Shown here: one piece after another, positions 1 to 64,000 of the stretch | How the letters are laid out: each line of letters opens with the position of its first letter | How positions within the stretch are numbered: position 1 is the first letter of the stretch | Assembly (NCBI RefSeq): GCF_019443985.1 | Contig: NZ_CP049303.1 | Coordinates: forward strand, 1,364,001-1,428,000 | Reading direction: 5' to 3' | Origin: Liquorilactobacillus hordei DSM 19519 | GTDB lineage: Bacteria > Bacillota > Bacilli > Lactobacillales > Lactobacillaceae | Length of the DNA stretch: 64,000 nucleotides | Notes under the pieces: model-generated | The model's input: the letters and a program-made list of their open reading frames with translations, nothing else | Databases searched by the model: none | What the model was told of the DNA's origin: nothing | Translations under genes and position numbers: made by a program

Positions 1-204
1 TTGCAGATCGAATGCACTAAAAGAATTGACTTAACTGTGGATTTCCAAGAATTAGGGCCAAATCTGTATCGGATAGCTAATGTTTCTGTGCAAGATGCAA
101 TTGATTTCTTGCATGCCAATCAAAAAACAATTAAACATTTTGAGTACCATAAGGGGACGCTTAATGATGCATTCATGAATTTGACTGGAAAGGAGTTGCA
201 ATAA
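1..204 (+). CDS. ABC transporter ATP-binding protein, C-terminal end (partial)
   Basis: Last 67 codons of a gene that begins before the window. No Walker motifs are in view. The assignment rests on the position one base upstream of an ABC-2 type permease and on the tail, which resembles the C-terminal extension of drug or lantibiotic-type ABC ATPases (a beta-rich domain ending ...GTLNDAFMNLTGKEL, close to the usual 'L.DVFLxLTG' ending of this family). It would energise the permease that follows. The ribosome binding site of the permease (aaggag) lies inside its last codons, so the two are translationally coupled. Confidence 0.75.
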   Translation: MQIECTKRIDLTVDFQELGPNLYRIANVSVQDAIDFLHANQKTIKHFEYHKGTLNDAFMNLTGKELQ

Positions 205-205
205 A

Positions 206-1069
206 ATGCTACCACTTATTCAGAGAAACTTAAAATTATTTTTTCGTAATCGTGCTGGAGTTTTTTTCTCATTGTTAGGAGCACTAATCTCCTTTATATT
301 ATTTGTTGTATTCTTGAAAGCAAATATGCTTGATTCATGGAATCAGTTAAAGCATCCTGCAAGAATGTTTGATTTCTGGGTAATCGGGGGAACATTAGCA
401 GTGACAGGGATTACAACCACACTGAGTGCGTTGTCAAGAATGACATCTGATACAGAACGACATGTATATGAGGATTTAATTCTAACAGGTTTGAGTCGCC
501 TTAAAATTCAGATTAGTTATATTTTAGCTGCAACGATTATTGGCACAGTACTGCAGGGAGTACTCTACTTTGTAATGGTTTTTTATTTTAATAAAACTGA
601 TGGAATTCAAATTGAGTGGTCAATTAGTTTACAATTATTTAGCGTTGCACTTCTATCCTCATTTTCAGCGGCATTACTTAATTTTGCACTAGTCTATTTC
701 ATGCGTAGTGTTGATACAGTTGGTAAATTCTCATCAATTGTTGGTGCAATGTCCGGATTTCTTGTAGGGACATATATTCCCGTGGGAGTATTGCCAGAAT
801 TCGCACAAAATCTTGTGAAATTAACACCGGGAGCCTATGTGGCAGCTATCTATCGCCAGTTATTAATGCATGATATACTTAAAAATGTTAATACGAATAT
901 CTTAGGAAATTTAAAAAAAGAGTTAGGAATTGGTATTACTTTAAATAGTCACCTGACATCTCTTGGACAGAATGTAGGAATAGTTAGTGGTGTTACACTT
1001 GTTTTGTTAGTAGTGATTGTTATTATTAATACTTATTATCAAAGAAAACGAAGAGTAGGTATGGAGTGA
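206..1069 (+). CDS. ABC-2 type transporter permease
   Basis: 287-residue membrane protein with about six hydrophobic segments (near residues 20-42, 58-76, 104-127, 142-165, 170-195 and 258-280), the layout of ABC-2 permeases. It starts one base after the stop codon of the upstream ATPase and is followed by a LytTR regulator gene after only 6 bp, so ATPase, permease, LytTR and DUF3021 form one operon. Substrate unknown. Such sets often export peptides, lipids or drugs. The family call is firm and the cargo is not. Confidence 0.88.
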   Translation: MLPLIQRNLKLFFRNRAGVFFSLLGALISFILFVVFLKANMLDSWNQLKHPARMFDFWVIGGTLAVTGITTTLSALSRMTSDTERHVYEDLILTGLSRLKIQISYILAATIIGTVLQGVLYFVMVFYFNKTDGIQIEWSISLQLFSVALLSSFSAALLNFALVYFMRSVDTVGKFSSIVGAMSGFLVGTYIPVGVLPEFAQNLVKLTPGAYVAAIYRQLLMHDILKNVNTNILGNLKKELGIGITLNSHLTSLGQNVGIVSGVTLVLLVVIVIINTYYQRKRRVGME

Positions 1070-1075
1070 ATTTAT

Positions 1076-1528
1076 ATGAAGATTCGATTTGAACATGATG
1101 ATACACTTCAAGATGAAATTGATGTTGTTGTAAGGGCGAGTAGCCAAAATGATAAAGCAAGAACATTGATTGAATATGTTAAACGGTTCAAGCAAGAATC
1201 AAGTAAGATAGTACCAGTTAAAACAATTGACCGTATTGTAATTATTAAAGTAGAAGATATTATTTTAGCAGATGTACAAAAGGATACATTAACGATTGAG
1301 ACCGTTAATGATCAATATATAATGCAAGAAAGATTATATAAGTTCATGCAGAAGCTTCCTAGTGAACTATTCGTTCAAGTGTCTAAGCATGCAGTAATTA
1401 ACATTGATTATTTGATTGCACTTGAAGATAGTTTTGCCGGTGCAATGACTGCTCGGTTAGAGAAAAATTTGCGGACAAATATTAGTCGTAAATTTTTGGG
1501 TGAGCTTGAAAAACATTTAGGATTGTGA
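1076..1528 (+). CDS. LytTR-family DNA-binding transcriptional regulator
   Basis: 150 residues. The C-terminal two thirds (about 50-148) match a LytTR DNA-binding domain: 'VKVEDIILADVQKDTLTIET' then 'QERLYKFMQKLP...FVQVSKHAVINIDYL' and a final basic 'SRKFLGELEKHL'. The N-terminal part is short and is not a receiver domain, so this is a stand-alone regulator and not a two-component response regulator. It is paired with a DUF3021 membrane protein immediately downstream, a combination common in Firmicutes, where the membrane partner is thought to restrain the regulator. It probably controls its own ABC operon. Confidence 0.88.
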   Translation: MKIRFEHDDTLQDEIDVVVRASSQNDKARTLIEYVKRFKQESSKIVPVKTIDRIVIIKVEDIILADVQKDTLTIETVNDQYIMQERLYKFMQKLPSELFVQVSKHAVINIDYLIALEDSFAGAMTARLEKNLRTNISRKFLGELEKHLGL

Positions 1529-1546
1529 GGATAAGAGGTGGTTTAT

Positions 1547-1960
1547 ATGTTAAAAAAAATTAAAGATTTATTGAATTCTTTTTTAATTGGAGTCGGTTTC
1601 GGATCAACTGTCTATCTTTTGTTTATCGCATTTGGGGTAGAACATGAACCCACTATGTTTAACATTTTTAGTGTTCTATTAATAAGCGGGCTAATTGGCA
1701 TATTCTCTTTGATTTTTGATGTGGTTGAGTGGTCATATCTGAGTACATTATTTATTCATTTTTTAGGTACCTTTAGCCTAGTAATGCTGATGATTTGGAT
1801 AAATGACTGGCCTGTTTGGCAAGAATTTATCAGTTTTTTCTTGAATTTTGTTGGAATCTACTTAATTATCTGGTTTATAGTGAAATTAAAGTTATCCGCG
1901 AGTGTGAACAGTGTTAATCAAAGATTGCGAGAACGTAATGAAAGACATAAACAACGTTGA
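1547..1960 (+). CDS. DUF3021 family membrane protein (LytTR partner)
   Basis: 137 residues with four predicted membrane helices (roughly 9-31, 38-60, 68-90, 100-122) and a basic cytoplasmic tail rich in Arg, Lys and Asn. Size, topology and position directly after a LytTR gene fit DUF3021. The ATG at 1547 is preferred over a GTG 9 bp upstream because the purine-rich site (aagagg) overlaps the GTG and is correctly spaced for the ATG. It probably acts as a membrane-bound inhibitor or sensor for the LytTR protein. That role is by analogy. Confidence 0.8.
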   Translation: MLKKIKDLLNSFLIGVGFGSTVYLLFIAFGVEHEPTMFNIFSVLLISGLIGIFSLIFDVVEWSYLSTLFIHFLGTFSLVMLMIWINDWPVWQEFISFFLNFVGIYLIIWFIVKLKLSASVNSVNQRLRERNERHKQR

Positions 1961-2046
1961 TTTACTGAAAGTTAATATTAATTAGACACATTTATTGAGA
2001 ATGGTTAGAATAAGAAGTAATCTAAAATTCAAAATGAGTGTAGAAA

Positions 2047-2718
2047 ATGACAAAAAAAAGTATGCAACTATATATTAATTTCAGCTTCATCCTAATGGTT
2101 ATTGTTATTTGCAGAGAAATCAGTTTGCCCGCGGTTTTGGGAGTATTTACTACCAATCGACATGTTGCTTTATTGAGTGATTTTGGTGCTCCAGGAATGC
2201 CTACTAGATATCTTTTTAAGCATTGGGAATTTATTGATGGAATATTATTTATTTTAGGTATTCCATTTTACTATCAACACTTAAAGCCTATCAGTCGTAG
2301 ATATGCTAGATTTTTTGCAGGTCTTGTAGTTATTTATGGTATCGGTGACTGCCTTTTTTCTGCAATATTTGACTATTCTGGGAGTTATTTTGCAAATTGG
2401 CATAGTATGCTGCATGCTTTTGGTTCACTAGTTGGCTGTGGTGCGTTATTCATGGCAAATTGTTTACTAATCCTATTGTTATTGTTTGATAATCAGTTAC
2501 ATTTTGTAAAACTCTTTGTTAGTACTCAACTGGTTAGCATGGTGGCTTGTATTTTGTGTCTCTTTATGGAATCTTACCCAACAGTAGCAAGTTCATTACA
2601 AATTGTTGGATTAGATGGATTGTATATGCCATTGTTAATTTTGGGACTAGCAGCTGGTTTAAAGAAAATAAAAAAGTTATTTCTTCAAATTATTTTCAAA
2701 ATTAACAAAGACGTGTGA
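2047..2718 (+). CDS. DUF998-like integral membrane protein
   Basis: 223 residues with six or seven hydrophobic helices and few charged loops. The arrangement resembles DUF998 proteins (an N-terminal helix, a loop, then paired helices with 'GIGDCLFSAIFDYSG' and 'HSMLHAFGSLVGCGALF' between them, comparable to the 'P...H..F' region of that family). The ribosome binding site is weak. It stands alone, 86 bp after the DUF3021 gene, and is followed by a strong terminator. Function unknown. Confidence 0.55.
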   Translation: MTKKSMQLYINFSFILMVIVICREISLPAVLGVFTTNRHVALLSDFGAPGMPTRYLFKHWEFIDGILFILGIPFYYQHLKPISRRYARFFAGLVVIYGIGDCLFSAIFDYSGSYFANWHSMLHAFGSLVGCGALFMANCLLILLLLFDNQLHFVKLFVSTQLVSMVACILCLFMESYPTVASSLQIVGLDGLYMPLLILGLAAGLKKIKKLFLQIIFKINKDV

Positions 2719-2784
2719 CATAAGAGATTAAAAATTGGGAGAATTAGTCAGGAAAGTAGATTGCAAAATTTTGCATACATTAAA

Positions 2785-2830
2785 AAAGGGTACTGGGGCA
2801 CTTCATTCTTACCCAGTACCTCTATTTTAT
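2785..2830. terminator. Bidirectional rho-independent terminator
   Basis: Nine-base perfect stem ggtactggg / cccagtacc (2789-2797 and 2812-2820), with an A-run before it and a T-rich run after it. It lies between two convergent genes and can serve both. Confidence 0.85.
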
Positions 2831-2866
2831 TATGAACAAATAGATTTCATAATATAAATGTAGCAT

Positions 2867-4042
2867 TTAAATATTCATTTTTACGAGGTTCTTTGAATAA
2901 TTTTCTTCAGGTTTTACATATGCAAATGCAGCAGTCAAAATAATGTTATAGGAAGCTTCAACTAAATGTTGATCAATCGCTGAACTAATAATGACTAACG
3001 TTAGAAATGCTAGTAGGCCATAGGAATTTAACTTATAGAATTTATTTAGTAAATAAAATATGAGCATTAAGACGAATGAAGATAATAAAACACCTGAAAT
3101 TACTAGGAGACGAATATACGAAGAATCGACATAAAAATAGTTTGCAGGTAGTTGTGGCTGAATAGTACCATTACTGATTTCAATCAAATGTCTACCGAAA
3201 AAAGAGATACCATGTTGTTTTAGCGCAATAAATCCGAAAAACAAGCGATTTGATAATAAATGATTTAGCATTTGAGACCAAGCCCAGTGAGGATTGTATG
3301 TATATGCTAAAAGAATATTAACAGCGATATAAAGACTCACAAAAACAGCGATTCCACGAAATTTAATTGTATCAATCAGATACTTGAACCATTTATTCTT
3401 AAGACCAATTACCCAAAGTAATAGCATCAATATAAAATCTAGACGGGCATTTGTAAGTACAAAAATAATTCCAATTATTCCTAAACTAAGCAAATGTTCA
3501 ACGAGTCTAAGCTGCAGTTTTCGCCATGCATAAAATGCAGTCAGCAAGTAAAAGAAACGAGCTGCTAAATCAGTAGGTGTTAAGAAGCCCAAAGATAGGC
3601 GTAAGACATATTTATTATCAAGCCTTGTAATAATTTGTTCCGGAATGATTTTAAAAATACAAGCTATGATTATTATAAAAATACAAAACACTTCAACTCC
3701 GAGATAAGTCTTAAGAATATTTTCAAAGTCAACTTCATAGGCACCGATAATGAAAAACGAGAAATAAAAAATATTGGAATCATGTGAAATTCTTGTTGTT
3801 AGATAGAAAATAATTAAAATACTGAGTACAATGGCTTTCTTTTTTAATGTTAAGTCATCCAATATAAAGAATTTAAAGGCAACAACTAACGCTATGATTT
3901 TTGTTAAGAAAAAAATTTGATTCATAGTTATTATTCTTGGTACAAAATAACTAAGTTGAATTGTCATTAAAAATAAAAAAAATGCCAAACAAACAATATA
4001 TAGATTACTACGTTGTTGTTTTAGGCGATACAAAATCGACAC
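2867..4042 (-). CDS. Wzy-like polysaccharide polymerase / O-antigen-ligase-type membrane protein
   Basis: 391 residues, very hydrophobic, about ten to twelve helices, with one longer hydrophilic loop (near residues 255-310, '...LFFGFIALKQHGISFFGRHL...YFYVDSSYIRLLV') before the last helices. This is the layout of Wzy-type polymerases in Gram-positive polysaccharide loci, where a loop with 'G.G' and 'D..Y...L...G' is shared. It stands alone with no glycosyltransferases nearby, so it may modify a surface polymer made elsewhere or be an orphan. The start is GTG with a gggg ribosome binding site about 8 bp upstream. Confidence 0.6.
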   Translation of the reverse strand: MSILYRLKQQRSNLYIVCLAFFLFLMTIQLSYFVPRIITMNQIFFLTKIIALVVAFKFFILDDLTLKKKAIVLSILIIFYLTTRISHDSNIFYFSFFIIGAYEVDFENILKTYLGVEVFCIFIIIIACIFKIIPEQIITRLDNKYVLRLSLGFLTPTDLAARFFYLLTAFYAWRKLQLRLVEHLLSLGIIGIIFVLTNARLDFILMLLLWVIGLKNKWFKYLIDTIKFRGIAVFVSLYIAVNILLAYTYNPHWAWSQMLNHLLSNRLFFGFIALKQHGISFFGRHLIEISNGTIQPQLPANYFYVDSSYIRLLVISGVLLSSFVLMLIFYLLNKFYKLNSYGLLAFLTLVIISSAIDQHLVEASYNIILTAAFAYVKPEENYSKNLVKMNI

Positions 4043-4213
4043 AGTTTTTCCCCCGATTCAAAAAACAATATATCTTTGTCGCTATTATACTCTAATTTAT
4101 CAAGATTTTCATTTTTAAATGTTGAATAAAAAAATAAAAAGAGTACACAAATAAAAAAGGCCAAAACAAGTTTTTATAAAAATATTAATTATAAGGATTG
4201 TAGTTTCTTTGAC

Positions 4214-4420
4214 TTAAACTTTTCCTCTTTTTTTAAGTACGATTCCATATCCTATAAGAATTATTCCAATTAAGATAAATAAAAAAGAGAATGAACCATT
4301 GATATTCATGGAGGTAGAAGTAACTGAAAAGTTTAGTTCAGGAATCTCAAAAAAAGATAAAATAAGTGCTGATAATAAAGAAATGCCTCCTAAGACATTA
4401 AAAAAACGACTTTTATTCAT
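4214..4420 (-). CDS. Small two-helix membrane protein, unknown
   Basis: 68 residues: a helix at about 9-27, a polar stretch 'NFSVTSTSMNINGS', a second helix at about 44-61 and a basic tail 'KKRGKV'. A good ribosome binding site (gggggagc) precedes the ATG. It is divergent from the bacteriocin immunity gene, with about 200 bp between them. I do not recognise the family. The hairpin topology is typical of small stress or immunity-associated proteins, but no function is assigned. Confidence 0.55.
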   Translation of the reverse strand: MNKSRFFNVLGGISLLSALILSFFEIPELNFSVTSTSMNINGSFSFLFILIGIILIGYGIVLKKRGKV

Positions 4421-4551
4421 AATGCTCCCCCTTTATTACTAAAATTATAAAATATAATTACCAACAAGACAAGAATACTAAAGTGAGAAATAAATAAGTG
4501 AAATTTTAACCAGTATAAACTTACTATTAAGAAATTGTATTGTTTTTACGA

Positions 4552-4566
4552 TATCATTATGATATT
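4552..4566. promoter_or_regulatory. Perfect palindrome upstream of immunity gene
   Basis: ATATCATTATGATAT, a perfect 15-bp inverted repeat 55 bp before the immunity-protein start, within a stretch of near-repeats of 'gatatt'. A shorter related palindrome (atgatatcat) occurs after the gene near 5010. It may be an operator, but AT-richness makes chance palindromes likely. Confidence 0.3.
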
Positions 4567-4621
4567 ATAACGATATTCAAAAAAGTGTTGTTTAATAATT
4601 ATTTTAAGGAGTGTATTAGTT

Positions 4622-4984
4622 ATGATTAAGAACAATGAAAATAAAGAACAAGCAAAAGCATATATTAGTCAATTAATGATGATTTTTAAAAATTATCAAC
4701 AAAAATCTCCTGAATTGCTTGATATTATTGATGTATTAGAACAAGTTTATAAAAGGCTTGATGATGCTAAAAAGCCTGAAATACTAGTTAATAGATTAGT
4801 TAATTATATTCGTAGTAATTCCTTGAAAGGAAAAATATATTATCCGACTAAGGAAGAAAAAATAATTATTAATCTAGCATTTATTGGTCAAAAAGCTGGT
4901 TTTAATAGTCAATATAATGCAGATTTTTCAGATAAGTCCCAATTTTATCATTTCAATGAAGTGATTCCTTACCATAATAGATAA
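4622..4984 (+). CDS. Bacteriocin immunity protein (EntA_Immun family)
   Basis: 120 residues, highly charged and all-helical, without a signal peptide. Size, pI and pattern (N-terminal helix 'NKEQAKAYISQLMMIFKNY', then 'SPELLDIIDVLEQVYKRLDDAKKPEILVNRLVNYIRSN', then a strongly basic tail) match the enterocin A / pediocin-like immunity family. Such proteins are cytosolic four-helix bundles that protect the cell by recognising the bacteriocin bound to the mannose-PTS receptor. Preceded by aaggag. No bacteriocin precursor or export gene is adjacent, so it appears to be an orphan immunity gene that could protect against a competitor's peptide. Confidence 0.8.
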   Translation: MIKNNENKEQAKAYISQLMMIFKNYQQKSPELLDIIDVLEQVYKRLDDAKKPEILVNRLVNYIRSNSLKGKIYYPTKEEKIIINLAFIGQKAGFNSQYNADFSDKSQFYHFNEVIPYHNR

Positions 4985-5096
4985 GAAGTGTGAAAATATT
5001 GATTACTAAATGATATCATAATCTTAAATAATAGATGATGGAAAATTATTTTTTAATAATGTTGTGTTTTTTCTGTTAATTCAGTTGGAGGTTGAA

Positions 5097-6278
5097 ATGA
5101 ATTTTCTGTTTTTAGCTACAGGTCTGATGTTTGTATTTTTGGTTAGTTGGTTTGCAAGTAGTGATCGGAAGAATGTAAAGTACAAAAGAATAGTGATCTT
5201 ATTTTTATTACAAATTATAATTTCTTTTCTATCATTACATACTGCAGGTGGAATTAAAATTTTATCTGAGATTTCAGCATTTTTTAATTGGTTAATGACC
5301 CAAGCTGCCGGTGGGGTTGATTTCGTTTTTGGTGGATTAATGATCAAGAGTGGTAGCAGCGTATTCTTCTTGAGCGTATTAATGCCTATTGTTTTTATTT
5401 CTGCTTTGATTGGAATTTTGAACTATATTAAAGTTCTACCATTCATAATTAAGTGGACGGGTTGGATTCTTAACAAGGTTACGCATGTAGGTGAGTTAGA
5501 GAGTTATTTTGCTGTTTCAACAGCAATTTTGGGACAGCCAGAAGTTTATTTAACTGTTAAAGAACAAATTCCAAAACTCAATTCAAAAAGGCTCTATACA
5601 ATCTGTGCTTCTGCAATGAGTGCGGTCTCAGCATCACTGATTGCTTCTTATATGAAAATGATTCCCGGAAAATTTGTGGTAGTTGCTGTTTTCTTGAATA
5701 TTTTGTCCGCATTAATTGTTTCGTGCATTATAAATCCATATGAGATTGATGAGAATGAAACAATTAAGATTGATTCAATTAGTGAACAACCATTTTTTGA
5801 AGTTCTTGGAAACTATATAACGGATGGTTTTAAGCTAGCAGTTGCGGTTGGTGCAATGCTGATTGGATTTGTAGCTTTGATCACTTTTTTGAATAATTCA
5901 TTTTTAGCTGTAATTCATATCTCCTTTACTACGATCCTAGGATACATCTTCTCGCCGATTGCATGGTTGATGGGTGTGTCAAACAAGGATATTATTAAGG
6001 TTGGTGGTTTAATGGCTACTAAGTTATTAACCAATGAATTTGTAGCAATGGGTGACCTACAAGGAATGACGGCTCATTTGTCAACTAAAGCAAATGCAAT
6101 TATCTCTTCATATTTGGTCTCTTTTGCTAATTTTGGAACCATTGGTATTGCAACCGGCTCGATTAAAGCAATCAGCCAAAAGCAGGGTACCTACGTGGCA
6201 AAATTCTCAATGAAACTTTTATTAGGAGCAACACTTGCTTCAATTTTAACAGGAACAATTGTTGGCTTATATTATTAA
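5097..6278 (+). CDS. nupC: Concentrative nucleoside transporter (NupC/CNT family)
   Basis: 393 residues from the ATG at 5097, chosen because ttggagg lies 7 bp upstream. An in-frame TTG further upstream lacks such a site. The protein has the CNT order: N-terminal helices, then 'FVFGGLMIKSGSSVFFLSVLMPIVFISALIGIL', the core 'AILGQPEVYLTVK' and 'ASAMSAVSASLIASYMKM', and the C-terminal 'GLMATKLLTNEFVAMGDL' and 'SFANFGTIGIATGSIKAI', all diagnostic of proton- or sodium-coupled nucleoside uptake. It sits in the cytoplasmic membrane and imports nucleosides for salvage. A composite repeat/IS3 element begins only 4 bp after its stop codon, so its original terminator is displaced. Confidence 0.92.
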   Translation: MNFLFLATGLMFVFLVSWFASSDRKNVKYKRIVILFLLQIIISFLSLHTAGGIKILSEISAFFNWLMTQAAGGVDFVFGGLMIKSGSSVFFLSVLMPIVFISALIGILNYIKVLPFIIKWTGWILNKVTHVGELESYFAVSTAILGQPEVYLTVKEQIPKLNSKRLYTICASAMSAVSASLIASYMKMIPGKFVVVAVFLNILSALIVSCIINPYEIDENETIKIDSISEQPFFEVLGNYITDGFKLAVAVGAMLIGFVALITFLNNSFLAVIHISFTTILGYIFSPIAWLMGVSNKDIIKVGGLMATKLLTNEFVAMGDLQGMTAHLSTKANAIISSYLVSFANFGTIGIATGSIKAISQKQGTYVAKFSMKLLLGATLASILTGTIVGLYY

Positions 6279-6350
6279 TTGAGGGAGTGTGACACAAGTG
6301 AAGTGCCTTACAAAACTTGGACATGTAAATCAAGTTTTGGAGGTGCTTTT

Positions 6351-6869
6351 TTGACACGTAATTATACCTACAGCTTTAAGTTGAAAGTAGTTAAAGAATA
6401 TTTAAATGGTGAAAATTCACTCCACACACTGTGTCTGAAATATAAGATGCCGAGTGATACTCCATTAGTAATTTGGGTGTCGCGTTATAAAGCTTTTGGC
6501 CCTACCGGTCTTAAACAGCTTAAACGCCGACACTATTCTAATGATTTCAAGGTAGCGGTTATTACCTATTACTTGAACCATTCTACCAGTATTCAAAAAA
6601 CAGCCATCCACTTTGATATCAGCCACACAGTCGTTTATAATTGGCTTAAATTAATGCGGCAATTTGGAATTAAAGCCGTAATTTCATCTAAGATAGGACG
6701 ACCCAAGATGGTTAAGAAAAAGAAAGAAACATCCAAGAAAAAGACCGAACAACAGTTAATAGAGAGACAACAAAAACAAATCAGACATTTAGAACAGGAA
6801 CTTTCCTATACTAAAATTGAGAATGTTTATCTAAAAAAATTGGATGCCGTAATTCGAAACAAAAAATAG
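6351..6869 (+). CDS. IS3-family transposase OrfA (helix-turn-helix subunit)
   Basis: 172 residues from the TTG at 6351, preceded by ttggagg. An in-frame extension upstream would run through the terminal repeat and is not used. It has two helix-turn-helix regions, near residues 7-50 ('YSFKLKVVKEYLNGENSLHTLCLKYKM') and 64-110 ('KVAVITYYLNHSTSIQKTAIHFDISHTVVYNWLK'), then a basic segment and a leucine-zipper-like coiled coil. It binds the terminal repeats. It ends ...RNKK-stop at an A-rich slippery run shared with orfB, so OrfAB fusion transposase arises by -1 frameshifting. Confidence 0.9.
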   Translation: MTRNYTYSFKLKVVKEYLNGENSLHTLCLKYKMPSDTPLVIWVSRYKAFGPTGLKQLKRRHYSNDFKVAVITYYLNHSTSIQKTAIHFDISHTVVYNWLKLMRQFGIKAVISSKIGRPKMVKKKKETSKKKTEQQLIERQQKQIRHLEQELSYTKIENVYLKKLDAVIRNKK

Positions 6870-7738
6870 CACTAAAAGTTAAAACAATTAACGAATTACG
6901 GCGTGATTATCCCTTTATTACGCTCTTAAAAGTTGCGGGACTTGCGCGTTCGACGTATTACTATCATTTAGCTTGTCTAAACCGGCCTGATAAATATCGT
7001 CAGGTTAAACAAATTATTCGGCAAGAATTTGCCCGCTCTCATCAAACTTATGGTTATCGTCGCATGAGATTTGTTTTAAAACAGCATCATGTTAAACTTT
7101 GTCTAGAAACTGTTCGTAAAATTATGTTCTCTATGGGTCTGAAAGTTACTCTTTTTTCAAAACATTCTGGGCGGTACAACTCATATCATGGTCATGTTGG
7201 ACAGGTGGTACCTAACTTGCTCAAGCAACAATTCAAGGCCCATAAACCATATACTGTTTTGCATACTGACGTCAGTCAGTTTAAACTTACGTGTGGAAAA
7301 TGGGGTTATATTTCGACAGTTATTGATGAGGCTAGTAATGAAGTTTTAGCCGCTAAAGTTAGTTCAACACCCAATCGTGTTTTAATCGATCAAACCCTTG
7401 AGACAGTCATTAAAAAGATTCCCGCAACAACTAAACCAATTCTACACTCTGATCAAGGATGGCAATATCAAATGACCAATTATCAAGCTAAACTAAGACA
7501 TCATCATTTCATTCAAAGCATGTCTCGTAAGGGAAATTGTTTAGACAATGCCCCAGTTGAGAGCTTTTTCAGTATGCTTAAACGTGAATGTTTAAGGCGC
7601 ATTAAGGTTACTTCGCTCAGTGAACTAAGTACATTAGTGGAACATTATGTTGCTTGGTATAATAACCAGCGAATTTCACTTAAGCGTCACGGATTAACTC
7701 CAGTCGAATATCGTAAACAGTATCTAACTAATAATTAA
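6862..7738 (+). CDS. IS3-family transposase OrfB (DDE integrase), expressed by -1 frameshift
   Basis: The reading frame opens at the A-run near 6862 and continues to 7738 (about 290 residues). The first usable ATG is only at 7064, so the N-terminal part is made as an OrfAB fusion. HTH_21-like N-terminus ('RSHQTYGYRRMRFVLKQHHV'), then an rve integrase core with catalytic Asp in 'HTDVSQF', Asp in 'HSDQGWQY' and Glu in 'NAPVESFFSMLKRE'. All three acidic residues are present, so the copy should be active. Confidence 0.9.
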
Positions 7739-7968
7739 AACAAACATGTCCAACTTTTTTAAGGCAGTACAAAGTCGAGAAAATTTGAGTACTAACTCGA
7801 AATTACGAATATAGCGGGTAATTCGCTATGAGTAATTCGAAGTTAGACGGAGAATTTTGACTTATGAAACACGTTTATACGGAATAAATAGAGGAACTGA
7901 ATCAAAATTTAACTTTTGACCCAGCCACATATATCCGCAATTTATTAATATGAACACTCTAAGATTAG

Positions 7969-8013
7969 TTCTGATCTTAATTGGTGAAAATCAGTTAATA
8001 TCAGAGCTTTTTT
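7969..8013 (+). terminator. Rho-independent terminator
   Basis: Stem ctgatcttaattg / cagttaatatcag (about 7971-7983 and 7991-8003, two mismatches), then a T-run. It may be the original terminator of nupC, now separated from it by the IS composite. The rest of 7927-8163 shows no gene. Confidence 0.65.
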
Positions 8014-8163
8014 CATTGAAGATTAAGCTAATCATGACTTGTAGTCTTTTTATTTATTTTATAGAGTATACTTCTTTTATTATCACTTAAAAGGAGTTCG
8101 CTAATGGAGGATCTAAGGTTATAATTAATCAGTGATATTTAAACAAATTAGTAAAGAGGGTAT

Positions 8164-9501
8164 ATGATGAATAAACGTCTCATTAACTTTTTATTCAAAA
8201 TCGACAATATTACAGAACATTGGAAATCTCTTTTAATAATACGCAAGTCAATTACAATTTTGTTTCCGTTCATTTTGGTGGGTGTATATGTTGAATTGAT
8301 AAGCGATGCCGTTTTTCATAAACATGGATTCTTGAATAATATTTACCACATTAATCAGTGGTTACCAGGATTTAAAATTTTTTCTAGATACTTCACAATA
8401 TTAGATTTGAGTATAAATGGGGTAATTTCTATTGCGTTAACTTTTCTAATAGCTGAAATTACGATACAAAGAACATCCAAAAATGAACTGGTTGCGGGCG
8501 TGACAGCTGCCTTTTCATTTATGATAATGAATTTTAATAGGGGAATTTTGGGACATACGAGCAATCATGAAACTAGCTGGTTCTTGGAAGGAAACCTAGG
8601 TTACAGTGGTATTTTTATTGCAATAATTGTTGGTCTAGTTACTGGATGGATATTTAATCATTTTGCAGTCTCAAATACAGATAAGGGTACGGGTAGAGAA
8701 GGCCTTTTTGAGCAAAGATTGTCACTTGCAACACAAATTCACAAAACGCTAAAACCAGCTCTGATAACTTTAGCCTTTTTTGGAGTTTTTAGTTGTATAG
8801 TGAGTTTCTTAATTAAATTAAGTGCTAACGGGTTATTATCCAACCCATTAGAATTTTCATTTACGGGATATAGCTTGGTATTGGGTTCCGCAATCTTATC
8901 ATTAATGTTGAATAATTTTATCTGGTTACTTGGGTTAATTGGTTACTTTGACTTTAATAACATTAATTCAAGTAATATGGTCCAAAATTTAGAATATGCG
9001 ATTCAACACGGATCTTCTTGGGGCGCCCCGAATCCAATATCACTTCATACTTTGGTTGATAGTTTTGCTAATATTGGTGGTCCAGGAATGGCGTTGTCGC
9101 TTTTCATTGCAATAATCTGGCGTTCACGTGATAAAGATATCCAAATAATTGGAAAAACTAGTCTCTTACCAAGTATTTTCAATGTTAATCAGTCGCCTTT
9201 AGTAGGAATTGCATTATTATATGATCCATTGTTAATCATCCCTTTCATATGTACACCGATGGTTAGTATTATTATTACTTGGTCTGCACTAAAATTGAAC
9301 TTTATGCCACCTTCAGTGTATCCAGTTAGTGAAACAACTCCCGGTTTTTTAGCAGGTTGGCTTGGAACAGGCGGAACATGGCAAGCATTTTTGATTAGTA
9401 TTATAAATCTTTTGGCTGCAGTTGCACTTTATCTACCTTTTGTTTTACTGCATAATTACTTTGAAAGTATGCGCAAAGGAGGAGCAACTAATGAAGTTTA
9501 A
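8164..9501 (+). CDS. PTS system EIIC component (lactose/cellobiose family)
   Basis: 445 residues with eight to ten helices and the signatures of the PTS_EIIC (cellobiose/chitobiose) family: 'IRKSITILFPFILVG' near the N-terminus and 'SFANIGGPGMALSLFIAIIW' and 'NVNQSPLVGIALLYDPLLIIPFICTPMV' towards the C-terminus (compare the family's 'FNINEPIIFGLPIVLNP'). It forms the membrane channel and sugar site of a phosphotransferase system. No EIIA or EIIB gene is adjacent, so it must use partners encoded elsewhere or serve another role. It overlaps the next gene by 11 bp, whose ribosome binding site lies in its last codons. Start could be 8164 or 8167. Confidence 0.87.
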   Translation: MMNKRLINFLFKIDNITEHWKSLLIIRKSITILFPFILVGVYVELISDAVFHKHGFLNNIYHINQWLPGFKIFSRYFTILDLSINGVISIALTFLIAEITIQRTSKNELVAGVTAAFSFMIMNFNRGILGHTSNHETSWFLEGNLGYSGIFIAIIVGLVTGWIFNHFAVSNTDKGTGREGLFEQRLSLATQIHKTLKPALITLAFFGVFSCIVSFLIKLSANGLLSNPLEFSFTGYSLVLGSAILSLMLNNFIWLLGLIGYFDFNNINSSNMVQNLEYAIQHGSSWGAPNPISLHTLVDSFANIGGPGMALSLFIAIIWRSRDKDIQIIGKTSLLPSIFNVNQSPLVGIALLYDPLLIIPFICTPMVSIIITWSALKLNFMPPSVYPVSETTPGFLAGWLGTGGTWQAFLISIINLLAAVALYLPFVLLHNYFESMRKGGATNEV

Positions 9502-10342
9502 GTGGCTTTTTTGGGGAGTCGGTGTACTTGCATTGTTAGCAATATGTATTCCGGCCTATAATTGGAATCACAATAATATTGCTCGTTTGAGGAACTCTGG
9601 TAAAACTCAAATGGCACCAATTATTATGGTTCCGGGTTCAAGTGCAACTAAAAATCGTTTTGATAGTTTAATTAGTGAATTAGGACATGAGGCACCAAAA
9701 AATCATAGTGTATTGAAGATGGTAGTTAAAAAGGATGGTAAAATTACCACCACAGGAACAATTCAACATAATGATAATCAGCCATTTATCGTTGTCAGCT
9801 TTGAAAATAATAAAGACGGTAAAGTTAATATCGATAAACAAGCTGTTTGGCTAAGCAGTGCTTTTAAACAGTTGGTGCGAACGTATCATTTTAACCATTT
9901 TTCTGCCCTGGGGCATTCTAATGGTGGTTTGATACTGACCTTATTTCTTGAAAAATATCTCAAAAAAACACCTTCTGTCAGGATTGACAAGTTAATGACA
10001 ATTGCTAGTCCATATAATATGGAAGAAAAAAGTACGACGTATAAAACAGCGATGTTTAAAGAACTATATACTTATCTCGAAGGACTCCCAGAATCATTGG
10101 TTATGTATTCAATTGCTGGGACCGAAAATTATAATGGGGATGGGACAGTCCCGTACAATAGTGTCAATTTTGCTAAGTATATTTTTCAAGATCAGATTAA
10201 GAATTTTACCGAAATCACTGTTACTGGTGCTAACACAGCGCATTCTGATTTACCACAAAACAAGCAGATTGTGTCTTTGATTGGACAATACATTTTGAGA
10301 GAAGACTTCTCTAGAAAAATGGGTCAAATGCAAAGAAAGTAA
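9491..10342 (+). CDS. DUF915 alpha/beta hydrolase, membrane-anchored or secreted
   Basis: 283 residues from the ATG at 9491, preceded by aaaggaggag. A longer reading frame exists upstream but lies inside the EIIC gene. An N-terminal hydrophobic segment (residues 5-25) serves as signal or anchor. The mature part starts 'APIIMVPGSSATKNRFDSLI', typical of DUF915, with nucleophile elbow 'GHSNGG', Asp in 'NGDGTVP' and His in 'NTAHSDLPQN', completing a Ser-Asp-His triad. It probably acts outside the membrane on an ester substrate. Translationally coupled to the EIIC gene. Confidence 0.88.
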   Translation: MKFKWLFWGVGVLALLAICIPAYNWNHNNIARLRNSGKTQMAPIIMVPGSSATKNRFDSLISELGHEAPKNHSVLKMVVKKDGKITTTGTIQHNDNQPFIVVSFENNKDGKVNIDKQAVWLSSAFKQLVRTYHFNHFSALGHSNGGLILTLFLEKYLKKTPSVRIDKLMTIASPYNMEEKSTTYKTAMFKELYTYLEGLPESLVMYSIAGTENYNGDGTVPYNSVNFAKYIFQDQIKNFTEITVTGANTAHSDLPQNKQIVSLIGQYILREDFSRKMGQMQRK

Positions 10343-10362
10343 TTTCTTAAAAAGGAGTAAAA

Positions 10363-10833
10363 ATGACATATAAAGTTGATTTTAAAAATATTGAAATAGC
10401 TGGTTTGGAAAGTTCTCCGTTGGCTGTCTCACTAGCTGGACTTCGGGCTAATGAGGCCCGTTATTTTTGGAATAAATATAAATTCGAATATATCGTTTAT
10501 CCAGCAAACGAGAAGAATAAAGAAATTCAGTGGTTGAATAATCTTTTGAAAGAAGAGAGAAACTTAGAATTTGGATCACCTATTTTAGAAGTTATGATTT
10601 ATGAGGACGAAAATATATATTGGCCCGAATTTATTTATCAAAATGGAATGATTATTAATGTACTCTATGAGAAAAATGAAAATAAACCCAAAAGAGCAGT
10701 TGGATTGAAACTTTGTGAGAACATGGAAGTCCCAGATGAATTGCAAGATAAATTTAAATTTGCACGGCAACGGTCAAAGTTAGCTGGAACAATTCGCGGA
10801 AGTTATTTTAAATTAAGAAATAAATGGCTTTAG
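10363..10833 (+). CDS. Hypothetical protein
   Basis: 156 residues, soluble, no signal peptide, preceded by a strong aaaggag site 20 bp after the DUF915 gene, so probably cotranscribed with it. Mixed charge with many aromatic residues ('YFWNKYKFEYIVYPANEKNKEIQWLNNLLKE'). I do not recognise a family and see no catalytic motif. Confidence 0.6.
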   Translation: MTYKVDFKNIEIAGLESSPLAVSLAGLRANEARYFWNKYKFEYIVYPANEKNKEIQWLNNLLKEERNLEFGSPILEVMIYEDENIYWPEFIYQNGMIINVLYEKNENKPKRAVGLKLCENMEVPDELQDKFKFARQRSKLAGTIRGSYFKLRNKWL

Positions 10834-10937
10834 ATTTTGATTTAGTAGTTTATTTGTAATGAATAAATGTGTTTCACAAATTCGAGTCAGCAATCGAAAT
10901 TCTCCCAACTTGTGTTACATTCTAATTGGGTGAGAAT

Positions 10938-11711
10938 ATGCGAAGTACAGCGAAATTACTTGTGCTACTTAAAACTGGATATCAAAGAATATTAAAAGAT
11001 AATTTAGTAGGTATATATCTTCATGGTTCATTTGTTCTAGGGTCATTTAACGAAGCAATTAGCGATTTGGACTATCTGGTTGTTACTTATAAACCTCTTT
11101 CTTTGGTTGAGTAGGAAAAGCTTATGAAATATACAATTGATAATTTATGGTCAGTGGCTCCAGCAAAAGGATTGGAGTTTCATGTTGTTTTACTGGAGAA
11201 TACATTAAATTTTAACGAACCTGTACCTTTTGAACTGCATTTTTCTAAACAACATTATGAAGCCTATCTTGATGACCCTAAGGGATACGTGAATAAAATG
11301 CATGGATCAGATCCGGATTTGACTGCACATTTGATGATTGTCACAAAAGTTGGAAAAGTTTTAATTGGAAAATCAATCAAAAAAGTGTTTTGTCAAATCC
11401 CAAGTTCAGCTTACTGGAATAGCATTTTATATGATATTTCAAGTGCTAAGTCTATGATCGTGGAACATCCTATGTACACAACACTAAATCTCTGTCGGGC
11501 ACTTGTTTATAAGAAAGAGTCTGTAATTGATTCAAAACTCTCAGGAGGTCAATGGGGATTAAAGAAACTTCCTGCAAGATATCGTAAGATTGTGAAGAAA
11601 GCCCTAGTTGAATATACTTCAAGTGGTATGACTAAGAAATGTAAAGAAAAGTATGACGAGCTAGTTTTGATTGAATTTGCAGAATATATGTTGAACAAAA
11701 TTAATGAATAA
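10938..11711 (+). pseudogene. Aminoglycoside adenylyltransferase-like protein (AadA/ANT type), nonsense-disrupted
   Basis: One reading frame of about 257 codons broken by an in-frame TAG at 11112-11114 ('...YKPLSLVE-stop-EKLMKYTID...'). The N-terminal part keeps the nucleotidyltransferase motif 'HGSFVLGSF...SDLDYLVV' (GS and D-x-D). The C-terminal part matches the helical AadA/DUF4111 domain ('GSDPDLTAHLMIVTKVGKVLIG', 'YTTLNLCRALVY', 'SKLSGGQWGLKKLP'). Intact family members adenylate streptomycin/spectinomycin-type drugs. The separated parts each lack half the active enzyme, so it should be inactive unless the stop is read through. Confidence 0.85.
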
Positions 11712-11832
11712 AAGGTGCAGTGAAGAATATACAAAGATAAAAATTCAATCATTGCTTAATTTTTCATTGATCGCTTCTCATAGTTAAGATTATCAGAATA
11801 GATTACAATTACTTTAAAGTTGAGGTGTTATT

Positions 11833-12625
11833 ATGCAACAATTGGTCAATAATAATTTAATTCACTATGAAATAATAGGAACAGGGGTACCAGTTGTTTT
11901 TCTTCATGGGTTATGTTTGGATCTGAATTCTATGGAATATCAATATGAACCTGCGTTTACGGGGAAAAATTATCAGAGAATTTATGTTGACCTTCCTGGT
12001 ATGGGAAAAAGCCAGTCTTTCTATGATGTTCAGCCATCTGGTGATTATTTGATAGAATTAATTATAAAGTTTCTTGATGCAATTAAAATTAATAATTTCT
12101 ATCTTTGCGGACATTCCTATGGAGGATATTTAAGTTTAGGAATTGCTCATAAATATTCTGAACGTGTAAAAGGCTTATTCCTAACGTGTCCGGTGGTAAC
12201 TGCAAATTCCAATCAAAGAATTATTGAAACACACATTAACATCCAAAAAGATGGGTTTGAAGTTCCAGATAACGAATATACAGAAGATTTTATCGGGATG
12301 AATGTTATGATTAATGAAGTTTCATGGCAAAAATATGTAACTGAGGTCGTTCCTGGGCTTAAAAACTGTGATTTTAAATTTATTAAAAATTTGCAAGCTG
12401 ATAATTTTTATCATTATGAATTTAAAAATGAACATGAACTAAAAAAATGGGAATCTGACATTCCTACTTTTCTTTTACTAGGTAAACATGATCAAATTGT
12501 TGGGTTTAAAGAACAAGTAAGTATGGCGCACAATTTTAATAGATGTGATCTATTAATCTTAGAACAACTTACCAATTGATCAGCCTAAAATGTTGGAGAA
12601 CTGCATTGATTATTTCTTTGACTAA
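11833..12625 (+). pseudogene. Alpha/beta hydrolase, 3' frameshift that removes the catalytic histidine
   Basis: The open frame runs 11833-12579 (248 codons): oxyanion region 'PVVFLHGLCLDLNSM', 'VDLPGMGKS', nucleophile elbow 'GHSYGG', Asp region 'LLLGKHDQIVG'. After '...LLILE' the expected 'DAGH' with the catalytic His is absent and the frame is lost. One frame over, at once, the sequence continues 'NLPIDQPKMLENCIDYFFD' to a stop at 12623-12625. Comparing with the usual motif suggests that 11 bases were deleted around 12562. The product lacks the triad histidine and is presumably dead. Confidence 0.8.
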
Positions 12626-12686
12626 AAGATTTTAGAGTTATGGAATCATTTTTTAAAATTATTAGCGAGACAGCGAGGAATATTTG

Positions 12687-13145
12687 ATGGAATTAAAAAA
12701 AATGAATTTAAAAGATTATGAAAAATATATTGTGGGAACCATTAAGGAATATGCTTCTGAAAAAGTGAAGGCAGGTACATGGCCCGCTGATGAAGCAACA
12801 AAATTGGCTGAAGAAGAGTATAGTCGTTTGCTTCCAGATGGTCTAGACACAAAAGAAAACTATTTTTATACTTTCAATGTCGAGCAAAATACAATAGGCT
12901 ATCTGTGGTTAGCTAAGAACAAAGTAAATCCCGAAGATGCCTTTATTTATGATTTTGCAGTTGAACCTGAATTTCAAAACAAGGGATTTGGTACCCAAGC
13001 AATGGGTGAAATTTTCATAGCGGCAAAGGCATTGGGCTTTAAGAAAATTGGATTACACGTTTTTGGTAAAAATGAACGAGCAATACATGTTTATAATAAG
13101 CTTGGTTTTATTCCAACAGATATTACTATGAGTCGTGATCTATAA
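12687..13145 (+). CDS. GNAT family N-acetyltransferase
   Basis: 152 residues. The central 'IYDFAVEPEFQNKGFGTQAMGEIFIAAKALGFKKIGLHVFGKNERAIHVYNKLGF' contains the acetyl-CoA binding motif A (Q/R-x-x-G-x-G/A, here 'QNKGFGTQ') and the motif B 'N..A..VY.KLGF'. Start taken as the ATG at 12687, as a TTG three bases upstream is less likely. The preceding gcgagga is a fair ribosome binding site. Substrate unknown. Followed by a long hairpin terminator. Confidence 0.88.
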   Translation: MELKKMNLKDYEKYIVGTIKEYASEKVKAGTWPADEATKLAEEEYSRLLPDGLDTKENYFYTFNVEQNTIGYLWLAKNKVNPEDAFIYDFAVEPEFQNKGFGTQAMGEIFIAAKALGFKKIGLHVFGKNERAIHVYNKLGFIPTDITMSRDL

Positions 13146-13295
13146 AAGATTGTATGGCTAGTTAAGCTTGATATTTTTATAAAAATTTTATTACAGCTAC
13201 TTGATACACTTCAAATGATACAATTATTCATAGTTTTAAGAGCTATTTTATTCTTCTAATGATATTAAAATTGGTAAATATAATTTTCTATTAAT

Positions 13296-13350
13296 AAAAG
13301 TATTGGTTTAAAAATAGACTTTTTTGTCTAATTTTTAAATCAATACTTTT
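13296..13350. terminator. Long bidirectional terminator hairpin
   Basis: Stem of about 24 bp (one mismatch and one bulge): arm 'aaaagtattggtttaaaaat' starting at 13296 pairs with 'atttttaaatcaatactttt' ending at 13350. A/T runs flank both sides. It ends the acetyltransferase unit. The stretch 13146-13295 shows no gene. Confidence 0.75.
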
Positions 13351-13444
13351 TACTGCATTATTATAATTTTTTGCAAGAAAAGTGATAAAGTTAATTTTTT
13401 TTGAACTGACTTTAGTTAGTATGAAAAAAGTACAATCAATAATT

Positions 13445-13604
13445 GGATCTGTGCTAAAAGTTAAATTTTGAACCAACCTAATTATTTTGTATAAACGTGT
13501 TCTGTAAGCCAAAATTCTCTAGCTACTTCAAATTACTCATGGCAAAGAACTCGCTATGTTCGTAATTTCTAGTTAGTACTCAAACCTTCCGACTTTGTAC
13601 TGCT
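13445..13604 (-). repeat. 181-bp repeat family, copy C (no IS insertion)
   Basis: Read on the minus strand it aligns with copies A and B over about 155 bp: 'gcagtacaaagtcgg', 'tttgagtactaact', 'gaaattacgaacatagc', 'gagaattttg', 'cacgtttatac', 'caaaatttaacttt'. The outer end here reads GGATCTGTGCTAAAAGTTAA. The inner end overlaps the last codons of the DHA2 exporter gene and provides its stop codon. The first 20 bp of the repeat seen in A and B are missing. Confidence 0.75.
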
Positions 13605-15439
13605 TTTTTTCTTCGATCTGTCCATAGTGCAATGGGAGATGAAATTAAAACAAGTAAGGAACCTAAAATATAGGTATGACCAAACGCATTACTAAGTTTT
13701 TGTTGTTTTTCGTGCCTGATATTATTAAATACTTTAATTAAAGCTTGCTTCTGGGATAATAACTTTATTGAGGTTAAAACCTGTTGCTGCTTTTTTGATA
13801 CTATAGTTGTTGTTGCATTAAGCTTTGCGGAGTTTAAAACAAATGGAGTAAGCTCAATGTTCTTTTTACTAATGGTATTTAATTCATCATTTAGTGCAAC
13901 CGATCTTTTAGTAGTTGTAACTGTTGCTTCATTAATTTTTAATTCAGCTTGATATAATTTTCCATAGTTTGAATTAGGTTTAGGTATAGGCAATTCTTTT
14001 GTTGATTTAGCTGCATCTATAAGCTTTTCTTTCAACTTTTTTTGCCTATTTTTAGTAGCAATTGTTGTTGAACTTGTATCGGCAAACATTTTGGCTAATT
14101 CAGTGTGTACAGTTGTTTTCACCTTTGTTGATGGTTGTTGTTTATCTATGAATTGAAGTGAATTGAGCTTAATCTCATTTTTAGCGGAAGTCACATTTGC
14201 ATCTAATACGGTTACTAGAATTGCAACTCCTAGGCAGGTTCCAATTTGACGTGCAGCATTTACAATTCCTGAACCAATTCCACTCTTATTTTGAGGTAGA
14301 TATTTTACGGAAGCCACCAGGGATACGCAAGAGAGTCCAAAGCCAATACCATTTAAAATTATGAAGACAACCATTATTTGTTTAGGAGTATCAACCTTAA
14401 TAAATGATAATAAAAATAGGCTAGCTGCCATGATGATTAGTCCTGATAAAGTAACAGGAATTGCTCCTACTTTTTCAAATAATTTAGTTCCTAGAGGCAT
14501 CGCTATTACGATAGTTAATGAAATAGGCATAATTATTAGTGCTGAAGTTAACGCGGAATAATTCAAGACATCTTGTAAAAAATAATTAAAAATCAACATT
14601 GGACAGATCAAGGCAAAACCCGTGATGAAATAAACGAGACTGGAAGCAGTCAGTGTTATTTCTCGAGATAAGTCTAATTCTAAGAGTGGATTTTTTATTT
14701 TGTGTTCTACAAGAATAAAAATAACGAGTGAAATAAAGCCACCAGCTAGACAACTTAATATTAAAATCGAATTCCATCCATACTGCCTTCCTTCTAACAT
14801 ACCAAAGGTTAGTGTACTTAAACCAAGTGTCAGAAGAATGGTTCCCAATATATCAATTTTACCTGCTAATGTTTCGTCATAAGACTCAGTTACCCAAATT
14901 GAAATGATGATAAAAGAAATAATGGTTAGAGGGATATTAATCCCAAAAACTTCACGCCACGAAGCATATTCAAGAATTATTCCTCCGATTGGTGGTCCAC
15001 TCGCAGCAGCTAAGGCAGTCACAGCTCCAACAATACTAGCAATCTTAGCCGTATTCTTTTTCCCGAAAATTTCAATACCCATAGGTAAAACAATCGGAGT
15101 AATAATAGCACCACCAATGCCTTGAAAAAAACGAAAGGTAACTAATTCTATTAAAGAATGTGAAATCATACACGCTGCAGAAAAAATACCAAATAATGCT
15201 AAACCTAGCAGCATTATTTTTTTTCTTCCATAGCGATCCGCAATTTTTGATCCAGTAATCATAAAAACTGCGAGAGTGAGCGTATAGATAGTTGAAACCC
15301 AGCTAACACTGGTAATGCTCGTATCGAAATGGGACATGATTTTAGGCAAGGCAATATTTACAATCGTACTGTCTAATGTTCCCATAAACATTGCAATTGT
15401 TAAACCAACAAAACTTATAACTTTGACACCTTTTGACAT
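13580..15439 (-). CDS. DHA2 family MFS drug exporter (EmrB/QacA type, 14 helices)
   Basis: 619 residues from the ATG at 15439, chosen for its aaaggagg site (an in-frame upstream start would run into the operator). N-terminal 'FVGLTIAMFMGTLDSTIVNIALPKI' is the DHA2 motif D1 region, then motif A 'GSKIADRYGRKK' and motif C 'ASGPPIGGIILEYASWREVFGINIPL'. Between the last two helices lies an unusually long polar segment of about 170 residues with heptad-like stretches, predicted outside the cell. Expected role: proton-driven efflux of drugs. Divergent from its likely TetR repressor. The last eight codons and the stop come from a dispersed repeat. Confidence 0.9.
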   Translation of the reverse strand: MSKGVKVISFVGLTIAMFMGTLDSTIVNIALPKIMSHFDTSITSVSWVSTIYTLTLAVFMITGSKIADRYGRKKIMLLGLALFGIFSAACMISHSLIELVTFRFFQGIGGAIITPIVLPMGIEIFGKKNTAKIASIVGAVTALAAASGPPIGGIILEYASWREVFGINIPLTIISFIIISIWVTESYDETLAGKIDILGTILLTLGLSTLTFGMLEGRQYGWNSILILSCLAGGFISLVIFILVEHKIKNPLLELDLSREITLTASSLVYFITGFALICPMLIFNYFLQDVLNYSALTSALIIMPISLTIVIAMPLGTKLFEKVGAIPVTLSGLIIMAASLFLLSFIKVDTPKQIMVVFIILNGIGFGLSCVSLVASVKYLPQNKSGIGSGIVNAARQIGTCLGVAILVTVLDANVTSAKNEIKLNSLQFIDKQQPSTKVKTTVHTELAKMFADTSSTTIATKNRQKKLKEKLIDAAKSTKELPIPKPNSNYGKLYQAELKINEATVTTTKRSVALNDELNTISKKNIELTPFVLNSAKLNATTTIVSKKQQQVLTSIKLLSQKQALIKVFNNIRHEKQQKLSNAFGHTYILGSLLVLISSPIALWTDRRKKAVQSRKV

Positions 15440-15470
15440 AAATTTCCTCCTTTCGGTAACACTTGATTCT

Positions 15471-15492
15471 AAAGGTGACAAATGTTACCTTT
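15471..15492. promoter_or_regulatory. Probable TetR operator between exporter and tetR
   Basis: A 22-bp imperfect palindrome centred on AGGTGACAAATGTTACCT (arms AAAGGT.ACA / TGT.ACCTTT), 32 bp upstream of the exporter start and in the divergent intergenic region. A half-site 'ggtaac' recurs at about 15455 next to the exporter start and 'gtaacct' near 15571 close to tetR. Function inferred from position. Confidence 0.65.
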
Positions 15493-15599
15493 GACTTAGT
15501 CTATAATATAATTAAAGAAAGGGTAAAACAATAGAATTTAAGCAAAAGAAACAAATTCAATATATTTGTAACCTATTCTATTTTAAGGAGGAAAATTTT

Positions 15600-16169
15600 A
15601 TGAGTGGGAAGGAAAGAATGATCGAACAATCAAAACAATGGTTAAGTGAGTCATTAATTGAATTGATGAAATCTGAAGATTTTCAGGATATTTCAATCAC
15701 TGAGATTGCGCAGCAAGCTGAACTATCACGAAAAACTTTTTATCACTCCTTCAAAAATAAAGAAGCATTGGTCAATTATTTTTGTGACAAATTATTTGAC
15801 TCGTACTTCCAACGATTAATGAAGCAGGTCCCAAGTCCGGGAGTCACAATGCTCGATAATACATTAGACATATTTTTAAATTTCTGGTGGGAGCAAAAAG
15901 ATATTATTAGACTGTTGATTAATCAAGGCCTTTTTGATCATATGAATGAAATTTGGCAGCAAAAGGCAATTCCAAGATATAATGAGTTTGCTGCTCCTTG
16001 GCATGTAAATGGCAGTGCAAAAAATGTGGCGTATGTAATGGCATTTCAACTAGGCGGGTTTACTAATATTTTGCGAGTATGGTTGAGTCAAGACGAGCCT
16101 GAATCACCAACTGAAATTAAGAAGATCATGATAGGTGCAATTCAGCAATTAGCAGATAGTATTAAGTAA
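15600..16169 (+). CDS. TetR family transcriptional regulator
   Basis: 189 residues. N-terminal helix-turn-helix 'FQDISITEIAQQAELSRKTFYHSFKNKEALVNYF' (about residues 27-60) is canonical for TetR_N, followed by an all-helical ligand-binding domain with many aromatic residues. A good aaggagg site precedes the ATG. Divergent from the DHA2 exporter with a palindromic operator between them, so it most likely represses both until an exporter substrate binds. Intact, unlike the TetR at 32.2 kb. Confidence 0.9.
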   Translation: MSGKERMIEQSKQWLSESLIELMKSEDFQDISITEIAQQAELSRKTFYHSFKNKEALVNYFCDKLFDSYFQRLMKQVPSPGVTMLDNTLDIFLNFWWEQKDIIRLLINQGLFDHMNEIWQQKAIPRYNEFAAPWHVNGSAKNVAYVMAFQLGGFTNILRVWLSQDEPESPTEIKKIMIGAIQQLADSIK

Positions 16170-16215
16170 TTAAAAACCAAATGTTCAAAAATTATAATTT
16201 AAGTAGCTGTAACCT

Positions 16216-16632
16216 ATGTACGATACCAATCTCAAAAAATTTTATATCGCGGGTTCTTTTAGGTATGTTTCGCTGATAAATGAGTTGTCTGCTAGATTAG
16301 AAAGTTTAGGTTTTACTAGAACTTATGACTGGACAAAAAATGGAAAAGCAGATAGTTTTGAGAAACTTTCGAAGATTGCCAACAAAGAATATAAAGGTAT
16401 AAGGGACTGTGACTTTTTAATTTTTTTATTTCCAGGAGGAAAGGGTGCAAATGTTGAATTTGGGATTGCTACAGCCCTCAAAAAGAAAATTTATTTATTA
16501 GACTTAACTAATGAAATTCAAGACTTTGAGAAAACCAGCACATTTTATTATTTAGATAATGTTTATCGTTTTGCAGGTAATGTTGATGATTTTCCAAAAT
16601 TTATTGAAGTGCAAGAAGTAAAAGTTGACTAA
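16216..16632 (+). CDS. Nucleoside 2-deoxyribosyltransferase-like protein
   Basis: 138 residues. Starts 'LKKFYIAGSFRYVSLINELSARLESLGFTRTYDW' (compare 'IYLAGPF' of the family) and continues 'DCDFLIFLFPGGKGANVEFGIATALKKKIYLL', where the Glu of 'GANVEFG' corresponds to the nucleophile region of NDT-type Rossmann-like enzymes. This matches the group of small deoxyribosyltransferase-related proteins of Firmicutes. They may exchange or hydrolyse deoxynucleosides, but true NDT activity is not assured. No strong ribosome binding site is visible. Confidence 0.7.
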   Translation: MYDTNLKKFYIAGSFRYVSLINELSARLESLGFTRTYDWTKNGKADSFEKLSKIANKEYKGIRDCDFLIFLFPGGKGANVEFGIATALKKKIYLLDLTNEIQDFEKTSTFYYLDNVYRFAGNVDDFPKFIEVQEVKVD

Positions 16633-16705
16633 CTATATGAAAATAAATAATTTCAAAGTTAATGTAAAAAAAAGCCCTAAAGAAAAGCAAGGTTAAGAAA
16701 AAAGT

Positions 16706-16723
16706 AATCTTCTTTAGAAGATT
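16706..16723 (+). terminator. Possible weak terminator hairpin
   Basis: Palindrome AATCTTCTTTAGAAGATT followed by 'ttacg'. The stem is eight base pairs and the T-run is short, so termination would be weak. Confidence 0.35.
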
Positions 16724-16821
16724 TTACGACAAAAAATAAACATACTTCATCTTTTAAAAATACTTTATTCATTGGTTGTTAGTATGATAGGAGTAATAAA
16801 TAATTGAGGAAGGTGAAATTT

Positions 16822-17427
16822 ATGTTAGTTAATTATCGATTTTACTTACCTGTTATAACAATTACACCTATCAAAATAGGGATATTTTTTCTAATGTGTG
16901 CTCTTATTTATTGGTCACATACTTCATTTCCTAAGATAAATAAGCGTAATCTTTTAAAGAGTTTATTTACTTTCTATCTGTTTTGTGTGGCACAGTTAAC
17001 CATCAGTATTAATATATATACACCTCGAACATACATTGAGATGCTGCGTTCGGCTAATGGGTTTGGATATTTTGAGGCTATTGAATGGCATCCACTGGAA
17101 ATGTATAAAACAATCTACACGGCTGCTTCACAATATACGATTGTTGGAAATTTGGTAATGCTTATCCCATTAACATTATTTATTTCACTTCTATGGGAAG
17201 ATAAAGCAACCTTCAAGAAAATGTTTACTATTTCGTTTTTAACTTCGCTAACTATTGAAACTTCACAATTATTGTTATCTTATATTTATCTGGAACATCG
17301 TCTTTTTGATCTCAACGATTTATTACAAAATACGTTAGGCGGATTGATTGGTTTTGTTATTTTTATTGGTATACGAAAAATAGTTCCAAATCTTGTTAGT
17401 CAAAGAAAATTGACGGCGAAAATATAG
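16822..17427 (+). CDS. VanZ-like family membrane protein
   Basis: 201 residues from the ATG at 16822, placed by the gaggaaggtg site that overlaps an alternative TTG 18 bp upstream. About five helices. The C-terminal half carries the VanZ-like signature: 'YTIVGNLVMLIPLTLFISLLW', then 'TSLTIETSQLLLSYIYLEHRLFDLNDLLQNTLGGLIGFVIF' (typically 'S..IE..Q.......R..D..DL..NT.G...G'). The family includes the teicoplanin-resistance protein VanZ, but most members are uncharacterised. A strong terminator follows. Confidence 0.88.
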   Translation: MLVNYRFYLPVITITPIKIGIFFLMCALIYWSHTSFPKINKRNLLKSLFTFYLFCVAQLTISINIYTPRTYIEMLRSANGFGYFEAIEWHPLEMYKTIYTAASQYTIVGNLVMLIPLTLFISLLWEDKATFKKMFTISFLTSLTIETSQLLLSYIYLEHRLFDLNDLLQNTLGGLIGFVIFIGIRKIVPNLVSQRKLTAKI

Positions 17428-17437
17428 AATAGTTTAA

Positions 17438-17478
17438 TAAAAAAACTTCGGAGAGGATAATCTTCTCCGAAGTTTTTT
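17438..17478 (+). terminator. Strong rho-independent terminator
   Basis: Stem acttcggaga / tctccgaagt (about 17445-17474) flanked by an A-run and a run of six T. It ends the VanZ-like gene. The stretch 17479-17715 shows no convincing gene. Confidence 0.9.
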
Positions 17479-17715
17479 ATTTACTAATCTAATATATACT
17501 TTTGACAAATTGGTATACAAAATTATTGACCCAAGCTAGATTTATTGAACATAGCGTTAATAACATTTTTGTTCTAATAAATATTCTGACAGTCTTTATA
17601 TAGTGGAACTTACATTACAAAGACATCCAGAATGCATACAATTTTTTAATGATTCGGGTACCTTTCTTATTCATATTAAAGTATTCCATTCGTTTGCTGG
17701 AAAACTAGTTATTTT

Positions 17716-18354
17716 TTATCTCCAACCAGCTAAAAGGGCTTTAATTCCCATTAAGAATTGTTCTTCACTAGTAAATTGTTTATCTTGGAGTGATGCTAGA
17801 AGATTGGACAGTAGCTGTGATTCATTTTGCAAGTCCTTCATCAAGGAAGAATTGACTTGACCACCTTGCTCGGGTTCAATCGCTTCTGCCCAAACAAATC
17901 CTAGGGTATATGCAGTTAATGAATTAATCAAAAAAACAGTTGTTGGCTTAATAACTAAACCATTTTCTTTTAATTTAACCAAAATATTTTCTACTAACAT
18001 AAATTCTGATTTAGTTACTAAGGGATGAGTTGAAATCAAAGGTAGCGCATTGGGATGTTTTAGCAGTGTTTCGCGTAAATGACTCATGATAACGATAATT
18101 TGTTCTTGCCAATCGTTGTAAATCGAATTCTTTTTTTCCAATAAAGCAGTTTGCCAAATCCATTCAACCAAGCCATCAAAAAGGGCACCCTGATTAGGAA
18201 AATAACGATAAACAGCCATTGGTGAGACATTCATATCTTGTCCTAATCTGCGCATCGAAAACTTTTGAAGCCCCGATTGATCTATAAGCTTAAGTGTAAT
18301 GTTTAAGATGTAAGCCTTGCTAAGTGTTTCTTTCGTAGGTTTGGCAGAATTCAT
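17716..18354 (-). CDS. TetR family regulator of the ABC operon
   Basis: 212 residues with N-terminal helix-turn-helix 'GLQKFSMRRLGQDMNVSPMAVYRYFPNQGALFDGLVE' (about residues 30-66) and a TetR_C-type helical ligand domain. Third gene of the operon ATPase-permease-TetR. Its start follows the permease stop by one base. Tandem palindromic operators lie before the operon, so it probably autoregulates the transporter. Confidence 0.9.
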   Translation of the reverse strand: MNSAKPTKETLSKAYILNITLKLIDQSGLQKFSMRRLGQDMNVSPMAVYRYFPNQGALFDGLVEWIWQTALLEKKNSIYNDWQEQIIVIMSHLRETLLKHPNALPLISTHPLVTKSEFMLVENILVKLKENGLVIKPTTVFLINSLTAYTLGFVWAEAIEPEQGGQVNSSLMKDLQNESQLLSNLLASLQDKQFTSEEQFLMGIKALLAGWR

Positions 18355-18355
18355 G

Positions 18356-19129
18356 CTAGTTATTTCCTTCTTTCAATGGTTGAAAATGAAATCCAATTAG
18401 TGATAATAAACAAAAAATAAGTGTCATGGACCATAGAATACTTAGATGCGGAACAATTGTAGCAAAATTACCATGATCCAAGCTAATTTTCTTGATAGCC
18501 AAAAGTCCCCAGTAGGCGGGATCAATTCGAGCCAAAACTTTTGCCCATCGAGGAAATGAAGTAACTGGTGACAGACTTCCACCCAATCCAGCCATTAAAA
18601 TACCTAGTAAATTAGATAAAGATAGTGCAATGGCAGAGGATTTTGACCAACTGACAAGCATAATTCCAAAAAAAGTCAGCGTTGCAGCAAATGAAATAAT
18701 AATCATGACAAAAGCAAACCAATTCCCATTAATTCGGAATTTAAAGACTAGGACGCTGATAAGAATTACCGTGCCGAGTTGGAAAACTTGAATTAAATAT
18801 GCTACAACGGCCTTTCCAGTTATTATTTCCGTTAAAGAAGTAGCTGAAATTTGTTGTCTGTCCCATGTATTCCAAATAGTTTCATCAAAGAACATTTGAA
18901 TTATTAGTTGGATTGAAAAGAACGAAAAGAGAATTGTCAGCCCTGGAATAACTTGCTCAGCGCCATTAGTGTGGATATATCCTTCAGCGTTTAACTGTAT
19001 TTTTGCCGCTGGTAACATAAAGGGGGCCATAATTAGTGGAACAAGAATCATAATAAATTGTACCGTAGGATCTGCAAATTGCAAATGACTATTTAATTTT
19101 ATTACTGCAAACAACTGCTTAATTTTCAT
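18356..19129 (-). CDS. ABC-2 type transporter permease
   Basis: 257 residues, six helices in the ABC-2 order, with 'QLIIQMFFDETIWNTWDRQQISATSLTEIITGKAVVAYLIQVFQ' in the first cytoplasmic loop and 'LLGILMAGLGGSLSPVTSFPRWAKVLARIDPAYWGLLAIKKI', the usual 'P..W...i...P..ya..a' stretch. Start overlaps the end of the ATPase gene by 11 bp. Probably a drug or antimicrobial-peptide exporter with its ATPase. Confidence 0.9.
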   Translation of the reverse strand: MKIKQLFAVIKLNSHLQFADPTVQFIMILVPLIMAPFMLPAAKIQLNAEGYIHTNGAEQVIPGLTILFSFFSIQLIIQMFFDETIWNTWDRQQISATSLTEIITGKAVVAYLIQVFQLGTVILISVLVFKFRINGNWFAFVMIIISFAATLTFFGIMLVSWSKSSAIALSLSNLLGILMAGLGGSLSPVTSFPRWAKVLARIDPAYWGLLAIKKISLDHGNFATIVPHLSILWSMTLIFCLLSLIGFHFQPLKEGNN

Positions 19130-20042
19130 TTGAAATACTCTTTTCTAATAATGTTTGATAAGCAGATTCTAAGTCTGCTTTTATAATTTTGATATTCATT
19201 AAGGGAGTCTGATTGATTTGGGGATTGTTAAGTAACTCTTTTAAAATAGTTATACACTGTTTATTACTATTTAAATTTGTCAACTTCAAATGATTATCTT
19301 CTTTTTTCCATCCTTTTAAAGAAGGAATTGCTTTTTCAAAGTAGAGCTCTAATGATGGCCTTGCATAAATTTGCAGAATTTCCTCTAAACTTCCAGTAGC
19401 TTGAATTGCACCATTATTAAGAAAAATAATTTTTGCATTAAGTGCTTCCATCTCTTGTAGATAGTGGGTGGTATAAATAAAATTCATACCTTGCTTACTT
19501 AACATTTTAATTGCATGAATAATTTGATTGCGCGAATTAACATCTGCACCAACGGTTGGTTCGTCAAGAAAAATAATTTTTGCATGACTCATTAGAGCAA
19601 TTGCAGAATGGAGACGTCTTTTTTGACCACCGCTCAAGTCAGCTGCTTTTTTGTTTTTTAAATCGTTTAAATTGAAGATTGAGGAGACATACAGATATTT
19701 TTCTTCAATTTGTGCAGATGATAAACCATTAATGGCACCAAAATTTTGTAAATTTTGTTTGATGGTTAATTGTGGGTAAATTCCTAATTCTTGTGGAGCA
19801 ATTCCAAGATATTTTCTTAAGCTATGCTTATTCTTAAGTAACGATTTCTCCAATATTTCAACCTCACCATTATCTGGTAAGAGCAAACCAGTCATAATTT
19901 TGATGAGTGTTGATTTTCCTGCGCCATTTGGTCCCAATAAACCAATAATTTCTCCCTTTTTAATTTCCAGGTCGATATTTTTTAAAACAGGATGTTGATT
20001 AAATTCTTTACAAATTTTAGTTAACTTAATTGCAGTTGTCAT
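19119..20042 (-). CDS. ABC transporter ATP-binding protein (drug-export type)
   Basis: 307 residues. Walker A 'GLLGPNGAGKST' (about 34-45), Q-loop 'IAPQELGIYPQLT', signature 'LSGGQKRRLHSAIALMS', Walker B 'KIIFLDEPTVGAD' and H-loop 'YTTHYLQE'. The remaining 80 residues form the C-terminal extension of this class. First gene of the operon, with an aggagg-type site before its ATG. Powers the adjacent ABC-2 permease. Confidence 0.93.
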   Translation of the reverse strand: MTTAIKLTKICKEFNQHPVLKNIDLEIKKGEIIGLLGPNGAGKSTLIKIMTGLLLPDNGEVEILEKSLLKNKHSLRKYLGIAPQELGIYPQLTIKQNLQNFGAINGLSSAQIEEKYLYVSSIFNLNDLKNKKAADLSGGQKRRLHSAIALMSHAKIIFLDEPTVGADVNSRNQIIHAIKMLSKQGMNFIYTTHYLQEMEALNAKIIFLNNGAIQATGSLEEILQIYARPSLELYFEKAIPSLKGWKKEDNHLKLTNLNSNKQCITILKELLNNPQINQTPLMNIKIIKADLESAYQTLLEKSISNEN

Positions 20043-20055
20043 TATTTCCTCCTTA

Positions 20056-20088
20056 GTTTACTTTGTAACCCTTGTTTACATTGTAAAC
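20056..20088. promoter_or_regulatory. Tandem TetR operators before the ABC/TetR operon
   Basis: Perfect site GTTTACATTGTAAAC (20074-20088) and a near-identical site GTTTACTTTGTAACC (20056-20070), with centres 18 bp apart, directly upstream of the ATPase start. Repetition of the same palindrome makes a genuine operator likely, presumably for the TetR encoded in the operon. The following 20089-20508 contains no gene that I can support. Confidence 0.75.
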
Positions 20089-20508
20089 TAAAAGAGAAAA
20101 AATACAAGTACTAGCAAAAATTAGTTATAACAATTAATGATTTCTGTTAGTACTTATATTTATCAGCTAATGATAGAAGTTAAACAAATACTAGAGTAAT
20201 ACTTGTCAAATTGATAATAACTCCTCAGCTGTGGGTACCATCAAAATCAAAAATATACTCTTGCACACAAATCACTCCTATGTTAGTTAGTAAAAAAATA
20301 AGCTTAATACTATTTTTTATAATATAAATATAACATTATTCTTATTGACTAAATATGAAAATATTTTTTAACTAAGAAGATGCAAATTTTATTTGATATA
20401 CAAAAAGCTAGATCAAAATTTAAGTTTTGTTTTCTTTCTTTGTACTTTTCACATGTTAAAATAAAATAGTATAGCAAGTTATGTATAAATAGAAATGGTG
20501 GGATTAGA

Positions 20509-21402
20509 GTGAACCTTAATTCTTTAAAATACTTTGTTGATGTCATCAAACTTGGAAATTTTACAGCTGCAGGTAAGGAAAACTTAGTAGCACAGGCAAG
20601 TATTTCACAGCAAATACAACAGTTAGAGAATCACTTTGATTGTTTGCTAATTGATCGTTCTAAAAATCCCGTGGTCCCTACAGAGAAAGGAAGGGTGCTA
20701 TTTGAGGAATCAGAGAAAGTATTGAAACAATTTACATTGCTAGAAAAAGCGATGCAAGAAAATGTTTCAAAAAAAATAAGAATTCAATATTCATCAATTA
20801 TGGATATTCAGATATTGGCTGAAATATTGGATGAGATAACCCCGATAGATGATTTTAATATTGAAATTGAAAAAGTAAGTTTAAGTAATATTGCAAGGTG
20901 TTTGAATCAAAAAAAATATGATTTTGCAGTGACTTTTGATTCCGAATTTTATGAAGAAATTGATATTGAGACACTAGTTCTTTATCAAGGAGAGTATTTA
21001 GCTGGTGTTGGAACACATCATCCATTATATAAAAGTAAATCACTAACTATGAAACAAGTCTATGAATCAGAGTTGATAATGTTAAGTCCAGAAAAAATTG
21101 GTAAATCATATCAATTAATGCTCAATAGGTCACTAAATAAACAATTAGAACCCCAAATCTCAAGTTTTGCTGATGATGTAGAGAGTGAGTTACTACTAAT
21201 TCAGCAAAAAAAATTATTAGGTTTTTTCCCTGAACATTACCCACTAAATCTCAATAATAATTTGATAAATCTCATACCAATTATCGATAATCCTCATAAA
21301 TATAAGATAGTTTTAGCATATAAAGAAAAAAATTTGGATAAAAGAAGTCGCATTTTTTTAAATACAGTAAAGAAATTCAAACAAGATAGGAAAAACCAAT
21401 GA
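20509..21402 (+). CDS. LysR family transcriptional regulator
   Basis: 297 residues from GTG. N-terminal winged helix 'LNSLKYFVDVIKLGNFTAAGKENLVAQASISQQIQQLENHFDCLLIDRS' is the LysR helix-turn-helix. The effector domain (about 90-290) is divergent. Lies upstream and on the same strand as an NmrA-like oxidoreductase and a flavoprotein, which it may control. The spacing of 76 bp before the next gene leaves room for a promoter. Confidence 0.88.
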   Translation: MNLNSLKYFVDVIKLGNFTAAGKENLVAQASISQQIQQLENHFDCLLIDRSKNPVVPTEKGRVLFEESEKVLKQFTLLEKAMQENVSKKIRIQYSSIMDIQILAEILDEITPIDDFNIEIEKVSLSNIARCLNQKKYDFAVTFDSEFYEEIDIETLVLYQGEYLAGVGTHHPLYKSKSLTMKQVYESELIMLSPEKIGKSYQLMLNRSLNKQLEPQISSFADDVESELLLIQQKKLLGFFPEHYPLNLNNNLINLIPIIDNPHKYKIVLAYKEKNLDKRSRIFLNTVKKFKQDRKNQ

Positions 21403-21478
21403 TAGCATTTAATTTTCATATTAGACTTTGTGATTATTTTCACCTATTATTAAGATAATATCAAAGGAGGATTTAAAT

Positions 21479-22420
21479 ATGGCGAAAATTATACTTACAG
21501 GTGTTGATGGTAATCTTGGTTCGGTTGCTGCTGCAGAATTAATGAAACTTACTGAAAAAGAGAATTTGCTTTTTTGTGGATATAATACTGACGTATTGGC
21601 ATCTTATGCAAGAGAGGGAGTTGAGACTCAACAAACTGATTTTAACAATCTAGAAGGATTAGCAGATAAATTCATTGGCGCTGATGTACTCGCTTTAATA
21701 TCTATGCCATTTGTTGGCGAAAAAAGGCAAAGGGCTCACAAAAATGTAGTTGATGCAGCAAAAGAAGCTGGGGTAAAGAAAATTATCTATACTTCCTTGG
21801 TTAATGCTGCTGATGTAACAAATCCAAGCATTGAAAAGATTGATCATGCCTTCACTGAGAATTATATCAAAAAGAGTAACTTAGATTATATCTTTTTACG
21901 TAATTCACAATATGCAGAAGCGATGATTACGAATTACTTTACCTTTGTAAACCAAGGATCGAATTTACAGAATAATCAAGGTGAAGGTAAAATGGCTTAT
22001 ATTTCAAGAAAAGATTGTGCTAAAGCAGTTGCTTATGCCTTATTAGCTGATAATCTGCATCATAAAATTCTGAATATTAATGGCAAACAATTGCTGACTA
22101 TTTCTGAGTTCATTGAAATTGGTAATGAAAAAACCGGAAATCATGTTAAATATCAATTTGTTTCTGATGAAGAAAACTACGCTATTTTTGATTCGATGGG
22201 TGTTCCCCGCACAACAGAAGGACAATTCAAAAAGGATTCTGAAGCTCCGTTTTCTTCAGATGGCATGGTAACATTCGGGCAAGCAATTCGAGAAAATAAA
22301 ATGTCTAATTTTACTAAAGATTTTGAATATCTAACTGGTGATGAACCAATAAGTGTCCAATTTATGTTTGAACATTCAGAAAAATTTCAAATAGGGCAAC
22401 GTCATTCGCTGGATAAGTAA
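21479..22420 (+). CDS. NmrA/SDR-type NAD(P)-binding protein (quinone-oxidoreductase-like)
   Basis: 313 residues. Rossmann motif 'IILTGVDGNLGSVAAAEL' (G-x-x-G-x-x-G), then 'DVLALISMPFVGEKRQRAHKNVVDAAKEAGVKKIIYTSLVNA' and 'LDYIFLRNSQYAEAMI', which follow the atypical SDR/NmrA pattern of QOR2-like NADPH-dependent quinone reductases and related redox sensors. Strong caaaggagg site. Precedes a flavoprotein by 40 bp, so probably cotranscribed. Substrate unknown. Confidence 0.85.
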   Translation: MAKIILTGVDGNLGSVAAAELMKLTEKENLLFCGYNTDVLASYAREGVETQQTDFNNLEGLADKFIGADVLALISMPFVGEKRQRAHKNVVDAAKEAGVKKIIYTSLVNAADVTNPSIEKIDHAFTENYIKKSNLDYIFLRNSQYAEAMITNYFTFVNQGSNLQNNQGEGKMAYISRKDCAKAVAYALLADNLHHKILNINGKQLLTISEFIEIGNEKTGNHVKYQFVSDEENYAIFDSMGVPRTTEGQFKKDSEAPFSSDGMVTFGQAIRENKMSNFTKDFEYLTGDEPISVQFMFEHSEKFQIGQRHSLDK

Positions 22421-22460
22421 ATATCTACTATACCTATCAATGAAGGGAAGTATGTGACTT

Positions 22461-23939
22461 ATGTATAAAACAGATGTGGTTGTTGTAGGAGCTGGCGCTG
22501 CAGGAATTGGAGCTGCACTCACTCTGGTAGATGCAGGCCAAAAAGTTATCTTATTAGAAAAAGGTAACAAATTTGGTGGTGCTGGAATGTTTGGGGCACA
22601 AGGATTATTTGCAGTTGAAAGTAGGTTACAAAAAGAAGCAGGTGTTAGTTATTCAGTAAAAGACGCATATCATGACTTGGTAGATTATGCTCATTACCGT
22701 GTTGATTTAAAAACTGTAAAAAAAATTGTGGAATATTCTGCAAGCACTATTGATTGGTTGCAAAAGCATGGATTGAAAACAGAGTTGGTAAATAATACAC
22801 AGGAAGTGCATCAAAAAAATCTGCAGACTTATCATCAATATATTGATAAATTTACAGGCTTTTCACATTTAATTGAGCATTTAGAAAAAGAGCATGGCAT
22901 CTTACTAACTGAGACTTCAGGAGAAAAAATTTTGCTGGATACTGATGGACAGGTTAGTGGTGTGCAAGTTCTCCATCAAGGAAAAACAGAAGAAATTTTG
23001 TGTAAAGCAGTTATTATTGCTGATGGCGGTTTTATTGGTGATCAACAACTAGTAAAAGAGTATTTAGAGATTAATTACGAAAATCTGTATAGCATGGGAG
23101 AACGTAAGGCAACTGGTGATGGACTAAAAATGTTAGAGAACATTGGCGCGGACACTAAGCAACCTCATCTGTTTGAAAATCATGCTGCTTCAGTTATATC
23201 TAAAGATAATTTAAAGTGGCATAATAACTCAATTTTTTCACTGACAAATATTCCATTATTATGGATTAATTCAAGAGGTCAAAGATTTGTTAATGAAGAT
23301 ATTTGTTATGATTTTGCATTATGGGGTAATGTCACTTATAAGGCGGGCGGTTTCTATTATTATTTATTGGATGAGAAACTTGTATCGTTTCTTACCAAGA
23401 ATAGCTTGGATTGGACAGATTCTTTTGAGAGAACCTTTAAAACCTTAGCACATGAGCCAATGACTTATAAAATTGGTCCCTTTAATAACTTGAAAGCTGA
23501 TCTCAATGAAGCAATTGAACAAAAAACGGGTTGGATTGGTAATTCAATTGCAGATTTGGCAGAGAAAATTAATGTTTCTAGTACAGTGCTAGAAAATACA
23601 ATTAAATCTTATAATAATTTAGTAAAAGCAGGTAAAGATTCAGAGTTTTATAAAGCTGATCAGTTTATGAAGTTTTCTTTAAAAAAAGAACCTTTTTATG
23701 CAATTAAGGCTTGTTCGACCACTTTGGGAACACTAGGCGGAGTACAGGTAGATGATAATTTTAATGTATTGGATAAAAATGGTGAGGTTATGCAGAGTGT
23801 TTTTGCTGTTGGAAATACTGCAGCCACAAATATGTTTGCAGACTCCTATCCCACAATTGAAGGTTTAAGTTGTGCTTTTGCATGGAATTCTGGGAGGATC
23901 GCTGGTGAAACAGCAGTTAATCTTGTTCATAAAAATTAA
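22461..23939 (+). CDS. FAD-dependent oxidoreductase (fumarate reductase flavoprotein family)
   Basis: 492 residues. N-terminal FAD motif 'VVVVGAGAAGIGAALTLVDAGQKVILLEKGNKFGGAGMFGAQG' (GxGxxG and GG), substrate-domain stretch 'NEDICYDFALWG' and C-terminal FAD motif 'TLGGVQVDDNFNVLDKNGEVMQSVFAVGNTAATNMFADSYPTIEGLSCAFAWNSGRIAG'. This is the FAD_binding_2 fold of fumarate, urocanate and ketosteroid reductases. There is no FMN-binding or cytochrome domain, so electrons must come from a separate donor. The upstream NmrA protein is a candidate partner but this is inference. Confidence 0.87.
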   Translation: MYKTDVVVVGAGAAGIGAALTLVDAGQKVILLEKGNKFGGAGMFGAQGLFAVESRLQKEAGVSYSVKDAYHDLVDYAHYRVDLKTVKKIVEYSASTIDWLQKHGLKTELVNNTQEVHQKNLQTYHQYIDKFTGFSHLIEHLEKEHGILLTETSGEKILLDTDGQVSGVQVLHQGKTEEILCKAVIIADGGFIGDQQLVKEYLEINYENLYSMGERKATGDGLKMLENIGADTKQPHLFENHAASVISKDNLKWHNNSIFSLTNIPLLWINSRGQRFVNEDICYDFALWGNVTYKAGGFYYYLLDEKLVSFLTKNSLDWTDSFERTFKTLAHEPMTYKIGPFNNLKADLNEAIEQKTGWIGNSIADLAEKINVSSTVLENTIKSYNNLVKAGKDSEFYKADQFMKFSLKKEPFYAIKACSTTLGTLGGVQVDDNFNVLDKNGEVMQSVFAVGNTAATNMFADSYPTIEGLSCAFAWNSGRIAGETAVNLVHKN

Positions 23940-23959
23940 TCTTTGAACTATAAGGTGTT

Positions 23960-24286
23960 TTATTTAATAAAATTTATTACGCCGTGTAACGTAACATCGT
24001 TTATGAAGGCTACTATATCAGATTTTTCATAGGTATTATAGTTACCAATCCAAAACTTAATTACTCCTAGAACAGCTGAGATAGTATAGTTTGTTAATAT
24101 ATCAGTTTGTTTTGTTAATTTCTTGTTATTTGTTAGCTGTTTAAATGTCATAATGTTTTGTTCAATTAAAAACTCTCTTAATTTTTCTTGAAAAGAAATA
24201 TTTCCAGTTTTATTTAAAAGTGCATTTACCATATGAATGTTTTCCTCAATAGTTGTTAGAATTTGTTCAATAAAGCTTATCAACAT
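23960..24286 (-). pseudogene. TetR-type regulator remnant (C-terminal part)
   Basis: 108 codons of an all-helical ligand-domain-like sequence ('LISFIEQILTTIEENIHMVNALLNKT...FKQLTNNKKLTKQTDILTNYTISAVLGVIKFWI') without a DNA-binding domain. Upstream on the same strand a few TetR-like residues ('TFFEETSKT') occur in a different frame, after which the similarity ends. Reads as a truncated and frameshifted regulator. TetR assignment is by helical pattern only. Confidence 0.55.
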
Positions 24287-24329
24287 GTTTTTGAAGTTTC
24301 TTCAAAAAAGGTGTCAGCATTACTTTGAA

Positions 24330-24498
24330 TAATGCCAAAATTGCTTTAGCCGGAATACGTGAACACATTGGTAAAATAAAAATACTTGCGATCAATAATG
24401 GGTTGCACATTGCAGTTCAGCAACATCCAAATGTACTTCAAAAAATTATACTAAATATGGCAATCAAATATTTGGAGAAAAAGCAGCATAGAGTATAA
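24330..24498 (+). pseudogene. Unassigned gene fragment
   Basis: A 56-codon open stretch without a start codon ('ALAGIREHIGKIKILAINNGLHIAVQQHPNVLQKIILNMAIKYLEKK', stop at 24496-24498). It looks like the end of an alpha/beta-hydrolase-type protein but is too short to be sure. It lies between the TetR remnant and a terminator, in a decayed patch. Confidence 0.3.
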
Positions 24499-24540
24499 AA
24501 AAATCGTTCTAACTGTTCAAGGTAATAATAAATATGCAAA

Positions 24541-24577
24541 AAAAAAAGCGTTTCGATAAAAAGAAACGCTTTTTTGT
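24541..24577. terminator. Rho-independent terminator
   Basis: Stem aaaagcgtttc / gaaacgctttt with an A-run on the left and T-run on the right, so usable from both strands. It separates the decayed patch from the repeat/IS composite. Confidence 0.85.
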
Positions 24578-24773
24578 ATTAAAACGGGGCACTTCAAAGT
24601 TAAATTTTGATTCAGTTCCTCTATTTATTCCGTATAAACGTGTTTCATAAGTCAAAATTCTCCGTCTAACTTCGAATTACTCATAGCAAAGTACTTGCTA
24701 TGTTCGTAATTTCAAGTTAGTACTCAAATTTTCCCGACTTTGTACTGCCTTAAAAAAGTTGGACATGTTTGTT

Positions 24774-26876
24774 TTAATTATTAGTTAGATACTGTTTACG
24801 ATATTCGACTGGAGTTAATCCGTGACGCTTAAGTGAAATTCGCTGGTTATTATACCAAGCAACATAATGTTCCACTAATGTACTTAGTTCACTGAGCGAA
24901 GTAACCTTAATGCGCCTTAAACATTCACGTTTAAGCATACTGAAAAAGCTCTCAACTGGGGCATTGTCTAAACAATTTCCCTTACGAGACATGCTTTGAA
25001 TGAAATGATGATGTCTTAGTTTAGCTTGATAATTGGTCATTTGATATTGCCACCCTTGATCAGAGTGTAGAATTGGTTTAGTGGTTGCGGGAATTTTTTT
25101 AATGACTGTTTCAAGGGTTTGATCGATCAAAACACGATTGGGTGTTGAACTAACTTTAGCGGCTAAAACTTCATTACTAGCCTCATCAATAACTGTCGAA
25201 ATATAACCCCATTTTCCACACGTAAGTTTAAAGGGGCTGTGCCATAAGTCCTTCAAAATAGAAGAGATTAGTGAAAATCGTTCTTTGATTTTCACTAATC
25301 TCTTCTTTTTGTTTATAAAACAGTTATAATTGGTGCCTTTCGCCACCAATTTTCTAATATTCATTGCCATCAAGGCAATTCCAGCTTCCCTTTTTACCTT
25401 CTCAAGACCTCTAACCGAAAATTTTTTAAAACCCAAACAAGCCTTCAATCCACCAAAAACTGATTCAACATCTATTTTACGTTGTCCGTAAATTGAACCA
25501 GTTTGGTGATTTGAAAGCAACTTGCGTTCCTTAGCTTTGAAATACTCCCATGCGCTATTAATACTTATTTTACGAGGATTTCCGTTTTTAGTGAATGCTC
25601 GGTGATCAATTTTAAAATCGTTATCGTATTTGTTTGCCTGATACTCTTTAAATTCACGTACAAATCCGTACTTATCTTTGCGCTTACGGTAAGCATAAAA
25701 ACTAAATCTAACTCCCTGCAGATCAATAAAATAATCGTCTTTAGGATGATACGCCCAATTCATGACCTTACGGTCATCACTTTTCCATTTGCGACTATTT
25801 TCTTTTAACATTGTCCCATATGGAATTAACGCTGTATGTTCAGGTAATTCATCTTCGAGATATCGATAATTTGATTCTGAACCGTATCCTGCATCAGCCA
25901 CAATATACTTACCTAAAGTTCCAGCTGCTTTTTGTTGCTGTAAAAAAGGAATTAATGTTTTGGTATCTCCTGGATTTTGAAAAATGCCGAAGGCAGTTAC
26001 AAATTGTTTACTTGTGGCGATTTGTAGATTATAAGCCGGTTTTAGCTGTCCGTTGAGCATTGGATCTTCCTTAACACGCATGAAAGTTGCATCATGATCT
26101 GTTTTTGAATAACTATTTCTTTTACCATAAATTCTGGTTTGTATTTTATGAGCTAATAATTTAGTTTGCCGTAACTTAAGTTTTCGTTTTAAAGATTTTA
26201 GTTTTCGACGCCTTGACTTGTCTGGGTTTGGAGAGATATGTTCTTTTTCAATCTTTTTATTCAAATCTTTCAAGTCATTTTCTAACCGCAAGGTAATTTC
26301 ATCAAGCATTTCTAAAGTAAGATCTGTCTCTGCTGGGAGCTGACACTTAAACTTAGCGTCATTTAATTCTTCCAGAAGGGTTATAATCGCAGAGCGATTA
26401 AGCTTGTCAAAACGAATCGTATTCTTACGCCAAACAAAACTATATTTATTGGCATCAGCTAAAATTTTAGTCCCGTCAATAAAAGTAACTTCATCAATAA
26501 AATTGTTTTGTTTCAGATATTTGGTTAGTTTTAGAATACATTGATTAATCAAGCTCTCAACTTCATCTGAAATTCTAAAACGACAAATTGTTCGGTAGGC
26601 TGGAACCTGTTCTTGTGTCAGCCAACGGGCTGCCAAATTCTCTTCTGCCAACGTATTAATACGGCGACTACTAAAGATACCTTTTGTGTACGCAAACAAA
26701 ATTAATTTTAAAAGTACACGCAGATCATACTTACGCGGTCGTCCAAAGATGTAAGGATCATTAATTTTAAGGTCTTCAACTATTTGATTAATCATCCGTG
26801 CAGGATGATTTTCTTTTGGCTCCCAGTCAGTTTTAATACTAAGTACAGTCTGATTTATGTTATAATTATTGTACAT
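24774..26876 (-). CDS. Chimeric ORF: IS1182 transposase fused to C-terminal half of IS3 OrfB
   Basis: 700 codons. Residues 1 to about 548 are the IS1182-family transposase (DDE_Tnp_1: N-terminal 'DPYIFGRPRKYDLRVLLKLILFAYTKGIFSSRRI', catalytic Asp in 'EVTFIDGTKILADANKYSF', 'IVADAGYGSESNYRYLE', Glu in 'GQRKIDVESVFGGLKACLGFKKFSVRG'). Because the element has no internal stop codon, the frame runs through the terminal repeat ('LWHSP') into 'FKLTCGKWGYISTVIDEAS...' of the disrupted IS3 OrfB, keeping its second Asp ('HSDQGWQY') and Glu ('NAPVESFF') but not the first Asp. The IS1182 part has all catalytic residues. Whether the tail impairs it is unknown. Confidence 0.88.
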   Translation of the reverse strand: MYNNYNINQTVLSIKTDWEPKENHPARMINQIVEDLKINDPYIFGRPRKYDLRVLLKLILFAYTKGIFSSRRINTLAEENLAARWLTQEQVPAYRTICRFRISDEVESLINQCILKLTKYLKQNNFIDEVTFIDGTKILADANKYSFVWRKNTIRFDKLNRSAIITLLEELNDAKFKCQLPAETDLTLEMLDEITLRLENDLKDLNKKIEKEHISPNPDKSRRRKLKSLKRKLKLRQTKLLAHKIQTRIYGKRNSYSKTDHDATFMRVKEDPMLNGQLKPAYNLQIATSKQFVTAFGIFQNPGDTKTLIPFLQQQKAAGTLGKYIVADAGYGSESNYRYLEDELPEHTALIPYGTMLKENSRKWKSDDRKVMNWAYHPKDDYFIDLQGVRFSFYAYRKRKDKYGFVREFKEYQANKYDNDFKIDHRAFTKNGNPRKISINSAWEYFKAKERKLLSNHQTGSIYGQRKIDVESVFGGLKACLGFKKFSVRGLEKVKREAGIALMAMNIRKLVAKGTNYNCFINKKKRLVKIKERFSLISSILKDLWHSPFKLTCGKWGYISTVIDEASNEVLAAKVSSTPNRVLIDQTLETVIKKIPATTKPILHSDQGWQYQMTNYQAKLRHHHFIQSMSRKGNCLDNAPVESFFSMLKRECLRRIKVTSLSELSTLVEHYVAWYNNQRISLKRHGLTPVEYRKQYLTNN

Positions 26877-27028
26877 TTTGATTATCCTTTCTATAGGGGT
26901 ATTGTTTTTGAAAGTACTGGCTCCAACCAGTGCTTTTTTATTTTTAATTATACCAAAAGAGCTTCACCAGAAAAATCATTACTTTCTCTGGTGAAGCTCT
27001 TTCACTTAGGGACTTATGGCACAGCCCC
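25233..27028 (-). mobile_element. IS1182-family insertion sequence, copy 1 (1796 bp)
   Basis: Terminal inverted repeats GGGGCTGTGCCATAAGTCC at both ends. Length equals the second copy at 46841-48636 and the transposases differ by one seen residue (Lys for Gln in 'CFIN.KKRLVK'). A hairpin terminator lies just inside the upstream end and another 19-bp stem hairpin overlaps the 3' end of the transposase frame. Inserted into orfB of IS3 copy 2 with loss of a 14-bp palindromic target and no duplication. Confidence 0.92.
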
Positions 27029-27422
27029 TATGCAAAACAGTATATGGTTTATGGGCCTTGAATTGTTGCTTGAGCAAGTTAGGTACCACCTGTCCAACAT
27101 GACCATGATATGAGTTGTACCGACCAGAATGTTTTGAAAAAAGAGTAACTTTCAGACCCATAGAAAACATAATTTTACGAACAGTTTCTAGACAAAGTTT
27201 AACATGATGCTGTTTTAAAACAAATCTCATGCGACGATAACCATAAGTTTGATGAGAGCGGGCAAATTCTTGCCGAATAATTTGTTTAACCTGACGATAT
27301 TTATCAGGCCGGTTTAGACAAGCTAAATGATAGTAATACGTCGAACGCGCAAGTCCCGCAACTTTTAAGAGCGTAATAAAGGGATAATCACGCCGTAATT
27401 CGTTAATTGTTTTAACTTTTAG
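27006..27422 (-). pseudogene. IS3 OrfB, 5' portion (disrupted)
   Basis: N-terminal part of OrfB ('MRFVLKQHHVKLCLETVRKIMFSMGLKVTLFSKHSGRYNS...KPYTVLH') ends at the IS1182 insertion just before the first catalytic Asp. The frame from the frameshift site near 27422 is otherwise the same as in copy 1. Confidence 0.85.
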
Positions 27423-27424
27423 TG

Positions 27425-27943
27425 CTATTTTTTGTTTCGAATTACGGCATCCAATTTTTTTAGATAAACATTCTCAATTTTAGTATAGGAAAGTTCCTGT
27501 TCTAAATGTCTGATTTGTTTTTGTTGTCTCTCTATTAACTGTTGTTCGGTCTTTTTCTTGGATGTTTCTTTCTTTTTCTTAACCATCTTGGGTCGTCCTA
27601 TCTTAGATGAAATTACGGCTTTAATTCCAAATTGCCGCATTAATTTAAGCCAATTATAAACGACTGTGTGGCTGATATCAAAGTGGATGGCTGTTTTTTG
27701 AATACTGGTAGAATGGTTCAAGTAATAGGTAATAACCGCTACCTTGAAATCATTAGAATAGTGTCGGCGTTTAAGCTGTTTAAGTCCGGTAGGACCAAAA
27801 GCTTTATAACGCGACACCCAAATTACTAATGGAGTATCACTCGGCATCTTATATTTCAGACACAGTGTGTGGAGTGAATTTTCACCATTTAAATATTCTT
27901 TAACTACTTTCAACTTAAAGCTGTAGGTATAATTACGTGTCAA
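27425..27943 (-). CDS. IS3-family transposase OrfA, copy 2
   Basis: Same protein as the copy-1 OrfA, from a TTG start with ttggagg upstream. Intact helix-turn-helix regions and coiled coil. Since the downstream orfB is interrupted, only the DNA-binding subunit can be made here. In IS3 elements OrfA alone can act as a negative regulator of transposition, which may dampen copy 1 (family knowledge, not shown here). Confidence 0.88.
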   Translation of the reverse strand: MTRNYTYSFKLKVVKEYLNGENSLHTLCLKYKMPSDTPLVIWVSRYKAFGPTGLKQLKRRHYSNDFKVAVITYYLNHSTSIQKTAIHFDISHTVVYNWLKLMRQFGIKAVISSKIGRPKMVKKKKETSKKKTEQQLIERQQKQIRHLEQELSYTKIENVYLKKLDAVIRNKK

Positions 27944-28024
27944 AAAAGCACCTCCAAAACTTGATTTACATGTCCAAGTTTTGTAAGGCACTTCACTTAT
28001 GGCACACTCCCGTGAATCTTAGAA

Positions 28025-28456
28025 CTATTCTTCATGACCAAAGCGTTTAAGATATTCGCGAAATGATTCGTTATCGTTTATACTCCCATGTAATTTTTTT
28101 TCATACCAATTAATTTTATCTGTAAGAATTTCTAGATGTTTTTGTGTTTGTACTATCGAAGATTCTAGCTTAATTTGAGTTGATTTTAAAAGCGCAAGTC
28201 GTTTCTTTATTGTTGTGTCACCCTCTGCACGCCATGTAACATATTGTTTTAAGTCATCAATAGACATACCAGTGCCTTTTAGATGCTGAATGAACTTAAG
28301 CCATTCAATATCTTCTTTGAGAAAGTATCTTTGGCCATTTAAATTTCTAGGTATCTGTAATATACCTTCTTTTTCATAGTACCTAATTGTTGAATCAGGA
28401 ATATGAAGTAGTTTTGCAGTTGTACCGATAGAATATTTAAATATTTGCTCTTTCAT
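28025..28456 (-). CDS. MerR family regulator, AdhR/NmlR-like (aldehyde stress)
   Basis: 143 residues. MerR winged helix 'YSIGTTAKLLHIPDSTIRYYEKEGILQIPRNLNGQRYFLKEDIEWLKFIQHLKGTGMSIDDLKQYV' followed by a coiled-coil dimerisation helix to residue about 130. Divergent from a cupin/carboxymuconolactone-decarboxylase operon whose promoter holds the inverted repeat CTTAAAG-N4-CTTTAAG in a 19-bp spacer, the site described for the Bacillus subtilis carbonyl-stress regulator AdhR. It probably twists this promoter into activity when electrophilic aldehydes modify it. No conserved metal-site cysteines are seen. Confidence 0.85.
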   Translation of the reverse strand: MKEQIFKYSIGTTAKLLHIPDSTIRYYEKEGILQIPRNLNGQRYFLKEDIEWLKFIQHLKGTGMSIDDLKQYVTWRAEGDTTIKKRLALLKSTQIKLESSIVQTQKHLEILTDKINWYEKKLHGSINDNESFREYLKRFGHEE

Positions 28457-28476
28457 AAATATTTGATTCCTTCCAC

Positions 28477-28507
28477 TTGACTTAAAGCTAACTTTAAGTA
28501 ATAGAAT
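28477..28507 (+). promoter_or_regulatory. MerR-type promoter with AdhR-like operator
   Basis: -35 TTGACT (28477-28482), 19-bp spacer, -10 TAGAAT (28502-28507). The spacer contains the perfect-arm palindrome ACTTAAAGCTAACTTTAAGT (28480-28499). An overlong spacer with a centred palindrome is the hallmark of MerR-activated promoters. Confidence 0.85.
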
Positions 28508-28554
28508 AACACAAAAGTGTTCTTAAAGTATTAACTGAAGAAAGGAAGATATAG

Positions 28555-28968
28555 ATGAATGAGAATAAAAATATAAAAAAAGGAATTGTTTTCCCTCTTG
28601 GCTTAAAAAACGATGCTTATGCAAAATATTTTATGGGACAGAGTTATTTAAATGAGCTAGTCAATGATTCAGATTTGAATGTAAGTGTTGGAGTGGTAAC
28701 ATTTGAGCCTCAATGCCGTAATAATTGGCACATCCATCATAATGGATATCAAATTTTATTAGTCACAGGCGGTGAAGGCTGGTATCAAGAAGAGGGGGAA
28801 ATAGCTAAAAAATTAGTAGCAGGTGATGTAGTTGTTACACACGATGATATCAAGCATTGGCACGGGGCTACTAAGAATAGCTGGTTTTCGCATATTGCCA
28901 TCACAGCAGGAAGGCCCGAATGGCTCGAAGCAGTTTCTGATAAAGAATATAATAAGTTGGAGGAGTAA
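28555..28968 (+). CDS. Cupin domain protein
   Basis: 137 residues. Cupin motif 1 'NNWHIHHNGYQILLVTGGEGWYQEEG' and motif 2 'AGDVVVTHDDIKHWHGATKNSWFSHIAI' with the metal-binding His/Glu-like positions. Six bases separate it from a CMD-family gene, a pair often found together in Firmicutes redox-stress loci. Probably a metal-dependent enzyme or carbonyl-handling protein induced by the divergent MerR regulator. Good gaaaggaag ribosome site. Confidence 0.88.
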   Translation: MNENKNIKKGIVFPLGLKNDAYAKYFMGQSYLNELVNDSDLNVSVGVVTFEPQCRNNWHIHHNGYQILLVTGGEGWYQEEGEIAKKLVAGDVVVTHDDIKHWHGATKNSWFSHIAITAGRPEWLEAVSDKEYNKLEE

Positions 28969-28974
28969 TTTTTT

Positions 28975-29289
28975 ATGAAGAAAAAACAAACAGCTGGACA
29001 TGATATTTTAGGAAGCTTTGCTCCAAAATTTGCAGAGTTAAATGATGATGTTTTATTTGATCAGATTTGGTCACGTGAAGAGCAGCTAGCGCTACATCAA
29101 AGAAGTTTAATTACTATTGCTGCATTGATTTCAACGGGGAATTTTGAACAACTTGATGCCCATCTTAAAATCGGAAAAGAAAATGGAATAACCAAAGCTG
29201 AAATTTCAGAAGTAATTACTCACTTAGCTTTTTATGTAGGCTGGCCGAAAGCGTGGTCGGCGTTTAATAGAGCTAAGTCTATATTTTAA
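28975..29289 (+). CDS. Carboxymuconolactone decarboxylase (CMD) family protein
   Basis: 104 residues. 'LHQRSLITIAALISTGNFEQLDAHLKIGKENGITKAEISEVITHLAFYVGWPKAWSAFNRAK' matches CMD. The family's peroxidase-type CxxC is absent, so an AhpD-like activity is not expected. Starts 6 bp after the cupin gene with ggaggag overlapping its end. In Bacillus subtilis a CMD gene (yraC) belongs to the AdhR regulon, which supports a role in aldehyde or quinone stress. Confidence 0.88.
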   Translation: MKKKQTAGHDILGSFAPKFAELNDDVLFDQIWSREEQLALHQRSLITIAALISTGNFEQLDAHLKIGKENGITKAEISEVITHLAFYVGWPKAWSAFNRAKSIF

Positions 29290-29355
29290 TTATTAATCTG
29301 AATCGGTTTTGAACACCTAGTTTTAAATTTAAAAAGACAAAATAATTATCTTGCA

Positions 29356-29386
29356 TTGAAGTGGACTTTAAGGCTTAAAATATATT
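29356..29386 (+). promoter_or_regulatory. Second MerR-type promoter
   Basis: -35 TTGAAG (29356-29361), 19-bp spacer with the imperfect dyad ACTTTAAGGCTTAAAA, -10 TATATT (29381-29386). It precedes the broken merR and alcohol dehydrogenase genes. The dyad uses the same half-sites as the AdhR-like operator at 28480 but with different spacing. Confidence 0.6.
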
Positions 29387-29469
29387 CAACAAAGGAAAAA
29401 AGAGGTTACTAATTATAGTCGATTTGTAAAGTAGGAAAGTGGGTTAATCAGTGATAGGGAGGATAATGA

Positions 29470-29889
29470 ATGAATGTTAAAGAAACGAGTGAAATAACGG
29501 GTGTTTCAACTGCGGCAATTAGATATTATGAAAAAGAAAAATTGCTGCCAGAAATTGATAGAGATATTAATGGGAATCGCGAAATTGATGAGTGAATCAT
29601 TAAACGAATTACATTTATTCTTAAGATGAGAGCAGCTGGAATGAGTGTAGATAATCTTAGAAAGTATATGCAGTTAGTTGATGCTCCAGGAGATAATGCA
29701 CAGAAACAGATTGCTTTATTGAAAGAGCAATTAATACAGATGGAAGAAAAAAGAAATAATATTCAGGCTGCCGTTGAACTTTTACATTATAAATTAGACC
29801 ATTATTATGATCACGTTAATTTAGCGGAAAAAGAATTAAAGCGGTTGGATCAGCAACATGATATAAGCAAGAAAATAAGAAATAACTAG
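29470..29889 (+). pseudogene. MerR family regulator, nonsense-disrupted
   Basis: One frame of 139 codons with an in-frame TGA at 29593-29595 where the family has Trp ('NREIDE-stop-IIKRITFILKMRAAGMSVDNLRKYMQLV', usually 'D..WI..I..LR..GMS'). The N-terminal helix-turn-helix (41 codons) is separated from the effector helix, so the regulator is probably inactive. Lies 23 bp before an alcohol dehydrogenase gene that it presumably controlled. Confidence 0.88.
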
Positions 29890-29912
29890 TTAAGTTAATA
29901 GGAGGAATTTTA

Positions 29913-30950
29913 ATGAAAGCAACAGTATTTATTAGACCTGGGGAGGTCAGCATAAAGGATGTACCTAAACCAAAGATTCAAAAATCATCAGATGCGATTA
30001 TCCATGTAGTCAGAGCGAGCGTATGTGGTTCGGATTTATGGTGGTTTCGTGGAATTAGCAAAAGAGAAAGTAATACGTTTGTTGGTCACGAAGCAATTGG
30101 AATTGTCACTGAAACTGGTTCTGATGTTCAAAACGTTAAAATAGGAGATTTTGTGATTGCTCCATTCACTCACGGATGCGGGTATTGTGTCGCTTGTATG
30201 GCTGGTTTTGATGGTAATTGTCTAAATCAGGGAGAAAAAGATGGTTCAGGCTATCAAGCGGAGTATCTTCGCTTTCAAAACGCTGACTGGGCATTAATTA
30301 AGATTCCTGGAAAACCCGCTGATTACAGTGAGGAACAATTAAATTCGTTCGTGACTCTTTCGGATGTTATGGCAACCGGTTATCATGCAGCTGTAACTGC
30401 AGAAGTTGCTAAAGATGATACTGTTGTCGTAATTGGTGATGGTGCTGTTGGTTTGTGTGGAATAATTTCTGCCAAATTACGTGGAGCGAAAAGAATTATT
30501 GCCATGAGTAGACATGAGGATCGACAAAAACTAGCAATTGAATTTGGTGCAACGGATATAATCGCAAAACGCGGTGCAGAAGCTGTCGCAGAAGTGCTTG
30601 ATTTAACAAATGGTGGGGCAGATGCCATTCTTGAATGTGTGGGGACCGAACTATCAACTGAAACTGCCGTAAAAGTAGGACACCCTGGAGCAATTGTTGG
30701 ACGTGTTGGTGTTCCCCAAAACTCTCAAATGAATACCGACAGTCTCTTTTGGAGAAATATTGGTCTGCGAGGTGGAATAGCATCAGTAACCACATATGAT
30801 AAGAAGTTATTATTACAAGCTGTTTTAAATGGAGAAATTAATCCCGGTAAGGTATTCACAAAAAAATTTGAGCTTGATGATGTGAAAAGTGCATATGAAG
30901 CAATGGATCAGCGTAAGGCAATTAAGTCTCTACTAATAATTGATAAATAA
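29913..30950 (+). CDS. Zinc-dependent alcohol dehydrogenase (MDR family)
   Basis: 345 residues. Catalytic zinc site 'RASVCGSDLWWF' and 'GHEAIG', structural-zinc cysteines 'GCGYCVACMAGFDGNC' and NAD(P) motif 'VVIGDGAVGLCGIISAKLRGAKRIIAM'. Strong aggagg. In an operon with a broken MerR regulator and next to the AdhR-like cupin/CMD unit, which suggests a role in reducing toxic aldehydes. With its MerR lost, expression may be uninducible or depend on the neighbouring MerR. Confidence 0.93.
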   Translation: MKATVFIRPGEVSIKDVPKPKIQKSSDAIIHVVRASVCGSDLWWFRGISKRESNTFVGHEAIGIVTETGSDVQNVKIGDFVIAPFTHGCGYCVACMAGFDGNCLNQGEKDGSGYQAEYLRFQNADWALIKIPGKPADYSEEQLNSFVTLSDVMATGYHAAVTAEVAKDDTVVVIGDGAVGLCGIISAKLRGAKRIIAMSRHEDRQKLAIEFGATDIIAKRGAEAVAEVLDLTNGGADAILECVGTELSTETAVKVGHPGAIVGRVGVPQNSQMNTDSLFWRNIGLRGGIASVTTYDKKLLLQAVLNGEINPGKVFTKKFELDDVKSAYEAMDQRKAIKSLLIIDK

Positions 30951-30959
30951 TATTCTTTT

Positions 30960-30983
30960 AAATAGTTGCAATTGCAACTATTT
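30960..30983. promoter_or_regulatory. 24-bp perfect palindrome: terminator and/or MarR operator
   Basis: Core TAGTTGCAATTGCAACTA with AAA/TTT extensions, immediately followed by more T. It can end the alcohol dehydrogenase transcript. It is also of the shape bound by MarR-family proteins, and a marR gene starts 48 bp downstream. Both uses are possible. Confidence 0.7.
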
Positions 30984-31030
30984 TTTTGTTATTATTTTCC
31001 TATCCATTAATGAAACGAGATGTGTCTTTT

Positions 31031-31486
31031 ATGAACGAAGATATTTTACGTAATATTGGGACAATTGCGAGAGCTCTTGATTCTATTAGCAATATCGAAT
31101 TTAAAAAAATTCAACTTGAAAAAGGACAATATCTTTATTTAAGTAGAATTTTTGAAAATCCTGGAATTACCCAAAGAGAAATCTCAGAATTATTATGTGT
31201 TGATAAAACGACTACAAATCGTGCTATTACCCGTTTAATCGAAAAAAAATTGGTAATAAAGAAGGATGATCCTAGTAATCAAAAAAATAAACTCTTGTTT
31301 GCTACTTTGACTGGGGAAAAATTATATACAACTCTTAGAAAAGAGAGTGACTATTCAACCAAAATAGCTTTAACAGGACTTAGTGTTACAGAGGCGGAAG
31401 AATTAAATTATTTACTTCTAAAAATGACAAAAAATGTTGTTAACAATTGGAATGAAGTAAAAAAAGGATATAAGAGAGTATATTAA
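31031..31486 (+). CDS. MarR family transcriptional regulator
   Basis: 151 residues from the ATG at 31031 (an ATG at 31010 is an alternative with no better ribosome site). Winged helix 'ITQREISELLCVDKTTTNRAITRLIEKKLVIKKDDPSNQKNKLLFATLTGEKLY' with flanking dimerisation helices. Followed after 13 bp by a GNAT acetyltransferase gene, so probably an operon controlled from the palindrome upstream. Confidence 0.88.
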   Translation: MNEDILRNIGTIARALDSISNIEFKKIQLEKGQYLYLSRIFENPGITQREISELLCVDKTTTNRAITRLIEKKLVIKKDDPSNQKNKLLFATLTGEKLYTTLRKESDYSTKIALTGLSVTEAEELNYLLLKMTKNVVNNWNEVKKGYKRVY

Positions 31487-31499
31487 GGAGGTCATTTTA

Positions 31500-32018
31500 A
31501 TGGTAACTAATTTAATAACAGTAACCAACAATGACATTGATACATTAAGACAAATTAGTATTGAAACTTTTTCAGACACTTTCGGAGCTGAGAATTCAAA
31601 AGAAGACTTAGAAAAATATTTAGAGTCTGCTTATGATTCACAGAAGCTAGAAAAAGAAGTTGAGAACCATGAAAGTAATTTTCAGTTCATTTACTATCAA
31701 AATCAGCTAGCGGGTTATCTCAAATTAAATATTGGTAGTGCACAATCGGAATTACAAAGCGATGACGCGTTAGAGGTCGAGCGAATTTATATTAAAAAAG
31801 AATTCAAGCGCTTAGGATTAGGAAAACAATTAATCTCATATGCCATTGATGAAGCTAAAAAAGCGCATAAGAAATACATCTGGTTAGGCGTTTGGGAACA
31901 CAATGAGGGTGCGATTGTATTCTATCAGAAACAAGGTTTTGTTGAGTTTAGTGAACATATTTTTGATTTAGGCGGCGATGAACAACGTGATATTTTAATG
32001 AAAAAATCACTAATATAA
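31500..32018 (+). CDS. GNAT family N-acetyltransferase (PaiA-like)
   Basis: 172 residues. Acetyl-CoA site 'VERIYIKKEFKRLGLGKQLISYAIDEAKKAHKKYIWLGVWEHNEGAIVFYQKQGF' (R-x-x-G-x-G, 'RLGLGK'). Overall order resembles the spermidine acetyltransferases of the PaiA group. Strong aaggagg. Cotranscribed with the MarR gene. Confidence 0.87.
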   Translation: MVTNLITVTNNDIDTLRQISIETFSDTFGAENSKEDLEKYLESAYDSQKLEKEVENHESNFQFIYYQNQLAGYLKLNIGSAQSELQSDDALEVERIYIKKEFKRLGLGKQLISYAIDEAKKAHKKYIWLGVWEHNEGAIVFYQKQGFVEFSEHIFDLGGDEQRDILMKKSLI

Positions 32019-32041
32019 TAATTAAATCTGATGAAGAATAG

Positions 32042-32165
32042 AGGGGCTAGATCAAAAGCTGATTTTTGATTTAGTCTTTTTATTCTTTTATTATGTAAAC
32101 GTATTTTATAAGGTAAAACTTTTCGTCTAACCTCAAATTATTCGTTTCAAAGTACTTAAATTTTA
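32042..32165 (+). repeat. Degenerate copy D of the 181-bp repeat
   Basis: Begins GGGGCTAGATCAAAAGCTGA and then follows the order of the repeat in the orientation of copies B and C: 'tttttgattta', 'tttattc', 'gtaaacgt.ttt.ataag', 'tcgtctaac.tc', 'aaattattcgt', 'caaagtact'. About two thirds of positions agree. The hairpin arms are eroded. Confidence 0.5.
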
Positions 32166-32175
32166 TCATTTTGAG

Positions 32176-32709
32176 TTATACCTCAATAAAAATACTATTT
32201 AGAATTCTTCCCATTTCAGCCGGTGTTTCTTTCATTCCTTCACTTAGCCACTGAATCTGAATGGAAATTACTGCACCAGCTATAAATGAAGCAAAATACT
32301 GATTTCGTTGCCTCTTAGTTGAAGGGTTGATGATTTTTTGTTCTAGCAAAAAGAGTTACACGGTTCGAAAGGTCTTGATTAAAGTATTTGTTAAACCAGC
32401 ATTAATGAGTAACGTGGTTTCAGTTGATTGTCGCTGCATTAATTGGAAGTATGCAGTCATAAATTGTGCAAAATCCATATGTGCAGCATGTGGCAAAATC
32501 CGCAAGTAGGATTTAATAGCCATTTCCTGATGGCGCGCTATGATTTCTTGCATAGACTTATAGTTTCGATAATAATAAGTACGCGAGACTCCTGCATTAC
32601 GACACAAAGTTGAAACTGTAATGTCGCTGAGAGGGTAATCAGCTAGAAGAGATAAGAGTGCTTTGTGTATTCGATTGAGTTTTAGTTTTTTTGTTTCCTG
32701 AGGTGACAT
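32176..32709 (-). pseudogene. TetR family regulator, nonsense-disrupted
   Basis: The frame from 32709 ('SPQETKKLKLNRIHKALLSLLADYPLSDITVSTLCRNAGVSRTYYYRNY', a TetR-type helix-turn-helix) hits TAA at 32356-32358 ('KTFRTV-stop'), but continues in the same frame 'LFLLEQKIINPSTKRQRNQYFASFIAGAVISIQIQWLSEGMKETPAEMGRILNSIF' to a stop at 32176. A single nonsense mutation therefore cuts off the last third of the ligand and dimer domain. Divergent from a DHA2 exporter that it probably repressed. Confidence 0.87.
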
Positions 32710-32804
32710 AGTTTACAAGTTTCCGCCTTTCTGTAACCTAATTATTTACTTCTAATATATCATTAATTACACTTACTGCATAACTTTAGTAAGGGGTAAT
32801 TATT

Positions 32805-34508
32805 TTGAAGAAAAAACAAATTATTATTTTAGTAACGATGGCTTTAGGGATTTTCCTTTGCATGCTTGACACAACAGTAATGAATATTGCATTACCAGCA
32901 ATTCAGACCGGACTTCACACAGATCTTAGGACACTTCAGTGGGCACTAAATGTCTATACAATCACTTTTGCAGCACTTACTATCCCATTAGGTAGAATTG
33001 CCGATCAGATAGGTCGTCATAAAGTCTATGTTGTAGGCCTAATTTTATTTTTTATTGGATCATTGTTATCTGCCACGAGTTCAACGGTCGCCTTGCTAAT
33101 TGCTGGGCGCGAGGTTCAAAGTATTGGTGCTGCTATTGTTTTTCCAGCCAGTATGACAATTGGTATTAATACAGTTGAGTTGGATAAAAGAAATCAGGCA
33201 GTTGTGGTTTTAGGAATTACGCAGGGACTCGCTGCAGCTTTTGGGCCAACAATAGGAGGTCTGATTACCCAGTTATGGGGATGGAGAGGTATTTTTTACG
33301 TTAATATTCCCTTGGTATTATCAGCGATTGTTATGTGTGTGTATCTGCTGCCAATGCGCAAGGAAAAAGTTGTGCGAGCTAAAATCGATGTTATAGGAAT
33401 GTTGTTGGCAATCGCTACATTGTTTTCGTTGACGCTTGCACTTGTCCAAGGAAGTGACTGGGGATGGACAAATAGTAAAATAATCTTTTTGTTTATCAGC
33501 TTTGCAGTGTCATTAGGATTATTCATCTGGCGTGAATCTAGTACTTCGGACCCTATGATTCGATTGGACTTATTTAAATACCGTCATTTTACAGGTGCTA
33601 TAGTTGTAACAGTTCTTTCTGGAATATTTTTTGTTGGAATGATGGTATTGATGCCAAGTTTCTTCACCAAAGTTCAGGGCTATACCGAATTGGAAGCTGC
33701 TTTAATGATTACTCCAGCTTCAGTAATGGTTTTCTTGCTATCTCCAATTAGTGGATTACTTTTAAAAAAAGTAGGAAGCCGTTTATTAATTGCAATAGGC
33801 CTTTTTTTCCTAGCAGTTGGTTATGTAGTAATTTCGGTCATGAACCCGAATCTTTATTGGCAATTTGCTGTCGCATGTATTTTGATTGGTGCTGGCTATG
33901 GTATAATCATCGGCCCAATTACAGTTTTAAGTGCAGGTGATTTTACGGGTGAACTACTTACGGCATCACAAAGTGTAACAGGTGTTTTTAGACAGATTGG
34001 GACTGTGCTTGCCGTCGCAATTTTTGTTTCGGCACTCTCAACTAATCTAGGAATTGCAAAAGCTCAAGTATGGTCAACAGCACAAAATGAAATTAAAAAA
34101 GTATCCGTTAGTCATGTGAAAAAACAACAAATCTTGCAGACAACGCATAAAAATCTGTATGGTGAAAAAACCACAGCTGCGGTAAATCATCCTGCTGTTA
34201 GTTCCCGTGCAGAATCCAAAATAATTGAATCTGAAACAAAACATTATCTAGTAAATCACAATGGAACTCAGTGGCCAGATGCTATTAAGAAAAAGATCCG
34301 AAAAGAAATTACTGCAATTGTAAAAATAAAGGTTAAAAATGTTAACCGACAAGTTGCTAATTATCATGAAAACATCACAAAAATTGTTAAACAGAAGATG
34401 ACACAGGCATTTATCAAACCATACCAAGTGGCAATGCCATTTGCATGGCTAATGCTAGTCACAGTTTTTATATTTGAAAAAACTAAGCGAAAGTCTAAGA
34501 ATATTTAG
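32805..34508 (+). CDS. DHA2 family MFS drug exporter (14 helices)
   Basis: 567 residues from TTG with aagggg upstream. Same family as the exporter at 13.6 kb: 'ALGIFLCMLDTTVMNIALPAIQ', 'GRIADQIGRHKVY', 'GLAAAFGPTIGGLITQLWGWRGIFYVNIPL'. Between the last two helices it too has a long polar stretch (about 130 residues, Lys/Glu/His-rich) predicted outside. Since the divergent TetR gene carries a nonsense codon, this exporter may be constitutively expressed. Confidence 0.9.
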   Translation: MKKKQIIILVTMALGIFLCMLDTTVMNIALPAIQTGLHTDLRTLQWALNVYTITFAALTIPLGRIADQIGRHKVYVVGLILFFIGSLLSATSSTVALLIAGREVQSIGAAIVFPASMTIGINTVELDKRNQAVVVLGITQGLAAAFGPTIGGLITQLWGWRGIFYVNIPLVLSAIVMCVYLLPMRKEKVVRAKIDVIGMLLAIATLFSLTLALVQGSDWGWTNSKIIFLFISFAVSLGLFIWRESSTSDPMIRLDLFKYRHFTGAIVVTVLSGIFFVGMMVLMPSFFTKVQGYTELEAALMITPASVMVFLLSPISGLLLKKVGSRLLIAIGLFFLAVGYVVISVMNPNLYWQFAVACILIGAGYGIIIGPITVLSAGDFTGELLTASQSVTGVFRQIGTVLAVAIFVSALSTNLGIAKAQVWSTAQNEIKKVSVSHVKKQQILQTTHKNLYGEKTTAAVNHPAVSSRAESKIIESETKHYLVNHNGTQWPDAIKKKIRKEITAIVKIKVKNVNRQVANYHENITKIVKQKMTQAFIKPYQVAMPFAWLMLVTVFIFEKTKRKSKNI

Positions 34509-34585
34509 GCAGCAATACTGAAATTAAATATTGTGATATACTTCGTTAAAAAAGCTTTGGTTGTATAAAGTAAAAGGAGCATAAA

Positions 34586-35221
34586 ATGAGTAATATTCTA
34601 CTTTCTTCACGGGCATTTATAAATAAAAAAATTACACGAAGTTTTATTAATTTACTAGGAAATGTAGATTTTGAGGCTGATCAGATAGTAATTATTGTTA
34701 ACTCAGTCAAGGAAGGAAAGAATCATCCTAAAATGATTGAATTACAGAAAACTGTCCAAGCATTAGGGTTCAAAAATGTTATTTTATTTGATGTTTTAGC
34801 AGATAATCCCATTATTCTAGAAAATGCTAAGGCAGTTATTTTAAATGGTGGCTATGAATTTTTATTATTGGATAATTTAAAAAAAGCTGGCATCATTGAT
34901 TTCTTGCAAAGTTTGGTTATAAAAGGAAAACCAATCTATGGAATAAGTGCTGGTGCAATTGTTTTGGGACCAGATCTTGATTTATATGATGAGCTTTACC
35001 CAGAAGATAATATTAATAATGATATAGATATGACTTCCATTAATGCAACTAGTTTTAGAATTTATCCGCATTATGATGTGCATTTGAAGTTAGACAGTCA
35101 TTTACAAGAAGCTATAAAAAATTTTGAAAAAAAGACTGGAAAGTTAATTACTAGATTAACCAATGAACAGGGAATTTTAATCAAAAATGATGAAGGCGTC
35201 TTAATAGGTCCAGATAAATAA
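34586..35221 (+). CDS. Peptidase S51 family protein (dipeptidase E-like)
   Basis: 211 residues. Catalytic Ser in 'GKPIYGISAGAIVLGPDL' (nucleophile elbow G-x-S-A-G-A), 'AVILNGGYEFLLLDNL' corresponding to the 'GG-N' region and 'FRIYPHYDVH' near the catalytic His. The family cleaves N-terminal aspartyl dipeptides (PepE) or cyanophycin. Cytosolic. aaaggag before the ATG. Confidence 0.85.
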   Translation: MSNILLSSRAFINKKITRSFINLLGNVDFEADQIVIIVNSVKEGKNHPKMIELQKTVQALGFKNVILFDVLADNPIILENAKAVILNGGYEFLLLDNLKKAGIIDFLQSLVIKGKPIYGISAGAIVLGPDLDLYDELYPEDNINNDIDMTSINATSFRIYPHYDVHLKLDSHLQEAIKNFEKKTGKLITRLTNEQGILIKNDEGVLIGPDK

Positions 35222-35396
35222 TGTAACAACTTAACGCTCATATATTAAAAAGTTGTTATAAATAGAAATCGGAGGTTGATGATACATTATATATTATCAA
35301 ATGATAAGTTCTTTTAGTTATGTTATAAGATAAAGTTTAAGCTGCCGAACCTTTATATAATTTTTAGTGAGAAATTCAGATGGGGGCTTAATTATT

Positions 35397-36407
35397 TTGA
35401 AGACAAAAATTATATACGGTTCTGCGCCATATTATTTGGCAAGCTTGGGACTACACTTAATAGGAATTACATTATTATTCATGGCAGCAGCAAAGCACCC
35501 CAGCTTTTGGGGATTAGGATTATTAGCATATTCATTGGGATTAAGGCATGCTTTCGATGCAGATCATATTGCCGCGATTGATAATACAGTGCGCAAGTTG
35601 ATTCAACAAGACAAAAAATCTTACGGAGTAGGTTTTTATTTTTCTTTGGGACATTCGACAGTTGTTTTCCTAATGGCAATCTTGGTAAGTATCTCAGTTA
35701 AATGGGCTAAATTAAAATTACCCTTTTTAGAAATTGTAGGTGGAAGAATTGGTTCACTCGTTTCAGGCAGTTTCTTAATTGCAATAGCAGCCTTTAACTT
35801 TTTAGTACTTATCAGTCTCTATCGTTCATTGAAATCTATGAAGGACGGCTCAGTTGACGAAGATATTTTGAATAACATTCTGATGTCACGTGGCTTTTTG
35901 GCTAGAATTCTTAAACCATTTTTTAAATGCATAAATCGTTCATGGCAAATGTACCCAGTTGGATTTTTATTTGGACTAGGATTTGATACAGCAACCGAAA
36001 TTGCATTGATTGCTCTTTCTGCAAGTACGGCTCAGTCAGGAATACCTACACTTGGCATCATTGCATTACCAGTTTTATTTGCGGCCGGAATGAATTTAAT
36101 GGATACAACAGATTCTGTAATGATGTCAGGAGCCTATACATGGGCCTTTGACACACCAGTCAGAAAAGCATACTATAATTTAACTGTAACCACAATCTCT
36201 GTAATCGCAGCATTTCTAATTGGAGCAATTGAGTTGATCCAAGTCGCTACAAGTATGGCACATGCTCAAGGTGGAATTTGGACATGGATACAAAATATAG
36301 ATTTTGGCTGGTTAGGATATGGACTAGTTCTTATGTTCTTAGCGATGTGGTTAATTGCTTATGGCATCTGGAGGCTTTTCATCAAGAAAAGAGAGACAAC
36401 ACTTTAA
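35397..36407 (+). CDS. Nickel/cobalt transporter, NiCoT (HoxN/NixA) family
   Basis: 336 residues from TTG at 35397, favoured by gggggc 9 bp upstream over a GTG at 35367 that lacks a site. Helix 2 signature 'LRHAFDADHIAAIDNTVRK' (the H-A-x-D-A-D-H motif), helix 3 'FSLGHSTVVFLM', and later 'LGFDTATEIALI' and 'LFAAGMNLMDTTDSVMMSGAY' are all conserved NiCoT motifs. Imports Ni2+ or Co2+. No metalloenzyme or metal-regulator gene is adjacent. The following 36408-36762 has no gene that I can support. Confidence 0.93.
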   Translation: MKTKIIYGSAPYYLASLGLHLIGITLLFMAAAKHPSFWGLGLLAYSLGLRHAFDADHIAAIDNTVRKLIQQDKKSYGVGFYFSLGHSTVVFLMAILVSISVKWAKLKLPFLEIVGGRIGSLVSGSFLIAIAAFNFLVLISLYRSLKSMKDGSVDEDILNNILMSRGFLARILKPFFKCINRSWQMYPVGFLFGLGFDTATEIALIALSASTAQSGIPTLGIIALPVLFAAGMNLMDTTDSVMMSGAYTWAFDTPVRKAYYNLTVTTISVIAAFLIGAIELIQVATSMAHAQGGIWTWIQNIDFGWLGYGLVLMFLAMWLIAYGIWRLFIKKRETTL

Positions 36408-36762
36408 GTGAACCTATTAAGTAATCAGAAATGGTTGCTTTTTTTTCGTTCATTTTAATTACTGTATAAAATCAAAGATATAGTGAAAAGCTAAATTAAT
36501 ATTGAAAACACGTATCTATCTAGCAATAAAATTTATTATATAAGGCCTTGTTATTTCTCACACATCTATTTTCAAAAATCTTTGATAACAAGTTTAGTGG
36601 CCTTCTTCTAGGTGAAGCAACTATCTAGTGGGAAAAGTAAAAATGAATTAGTACCTTTTACTTCTATATTCAACGGTAAAACAGATAGCGATAATTTTAA
36701 AATATTAGATATGTGAAACATTAAGTCTTGTATATTTGAATAAAGTTTTTAAATTGAATAGA

Positions 36763-37656
36763 TTATTCTTCTTTCTCAAGTTGGTTGATGGACTTACCAT
36801 ATATATCCTTCCATTCTTTTCTTCCATTTACTGACGATCCTGTAACAAACGAGGCAGCTGCCGATGGGCTAGTGAAGAGTATATCTTCTAAAAGAATAAA
36901 ATTTTCATCATATTTGTGTTTAGCAAGTTCTCTATTTTTTAGTGTTGCTTTGCTAGCTGACTTTTCAACTTGGGTTTTTAACTTACTTCCTTTGAATACT
37001 ACAAAGCCTTCACTTGTTTGTTTTCCCTTGGCAATAATTTTCTGACCTTTATGTGGTGTAATAGTTAAAGTGAGGATTGGTTCATCATCAACTAGCAGTC
37101 GAATGTTAACAGGTGTTACTTTGGTAATTACGGGTTCGAAGATGTTGTATCCTAATGCACCAATTACCAATTTTGTATAACTTATAAATTCTTCTAGCTC
37201 GGATTCTTTTTCTTCCGTTACATTACCAAGATTTGGTTCGTTTGAGTTTTTTACGATATATCTCTTGCCTTCAATTGCCATTTTTGTATACTTATTTTCA
37301 AGATAACTAATTTCAGTTGAACCAAAAGTGTTATTTGACGTAGTGAAAGCAACAGCTTCAGTCCAATAATCTTTGTTTGGATTTCTTTTGTGCTCCTGAA
37401 GTCTATATAAAATTCCTTCACCATTTTTTCTTACACCCGCCTGACCTATGTACACAATATTTTCTTGTGTTTCATCAGAAGTACTAAATAAGAAATACAC
37501 GCCGGTTTGCTTTAGTGCTTTAATTTTTTTTGCTTGTTCTAATCCAGTTCTTGGAATTTTATATGCCACACCTGTCCAGTTTGCTAAGGTACATTTAATT
37601 CTTCCCTTTGGTGTCCCGTCCATTAAATACAACTGAATTGTTTTACCTCTTGTCAT
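36763..37656 (-). CDS. GIY-YIG nuclease family protein with C-terminal DUF4357
   Basis: About 297 residues from the ATG at 37656 (gggaagg about 10 bp upstream). An in-frame start 39 bp earlier is possible. N-terminal GIY-YIG-type domain: 'TGVYFLFS' then 'NIVYIGQAG', 'ILYRLQEHKRN', 'WTEAVAFTT' and Glu in 'STEISYLENKYTKMA'. C-terminal DUF4357: 'SEGFVVFKGSKLK' and 'LLEDILFTSPSAAASFVTGSSVNGRKEWKDIYGKSI'. Such proteins are common near defence islands. It lies next to BREX, separated only by an IS3 element, on the opposite strand. Role in DNA cleavage is by family. Confidence 0.85.
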   Translation of the reverse strand: MTRGKTIQLYLMDGTPKGRIKCTLANWTGVAYKIPRTGLEQAKKIKALKQTGVYFLFSTSDETQENIVYIGQAGVRKNGEGILYRLQEHKRNPNKDYWTEAVAFTTSNNTFGSTEISYLENKYTKMAIEGKRYIVKNSNEPNLGNVTEEKESELEEFISYTKLVIGALGYNIFEPVITKVTPVNIRLLVDDEPILTLTITPHKGQKIIAKGKQTSEGFVVFKGSKLKTQVEKSASKATLKNRELAKHKYDENFILLEDILFTSPSAAASFVTGSSVNGRKEWKDIYGKSINQLEKEE

Positions 37657-37988
37657 TTGTCGACGACCTTCCCCAACTATACCTGATATTTTCAATATTA
37701 ATTATATCAGTTTGTGTACATTCATGTGTATTTTTCATTCACAATAAATTTTGTAGTTATTCGATATCAGCAGTAGAAATGAATATAATAAATGCGAAGA
37801 TTGTAAAATTATTTGAAGTACAGGAAAATTGGTTGAGTACAAAAACTTTTTTTGATTTATTTTATCCAGTGATATAATAAAATAAATGTGTGGACAGTTT
37901 ACTTGATAAAAAAGATAGAATAATATCTCAAATAAAAAATTGAGCATGACTTTAAATGCTCCTAAGTCAATATTTGGCACATGTTTTT

Positions 37989-38815
37989 CTAGACACTTGT
38001 TCTGATTCTTTCAGTGTTGAACCAATTAATATAATTTGAGATTCTGAGAATTAAGTCCTCAAAGCTTGAGAAGTGCGTTTGAAAAACGAATTCTCGTTTT
38101 AATAATGAATGAAAACCTTCTATTTGGCTATTATCGTAAGGATATCCTTGCTTAGAATACGAATGGAAGATTTGATGTCGTCTAAGCAAGTTTTCAACAT
38201 CACAGCTCGTATATTGTGAACCCATATCTGAATGAAAATATGCTGGCCTTTTATGATGTTCAAGTGCTTGGTTAACTGTATCTACTACTAGTTTGGCATT
38301 CATCTGTCGTCCTATCTTATATGCGAGTATCTTATGAACTTTTGGCTCATATACTGAACTAAGATATACCCAAGTTCCAGGTCGTAGCTCAAGATAAGTA
38401 ATATCAGCTCGCCAAGTACTAGCTTTTGGCTTGTTTTTGATCAGATTGGGACGTTGTAAATAATCAACATGAGTATTAGGCTTTTTAAAACGCCGATGCA
38501 TGAGAGAGTGAATCTTCATTTCTTGCATTAGCCGAAAAATCCGTTTGACACCAACTATAATTCCCAGTCTATTTAATGCTAGTTTGATTCTTGGATAACC
38601 ATAAGCGCGATAGTTTTCTTCCCAAATTTTTCGAATGCTTGCTTTTAAATGACGGTCAACACAATCGTGTTGACTAGGTTGATAGTTCAACCAATGGTAA
38701 TAGGTGCTACGAGCTAATCTTAAAGTTGAGAGTATTAAGGATAGGCGGTGATAGGGTAACTGAATCTTAATGAAAGCAAGAGTTTTAACTCGCCCTAACG
38801 CTTTCCCAGTAACAC
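37989..38815 (-). CDS. IS3-family transposase OrfB (DDE integrase)
   Basis: Frame opens near 38815 at a GGGAAAG slippery run and runs to 37989 (about 275 residues). The first ATG is at 38690. HTH_21-like 'RAYGYPRIKLALNRLGIIVGVKRIFRLM' and rve core with Asp in 'WRADITYLE', Asp in 'HSDMGSQYTS' and Glu in 'NSQIEGFHSLLKRE'. The C-terminus stops at 'NTERIRTSV', slightly earlier than most IS3 OrfB proteins. Made by -1 frameshift as OrfAB. Confidence 0.87.
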
Positions 38816-39058
38816 CGCCGCAGCTTTTAAAATCTCCAATTCCTCCTTGAGACGTTGGTTCTCTTTTTGTAATTTTTTAAATTCTTTAGAAGTAACTTCA
38901 GTTCCATCATCAAGTTCAACTGATTTTGCATCTTTAATCCAGTTATGAATTGATGCAGGAGACACTGCATATTCTTCTGAGAGAGAACGAACTGATCTCT
39001 TTTCCTCGGTGTGCATTTTAATAATGCTTGCTTTAAAATCATCAGTATATCGTTTCAT
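38795..39058 (-). CDS. IS3-family transposase OrfA
   Basis: 87 residues: helix-turn-helix 'RYTDDFKASIIKMHTEEKRSVRSLSEEYAVSPASIHNWIKD' then a coiled coil 'KEFKKLQKENQRLKEELEILKAAAVLLG', the standard HTH_Tnp_1 architecture. Confidence 0.9.
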   Translation of the reverse strand: MKRYTDDFKASIIKMHTEEKRSVRSLSEEYAVSPASIHNWIKDAKSVELDDGTEVTSKEFKKLQKENQRLKEELEILKAAAVLLGKR

Positions 39059-39258
39059 ACAAAAACTCCTATCCTAGTTATTTTATTATGGCACAACTGT
39101 CTAAAGATTTGTGTACCAAATACTAGGATAAGAGCAAAACAACGTTTATTTAAATTATAAACAATTTGTTTAACTGGAGAAGTTGTGTTAATGGGTTAGT
39201 AATAAATTAAATAAGATTAAAAACAACCATAACCAAATACTGGAGGAGAATAATCAGC

Positions 39259-39861
39259 ATGAGGGAAAAAAAATACAGTGCAGGATTAGTTTCACAAAGA
39301 TTCTGGTTTTATGAAACTAAGCAATACATTGAGATGCTTAATGACAATAAAATTGATAAAGAGATTAAACAGCTTAGTGATGAAGTAAATATTTTTGGGG
39401 CTGTTAGTACCAGTCGTGCAAAAGAAATCTGCAATGCAGCAAGACGTCGCGCTAATATTTTAGGAAAAGATATGCAAGAATTTTTTCCAAGTTTAAATAT
39501 TGATAATCAGAAAATTGTCATATTGATTTCAGTGCTTTTGTTGAATGATTTAATGTTAGAGTTCATGATGGAAGTTTACCAGTTTCAACTTCAAAGGGGT
39601 GTTTTGCAACTGACACCAACTGATTACAAGGCTTTTTTTTCTGAAAAGCAAAGAACCAATAAGGTGGTAGCTAGTTGGAAACCTTACACTTACAATCGTT
39701 TAGCAAGCAGTTATAAAAACTATTTACTTGAATCAGGTTTGATTCGCGAGACTAAGGGTGTTGATACTATAACACCCAAGATTTTAGATTCACGTGTTTT
39801 AAAATGGTTGAAATCTATTAATCGCTTGGACATTATAGAAGCAATAACTGGGGGAATATAG
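39259..39861 (+). CDS. brxA: BREX protein BrxA (DUF1819)
   Basis: 200 residues, start fixed by ggaggag. 'KKYSAGLVSQRFWFYETKQYIEMLNDN', 'SRAKEICNAARRRANILG' and 'LASSYKNYLLESGLIRE' follow the BrxA/DUF1819 pattern, a small DNA-binding helical protein that opens type 1 BREX loci. First gene of a tight run brxA-brxB-brxC-pglX (gaps of 3, 12 and 18 bp). The IS3 element ends about 140 bp upstream. No convincing promoter was identified in that gap. Confidence 0.93.
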   Translation: MREKKYSAGLVSQRFWFYETKQYIEMLNDNKIDKEIKQLSDEVNIFGAVSTSRAKEICNAARRRANILGKDMQEFFPSLNIDNQKIVILISVLLLNDLMLEFMMEVYQFQLQRGVLQLTPTDYKAFFSEKQRTNKVVASWKPYTYNRLASSYKNYLLESGLIRETKGVDTITPKILDSRVLKWLKSINRLDIIEAITGGI

Positions 39862-39864
39862 TAA

Positions 39865-40452
39865 ATGAAAAAAACTATAGAAGATCGTTTTAGTGTTCTT
39901 GACAATACAATTAAATCAGATGATTTTCTAGCAAATCGAGGATTGGGAAATGAAGTTGGTTACTATATTTTTGATTACGATCCCAAAGATGAATTGTTAG
40001 TTCGTGAACACATCCATTATTTAGAAAACCAAAACTCATTAATAGTCGATGGCTTCAAACTTCAAGTATTTAATCTTTACGAAATTATGATGGAACTTCT
40101 TGAGTCAAAAAACTATCTGAATATTATCTCTCAATGGGAGAAAAAACACGATATTATGTTTGTAGCTACCCGCATTAATCGTCTGTTGAAGATGGAAGAG
40201 TTTAATGATAGTGAGATGTACTTTACAGATTACATCAGACACCGTGTGGGAAATAACTCCGTTGTAATTTTAACTGGTATTGGTGAAATTTATCCGTTAG
40301 TTCGTGCACATTCAATATTGAACAAAATGCATTTAGTTTACACAAAACGACCTGTTATTATGATGTATCCAGGAGAATATGATCGTTTGAGATTAACCAT
40401 ATTAAACACGAATCGTGATGCTAACTACTATAGGGCATTCAGAATTGATTAG
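39865..40452 (+). CDS. brxB: BREX protein BrxB (DUF1788)
   Basis: 195 residues. 'RGLGNEVGYYIFDYDPKDELLVREHIHYLE', 'VILTGIGEIYPLVRAHSILNKMHLVYTKRPVIMMYPGEYDRLRLTILN' match DUF1788/BrxB, one of the core type 1 BREX genes of unclear biochemical role. Three bases after brxA. Confidence 0.93.
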   Translation: MKKTIEDRFSVLDNTIKSDDFLANRGLGNEVGYYIFDYDPKDELLVREHIHYLENQNSLIVDGFKLQVFNLYEIMMELLESKNYLNIISQWEKKHDIMFVATRINRLLKMEEFNDSEMYFTDYIRHRVGNNSVVILTGIGEIYPLVRAHSILNKMHLVYTKRPVIMMYPGEYDRLRLTILNTNRDANYYRAFRID

Positions 40453-40464
40453 GAGGGTAAGAAA

Positions 40465-43400
40465 ATGAAAATTAACGATATGTTTTTAAAAGATATTCAT
40501 CGAAATATTGAGGGCGTTATTACTGCTTCGAAAGCAACTGATGAACAAGTTTATCAGGAATTAGACGAATATGTTGTTACGAAGGAGCTTCAAGGGCATT
40601 TTAGGACATTTTTTGATGCCTATAAAAAGGGGATCACTGGAAATACAAACAAAATGGGTGTTTGGATTCAGGGATTCTTTGGTTCCGGTAAGTCTCACTT
40701 TTTAAAAATTCTTTCCTATATTCTTGAGAATAAAGAAATCAGTGGGAGAACGGCTTTTGATTTTCTTACTGAAGGTAATGAACAAACACGAAGAATTAAA
40801 GATCCGATGACTATCGCTAATATGGATTTGGCCGTTAAGACTCCAACAAATGTCATTCTCTTTAATGTAGAATCAAAGCATCAGACCGGGATTGAAGAAA
40901 AGAATAGCTTGGTAAATGTATTCCTGAAGGTTTTCAATGATAGCTTAGGATATTCGACTAATCCTAAAGTTGCTGATTTAGAACGACGTCTAGATAAAGC
41001 AGGAAAATATGGTGAATTTAAGGAAGTTTTCCAAAATAACAATGGAGTTGAATGGACTAAAGAACGGCATGAGGTTGATTTTATTCAGGACCCAGTAGTG
41101 GACACTTTGGTTAGTATCGGATATATGTCTGAAGATGCCGCAAAAACTTGGTTTAACAAATTGGAAGCTGACTATATTATCAGTATTGAAGAATTTGCTA
41201 TGATGGTTGAGGAGTACCTTCAGTCAAAAGGTAATAATGAACATATTGTGTTTTTGGTGGATGAAATTGGACAATACATTGGTGGAAATAGTGATTTAAC
41301 ACTGCAGTTACAAACTATTGTTGAAGAACTTGGTGACAAATCTCATGGCAAGGCATGGGTAATTGTAACTAGTCAACAAGCTATTGATAAGATTACTGAT
41401 ATAGCTGGTGCTGCGGCCTTAGATTTTTCAAAAATTAAAGGGCGTTTCGAAACTACATTATCACTTTCATCTGCCAATGCAGACGAAGTTATTCAGAAAC
41501 GTATACTTGCTAAAAATATAGCTGGTCAAGATTATTTAGAAGCCGTCTACCCAATTTATGAAAGTGATATTAAGCAAACCTTAATTTTTGAAGACAGTCC
41601 AGAGTTGAAGCTTTATAGTGGCTCTGAGAATTATGCGGATGTCTATCCGTTTATTCCTTACCAATTTAACCTATTAGCGAACATCCTAACACAAATCTCA
41701 AAACATTCCATTCAAGGAGCAAATCTCTCTCGGGGAGAACGTTCGTTACTCGCTTTTTTCAAAGAAACTGCTGAGCGAAATGCTGATAACGATAGTTCTG
41801 TTTTGGTCTCTTTAGATCAATTCTATCCGTCGCTTGAAAAATGGTTAAACGAAACTGACAATGCAAAGGTAATTAAACAAGCAGAAGAAAATACAAGAGT
41901 TGTACCGGATAAAAACGATCATTTCAACGTAGCAGTTTTGAAGGTTTTGTTTATGATTAAGTATGTGGATCAAAGTATCAAACCTACACTTAATAATATT
42001 ACAAATCTGATGATTCGGCACGTAAATGAAGATAAATTAGTTCTTCGTAAAAAAGTTGAAGCCGCTTTGAAGATCCTAATCAGTGAGAATTTGATTCGCC
42101 AAAACTTGAAAAATTATGTATTTCAAACAGATGAAGAACAAGAAGTGACGCGTTTGATTAATAATATCGAATTGAATGAGACTGATGTTGAAGATAGGCT
42201 TGCTCGAGATATTTTGGATGATAAAATTGGGCGAAATCAATTTTCATATAAGAACTCTCATGTAGTGGGGCGCATGTTTGAAAATCGTTACAACTTTACG
42301 TATAACTTTTATGTAGATGATTACGCATATCGCAAAAATAGTAATCCTAATCTGGAAGTTAAGATTATTACACCTGACTGTCCCTTATGGAATAATGAAA
42401 CACAACTTATCTTAGCAAGTACAAAAAATCAAATGTTGATTAAGTTGCCTGTAGATCAAGATTTTATGGCTCACATTAGAACATACTTAAAAGTTGAAAA
42501 GTACATTACCACTGCTAATACATCAAGTGCTATTAGGAACTTTGTAGCTGTTAAGGCTGAAAAAACATCTGAAAATCAAGAACTGAGTGATTCAATTAAT
42601 GTTCAATTAAATGATTTTCTAAAGCAAGCGACATTCTACTTTAATAACAATAAGTTAGAAGTTTCGGGTTCTGATTTTAAATCACTTCTCAATGATGCTT
42701 TGCAACAAATGGCTAACCTTGTTTATTACAAGAATGATTTGATAGATTCAGCTGTTTCTGAATCAGATATTAATAGGCTATTAAAATGTAGTGAGGATGA
42801 GTTACTTGCACATTCAGAAAATCAAAATGTAGTTAATGATGTTAAACAATATATTTTATTACAGGAAAATAAGAACCTTACTGTGACGATGAAAACATTA
42901 CGAGACAACTATCTTGATAAAGCACCATACGGATTTGTTAATGAAGATTTGGAGTGGGCAATTGCTCGCCTGTTTATGGAAGGAAGTATTAGTCTCTTTA
43001 AAAATGCAATACCACTAAATACTAACTCAGATATAAATGAAATTTCAAAGGCTATATCTGATCGCAAATCTCCAGAAAAAATTCGTGTGAAAATGCGTCA
43101 AAAGGCAAATGATGTCCAGAAAAAAATGGTTCATAATTTAGGTGAGGAATTATTTAAAAGTCGTAATATTGTAGACGAAAATAATGATGACACAACGCGC
43201 GTGCGATTCAATGAAAAAGCTCAAAGAATGATTTCTGAGCTGAATAGTTTCAAAGACACACCAGGTCATTATTATCCTCAATCAAGTGAAATTGGTAAAG
43301 CACTTGATGTCTTGCAACAAATCGTAAATGCTCGTGATACGAAATCATTCTTTGAGGTTTTAAAAAATAATGAAGAAGAGTTACTTGACTGGGCTGAAGA

Positions 43401-44112
43401 CTACGAAGATATTCATAACTTCCATGCTAGTAATCAAAAATCAATCTGGGATAAGGCAAGAGATTATATTAGCCGCATAGAAGATAGTACTATTCAAGAA
43501 CCCACCGATGAAATTAATTCAATCCTTGCAAGTATGAGAAATATCATGAAACAAACAATCCCATATCGTGATATTCCAAAACTAAGCGAATTGAATGGTC
43601 AGTATGAGACAGAATACATGAATTTCATGGAATCCAAGTCTAATGTTGCTGCTGATAAAATAAATACAATTAAGCAGGGTGTTCTAGAGGACTTGGACAG
43701 CCGCAATATTGGTGATAATTTTAAGACTGAAGTAGTTCAAAAATTTGATAATTTAATTCATACTTTAGCAAACGCGCAAACTCTTGACCAAATTGTGCTG
43801 CTCAAAGCTCAAGCTGATACATTGCGACATACTTTTACAAAAAAGTTCACTATAGAGGAAAATCGCAGACGTGAGGAAGCAGCTGAAAAAGCTGTACAAG
43901 GTGGTCAAGCTTATCTGACACCCACTAAATCAAGAGTTGTCCCAATTTCAGTTAAATCAGTTAAAAAGGTGAAAAATGTATATATGAAAGACCTGATTAA
44001 ACCTCGCCAACGGATTAATTCTGAAGCAGATGTTGATATTTTCGTAAATAACTTGAAACAAGAGTTACTTTCAAAATTAAATGATGATAATGAATTAGAT
44101 ATTCTACTGTAA
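40465..44112 (+). CDS. brxC: BREX ATPase BrxC
   Basis: 1215 residues, the usual size. Walker A 'GFFGSGKSHFLK' at about residues 70-81, Walker B 'HIVFLVDEIGQYIGG' near 265-279, then 'WVIVTSQQAIDKI' (sensor-like), 'KGRFETTLSLS' and, beyond 800, long helical and coiled-coil regions. This is the large P-loop ATPase shared by BREX systems and needed for exclusion of phage DNA. aggaggg before the ATG. Complete, with no internal breaks. Confidence 0.95.
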   Translation: MKINDMFLKDIHRNIEGVITASKATDEQVYQELDEYVVTKELQGHFRTFFDAYKKGITGNTNKMGVWIQGFFGSGKSHFLKILSYILENKEISGRTAFDFLTEGNEQTRRIKDPMTIANMDLAVKTPTNVILFNVESKHQTGIEEKNSLVNVFLKVFNDSLGYSTNPKVADLERRLDKAGKYGEFKEVFQNNNGVEWTKERHEVDFIQDPVVDTLVSIGYMSEDAAKTWFNKLEADYIISIEEFAMMVEEYLQSKGNNEHIVFLVDEIGQYIGGNSDLTLQLQTIVEELGDKSHGKAWVIVTSQQAIDKITDIAGAAALDFSKIKGRFETTLSLSSANADEVIQKRILAKNIAGQDYLEAVYPIYESDIKQTLIFEDSPELKLYSGSENYADVYPFIPYQFNLLANILTQISKHSIQGANLSRGERSLLAFFKETAERNADNDSSVLVSLDQFYPSLEKWLNETDNAKVIKQAEENTRVVPDKNDHFNVAVLKVLFMIKYVDQSIKPTLNNITNLMIRHVNEDKLVLRKKVEAALKILISENLIRQNLKNYVFQTDEEQEVTRLINNIELNETDVEDRLARDILDDKIGRNQFSYKNSHVVGRMFENRYNFTYNFYVDDYAYRKNSNPNLEVKIITPDCPLWNNETQLILASTKNQMLIKLPVDQDFMAHIRTYLKVEKYITTANTSSAIRNFVAVKAEKTSENQELSDSINVQLNDFLKQATFYFNNNKLEVSGSDFKSLLNDALQQMANLVYYKNDLIDSAVSESDINRLLKCSEDELLAHSENQNVVNDVKQYILLQENKNLTVTMKTLRDNYLDKAPYGFVNEDLEWAIARLFMEGSISLFKNAIPLNTNSDINEISKAISDRKSPEKIRVKMRQKANDVQKKMVHNLGEELFKSRNIVDENNDDTTRVRFNEKAQRMISELNSFKDTPGHYYPQSSEIGKALDVLQQIVNARDTKSFFEVLKNNEEELLDWAEDYEDIHNFHASNQKSIWDKARDYISRIEDSTIQEPTDEINSILASMRNIMKQTIPYRDIPKLSELNGQYETEYMNFMESKSNVAADKINTIKQGVLEDLDSRNIGDNFKTEVVQKFDNLIHTLANAQTLDQIVLLKAQADTLRHTFTKKFTIEENRRREEAAEKAVQGGQAYLTPTKSRVVPISVKSVKKVKNVYMKDLIKPRQRINSEADVDIFVNNLKQELLSKLNDDNELDILL

Positions 44113-44130
44113 TGGATAGGAGTGTTTTAA

Positions 44131-46806
44131 ATGGATAAAAAAGCAATTAAAACTTTTGCTATGGAGTCTCGGATGAAACTCCGTGACAGTGTTATCAATA
44201 AATTGGCTAAGTTGGGTATTACAGATAGTGGTATTGAAGAAGTTACCAAGATTGGGAACGACATTATCGAAATTCCCTCAAATGGTGAACGTTTTACAGG
44301 TAAAGATGTTATTAATCGTACTAAGTTAGTTGAAGTGTTAAATTCACGTGAAAAGCAGATTGATCCAAAAGAAAAGACACGTGTAACAATCGCTTTTGAC
44401 AACTTAGTTGAAGAAGTATCATACACTTGGTTTAATCGGTTAATCGCTATTCGCTTTATGGAAATAAATGGCTATTTACCAGGTCATCAACGTGTTCTTT
44501 CAAGTGAAGTTGTTGGGAAAAAAGAACCTGATATCATCACAAGTCTATTAGATTCGGAGTTGTATCAGGAAATGGATGCAGCAACTCAAGGCAAAGCAAT
44601 GAAATTAATATCAGTTAACTCCGCTGATGCAGTAGATGAACTTTATCAACTTGTTTTTATCAAACAATGTAATAGTTTGAACCAACTGTTACCCGATTTA
44701 TTTGAACATATTGATGACTACACGGAACTATTATTTACAATCTCGTACATAGATGATAATGGAGTGCTTGCAAACTTGTTGACGATCCCAGAAGAAGATT
44801 TCAACGTGGAAAAGGGCGGTCAAGTAGAAATTATTGGATGGATGTACCAATATTACAATACTGAGCCCAAAGATAAGGTATTTGCTCGTGGTCATCGTAA
44901 GATTCGTGCGGATGAAATCCCCGCTGCAACACAATTATTTACACCAGACTGGATTGTACGTTATATGGTACAAAATTCACTTGGTCGTTACTATATTGAC
45001 CAAAAGATGGCTAATCCTGCGGAAACACGTACTGAGAAAGAAATTGCAGCTGAATTTGGGTGGAAATATTATTTACCAACTGCTGAACAACCTGAAGATG
45101 TACAGTTAAAAATTGCAGATGAACGTAAGAACAGAAGTGTTATTGCTTTACAAGAACTAAAACTGATTGATCTTTCAATGGGAAGTGGTCACATCCTTGT
45201 GTATGCTTTTGATGTTCTAATTCAGTTATACATCGCCGAAGGATATAGAAAACGGGATGCTGCAGAGTTAATTCTGATGAATAACCTTTACGGACTAGAT
45301 ATTGATAAGCGTGCCTTTCAATTGTCCTACTTTGCCTTAATGATGAAAGGACGTCAATATTCAAGACGGATTTTATTTAAGGATATCAAGCTAAATGTTT
45401 ATGCTGTACCAGATAATTTAGGAATTGGTGAAACTGAACTTCAATTATTGAACATGGAATTTCCTAATCAACAAACTGCTCATCAAGATTTGTTGCGGTT
45501 AGTTGATGGATTCAAGGATGGCGCAGATTTAGGATCGTTGATTGAGTTTAAGGGAATCAATTTTGATAATCTAAAAGCTGGATTCGATAAAGGTACTGTG
45601 TCATTTTTGAATCATGCAATCAGTAAGATGGTACATGTTGGGGAGCTGTTACAACAAAAGTATGATATTGGAATTACGAATCCACCTTACATGAGTAGCT
45701 CAAGTATGAATAAAGAATTATCAAATTTTGTGAAGAAAAACTATCCAGATAGCAAAAGTGATTTATTTGGTGTATTTATTGAGCGGATTGAAAAGATGGT
45801 TAAATCATCAGGTTATTATGCAATGATTACGCAACATGCCTGGATGTTTTTATCTAGTTTTGAGAAACTACGTGGCAAAATTAATAGACAAACTATAATC
45901 AATATGACTCATTTAGGTACTCATGCTTTTGAAGAAATTGGTGGTGAAGTTGTTCAAACTACAGCTTTCGTAATGTCACCACTAAAATATAAAAACTATG
46001 TTGGTAGTTACTTAAGGCTTGTTGATTTCACAAATCACAAACTTAAAGAAACAAAAGTACTTGAAGCTATTGAAGCTGGAAATGCAGATTATTTTTATTC
46101 TACTATTCAGAATAATTTTACTAAAATTCCAGGACAGCCAATTTCGTATTGGGTAAGTGAAAACCTAATTCATGATTTTATTGTAGGAAAACAATTGGGT
46201 AATATGGCAGATGTAAAAAAAGGAATGTTTACTGGTCAAAATGATTTGTTCTTCAGGCAATGGACCGAACCTTCATTTAATAAAATCCAATTTGATGTCT
46301 GTAATAATGCAGAGATACAAAAAGAAGGTTACATTCCAATAAACAAAGGTGGAGATTTTAGACGATGGTATGGAAATGATGAGTTTGTAATGAAATTTGA
46401 TTCCATTCATTATAGAATGATTGAAAGTAACAAAGGACACCGTTCTCCGTATTTTTATTTTAAACCTTGTGTCGAATGGACCAAAATTACTAGCGGAAAA
46501 TTGGCACTTCGTTATTCTGAAAGTGGATTTGTAAATAACGATGCAAGTATGGCAATATATTCGGATGATGATAGCCTATTGAAGAAAATTCTTGGGATTA
46601 CAAATACAAAAGTTAGTCAGTTATGTGTATCTGCACTTAATGAAAGTATGAATTATACGGCTGGTGACATAGCTAGGATTCCTATAATATTTACTAACCA
46701 AGATAATGCGATATCCGCAATAGCTAACAAGTGCATTGAACTGTCCCAACTTGATTGGAATTCATATGAAATTTCTTGGAATTTTAACAGGCACCCGCTA
46801 ATATAG
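44131..46806 (+). CDS. pglX: BREX adenine-specific methyltransferase PglX, N-terminal and catalytic part (active cassette)
   Basis: 891 residues. Residues 1-340 are the constant N-terminal domain. Motif I 'SMGSGHILVYAFD' (GSGH at 351-354), 'NNLYGLDIDKRAFQLSYFALMMKGR', motif IV 'NPPY' at 517-520, then a target-recognition region to the end '...WNFNRHPLI'. A full PglX is about 1200 residues. The missing C-terminal domain is encoded separately at 51911-52846. A 22-bp segment inside the gene (45143-45164) recurs inverted at 50817-50838, so everything from residue 338 on can be exchanged. PglX marks host DNA by N6-adenine methylation in BREX. Confidence 0.93.
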   Translation: MDKKAIKTFAMESRMKLRDSVINKLAKLGITDSGIEEVTKIGNDIIEIPSNGERFTGKDVINRTKLVEVLNSREKQIDPKEKTRVTIAFDNLVEEVSYTWFNRLIAIRFMEINGYLPGHQRVLSSEVVGKKEPDIITSLLDSELYQEMDAATQGKAMKLISVNSADAVDELYQLVFIKQCNSLNQLLPDLFEHIDDYTELLFTISYIDDNGVLANLLTIPEEDFNVEKGGQVEIIGWMYQYYNTEPKDKVFARGHRKIRADEIPAATQLFTPDWIVRYMVQNSLGRYYIDQKMANPAETRTEKEIAAEFGWKYYLPTAEQPEDVQLKIADERKNRSVIALQELKLIDLSMGSGHILVYAFDVLIQLYIAEGYRKRDAAELILMNNLYGLDIDKRAFQLSYFALMMKGRQYSRRILFKDIKLNVYAVPDNLGIGETELQLLNMEFPNQQTAHQDLLRLVDGFKDGADLGSLIEFKGINFDNLKAGFDKGTVSFLNHAISKMVHVGELLQQKYDIGITNPPYMSSSSMNKELSNFVKKNYPDSKSDLFGVFIERIEKMVKSSGYYAMITQHAWMFLSSFEKLRGKINRQTIINMTHLGTHAFEEIGGEVVQTTAFVMSPLKYKNYVGSYLRLVDFTNHKLKETKVLEAIEAGNADYFYSTIQNNFTKIPGQPISYWVSENLIHDFIVGKQLGNMADVKKGMFTGQNDLFFRQWTEPSFNKIQFDVCNNAEIQKEGYIPINKGGDFRRWYGNDEFVMKFDSIHYRMIESNKGHRSPYFYFKPCVEWTKITSGKLALRYSESGFVNNDASMAIYSDDDSLLKKILGITNTKVSQLCVSALNESMNYTAGDIARIPIIFTNQDNAISAIANKCIELSQLDWNSYEISWNFNRHPLI
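45143..45164 (+). repeat. Left copy of 22-bp inverted repeat (recombination site) inside pglX
   Basis: Starts TTGCTTTACAAG and ends AACTAAAACT. Encodes 'ALQELKL' in frame (residues 339-345), just before motif I. Exact inverted match at 50817-50838. Sequence similarity drops at both edges. The in-frame match means that inversion produces an uninterrupted hybrid PglX. Confidence 0.93.
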
Positions 46807-46840
46807 TAACCATCCACCAGCATAGCTGGTGGCTTTTTTA

Positions 46841-48636
46841 GGGGCTGTGCCATAAGTCCCTAAGTGAAAGAGCTTCACCAGAGAAAGTAATGATTTTTCT
46901 GGTGAAGCTCTTTTGGTATAATTAAAAATAAAAAAGCACTGGTTGGAGCCAGTACTTTCAAAAACAATACCCCTATAGAAAGGATAATCAAAATGTACAA
47001 TAATTATAACATAAATCAGACTGTACTTAGTATTAAAACTGACTGGGAGCCAAAAGAAAATCATCCTGCACGGATGATTAATCAAATAGTTGAAGACCTT
47101 AAAATTAATGATCCTTACATCTTTGGACGACCGCGTAAGTATGATCTGCGTGTACTTTTAAAATTAATTTTGTTTGCGTACACAAAAGGTATCTTTAGTA
47201 GTCGCCGTATTAATACCTTGGCAGAGGAGAATTTGGCAGCCCGTTGGCTGACACAAGAACAGGTTCCAGCCTACCGAACAATTTGTCGTTTTAGAATTTC
47301 AGATGAAGTTGAGAGCTTGATTAATCAATGTATTCTAAAACTAACCAAATATCTGAAACAAAACAATTTTATTGATGAAGTTACTTTTATTGACGGGACT
47401 AAAATTTTAGCTGATGCCAATAAATATAGTTTTGTTTGGCGTAAGAATACGATTCGTTTTGACAAGCTTAATCGCTCTGCGATTATAACCCTTCTGGAAG
47501 AATTAAATGACGCTAAGTTTAAGTGTCAGCTCCCAGCAGAGACAGATCTTACTTTAGAAATGCTTGATGAAATTACCTTGCGGTTAGAAAATGACTTGAA
47601 AGATTTGAATAAAAAGATTGAAAAAGAACATATCTCTCCAAACCCAGACAAGTCAAGGCGTCGAAAACTAAAATCTTTAAAACGAAAACTTAAGTTACGG
47701 CAAACTAAATTATTAGCTCATAAAATACAAACCAGAATTTATGGTAAAAGAAATAGTTATTCAAAAACAGATCATGATGCAACTTTCATGCGTGTTAAGG
47801 AAGATCCAATGCTCAACGGACAGCTAAAACCGGCTTATAATCTACAAATCGCCACAAGTAAACAATTTGTAACTGCCTTCGGCATTTTTCAAAATCCAGG
47901 AGATACCAAAACATTAATTCCTTTTTTACAGCAACAAAAAGCAGCTGGAACTTTAGGTAAGTATATTGTGGCTGATGCAGGATACGGTTCAGAATCAAAT
48001 TATCGATATCTCGAAGATGAATTACCTGAACATACAGCGTTAATTCCATATGGGACAATGTTAAAAGAAAATAGTCGCAAATGGAAAAGTGATGACCGTA
48101 AGGTCATGAATTGGGCGTATCATCCTAAAGACGATTATTTTATTGATCTGCAGGGAGTTAGATTTAGTTTTTATGCTTACCGTAAGCGCAAAGATAAGTA
48201 CGGATTTGTACGTGAATTTAAAGAGTATCAGGCAAACAAATACGATAACGATTTTAAAATTGATCACCGAGCATTCACTAAAAACGGAAATCCTCGTAAA
48301 ATAAGTATTAATAGCGCATGGGAGTATTTCAAAGCTAAGGAACGCAAGTTGCTTTCAAATCACCAAACTGGTTCAATTTACGGACAACGTAAAATAGATG
48401 TTGAATCAGTTTTTGGTGGATTGAAGGCTTGTTTGGGTTTTAAAAAATTTTCGGTTAGAGGTCTTGAGAAGGTAAAAAGGGAAGCTGGAATTGCCTTGAT
48501 GGCAATGAATATTAGAAAATTGGTGGCGAAAGGCACCAATTATAACTGTTTTATAAACCAAAAGAAGAGATTAGTGAAAATCAAAGAACGATTTTCACTA
48601 ATCTCTTCTATTTTGAAGGACTTATGGCACAGCCCC
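46841..48636 (+). mobile_element. IS1182-family insertion sequence, copy 2 (1796 bp)
   Basis: Terminal repeats GGGGCTGTGCCATAAGTCC at both ends, same length as the copy at 25233-27028. Inserted just after the T-run of a hairpin downstream of pglX. Inside the left end is a terminator hairpin (gagcttcaccag / ctggtgaagctc, 46870-46912) that shields the transposase from outside transcription, followed by a TATAAT (46918-46923) and the leader. Confidence 0.93.
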
Positions 48637-48663
48637 TTGCCTCAACGCAAAAAGTCCCCTTAA
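46993..48663 (+). CDS. IS1182-family transposase
   Basis: 556 codons, of which about 548 lie inside the element. Domains as in the other copy: N-terminal DUF772-like 'FGRPRKYDLRVLLKLILFAYTKG', catalytic Asp in 'EVTFIDGTKILADANK', 'ADAGYGSE', and Glu in 'DVESVFGGLKA', with a basic coiled insertion around residues 190-245. aaagga before the ATG. The frame passes through the right terminal repeat ('LWHSP') and stops only in flanking DNA ('LPQRKKSP'), so the element lacks its own stop codon. A 19-bp-stem hairpin overlaps the last codons (about 48566-48614). Confidence 0.93.
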   Translation: MYNNYNINQTVLSIKTDWEPKENHPARMINQIVEDLKINDPYIFGRPRKYDLRVLLKLILFAYTKGIFSSRRINTLAEENLAARWLTQEQVPAYRTICRFRISDEVESLINQCILKLTKYLKQNNFIDEVTFIDGTKILADANKYSFVWRKNTIRFDKLNRSAIITLLEELNDAKFKCQLPAETDLTLEMLDEITLRLENDLKDLNKKIEKEHISPNPDKSRRRKLKSLKRKLKLRQTKLLAHKIQTRIYGKRNSYSKTDHDATFMRVKEDPMLNGQLKPAYNLQIATSKQFVTAFGIFQNPGDTKTLIPFLQQQKAAGTLGKYIVADAGYGSESNYRYLEDELPEHTALIPYGTMLKENSRKWKSDDRKVMNWAYHPKDDYFIDLQGVRFSFYAYRKRKDKYGFVREFKEYQANKYDNDFKIDHRAFTKNGNPRKISINSAWEYFKAKERKLLSNHQTGSIYGQRKIDVESVFGGLKACLGFKKFSVRGLEKVKREAGIALMAMNIRKLVAKGTNYNCFINQKKRLVKIKERFSLISSILKDLWHSPLPQRKKSP

Positions 48664-48708
48664 TGCGCCCAACAAAACACTACCAACCGCTACCGCATTA
48701 TTTTAATC

Positions 48709-48954
48709 TCATTTTGACTTTTTAAATGGATCAATATATTCCCGTTTACTAATTCTATCATTGACCTGATCCTCTGCTTCTTGTTCTTGAATGTATTTCT
48801 GGATAATTCTTTGATTTAACCCAACCATGCTAACATAATATCCGCGTGCCCAAAAACTTCTATTGCCGTAATTATATTTTAAATTGGCATGTCTTTCATG
48901 AATTATAACGGCGCTCCTCCCTTTCAAATATCCCATAAATCTAGAAATATTCAT
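48709..48954 (-). pseudogene. IS200/IS605 TnpA (Y1 transposase), N-terminally truncated
   Basis: 81 codons matching the C-terminal half of Y1 transposases ('SRFMGYLKGRSAVIIHERHANLKYNYGNRSFWARGYYVSMVGLNQRIIQKYIQEQ'). The tyrosine helix is present, but the first about 70 residues with the HUH metal motif are missing, so it is inactive. Confidence 0.85.
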
Positions 48955-49070
48955 CTAAAGTAAAAACTCCCTTTCGATTTTAGTCTTGGTTGGTAGCCAA
49001 AAACTATTATATCGAAAGGGAGTTTTTCACCCCCACAAGTAAAACTTGTGGTTTATTCGCAAATATAAAT

Positions 49071-49113
49071 AAAAAAGAAGCAAATATTTTATTTAAGTGC
49101 TTGCTTCTTTTTA
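49071..49113. terminator. Terminator after the inverted pglX cassette
   Basis: Stem aagaagcaa / ttgcttctt with A- and T-runs on the two sides, directly after the stop codon of the minus-strand cassette. After inversion it would follow pglX. Confidence 0.8.
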
Positions 49114-49114
49114 T

Positions 49115-50838
49115 TCAAATTAAAGGGTGTCGAGAAAAGTCCCATGATTGTTCAAAGGAATCCCACTCTGCTTTAGAAATGTTTATATTGGTTTTCGCAA
49201 ATTCTTCAATTATACAATTTGTAGTTTTTACCAAAGGTAATGCGTTTATATTTCCCTTTTGGAAGTTCAATGTTGGATTTAATAAATTTAAATAGTATTT
49301 TACTACCTTGCTGTTAAGATAAGATAATACATATTTTTTTTTGCACTCTGGGACAATTGCAAAAGATCCACTAGCATCAAATAAAAATCCCTCAACACAA
49401 TATCGAGCAGCAAAATTTCTACTCGAAAGTGATGACCAAGTGATTTGGGAATGAAATATATAATCTAGATTAAACGCATGTGCTGGAATTTTCCCATTTT
49501 TATTTTTCAGATTTCTTATACAGCTCCCATCATTTTCCCAGTTAATAACAAATTCATTATTTCCATACCATCTTTTGAATTCACCGCCTTTACTATAAGG
49601 AAACCACTTTTTCTCTGATGCTGATGCTGTTTGTCTGTTTGGTACTAACAAGCCTATTTTATCTCTTCCAATTTCATGCCACATTCTTATGAAATGTTTA
49701 TTATTACCAGTAATCATACCTGCCCTAGTGTGGTAAATATCTTCAAAACTGGCATTACTTGCAAAAATATTAAAGGTATTTTCGCTTACCCAAAACGATA
49801 TCGGACTACCCGGAATTTTTGTAAAACTCTCCTGGTTTGTTTGGTAAACATAACTCACAGTTGGATTCTTAACTCCCTCAAGAACCTTCGCTTTTTGAAC
49901 TTCCATACCACCACGAAAATCAGACAGTTTGAAATAATTTCCAACAGGTTCATTTTTGGTATTTTTAATTGTAAAACAACAAACTGGAACAGTGGCCTCT
50001 TCAAATGCCGAGTATTCCATTTGAACTAGGTTTGAGAGACTTTTATCGGTAATTAAAAAAGTGCGTAGTTCTTCGTAAGACTTAATGAACATCCATACAA
50101 ATGGTGTCATAAATCCTGCATATCCATCCTTAACAAGCATTTGGCTGTTCATTTTGATAAATACAGAGAACAAGTCTGTTTTAACTTCTGGATAATTATT
50201 TTTGACGTATTTATCAAGTATATTACTCATTTTATTTAAGTACGGAGGATTAGTTACCACGGTTGTATATTTTGAGACAATGACTTCAACAATGTCGAGA
50301 AGTTTTGCTATTTTTTCATGAGCTTCAGGTAATTGATAAAGAATATCCATATCAGAAAAATTATCAAATACATTTACAAACTCACGCAATTCAGCAATTT
50401 TTTTCTTTTTTACACTGTTAAAGTGCAAGACTGATCCAATTTCTGTTGCATGAGCAAACTGTTCAAGAATAGATTTAAGTTGATTGAGTTTTTTTGTGAA
50501 TTCAGTCCGTGGAAGAGTTGAGAGTTCATCTAAACGCTCAAAATATTCAGTTGGAATATCTTCAGAGTCGATAAATTGATATAAATTCAACTTTACATTT
50601 TTATTTAGAATTTTCCGATTGTATTCCCGACCTTTCATCATGATAGCAAAATAAGCCAATTGATAGGCACGTTTATCAATTTCTAAACCGTATAAATTAT
50701 TAGTCATAATGAATTCAGCTGCATCACGCTCACGATAGCCTTCAGCAACGTAAAGCTGCATGAATACGTCAAAAGCATAAACTAAAATATGCCCAGATCC
50801 CATAGCATTATCCAAAAGTTTTAGTTCTTGTAAAGCAA
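49115..50838 (-). CDS. Alternative PglX catalytic/target-recognition body (silent inverted cassette)
   Basis: About 574 codons from the inverted repeat to the stop. Without inversion it lacks the PglX N-terminal domain and a proper start; a TTG at 50815 gives 566 residues. It parallels pglX from residue 338: 'ALQELKLLDNAMGSGHILVYAFDVFMQLYVAEGYRERDAAEF', 'NPPYLNKM' (motif IV) and '...WDFSRHPLI' followed by stop. Similarity to the active cassette is high through motif I and the end, and low in between, where the target-recognition region differs. It therefore encodes a second DNA specificity. Confidence 0.9.
50817..50838 (-). repeat. Right copy of the 22-bp inverted repeat
   Basis: Exact reverse complement of 45143-45164. 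It lies at the head of the alternative cassette and 2 bp from the stop codon of the recombinase gene (50841-50843). Confidence 0.93.
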
Positions 50839-50840
50839 AA

Positions 50841-51776
50841 TCATTCTGATAGTGCTTTCATCATAATTCTCATGATCAGTTTTGTTTCTCGTTCCTCCAT
50901 TTCTTTAATGATATGAAGATACACACTCTGAGTTGTGGTTACATCTTTATGTCCAAGTCTTCGACTAACACTTAAAATATTGACATCTTTAAACAAAAGA
51001 ATAGAAGCATGAGTGTGTCGTAAACCATGAAACGAAATAGGGGAGATATTGAGTTTAGTACAAAGCTTTTCGAGATGACGGTTAATGGTAGCACTAACAG
51101 GCAATCTACCATCTTCATTTTCACAAATTTTTTGCTGTGGTTTTTTAAATTTTCTGATACGCATCATATTTTTGATTACGTGGAGTGTTTTTGTATCTAC
51201 GTCAATGGTTCGAACAGAACTTGAGTTTTTTGTCGGTTTGAAACCAGTATGATATTTGTAATCCCAAGTCTTATTTACAATGATAAGTTTATTTTTAAAA
51301 CTAATATCTTCAACAGTCAATCCGAGGACTTCTGCGAACCTAAGTCCAGTCATCGCCGAGAGATAAATAATAAAATCATAAGAGTTAGTCGAAATTTTAG
51401 TTGCTCGAATTAAGGCTTGCCATTCTGAATAAGAGTGGAACATTACTTTTTCTTTAACTTTTTCACGACCAGTTATAATCGCTTTACGCGTAAAATCCGT
51501 GTCAATAATTCCTTCTTCAAGTGCGTCAATGACTGCTGCCCGAATTTGTTTATGAAATCCTGAAGTGGTGCGTTTAGCATGAGTTTTTGCAAATCTATTC
51601 AAAACAGTTTGGTAGTTTTGTCGAGTTACCTTGTTGAATTTGATATCACCAAAGTATTTTTTAATATGTTGATGTGTGTTTTGGTACTTTACGTAAGTAA
51701 CTGAAGAAATTGCTGGTTTTTTGAATGTTTCCATCCATTCAAAAAAATAGTTATCGAGTGTCAAGTTTGTAGTCAT
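50841..51776 (-). CDS. Tyrosine recombinase (phage-integrase/XerD-like), PglX invertase
   Basis: 311 residues with aggagg before the ATG. N-terminal SAM-like core-binding domain (about 5-85), catalytic domain with Arg in 'AMTGLRFAEVLGL', 'H-x-x-R' in 'ISFHGLRHTHASIL', His in 'LGHKDVTTTQSVYLHI' and the final Tyr in the same stretch. All catalytic residues are present. Its 3' end touches the inverted repeat and no att-like phage genes are nearby, so it most likely inverts the pglX segment. Recombinases beside a second partial pglX are known from Lactobacillus BREX loci. Confidence 0.92.
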   Translation of the reverse strand: MTTNLTLDNYFFEWMETFKKPAISSVTYVKYQNTHQHIKKYFGDIKFNKVTRQNYQTVLNRFAKTHAKRTTSGFHKQIRAAVIDALEEGIIDTDFTRKAIITGREKVKEKVMFHSYSEWQALIRATKISTNSYDFIIYLSAMTGLRFAEVLGLTVEDISFKNKLIIVNKTWDYKYHTGFKPTKNSSSVRTIDVDTKTLHVIKNMMRIRKFKKPQQKICENEDGRLPVSATINRHLEKLCTKLNISPISFHGLRHTHASILLFKDVNILSVSRRLGHKDVTTTQSVYLHIIKEMEERETKLIMRIMMKALSE

Positions 51777-51873
51777 TTGAATGTTTCTCCTCCTAATTAT
51801 TCATACATAATAAGAATATGACTTTACAGCAAAAAAATTAACAACTAATAATACAAATGTTATAAAAACACAG

Positions 51874-51903
51874 TATAATGTAAAATAGAGATAAATGGGG
51901 GGG
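51874..51903 (+). promoter_or_regulatory. Likely promoter and ribosome site of the pglX-C / pglZ / brxL operon
   Basis: -10 TATAAT at 51874-51879 with no clear -35, and a ggggggg run at 51897-51903 placed 7 bp before the GTG at 51911. A promoter is needed here because the recombinase upstream is transcribed the other way. Confidence 0.55.
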
Positions 51904-51910
51904 TTGTAAA

Positions 51911-52846
51911 GTGGCTATATTAATCAAAGATAAATTCGAGGCATGGAAGAAGGAATCGCAAGATCGCTTTAACCAGTTGAAATCAAATGAAGAGGAATTA
52001 AACAAAATTTTTATTAAACTTTATGGGTTACAAGATGAGCTTGATTATCATGTAGATGATAGAGAAATATCTGTTTCTTTAGCGGATCGTAAACGTGATA
52101 TTAAATCGTTGATTAGTTATGCAGTTGGATGCATGTTCGGGAGATACTCATTAGATGAAGAAGGACTTATCTTTGCTGGTGGAGACTTCGATATATCCCG
52201 TTACCATAAATTTAAGCCAGATGTAGATAACATTTTATTAATTACGGATGATGAATATTTCCAAGATGATCAAAGTGATATTGTAATAAAATTCATAGAA
52301 TTCATCTCTACTGTCTATGGAAAAGAAACATTAGAAGAGAATTTAGACTATATTTCAGATGTTCTACCCGGTAATGGAACAAGTCGTGCAAAGATTCGAA
52401 AGTATTTTGTATCTAAATTCTATACTGACCATATGACAACTTATAAAAAACGTCCAATCTATTGGCAATTTGATTCTGGAAAAGCAAATGGTGTGAAAGC
52501 ATTAATGTATTTACATCGATATGATGAGAACTTGCTTGGACATTTACGCATTGATTATGTTACAAAATTGAGTCAAGCTTACAATTCTCGAATTGAATTA
52601 CGTGAAAGTCAAAAATTAGCAACATCAAATGCTGGGCAATCAGCTCAATACGATAAAGAAATTAGCAAAATTAAAAAACAATTAAAAGAGCTGTATGAGT
52701 TTGATGAGAAGCTTGGACACCTTGCTTTAAAGAAAATTTCTCTTGATTTGGATGATGGAGTAATTGTGAACTATGATAAACTACAACGTGATCCAGATAG
52801 CGGAGAGAGATTTTTGATTTTGACTAAAGGTGTAAAAGAACCTTAA
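51911..52846 (+). CDS. PglX C-terminal domain as a separate protein
   Basis: 311 residues from GTG. Opens 'DKFEAWKKESQDRFNQLKSNEEELNKIFIKLYGLQDELDYHVDDREISVSLADRKRDIKSLISYAVGCMFGRYSLDEEGLIFAGGDFD', which is the start of the C-terminal region of standard PglX proteins, where it directly follows the 'RHPL' segment. Here both catalytic cassettes stop at 'RHPLI'. 891 plus 311 residues equals a normal PglX, so the enzyme is split and this half is shared by both forms. Contains a coiled coil near 225-262. First gene of the operon with pglZ (11-bp gap). Confidence 0.88.
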   Translation: MAILIKDKFEAWKKESQDRFNQLKSNEEELNKIFIKLYGLQDELDYHVDDREISVSLADRKRDIKSLISYAVGCMFGRYSLDEEGLIFAGGDFDISRYHKFKPDVDNILLITDDEYFQDDQSDIVIKFIEFISTVYGKETLEENLDYISDVLPGNGTSRAKIRKYFVSKFYTDHMTTYKKRPIYWQFDSGKANGVKALMYLHRYDENLLGHLRIDYVTKLSQAYNSRIELRESQKLATSNAGQSAQYDKEISKIKKQLKELYEFDEKLGHLALKKISLDLDDGVIVNYDKLQRDPDSGERFLILTKGVKEP

Positions 52847-52857
52847 GGAGAAAAAAG

Positions 52858-55398
52858 ATGGCAGATTTAAATTTAAGTCAAATTCAAACTCGTTTGAATG
52901 AGCTTTTCGTAACTTATGGAGAACGTAAACTCATTTTTTGGTTTGATCCAGAAAAAGAATTTGAGGAAGATATTGATAAAGCACGTATTCAACTAAGGGA
53001 TGCCAAAATCTACAAACTTGAGCCACATACTCAGCTTATGACTAAACGATTCTTTGAAATCGAAGATACAAAAAATAACTATCTAGTCTATGCTCCGTTT
53101 AAAAAAATGGATGATGATGATGAAAATAATCATCTATTGAGCATATTAAAATATTCAAGTCAATTTAGTGCAGATCGGATTTCGCTTATAATGACACAAC
53201 TTAATATTCCATCGGATTTACACGATATAATGAAAAGTCATGCCAAGTTCTTCAAAGCAAAATCCCGTATATCTGCTTTTGAAAAACTCATGACTACTGA
53301 AATCAAATCTAAACAGGAACTTGAAATAACATTAATAGCTGTTGTGGCAAAAGCAAACATGGCTCAAATTTATAGTATTATTCAAGCTTTGTTGGTTGAT
53401 TATGCCAATGATTCAAGCAACTTGTATGATCAACTAGCGAGTTTTGATTTACAAGAGGTGCTCTGGAAATATATCTCTAAATACTATGGGTATACTTCTG
53501 AGAAACCAACAATTCAAAAATTAGCCATCTCATTTTTTGCAAATGCTTTCTATGGCCAGCTAGGACATCAAGAATTACCACCTAGCTTAAAAGAATATGA
53601 AGTTCTTAATCAAACAACTGCAATTGTTTCGTTTATGGATGGTGTGATGAACGATTCCCGTTACATGGTAATATTTGATAAGTTAAGCAGAGATATCTAC
53701 TGCCTGATTGGAGGAGACAAACTTCTTTCTAAAGTGCCTATCGAAGAATTATTGGCAGCGGATATATTTGAGCCGATTCACGATCTGGTAATTCAATATT
53801 ATATTCGTCAATTAATGAGCGGAGACTTAACACCAACAATTAGTGGAATAACATTGTCAGATGCATTGATACTTAAAGAACGGTCACATTTTGGTCTTAA
53901 ATATGTGCATCAATATGAAGCAATTTTGAATGCTCAGAAGATACTAAAATATGTCTTAAATACTAATTATAACCAGTTTACATCTGTTGTTAAGGATTAT
54001 GAAACATCATCTTATTTGGTAGATCGATATTATCGTAAGTTTATTTGGCATCTAGATAAATTTGCTAGACAAGATCAGTTTACTAAACTACAAATGCTGG
54101 TTGAAAAACAATATAGGTCATTTTTGGATGAGATTGGTCGCTTGTGGAATGACTTATTACAATTAGATGAAAGAACATCAATGCTTGACTTCTACGATAA
54201 ATTTGCAAAAAATAAAATAAAAACTGTTGTAATCATTTCAGACGCGTTACGTTATGAAATAGCGAAGGAAATTCAACAATTTCTTGAACAAGAAAAAAAA
54301 TACTCGGCAAAGATGAATACAATTTTCACAGTATTGCCTTCAGTAACGGAATTCGGTAAGGCTGCTTCATTACGTGGAAGTCATGGATCTTATGAATATA
54401 TTAAAGATACGGATATTCGAGTAAATGGTCTGAAAACACAAGGTACAGCTGCAAGAGACAAAATTCTTAAAGAAAAAAATTCAAATTCATTAGCAACTAC
54501 TTATGAAAAAGTTATGGAGAAGTCAAGTGCAAAAGAACTCCGTGACGTGTTTAACGGTCAGGATGTGATTTATCTTTATCATGATAAAATAGATGCCACT
54601 GGGGATAAAATTGGAACAGAGCCTCAAGTATTTGATGCAGTAGAAAAGACGATTAATGAACTGATAACACTTATTCAATTTATTTCAAATGGTGCAAATG
54701 TTTATCGCTTTATTATCACAAGCGATCATGGATTTATTTACACAAGATCTAGGGTGGAGGAACATGAAAAAATTGAGAATCCATCTAGTTCTGATTTAGA
54801 TCATATTGAGCGACGGTTCATTATTAGTAAAAACCATTATGATGAAATTGGTATTGGTTCTGTAAAACTAGGAGATGTATTGCATAATGAAGATGAACGT
54901 TATGTTCATTTTCCAGAAACTTCAGCTATTTTCAAAAAGGCTGGTGGTGGTCAGAACTATGTTCATGGTGGTTCATCCCCTCAGGAGATGATAGTTCCTG
55001 TATTGGAAATAGGTGTAGCTCGTGGCTCAGCACAAAAAGAAACAGTTACAATTCAATTAATGACTGCTAAACGAAAGATTATTGGCTTATCTGTTGCTTT
55101 GGAGTTTTATCAAACAGAAGCGATTAGTGATTCCGTGACAAAAGCTCAATATTCGCTTTATTTTGAAAATAAGAATGGAAATCTAATTACCAACCAAAAC
55201 ACTTATTATGCTGACTCAACTTCTAGTCAATCGAGTGAACGATTCACGAATTTTACCTTTGATTTCGTAAATCGTAATTACGATACAAACGAAAAAGTTT
55301 ATTTAGTAGTAAAAAATGAAGAAACAAAAGTTGAAACTGAGAGAGTTGAATTTACCATTGATAATCCATTTGCTGGTGGATTTGGATTCGATATTTAG
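52858..55398 (+). CDS. pglZ: BREX protein PglZ (alkaline phosphatase superfamily)
   Basis: 846 residues. N-terminal 'YGERKLIFWFDPEKEFEEDI' typical of type 1 PglZ. PglZ domain with metal-site Asp in 'TVVIISDALRYEIAKEI' (about 456) and 'DHGF' in 'ITSDHGFIYTR' (about 620), plus 'HGGSSPQEMIVPVLEI'. C-terminal beta-rich domain. aaggag before the ATG. The defining gene of BREX. The stop is 10 bp before brxL. Confidence 0.95.
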   Translation: MADLNLSQIQTRLNELFVTYGERKLIFWFDPEKEFEEDIDKARIQLRDAKIYKLEPHTQLMTKRFFEIEDTKNNYLVYAPFKKMDDDDENNHLLSILKYSSQFSADRISLIMTQLNIPSDLHDIMKSHAKFFKAKSRISAFEKLMTTEIKSKQELEITLIAVVAKANMAQIYSIIQALLVDYANDSSNLYDQLASFDLQEVLWKYISKYYGYTSEKPTIQKLAISFFANAFYGQLGHQELPPSLKEYEVLNQTTAIVSFMDGVMNDSRYMVIFDKLSRDIYCLIGGDKLLSKVPIEELLAADIFEPIHDLVIQYYIRQLMSGDLTPTISGITLSDALILKERSHFGLKYVHQYEAILNAQKILKYVLNTNYNQFTSVVKDYETSSYLVDRYYRKFIWHLDKFARQDQFTKLQMLVEKQYRSFLDEIGRLWNDLLQLDERTSMLDFYDKFAKNKIKTVVIISDALRYEIAKEIQQFLEQEKKYSAKMNTIFTVLPSVTEFGKAASLRGSHGSYEYIKDTDIRVNGLKTQGTAARDKILKEKNSNSLATTYEKVMEKSSAKELRDVFNGQDVIYLYHDKIDATGDKIGTEPQVFDAVEKTINELITLIQFISNGANVYRFIITSDHGFIYTRSRVEEHEKIENPSSSDLDHIERRFIISKNHYDEIGIGSVKLGDVLHNEDERYVHFPETSAIFKKAGGGQNYVHGGSSPQEMIVPVLEIGVARGSAQKETVTIQLMTAKRKIIGLSVALEFYQTEAISDSVTKAQYSLYFENKNGNLITNQNTYYADSTSSQSSERFTNFTFDFVNRNYDTNEKVYLVVKNEETKVETERVEFTIDNPFAGGFGFDI

Positions 55399-55408
55399 GA
55401 GGAAGTTA

Positions 55409-57442
55409 GTGGATCAAGTCATTTTAGATAAACTGGTAGCAAATTTTCCCGGAAAGATTGTTCGGAAAGATTTAACCAAAAAAATTAAAGAAGGCGCGAA
55501 TGTTCCTGTTTATGTGTTGGAATATTTATTGGGAATGTACGCTTCATCTTTGGATGAACAACTCGTTGAAAAGGGAGTAGAAAATGTTAAAAATATTTTA
55601 GCCCGCAATTATGTTCGCCCAGATGAAGCTGAGAAAGTGAAAGCAAAGATTCGTGAAAATGGTGGTTACACGGTTATTGATAAAGTCAGTGTTTCCTTGA
55701 ATGAGAGAAAAGATCAATATGAAGCCGAATTTTCAAACCTAGGTCTGTCGGCTGTTCGTATTAGTGAGGAATACCCTAAAAAATATGATCGACTACTGGG
55801 TGGCGGTATTTGGTGTATCGTTCAAATGGAATACTGGTTTGATGAAAATGATCAGCAAAATTCACCATTTATTGCAAGAAAAGTAGATCCAATTCAAATG
55901 CCGGGTCTTGACATTGAAGAGTTTAAAAGAGGAAGAGCTGCCTTTACTGAAAAAGAGTGGATTGATGTTGTTCTCAGATCTGTTGGAATGGAACCAACTC
56001 AATTTGATGAACGAGTTAAATGGTTGCACTTAGCACGTTTAGTTCCTTTAATTGAAAATAATTTCAATTTGTGTGAACTTGGTCCACGTGGTACTGGAAA
56101 GTCGCATATTTATAAAGAAATTTCACCAAATTCAATATTAGTATCTGGTGGTCAAACTACGGTAGCTAATTTATTTTATAACATGGCTCGCCGTACGATG
56201 GGGTTAGTCGGTATGTGGGATACGGTTGCATTTGACGAAGTAGCAGGAATTAATGTAAAAAATGGTGATTTGATTCAGATTATGAAAGATTACATGGCAT
56301 CTGGATCATTTGCTCGTGGTAAAGAAGAGAAGAATGCCTCAGCTTCAATGGTGTTTGTCGGAAATATTAATCAAAGTGTAGATGTAATATTAAAGACATC
56401 GAACCTATTTGAACCATTCCCTGAAAAAATGGGCACAGATTCTGCTTTTCTCGACCGAATACATTGTTATCTTCCAGGGTGGGAAATTCCAAAATACCGG
56501 CCTGATTTTTTTACGAATGACTATGGCTTCATTACAGATTACTATGCGGAAGTAATGCGAGAATTACGCAAAACAACTTACAGTGATGCTATTGATAAGT
56601 ATTTTAAACTTGGTTCTCAGTTGAACCAACGCGATACGGTTGCAGTAAAGAAAATGGTGTCAGGGTTGATTAAGTTAGTTTATCCGCACGGTAAATTTGG
56701 TAAAAAAGAAGTTGAAAAAGTTCTTAAATTTGCAATTGAAATGCGGCGACGTGTTAAGGAGCAACTTAAGAAAATTGGTGGTATGGAATTCTTCGATGTT
56801 AATTTATCATATATTGATTTAGAAGAAAATCATGAAGAGTATGTGTCAGTTCCTGAGCAAGGTAGTGGGAAACTAATTCCTGAAGGTAGTGGGAAACCAG
56901 GTCATATCTACTCAGCATCAATTGGTACAAGTGGACGTATTGGAGCATTTAAGTTTGAAACACAGATGGTGGCTGGAAATGGTAAATTTAAGGCCACAGG
57001 ACTGGGGAGTGATTCAGGAGCTAAAGAAAAGGCCGATTCAGCTTACAAATACTTAAATGCCAATGCAGTGACAATCAATTCATCTATTTCGATGATTACC
57101 CATGATTTTGTATTTAACACGCAGGATCTGAATGGTGTTGGGAATCCTATATTTTTGTCATTGCCAACAATGATTGCTTTATGTTCTGTCTCCTTGAATA
57201 AGCCTGTTGTTGCAAGTATGGCTGTCTTAGGTGACATAACAATTGGTGGTACTTTAATTCGCGTGACAAACCTTGCCGATATGATGCAAGTGGCACGCGA
57301 TTCAGGGGCCAAGAAAATCTTAGTACCAATGGCGAATGCAGCAGATTTAGCAACGGTACCACCCGAATTGATGTCAACGTTCAATATCATCTTTTACAGT
57401 ACACCTGAAGATGCAGTATTTAAAGCTTTAGGTGTTGAATAA
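55409..57442 (+). CDS. brxL: BREX Lon-like protein BrxL
   Basis: 677 residues from GTG at 55409, fixed by taggagga. A longer in-frame ORF overlaps pglZ and is not used. N-terminal DNA-binding region, AAA+ Walker A 'GPRGTGKSHIYK' (225-232) and Walker B-like 'WDTVAFDEVAG', then a Lon-type C-terminal domain ('ISMITHDFVFNTQDLNGVGNP...SKPVVASMAVLGDITIGGTLIRV...KKILVPMANAADL'). The catalytic Ser-Lys pair of active Lon proteases is not obvious. Last gene of the BREX locus. Confidence 0.93.
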   Translation: MDQVILDKLVANFPGKIVRKDLTKKIKEGANVPVYVLEYLLGMYASSLDEQLVEKGVENVKNILARNYVRPDEAEKVKAKIRENGGYTVIDKVSVSLNERKDQYEAEFSNLGLSAVRISEEYPKKYDRLLGGGIWCIVQMEYWFDENDQQNSPFIARKVDPIQMPGLDIEEFKRGRAAFTEKEWIDVVLRSVGMEPTQFDERVKWLHLARLVPLIENNFNLCELGPRGTGKSHIYKEISPNSILVSGGQTTVANLFYNMARRTMGLVGMWDTVAFDEVAGINVKNGDLIQIMKDYMASGSFARGKEEKNASASMVFVGNINQSVDVILKTSNLFEPFPEKMGTDSAFLDRIHCYLPGWEIPKYRPDFFTNDYGFITDYYAEVMRELRKTTYSDAIDKYFKLGSQLNQRDTVAVKKMVSGLIKLVYPHGKFGKKEVEKVLKFAIEMRRRVKEQLKKIGGMEFFDVNLSYIDLEENHEEYVSVPEQGSGKLIPEGSGKPGHIYSASIGTSGRIGAFKFETQMVAGNGKFKATGLGSDSGAKEKADSAYKYLNANAVTINSSISMITHDFVFNTQDLNGVGNPIFLSLPTMIALCSVSLNKPVVASMAVLGDITIGGTLIRVTNLADMMQVARDSGAKKILVPMANAADLATVPPELMSTFNIIFYSTPEDAVFKALGVE

Positions 57443-57684
57443 TTAATATACCATCTTTAAATCTAGTCGATTCATTCGTACAAGAAAACATTCACTACAT
57501 GAGTAGAAAGTAGAAAAGCTGAAATAACATTAAATTTAAGATATGATTGCTCAACAGGAAACATGATTATCTTAAAATAATGTATAGTATTAGTAACTCA
57601 TTATATTTAGTAAATTCGGATGCTATATTTTTGCAAAACTACTTGCTAAATATCCAGAAGCTTTGCACTGACTTTGATTATCAC

Positions 57685-57732
57685 AAAAAGAAGTTGAACC
57701 GCAATAATAATTACGGCACAACTTCTTTTTTA
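57685..57732. terminator. Bidirectional terminator after brxL
   Basis: Stem aagaagttg / caacttctt (57689-57697 and 57718-57726) with A- and T-runs. It separates convergent brxL and the exporter gene. The stretch 57443-57684 shows no supported gene. Confidence 0.8.
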
Positions 57733-57745
57733 TACTTAAATAAAA

Positions 57746-59224
57746 TTATTTTTTCCCAAACCTATTTGTAAGCAACATTGCTGGTAGCGCAGTTAATAGT
57801 GCAGCGATAGAAATAATCAGAAATCCATACTGAAATGAGTGAACTTTGATTAGTTCTAAATGATGCTGCAAAAATATTTTCACATAAGCTGGATTGCCAT
57901 GAAACTTATTGACTGCAAGATTGTGTTTAAAAGATACAATATTTGAGTTTACATAAGCAGTAACTAAAGTTGAAATCAATGCGGATCCGAATGCACTACC
58001 GATGTTTTGAACAATTCGAGAACCAATAGAAGCAGCAGGAATTTCAGCTTTTTCCATCCCAGTATACGTGTCAGTCATTAATGGCATTAGGATTCCTCCA
58101 GCGCCAATTCCACGAATGAATAAAATGGCAGCGATAATCCAATAAGATGTTGTAGCATCAATCCAATAAAATGGAAGGGTTCCTATAAATGTAATCAAAA
58201 GGCTGCCAAAGACAACATATTTTGCACCAATACGGTCAGTTAATTTACCTGTAAGAGGGCGCGATATCAACATACCGATACCTTGAGGAATTAGTGCAAG
58301 TCCGGCTGCCATGACACTCATATTGTGAACATCTTGAAAAAATAGTGGCAACAATAGCATTGCACCATTTAGAACTGTACCGGCAATAAAAAGACCAATG
58401 ATAGAGCCATTAAAGGAATTATGGCTAAATAATTTCAATGGTAAGACAACTGTTTCTTTCATTTTCAAAGCCCAAATAATATATAAGAATATTAATGCTA
58501 AACCTATACCAACAAACAACAATGTTTTCTGGTTCAAAAAATTAGCTGCACTAGAGGCCTTAACAATTCCGTAGATAATTGCGGTGGTTGCAGTTGCAAG
58601 CAATATTATTCCTGTAAGATCCATCTTAGCTGTTTTATTTTGTGCAGGGTAATGCGGCATTTTCCAAATAATTAATATAATTGAGATAATACCTACCGGA
58701 ATATTTACCCAAAAAATCCAATGCCAGGAGAGATATTTTATGATGACTCCGCCAAAAATTGGACCAAGCAGAGGCCCAAGAATCATGGGTAAACCAACTG
58801 TTGCCATCATTTGTCCCGTCACCTTTTGGCCAGCTGTTTGTACCAATAAGGTTGTCAAGATTGGGATAATCAGTCCACCAGCAAACCCTTGTATCAATCT
58901 CGCACCTATAAGAAAATTAATATTGGGTGAAATTGCAGATAAAACTGATCCAATTGCGAAGAGGATTTCCCCCATTAAAAAAACGTGCTTACCATCAAAT
59001 TTATTTAATAGCCAACTAGAGAATGGAACTGCAATACCCGTTGCTAATACATATCCTGTAATAGTCCATTGAACAATTTCAACAGAACTGTTTAAATCTT
59101 TAACTAATGTATGAATAGCGATGTTTACCATTGTTGAATCAAGTAATGGAGCCATTGCACCAAGCACCAGAATCCAAGCAGTAACCATCACTGATTTTGG
59201 AATATCAGAATTTTTTCCAGACAT
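57746..59224 (-). CDS. DHA2 family MFS drug exporter
   Basis: 492 residues, 14 helices. 'VLGAMAPLLDSTMVNIAIHTLVKDL', 'WLLNKFDGKHVFLMGEILFAIGS', 'GLPMILGPLLGPIFGGVIIKYLSWHWIFWVNIPVG' (motif C) and a short loop before the last helix, unlike the long loops of the exporters at 13.6 and 32.8 kb. aggagg before the ATG. Divergent from a TetR gene and probably repressed by it through two matching operators. Confidence 0.92.
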   Translation of the reverse strand: MSGKNSDIPKSVMVTAWILVLGAMAPLLDSTMVNIAIHTLVKDLNSSVEIVQWTITGYVLATGIAVPFSSWLLNKFDGKHVFLMGEILFAIGSVLSAISPNINFLIGARLIQGFAGGLIIPILTTLLVQTAGQKVTGQMMATVGLPMILGPLLGPIFGGVIIKYLSWHWIFWVNIPVGIISIILIIWKMPHYPAQNKTAKMDLTGIILLATATTAIIYGIVKASSAANFLNQKTLLFVGIGLALIFLYIIWALKMKETVVLPLKLFSHNSFNGSIIGLFIAGTVLNGAMLLLPLFFQDVHNMSVMAAGLALIPQGIGMLISRPLTGKLTDRIGAKYVVFGSLLITFIGTLPFYWIDATTSYWIIAAILFIRGIGAGGILMPLMTDTYTGMEKAEIPAASIGSRIVQNIGSAFGSALISTLVTAYVNSNIVSFKHNLAVNKFHGNPAYVKIFLQHHLELIKVHSFQYGFLIISIAALLTALPAMLLTNRFGKK

Positions 59225-59243
59225 AAATTTATCCTCCTAATAA

Positions 59244-59321
59244 GAAACTTATAGTATCCTAAAGCTACACATGTTATATTACTCTATGAAGCATAAAAGT
59301 CAATAAGAAACTGAAAGTATC
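59244..59321. promoter_or_regulatory. Pair of TetR operators between exporter and tetR
   Basis: GAAACTTATAGTATC (59244-59258) and GAAACTGAAAGTATC (59307-59321), each an imperfect dyad GA(A/T)ACT-N3-AGT(A/T)TC, 63 bp apart, one near each divergent gene. The same flanks ('aataa' before, 'taaag' after) are also conserved. Confidence 0.75.
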
Positions 59322-59338
59322 TTAAAGAGGTGTTATTT

Positions 59339-59935
59339 ATGGGGAATATTAGACGCAGGGGAGCCGAACTAGAAAGTGCTATTTATGAGGTTGTACGTAA
59401 AATTGTGGATAAAGAAGGGGTAGAAGGACTTACATTTCAGAAAGTTGCAGAGTTAGCAGGAACCAGTAAATCTGTAATTTATCGTCGGTGGGAAACACCA
59501 CTTGAACTTGCTATTTCAGCATTTCAAGCAAGGATTAAACTTGAAAATAACGGTAGTGTTGATAAGCTTGTTTTAACTGGTAAGAATTTACAGGATGATC
59601 TTTTTCAATTAATGGACCGTTTTCTTATCAGTATTGACGCATTAGGAGAACCTTTTTTAAGAAGTGTCTTAGTTGAGATTGGTACACAACCAAATGCAAC
59701 TGTACTCCAACTAATGGAAAGAAATTCAGAAATTGATTTACGGGCTATAAATCGAATACTGGATCGAGCAAGAGCTCGTGGAGAGCAGGTAAAAGCGGAT
59801 ATCTCGAATGATGTGAAATTACTACCCTTTGAGTGGCTTCGCTATAAAATGTTTTTACGAAAAAACATCAGTACTGATATGATAGAGACTTTGATTAATG
59901 AAATTTTGTTACCAGTTTATTTAGAAAGTCAATAA
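59339..59935 (+). CDS. TetR family transcriptional regulator
   Basis: 198 residues from the ATG at 59339 (agaggtg upstream). Helix-turn-helix 'VEGLTFQKVAELAGTSKSVIYRRWETPLELAISAF' (about 27-62) and a TetR_C domain. One operator overlaps its leader, so it should repress itself and the divergent exporter. Confidence 0.9.
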   Translation: MGNIRRRGAELESAIYEVVRKIVDKEGVEGLTFQKVAELAGTSKSVIYRRWETPLELAISAFQARIKLENNGSVDKLVLTGKNLQDDLFQLMDRFLISIDALGEPFLRSVLVEIGTQPNATVLQLMERNSEIDLRAINRILDRARARGEQVKADISNDVKLLPFEWLRYKMFLRKNISTDMIETLINEILLPVYLESQ

Positions 59936-60001
59936 CTGAATAGATACAAATTGCTGGGAAAAAGTAAGATTAGTCGATTAAATATGAATTGGGGTATTTT
60001 T

Positions 60002-61144
60002 ATGCGTAAATTAAATATTTTTATAATTATTTTATTAATGGTGGTTGTTTCAGGGTGTAGTCTTCAAAAAAAGGAAAAAGCAGTTGATGATAACGTTAAA
60101 GCAACGACAAATAAAACACTGCAGGCTGAATCAAAGACTTGGACTTTCAATCAAGGTATCAGTTCAAAGCAGACTAAGGACCAAGGTGTTTCAAAACAGA
60201 TAACTAGTTCAGTGGTTTCGAAAACTGATGCACTTTCTAGCTGGACTACCTCTAAAGGACAATTTATTTCTAGTTCAGTTAATTATAAAAGAGTTTCGTT
60301 AAAAAAGTGGAAACAAAATATGCTTAAAAACTATATAAAAAGTGCACAAAAAAGTATCCATTTAATGAGTGTTGCACAAGTAAATGATTCATTAAAAAAG
60401 CTAGGTTCAGACATTAGAGTCCGTAAATTATCTGATTTAGTTTTCCTAGAAACAAAAACAAATGGTATGACACTTCCTGAAGCTTTTGTTGCCAAAGGAC
60501 ATCATCTATATTCGATTAATATCCAATATGTTGATACTAAGCAAACGATAACAATTGCACGAGGTCAATCATTTACTGATACAAGTACAAAAAAGGCAAC
60601 TAGCCAAATTTCATTAAATAAATTAAATGGTACATGGATTGCACCAGAAACTACGACCAGTTCAAGTGATACTGGTAAAATTATGATTGAAGATGGTTAT
60701 ATGTATCAACATCGATACAATAGTTATGAGCGTTCCGCAATTCAGAAATTGAGTTCATATTCATTAATATCACTAAACCAGAATATAACTTATGCTGCGC
60801 AAAAAGTTAATGCAGCTAATGCTGGCTATCAATTAACGCAAAAAGCTGTTGCTAGTGGGGATAGTTTAGGTTATTTGTATCTCTTTGTTAATGAAAATCA
60901 GTTAGTACGGATAGGGCAAGGGACAACTACTACGTACAAAAAAACAAGTACACTTGTAGCTGCAAGTGATTTGCCACAAGACGATATTACTACTTTTGAG
61001 GAAATGGATCAGAAACATCCTGGTGAAACAGCTTCAACTATTACGGTTGATGCTAGTGCACCTGTTGTAGGTATGAGTAATAGCATTAAATATTTAACCG
61101 CTACAGATGCTGGTCAAATTATTGACAACATAGTGATTAACTAA
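60002..61144 (+). CDS. Lipoprotein, unknown function
   Basis: 380 residues from the ATG at 60002 (start chosen so that the signal peptide is N-terminal). Signal 'MRKLNIFIIILLMVVVSGCS' with lipobox 'VSGC' (Cys19). The mature part is Ser/Thr/Lys-rich and repeats 'TTS..K' patterns, with a beta-rich centre ('LNGTWIAPETTTSSSDTGKIMIEDGYMYQHRYNS'). Similar lipoproteins are widespread in lactobacilli, but I cannot assign a role. Anchored outside the membrane. Confidence 0.8.
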   Translation: MRKLNIFIIILLMVVVSGCSLQKKEKAVDDNVKATTNKTLQAESKTWTFNQGISSKQTKDQGVSKQITSSVVSKTDALSSWTTSKGQFISSSVNYKRVSLKKWKQNMLKNYIKSAQKSIHLMSVAQVNDSLKKLGSDIRVRKLSDLVFLETKTNGMTLPEAFVAKGHHLYSINIQYVDTKQTITIARGQSFTDTSTKKATSQISLNKLNGTWIAPETTTSSSDTGKIMIEDGYMYQHRYNSYERSAIQKLSSYSLISLNQNITYAAQKVNAANAGYQLTQKAVASGDSLGYLYLFVNENQLVRIGQGTTTTYKKTSTLVAASDLPQDDITTFEEMDQKHPGETASTITVDASAPVVGMSNSIKYLTATDAGQIIDNIVIN

Positions 61145-61315
61145 TGATCAGATTTCGGTTATAACATGGATATTTATTTTTATGCTACTAGTTGGTATTA
61201 TCGGTATAAAAGTAACTTCTGGTCATTAAAAAGAGAGTGGTTGGATTGAAAAAAAGGTAATTGATCAGTTTACCCAGTAATGATTCTTCCTTTTCAAAAA
61301 TAATGGAGGTTGGCA

Positions 61316-61837
61316 ATGCTACAATATAACAATCAAGCTGAATTAGTTGAAAAAATTAAATTTTCGTACTCTAGATTTATTAATGAATTTAATGATATTT
61401 CGGAGGATCAAAGAAATGTATTACTTGTTTCAGTTGATAGAACTCCGTCACAGATGTTGTCTTATCAATTAGGCTGGGGAACGCTTTTATTATCTTGGGA
61501 GCAACAAGAAAAAACAGGTAAAACTGTGATCACACCAACTCCTGACTTCAAGTGGAATAATCTTGGTGGACTGTATCAACAGTTTTATAATGATTTTGGC
61601 GAGCAATCACTAATTGCACAACGTGAACAATTGAATTATTTGGTTCAACAAGTGTGCGATTGGATACTCACTTTATCAACTGATGAGTTGTTTGGACTTC
61701 ATCAACGAAATTGGGCTAACAACAAAGCTCAATGGCCATTATGGAAATGGATTCATATCAATACAGTTGCTCCATTTACTAATTTTCGTCCTAAAATAAG
61801 AAAATGGAAAAAATTATATAATAATACACAATATTGA
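61316..61837 (+). CDS. ClbS/DfsB family four-helix protein (DUF1706)
   Basis: 173 residues from the ATG at 61316 (ggagg 8 bp upstream). 'ELVEKIKFSYSRFINEFNDISEDQRN', 'TPSQMLSYQLGWGTLLLSWEQQEKTGKTVITPTPDFKWNNLGGLYQQFYNDF' and 'WPLWKWIHINTVAPFTNFRPKIRKWKK' match DUF1706. The family has a DinB-like fold and includes the colibactin self-protection protein ClbS. Role here unknown. Confidence 0.87.
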   Translation: MLQYNNQAELVEKIKFSYSRFINEFNDISEDQRNVLLVSVDRTPSQMLSYQLGWGTLLLSWEQQEKTGKTVITPTPDFKWNNLGGLYQQFYNDFGEQSLIAQREQLNYLVQQVCDWILTLSTDELFGLHQRNWANNKAQWPLWKWIHINTVAPFTNFRPKIRKWKKLYNNTQY

Positions 61838-62040
61838 TTGATATCAAAGAATAATTTTTATTTACTAAAAAGATGGGATGGCTTGATGGTTCTCAATTTA
61901 ACGATGACTATCAAAAGGTCACTAAATTAAATTTGACAGTATTCTCCACTAAATGAGCGGGGGAGCTGTGTTAAAGTTAAAAGCTGCTAAGAATTGAGTA
62001 GCTTTTTTTTGCAGTTCAAAAAAATTTTTCTTTATAGTCA

Positions 62041-62079
62041 AAAAGCAAAGCTCCCTCACTGAGTAGGGAACTTTGCTTT
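62041..62079. terminator. Bidirectional terminator
   Basis: Stem agcaaagctccct / agggaactttgct with flanking A and T runs, between convergent units. The region 61838-62040 has no supported gene. Confidence 0.75.
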
Positions 62080-62099
62080 CATTTTGAAATAAAAACCAA

Positions 62100-62947
62100 T
62101 TATTCAACATTTAGATATTTATTTTCACAATAATATCCTCTGCCACCAACATAAACTTTTTCAACTTCATCATTATTATTAGTTACTAATTTAACTAATA
62201 TTTCAGACGGTAGTTTTAGAGAATGTCCCTGTTCAAATATATATGTGTCTTTATGCAGATGAAGATTTTCATAAAGGTGGCAAGCTAGTGCACCATTTGA
62301 AGTTCCAGTCGCCGATTCTTCATCAATATCATACAGAGGTGCAAAATTTCTACATATAATTCGATCATCTTTAAAAGTATATAAATGCATTCCGACTACA
62401 TCATAGTACTCACTGATTTCCTTAATTTTTTCAAAATTAGGTTGTAATGTATTTAGATTTCTTTCTTTTTTTATGGGAATTAAAATATCTTTTAAACCAG
62501 TTGAAGCAATTTGAATTGGATATTTATTATCCAAATGCTCAATATTAAAGCATTTAACAAATTTTTCTGGTGTAACGACATCATAATATATCGGTTTAGC
62601 TTGCTCCATAAAGGTAAGATCATCTTCGATATTAATAGCGAGAATGCCACTTTTAGTTTCAATTGTGTACTGAGTCTTGGAAAGTTTCTTTAAATAACCT
62701 AATGCAGTAAACGCACCAATTGTAGCGTGACCACATAGAGCAACTTCATCTTTTGGTGTAAAATACTCAAATTTATAATCAGCTCTTTCTGATTTGATAT
62801 AAACACAGTCTCTGCATAACCTAATTGTTTAGCAATTGATTTTTTCTGAGTAGTAGTCAATGATTGTTCAAATAGTACTATTCCTGCTTTATTTCCACCC
62901 TTATTATCTTTGCTAAATGCACTTGCAACATGGACTTTTACTTTCAT
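62100..62947 (-). pseudogene. PhzF family isomerase, frameshifted
   Basis: Together the two frames give a full-length PhzF (about 282 codons). First part (from 62947): 'VKVHVASAFSKDNKGGNKAGIVLFEQSL...AKQLGYAETVFIS'. The frame then shifts by one near 62800, and the second frame reads 'SERADYKFEYFTPKDEVALCGHATIGAFTALGYLKKL' and on to '...GTSNGALACHLYENLHLHKDTYIFEQGHSLKLPSEI'. The catalytic Glu of the 'AET' motif is in the first part and the conserved 'GHATIGA' in the second. One base gained or lost inactivates the gene. Confidence 0.85.
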
Positions 62948-63155
62948 AAGACACCTGCTTTCTACACATAAAATTGGATTATAGCATAGAAAATATTATC
63001 TTTCTAGTTCCTCATTGACTTAAGAAACATGTTTATAGCAAATCTTTATTTCAATCATCAAACGCTTATAAATAATTAAGAACAATTATTTCTTTGAACG
63101 AAAATAGTTTTTATACTTGCTAAAAATGATAAAATTCTCTCGAGGTGAAAATAAT

Positions 63156-63929
63156 ATGAATCAAGCAAGTAGGCTTTTAATAATAAAACAGATGCTAAAT
63201 GAAAAAGATGAATTGACCACAAAAGATTTAGCGGAATATTTTAAAGTTTCATTTGACACTGTGCGCAGATATGTTTTGAGATTGGCCTCAACTGGTCAAG
63301 CAGTTCGTTTTCATGGTGGAATAATGAATAATAATCTGAATGATGTTCCTGGATATCGTATACGATCACATGTCCGTTCCTCAGTCAAAGCAAGTATGGC
63401 AGCTGCTGCAGAGAAGATGGTAATATCTAAACGACTATATTTTATTGGAACGTCAACAACGCTTGTGTTATTATGCCAACTTCTAAATAAGAAGAACATA
63501 ACAGTAATTACAAATTCTATAGATAATGCACTGAATTTATCTCAAAACACACTTCCTCGAGTTGAGTTACTTGGTGGCCAATTAGATAAAGGCAATCGTT
63601 ATACTTATTCACTAGAAACTCTGACACAATTAGATTCTTTCACATTTGATACCATGTTTGTTGGCACATCAAGGGTATGTGAAGAAGGAATTTATGTAGT
63701 TGATAAAGATGACGCAGTTATTTTAAAAAAAGCTATTGTGCGTTCCAAAAGAATTGTCGTCATTGCCGAACAGTATAAATTTAACTCAGAACAATCATCA
63801 CCTTACAAATTAGCTGACTGTTCTGAAATTGATGTACTTATTACAGATAATAAATTGTCCGAAGCATATAAAAAATGGTTTAAAAAAACTATTGAAGTAA
63901 AATATATCAAAGTTAAGGAGGGAGAATAA
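63156..63929 (+). CDS. DeoR family transcriptional regulator
   Basis: 257 residues from the ATG at 63156 (cgaggtg upstream). N-terminal helix-turn-helix 'LTTKDLAEYFKVSFDTVRRYVLRLASTGQAVRFHGGIM' and a DeoR sugar-binding domain ('FIGTSTTLVLLCQLLNKKNITVITNSIDNAL', 'VELLGGQLD', 'FDTMFVGTSRVCEEGIYVVDKDDAVILKKAIVRSKRIVVIAEQYKF'). These sense phosphorylated sugars. Its stop codon overlaps the start of a HAD hydrolase gene (TAATG). Confidence 0.92.
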   Translation: MNQASRLLIIKQMLNEKDELTTKDLAEYFKVSFDTVRRYVLRLASTGQAVRFHGGIMNNNLNDVPGYRIRSHVRSSVKASMAAAAEKMVISKRLYFIGTSTTLVLLCQLLNKKNITVITNSIDNALNLSQNTLPRVELLGGQLDKGNRYTYSLETLTQLDSFTFDTMFVGTSRVCEEGIYVVDKDDAVILKKAIVRSKRIVVIAEQYKFNSEQSSPYKLADCSEIDVLITDNKLSEAYKKWFKKTIEVKYIKVKEGE

Positions 63930-64000
63930 TGATTAAGCATATTTTTCTTGATATGGATAATACTTTGTTAAATTCTCAAGGAAGAATCAGTTATCAAACT
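63929..64000 (+). CDS. HAD superfamily hydrolase, N-terminal start (partial)
   Basis: Begins at the ATG overlapping the DeoR stop, with ggaggg upstream. The first 24 residues 'IKHIFLDMDNTLLNSQGRIS' contain HAD motif I (D-x-D-x-T). Probably a Cof-type sugar phosphatase. Translationally coupled to the DeoR regulator. Runs off the window. Confidence 0.88.
   Translation, partial: MIKHIFLDMDNTLLNSQGRISYQT

What the first reader, a model, noticed from the sequence alone, without database searches (positions are those of the whole stretch)
45143..50838. Phase-variable type 1 BREX: invertible segment swaps PglX methyltransferase and target-recognition bodies
An exact 22-bp inverted repeat lies in frame just before methyltransferase motif I in pglX and at the head of a second, inverted pglX body. 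Recombination between them gives 'ALQELKL' joined in frame to the alternative body with different target-recognition sequence. An intact tyrosine recombinase sits at the edge. This would change the host methylation mark and the phages excluded. Phase-variable pglX with a recombinase has been reported in Lactobacillus BREX (from memory), but the site inside the coding region before motif I and the layout here deserve direct study.
Basis: partly seen in the sequence, partly recalled or inferred. Interest (0 to 1): 0.88.

Follow-up and report, generated by a model that had tools for sequence, protein, structure and literature searches.

The report
Invertible split PglX in phage-defence BREX
A bacterial phage-defence locus carries what looks like a DNA-flipping switch that can exchange the middle of its DNA-marking enzyme for a spare version, and the enzyme is split into two genes so that one flip should yield a complete alternative; this could help bacteria change which viruses they exclude.

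Summary
Confirmed and extended. The window holds a complete type 1 BREX locus. A 22-bp exact inverted repeat (45143-45164 / 50817-50838) joins pglX in frame to a second, inverted MTase-TRD body: one simulated inversion turns an 891-aa PglX into a 911-aa one. A tyrosine recombinase with its catalytic residues intact ends 2 nt outside the right copy.

Four related species share the complete layout; in two of them the other body type is active. The two site copies are identical within each of five loci but differ between species. In protein databases five bodies occur at >=99.8% identity both with and without the N part, and near-identical TRDs sit on unrelated MTase halves. Two relatives have a second repeat at the MTase-TRD hinge plus TRD-only cassettes. 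In three classical unsplit loci one simulated inversion costs PglX its CTD; in five split loci it does not.

pglX phase variation is already known. The split enzyme with a separate constant CTD and a two-level shufflon appears to be a new variant. Switching in this strain, new methylation motifs and phage phenotypes remain unproven.

The parts
39259..39861 (+). brxA
   Evidence: PADLOC BrxA E 3e-50
39865..40452 (+). brxB
   Evidence: PADLOC BrxB E 5e-59
40465..44112 (+). brxC
   Evidence: PADLOC BrxC E 0
44131..46806 (+). pglX, expressed specificity gene, 891 aa: constant N part plus active body A; ends at a natural stop after ..FNRHPLI, without the CTD
   Evidence: PADLOC PglX profile 1-869 of 1174; aligns to E. 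coli BrxX 3-870
45143..45164 (+). recombination site 1, left copy (22 bp exact), codes ALQELKL before MTase motif I
   Evidence: equals BrxX 303-309
45165..46806 (+). active body A (rest of MTase domain + TRD)
46183..46194 (+). degenerate copy of the hinge site (site 2, GTAGGAAAACAA) in the active body; the scan showed no counterpart at this place in the silent body
   Evidence: L013 position 8183; equals BrxX about 671-677
46814..46832 (+). terminator-like hairpin after pglX
   Evidence: 9 such sites found in 44000-53000, 4.6 expected from shuffles
46839..48638 (+). IS element (DDE transposase, 20-bp terminal inverted repeats) inside the invertible segment; the copy at 25231-27030 differs by 3 of 1800 bases
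49115..50816 (-). silent body B (rest of MTase domain + TRD), no N part, ends ..FSRHPLI
   Evidence: PADLOC PglX profile 312-869; 37% identical to body A
50817..50838 (-). recombination site 1, right copy
50841..51776 (-). tyrosine recombinase, just outside the invertible segment (stop codon 2 nt from site 1)
   Evidence: Pfam Phage_integrase E 9e-23; catalytic residues present
51911..52846 (+). pglX C-terminal domain as a separate constant gene (311 aa), divergent from the recombinase and upstream of pglZ
   Evidence: PADLOC PglX profile 878-1165; BrxX CTD by sequence and by predicted fold
52858..55398 (+). pglZ
   Evidence: PADLOC PglZ E 2e-220
55316..57442 (+). brxL
   Evidence: PADLOC BrxL E 0; the match starts at residue 36, so the true start is probably downstream

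Best explanation
A type 1 BREX system with a split, invertible PglX. One gene encodes the N-terminal domain and the start of the MTase domain (constant), joined at a 22-bp site to an exchangeable body (rest of MTase + TRD). A second body lies inverted downstream. The neighbouring tyrosine recombinase inverts the 5.65-kb segment between the two site copies, so the other body becomes joined in frame and the first falls silent. The CTD is a separate gene outside the segment and should assemble in trans with whichever body is expressed, so one inversion goes from one complete enzyme to another. In some relatives a second site at the MTase-TRD hinge and TRD-only cassettes add exchange of the TRD alone. 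Shown from sequence: site, frame, bodies, recombinase gene, split, conservation, the same body with and without the N part in databases. Inferred: that the recombinase does it, that it works now in this strain, CTD action in trans, and a changed methylation motif and phage range.
For: Exact site, in-frame 911-aa product and homology boundary at the site; two exact sites in the genome; recombinase residues present. Same order brxC-pglX-silent body(-)-recombinase(-)-CTD(+)-pglZ in 5 of 5 complete split loci and, as far as the contig goes, in a sixth. Body type A is active in 3 of the 5 loci (own, E. lemanii, G371) and type B in 2 (UCMA15818, L. faecis). Site copies 0/20 mismatches within each of 5 loci against a mean of 2.2 between loci. 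5 of 43 bodies without N part are >=99.8% identical to a body with N part, among them E. faecalis P0247 and P0174. Of 116 bodies compared, 17 pairs share a TRD >=95% with MTase parts <70%, and 30 pairs the reverse (MTase >=97%, TRD <60%). The CTD family keeps the BrxX metal-site residues, and the predicted CTD model matches BrxX/PglX (TMq 0.81-0.86). Single simulated inversion keeps complete proteins in 5 of 5 split loci.
Against: Only one orientation of this strain is known. The nearest listed N part is 82.5% identical, so no second strain of the species was there to show the other orientation. The segment carries a recent IS. Recombinase activity and CTD function in trans are untested; Salmonella PglX CTD could not be expressed alone (PMC11341690, passage). 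That the two TRDs read different motifs is inferred from their divergence. Part of the site identity is protein conservation: 85 of 86 listed relatives have ALQELKL within two substitutions, 41 exactly. The database bodies without N part were not seen in their DNA context.
Confidence: 0.8

Rival explanations
1. Locked relic: the switch worked in ancestors but no longer inverts in this strain (IS inserted in the segment, bodies diverged), so only body A is used.
For: Recent IS between the bodies; hinge site degenerate in body A and not seen in body B.
Against: Both site copies are still identical, and the recombinase and both bodies are open with their motifs; the IS breaks neither body.
Confidence: 0.12
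2. Homologous recombination (RecA) or gene conversion, not the recombinase, exchanges the bodies.
For: UCMA15818 bodies share exact stretches of 50 and 66 bp; L. murinus-type proteins show 14 of 16 combinations of four blocks separated by identical stretches; pneumococcal spnIII recombination is titled as independent of all known pneumococcal site-specific recombinases (PMC6620402, listing only).
Against: In 4 of the 5 loci only 22-27 bp at site 1 are exact while the inner 80 nt differ at 22-26 positions; in the window homology stops at the site; the recombinase lies beside site 1 in 6 of 6 split loci read.
Confidence: 0.1
3. On/off rather than on/on: body B is not functional, so inversion switches methylation and defence off.
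For: Frequent disruption of PglX is read as a way to regulate BREX elsewhere (PMC9122589, passage).
Against: Body B covers the PglX profile 312-869 and keeps GSGH and NPPY; in UCMA15818 and L. faecis B-type bodies are the active ones.
Confidence: 0.1
4. Decay: the separate CTD is the leftover of a broken pglX and the system is dead.
For: Two ORFs where most relatives have one.
Against: The CTD is a uniform family: the best 55 of 120 listed hits are 308-344 aa at 69-100% identity, with metal-site residues kept and the same gene order across genera.
Confidence: 0.03

Closest known systems
Invertible pglX of classical Lactobacillus type 1 BREX (L. rhamnosus GG; here L. brevis CP019745 and L. plantarum NZ_CP035176 plasmids, and G403)
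   Same: Type 1 BREX; full pglX, second partial inverted pglX and a related tyrosine recombinase, 46-47% identical; a layout of full (1198 aa) and partial (743 aa) PglX separated by an integrase, said to be analogous to LGG, in PMC7513527 (passages).
   Different: There pglX is one 1184-1215-aa gene, the recombinase lies between the bodies inside the segment, and the left repeat starts near residue 148-196. A single simulated inversion gives 905-954 aa without a CTD in 3 of 3 loci. Here the CTD is a separate outside gene, the recombinase is outside, and the site sits before motif I.
Inverting type I restriction-modification hsdS shufflons
   Same: Recombinase at the locus, further inverted specificity genes, repeats before the first TRD and between TRDs (PMC7394358, passages); relatives of the recombinase (46%) lie beside an S-subunit gene in two L. 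salivarius plasmids.
   Different: Here the moved module is the MTase catalytic half plus TRD of a BREX enzyme, not an S subunit.
Split PglX without inversion (e.g. Epulopiscium L040, Acetatifactor L021)
   Same: CTD in its own ORF with N-MTase-TRD genes upstream.
   Different: No inverted body and no relative of this recombinase found there; L040 has two tandem specificity genes for one CTD.

Membership tests
Type 1 BREX | brxA, brxB, brxC, pglX, pglZ, brxL in one locus | tested here: met
   All six by PADLOC profiles; pglX in two genes
Type 1 BREX | m6A methylation of an asymmetric motif and exclusion of unmethylated phage | not testable with these tools
   No methylome or phage data
Invertible pglX of classical Lactobacillus BREX | Second inverted pglX body plus tyrosine recombinase | tested here: met
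Invertible pglX of classical Lactobacillus BREX | One-gene full-length PglX, recombinase between the bodies | tested here: not met
   CTD separate, recombinase outside the segment
Inverting specificity (shufflon) loci | Exact inverted repeats in coding frame that join alternative specificity sequences | tested here: met
   window; four relatives
Inverting specificity (shufflon) loci | Same module found in expressed and silent positions in nature | tested here: met
   5 of 43 bodies without N part >=99.8% to a body with N part, in relatives, from protein records only; not seen for this strain
Inverting specificity (shufflon) loci | Inversion observed within a clonal culture | not testable with these tools
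   No reads
Inverting specificity (shufflon) loci | Second exchange site between modules (as in hsdS) | tested here: inconclusive
   Repeat present in G371 and L. faecis loci; in the window only a degenerate copy in one body
Tyrosine recombinase (Phage_integrase) | Catalytic R-K-H-R-H-Y | tested here: met

The most novel reading that the evidence does not exclude
BREX in many Lactobacillales uses a two-subunit, modular methyltransferase: a constant C-terminal subunit that serves any of a strain's stock of MTase-TRD modules, which one recombinase shuffles at two kinds of site (before MTase motif I and at the MTase-TRD hinge). That would be a combinatorial specificity engine for BREX, in which splitting the enzyme is what lets every single inversion be on-to-on instead of on-to-off.
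Probability: 0.5. Interest if true: 0.82.

Novelty: new variant of a known kind. Interest (0 to 1): 0.72.

Why it matters
BREX needs PglX for both self-marking and attack, so switching specificity in one step is risky: old marks must not trigger the new enzyme. A locus built to switch from one complete enzyme to another makes that question directly testable. The natural split also says where PglX can be cut: the CTD looks like a separable subunit. And naturally recombined MTase and TRD modules supply ready-made pairs for decoding BREX recognition.

Tried and rejected
Chance or mere conserved codons: rejected as the whole story, because the two copies within a locus match at every base while loci differ; protein conservation does contribute.

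Plasmid-borne split loci: the CTD has no match of 60% identity or more in 72,556 plasmids (265 records matched, all below 60%). Of the 25 rows listed, 21 lie under annotated pglX genes; the other four and the 240 unlisted records were not examined.

Split as a local oddity: rejected. CTD frames of 312-322 aa are in 3 of 35 CTD-bearing genomes out of 395 sampled from the order, and in 4 of 50 out of 397 sampled from the family; the two samples overlap. Other short frames there (G587, G430, G528) were not examined. Searches of three smaller groups gave 2 of 105, 2 of 26 and 2 of 6 genomes with a CTD. In the own genus, 2 of 14 genomes have PglX.

Recombinase paralogue at 43% elsewhere in the genome not followed. 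L. murinus DNA was not reached (the genus search gave no such locus), so the block combinations rest on protein records and could include assembly chimeras.

Literature: nine searches of an open-licence library, seen as listings, plus passages of 11 papers. No listing title or passage that I saw reports a split PglX or a hinge-site shufflon. The founding BREX paper (Goldfarb 2015) is not held and Hui 2019 was not read; anything about them is recalled or second-hand.
Full report
WHAT IS THERE. Coordinates 39259-57442 hold a complete type 1 BREX locus: brxA, brxB, brxC, pglX, pglZ, brxL (PADLOC profiles). The stated repeat is real: 22 exact bases at 45143-45164 (+) and 50817-50838 (-), the longest exact match between pglX and the inverted stretch 48640-51800. 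Its 20-base core is found exactly twice in the genome; one more place has three mismatches, and the backwards control also gives one match at up to three. The longer exact inverted repeats of the window belong to other places, one of them the IS discussed below. The two bodies are alike only from the site inwards: 4-7 of 20 bases match in the 100 bases outside, 20 of 20 in the site, 12-15 of 20 in the next four windows. Inverting the segment in silico changes PglX from 891 to 911 aa without a break. The recombinase (Pfam Phage_integrase) has R146, K169, H250, R253, H276 and Y286, and its stop codon lies 2 nt from the right site.

[quoted passage not shown] PADLOC's PglX profile PDLC02521 (1174 positions) is matched at 1-869 by pglX, at 312-869 by the silent body and at 878-1165 by this ORF. 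Against solved structures pglX aligns to E. coli BrxX 3-870 and the CTD family to 944-1187. An AlphaFold2 model of the CTD (mean pLDDT 87.1) has 6 matches with E <= 0.001, all BrxX/PglX chains, TMq 0.81-0.86. BrxX is described as NTD 1-210, MTase 211-650, TRD 651-837, CTD 838-1205, with hinge loops 638-675 (PMC11842806, passages). So site 1 (BrxX 303-309) lies in the MTase domain before motif I, and the gene is cut shortly after the TRD. The metal-site residues D997, D999, I1001, D1012 and Y1113, and K1076/K1077, are kept in the CTD profile.

IT RECURS. Of the 120 best CTD homologues listed (7991 scored hits), the first 55 are 308-344 aa at 69-100% identity; named sources include Latilactobacillus sakei, Enterococcus italicus, E. 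lemanii, Vagococcus and Lactococcus. Of the 120 best PglX homologues listed (7997 scored hits), the first 86 are of split-type length: 83 of 873-916 aa and three shorter (819, 781, 760). Of the next 34, 28 are 1204-1269 aa. Five loci read in full (own; Lactobacillus sp. UCMA15818; E. lemanii; G371; L. faecis) share the order brxC, pglX, silent body(-), recombinase(-), CTD(+), pglZ. A sixth (Streptococcaceae MAG) is cut by its contig but agrees. Genome sampling puts the split form in a minority of CTD-bearing genomes: 3 of 35 in the order sample, 4 of 50 in the family sample.

EVIDENCE THAT BODIES MOVE. (1) Orientation: two body types, A and B, 34-41% identical to each other in these loci. A is active in own, E. 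lemanii and G371; B in UCMA15818 and L. faecis, each with the other type silent. (2) Site: within each of 5 loci the 20-base core is identical in both copies; between loci the mean difference is 2.2. Of 120 pairings of left and right copies, 2 reach zero mismatches (two loci have the same site). Inner 80-base flanks differ by 26, 3, 24, 26, 22 within loci, outer 40-base flanks by 22-27. (3) Same body with and without the N part: of 44 candidates one (P0220) is an N-terminal piece and was dropped. Of the other 43 bodies without N part, 5 are >=99.8% identical to a body with it: P0241/P0197, P0247/P0174 (both records named E. faecalis), P0252/P0194, P0271/P0198 and P0277/P0215. I call the former silent because they lack the N part; their DNA context was not seen. 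(4) Two levels: of 130 bodies 14 could not be parsed and were dropped. Among the other 116, 17 pairs share a TRD >=95% identical with MTase parts <70%, and 30 pairs share the MTase part >=97% with TRDs <60%; the pairs are not independent. E. faecalis P0174 and P0197 carry near-identical TRDs on A and B type MTase halves. (5) A hinge site: G371 has an exact 24-base inverted repeat between the MTase-TRD border of its active body and a TRD-only cassette. L. faecis has a related 24-base repeat between its silent body and a TRD-only cassette. Inverting at it in G371 gives an 887-aa PglX that changes from residue 679. In BrxX numbering this is about 671-677, at the edge of the hinge. The window has only a degenerate copy, in body A. 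(6) 27 L. murinus-type records (one named L. intestinalis) with 3 nearly identical N parts show 14 of 16 combinations of four two-state blocks. Several come from contigs listed with equal length and could reflect assembly, so I weigh this lightly.

WHY THE SPLIT MAKES SENSE. In the classical layout (L. brevis L008, L. plantarum L010, G403 L165) the CTD is part of the one full-length gene, it is found once, and the recombinase lies between the bodies. A single simulated inversion there yields 905-954 aa with no CTD in 3 of 3 loci. The split loci give complete 890-911-aa proteins in 5 of 5 (own; L012, L015, L150, L124), with the CTD gene untouched. Thus splitting turns a step that would lose the CTD into an exchange of one whole enzyme for another. 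This is inference about purpose; the lengths are computed. L165 also has an exact 77-base repeat at the body-CTD border, so a two-step exchange is possible there.

SPLITS ELSEWHERE. Three of the other 13 are the Lactobacillales above. In the remaining ten, tblastn found no inverted body and no relative of the recombinase; several are short contigs, and L090 looks more like a broken gene. Epulopiscium L040 has two tandem N-MTase-TRD genes (812 and 830 aa) and one CTD gene of 300 aa, which suits a shared subunit.

AGAINST. No reads of this strain were available. The nearest listed N part is only 82.5% identical, so the databases offered no second strain of the species. An IS at 46839-48638 sits between the bodies and differs from the copy at 25231-27030 by 3 of 1800 bases, so it is recent; it breaks neither body. 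Whether the CTD works in trans is untested, and the Salmonella C-terminal domain could not be expressed alone (PMC11341690, passages; the domain so named there includes the TRD). Specificities are unknown.

KNOWN OR NEW. [quoted passage not shown] A full plus partial PglX separated by an integrase is described in PMC7513527 (passages), and two pglX genes of LGG in opposite orientation are listed in PMC6256098 (passages). hsdS shufflons with repeats before and between TRDs are in PMC7394358 (passages). A 2026 survey of BREX diversity holds no word beginning 'split', 'invert' or 'recombinase' in its main text (PMC12839542, term counts and passages). I found no report of a split PglX or of a hinge-site shufflon in the searches listed under Tried and rejected; the library is open-licence only. 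Verdict: new variant of a known kind.

Noticed in passing
window 46839-48638 and 25231-27030: Two copies of one IS (DDE transposase, 20-bp ends AGGGGCTGTGCCATAAGTCC) that differ by 3 of 1800 bases; one sits inside the invertible BREX segment, so it would flip with it.
   Followed up: partly
window 6296-7916 and 24596-27998: Long exact inverted repeats (up to 619 bp) between these stretches, probably another repeated mobile element.
   Followed up: no
L040 4257-10903 (Epulopiscium): Two tandem pglX genes without CTD (812, 830 aa) followed by a single CTD gene: one constant subunit for two specificity subunits?
   Followed up: partly
L008, L010, L165: In these classical invertible pglX loci the simulated single inversion gives PglX without the CTD; L165 has a second exact 77-base repeat at the body-CTD border that could restore it in a second step.
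   Followed up: partly
27 records within P0124-P0172 (L. murinus-type proteins): Nearly identical N parts with 14 of 16 combinations of four two-state blocks, several from contigs listed with equal length; rapid recombination or assembly chimeras.
   Followed up: partly
G000:C3:713330-714208: Paralogue of the recombinase (43% identical) elsewhere in the genome, possibly at another invertible locus.
   Followed up: no
L009 1281-4372 and L011 1281-4372 (L. salivarius plasmids): Related integrase beside a small S-subunit gene and an N-6 MTase gene just upstream of an unsplit BREX locus; the L009 integrase has L where the others have R253.
   Followed up: no
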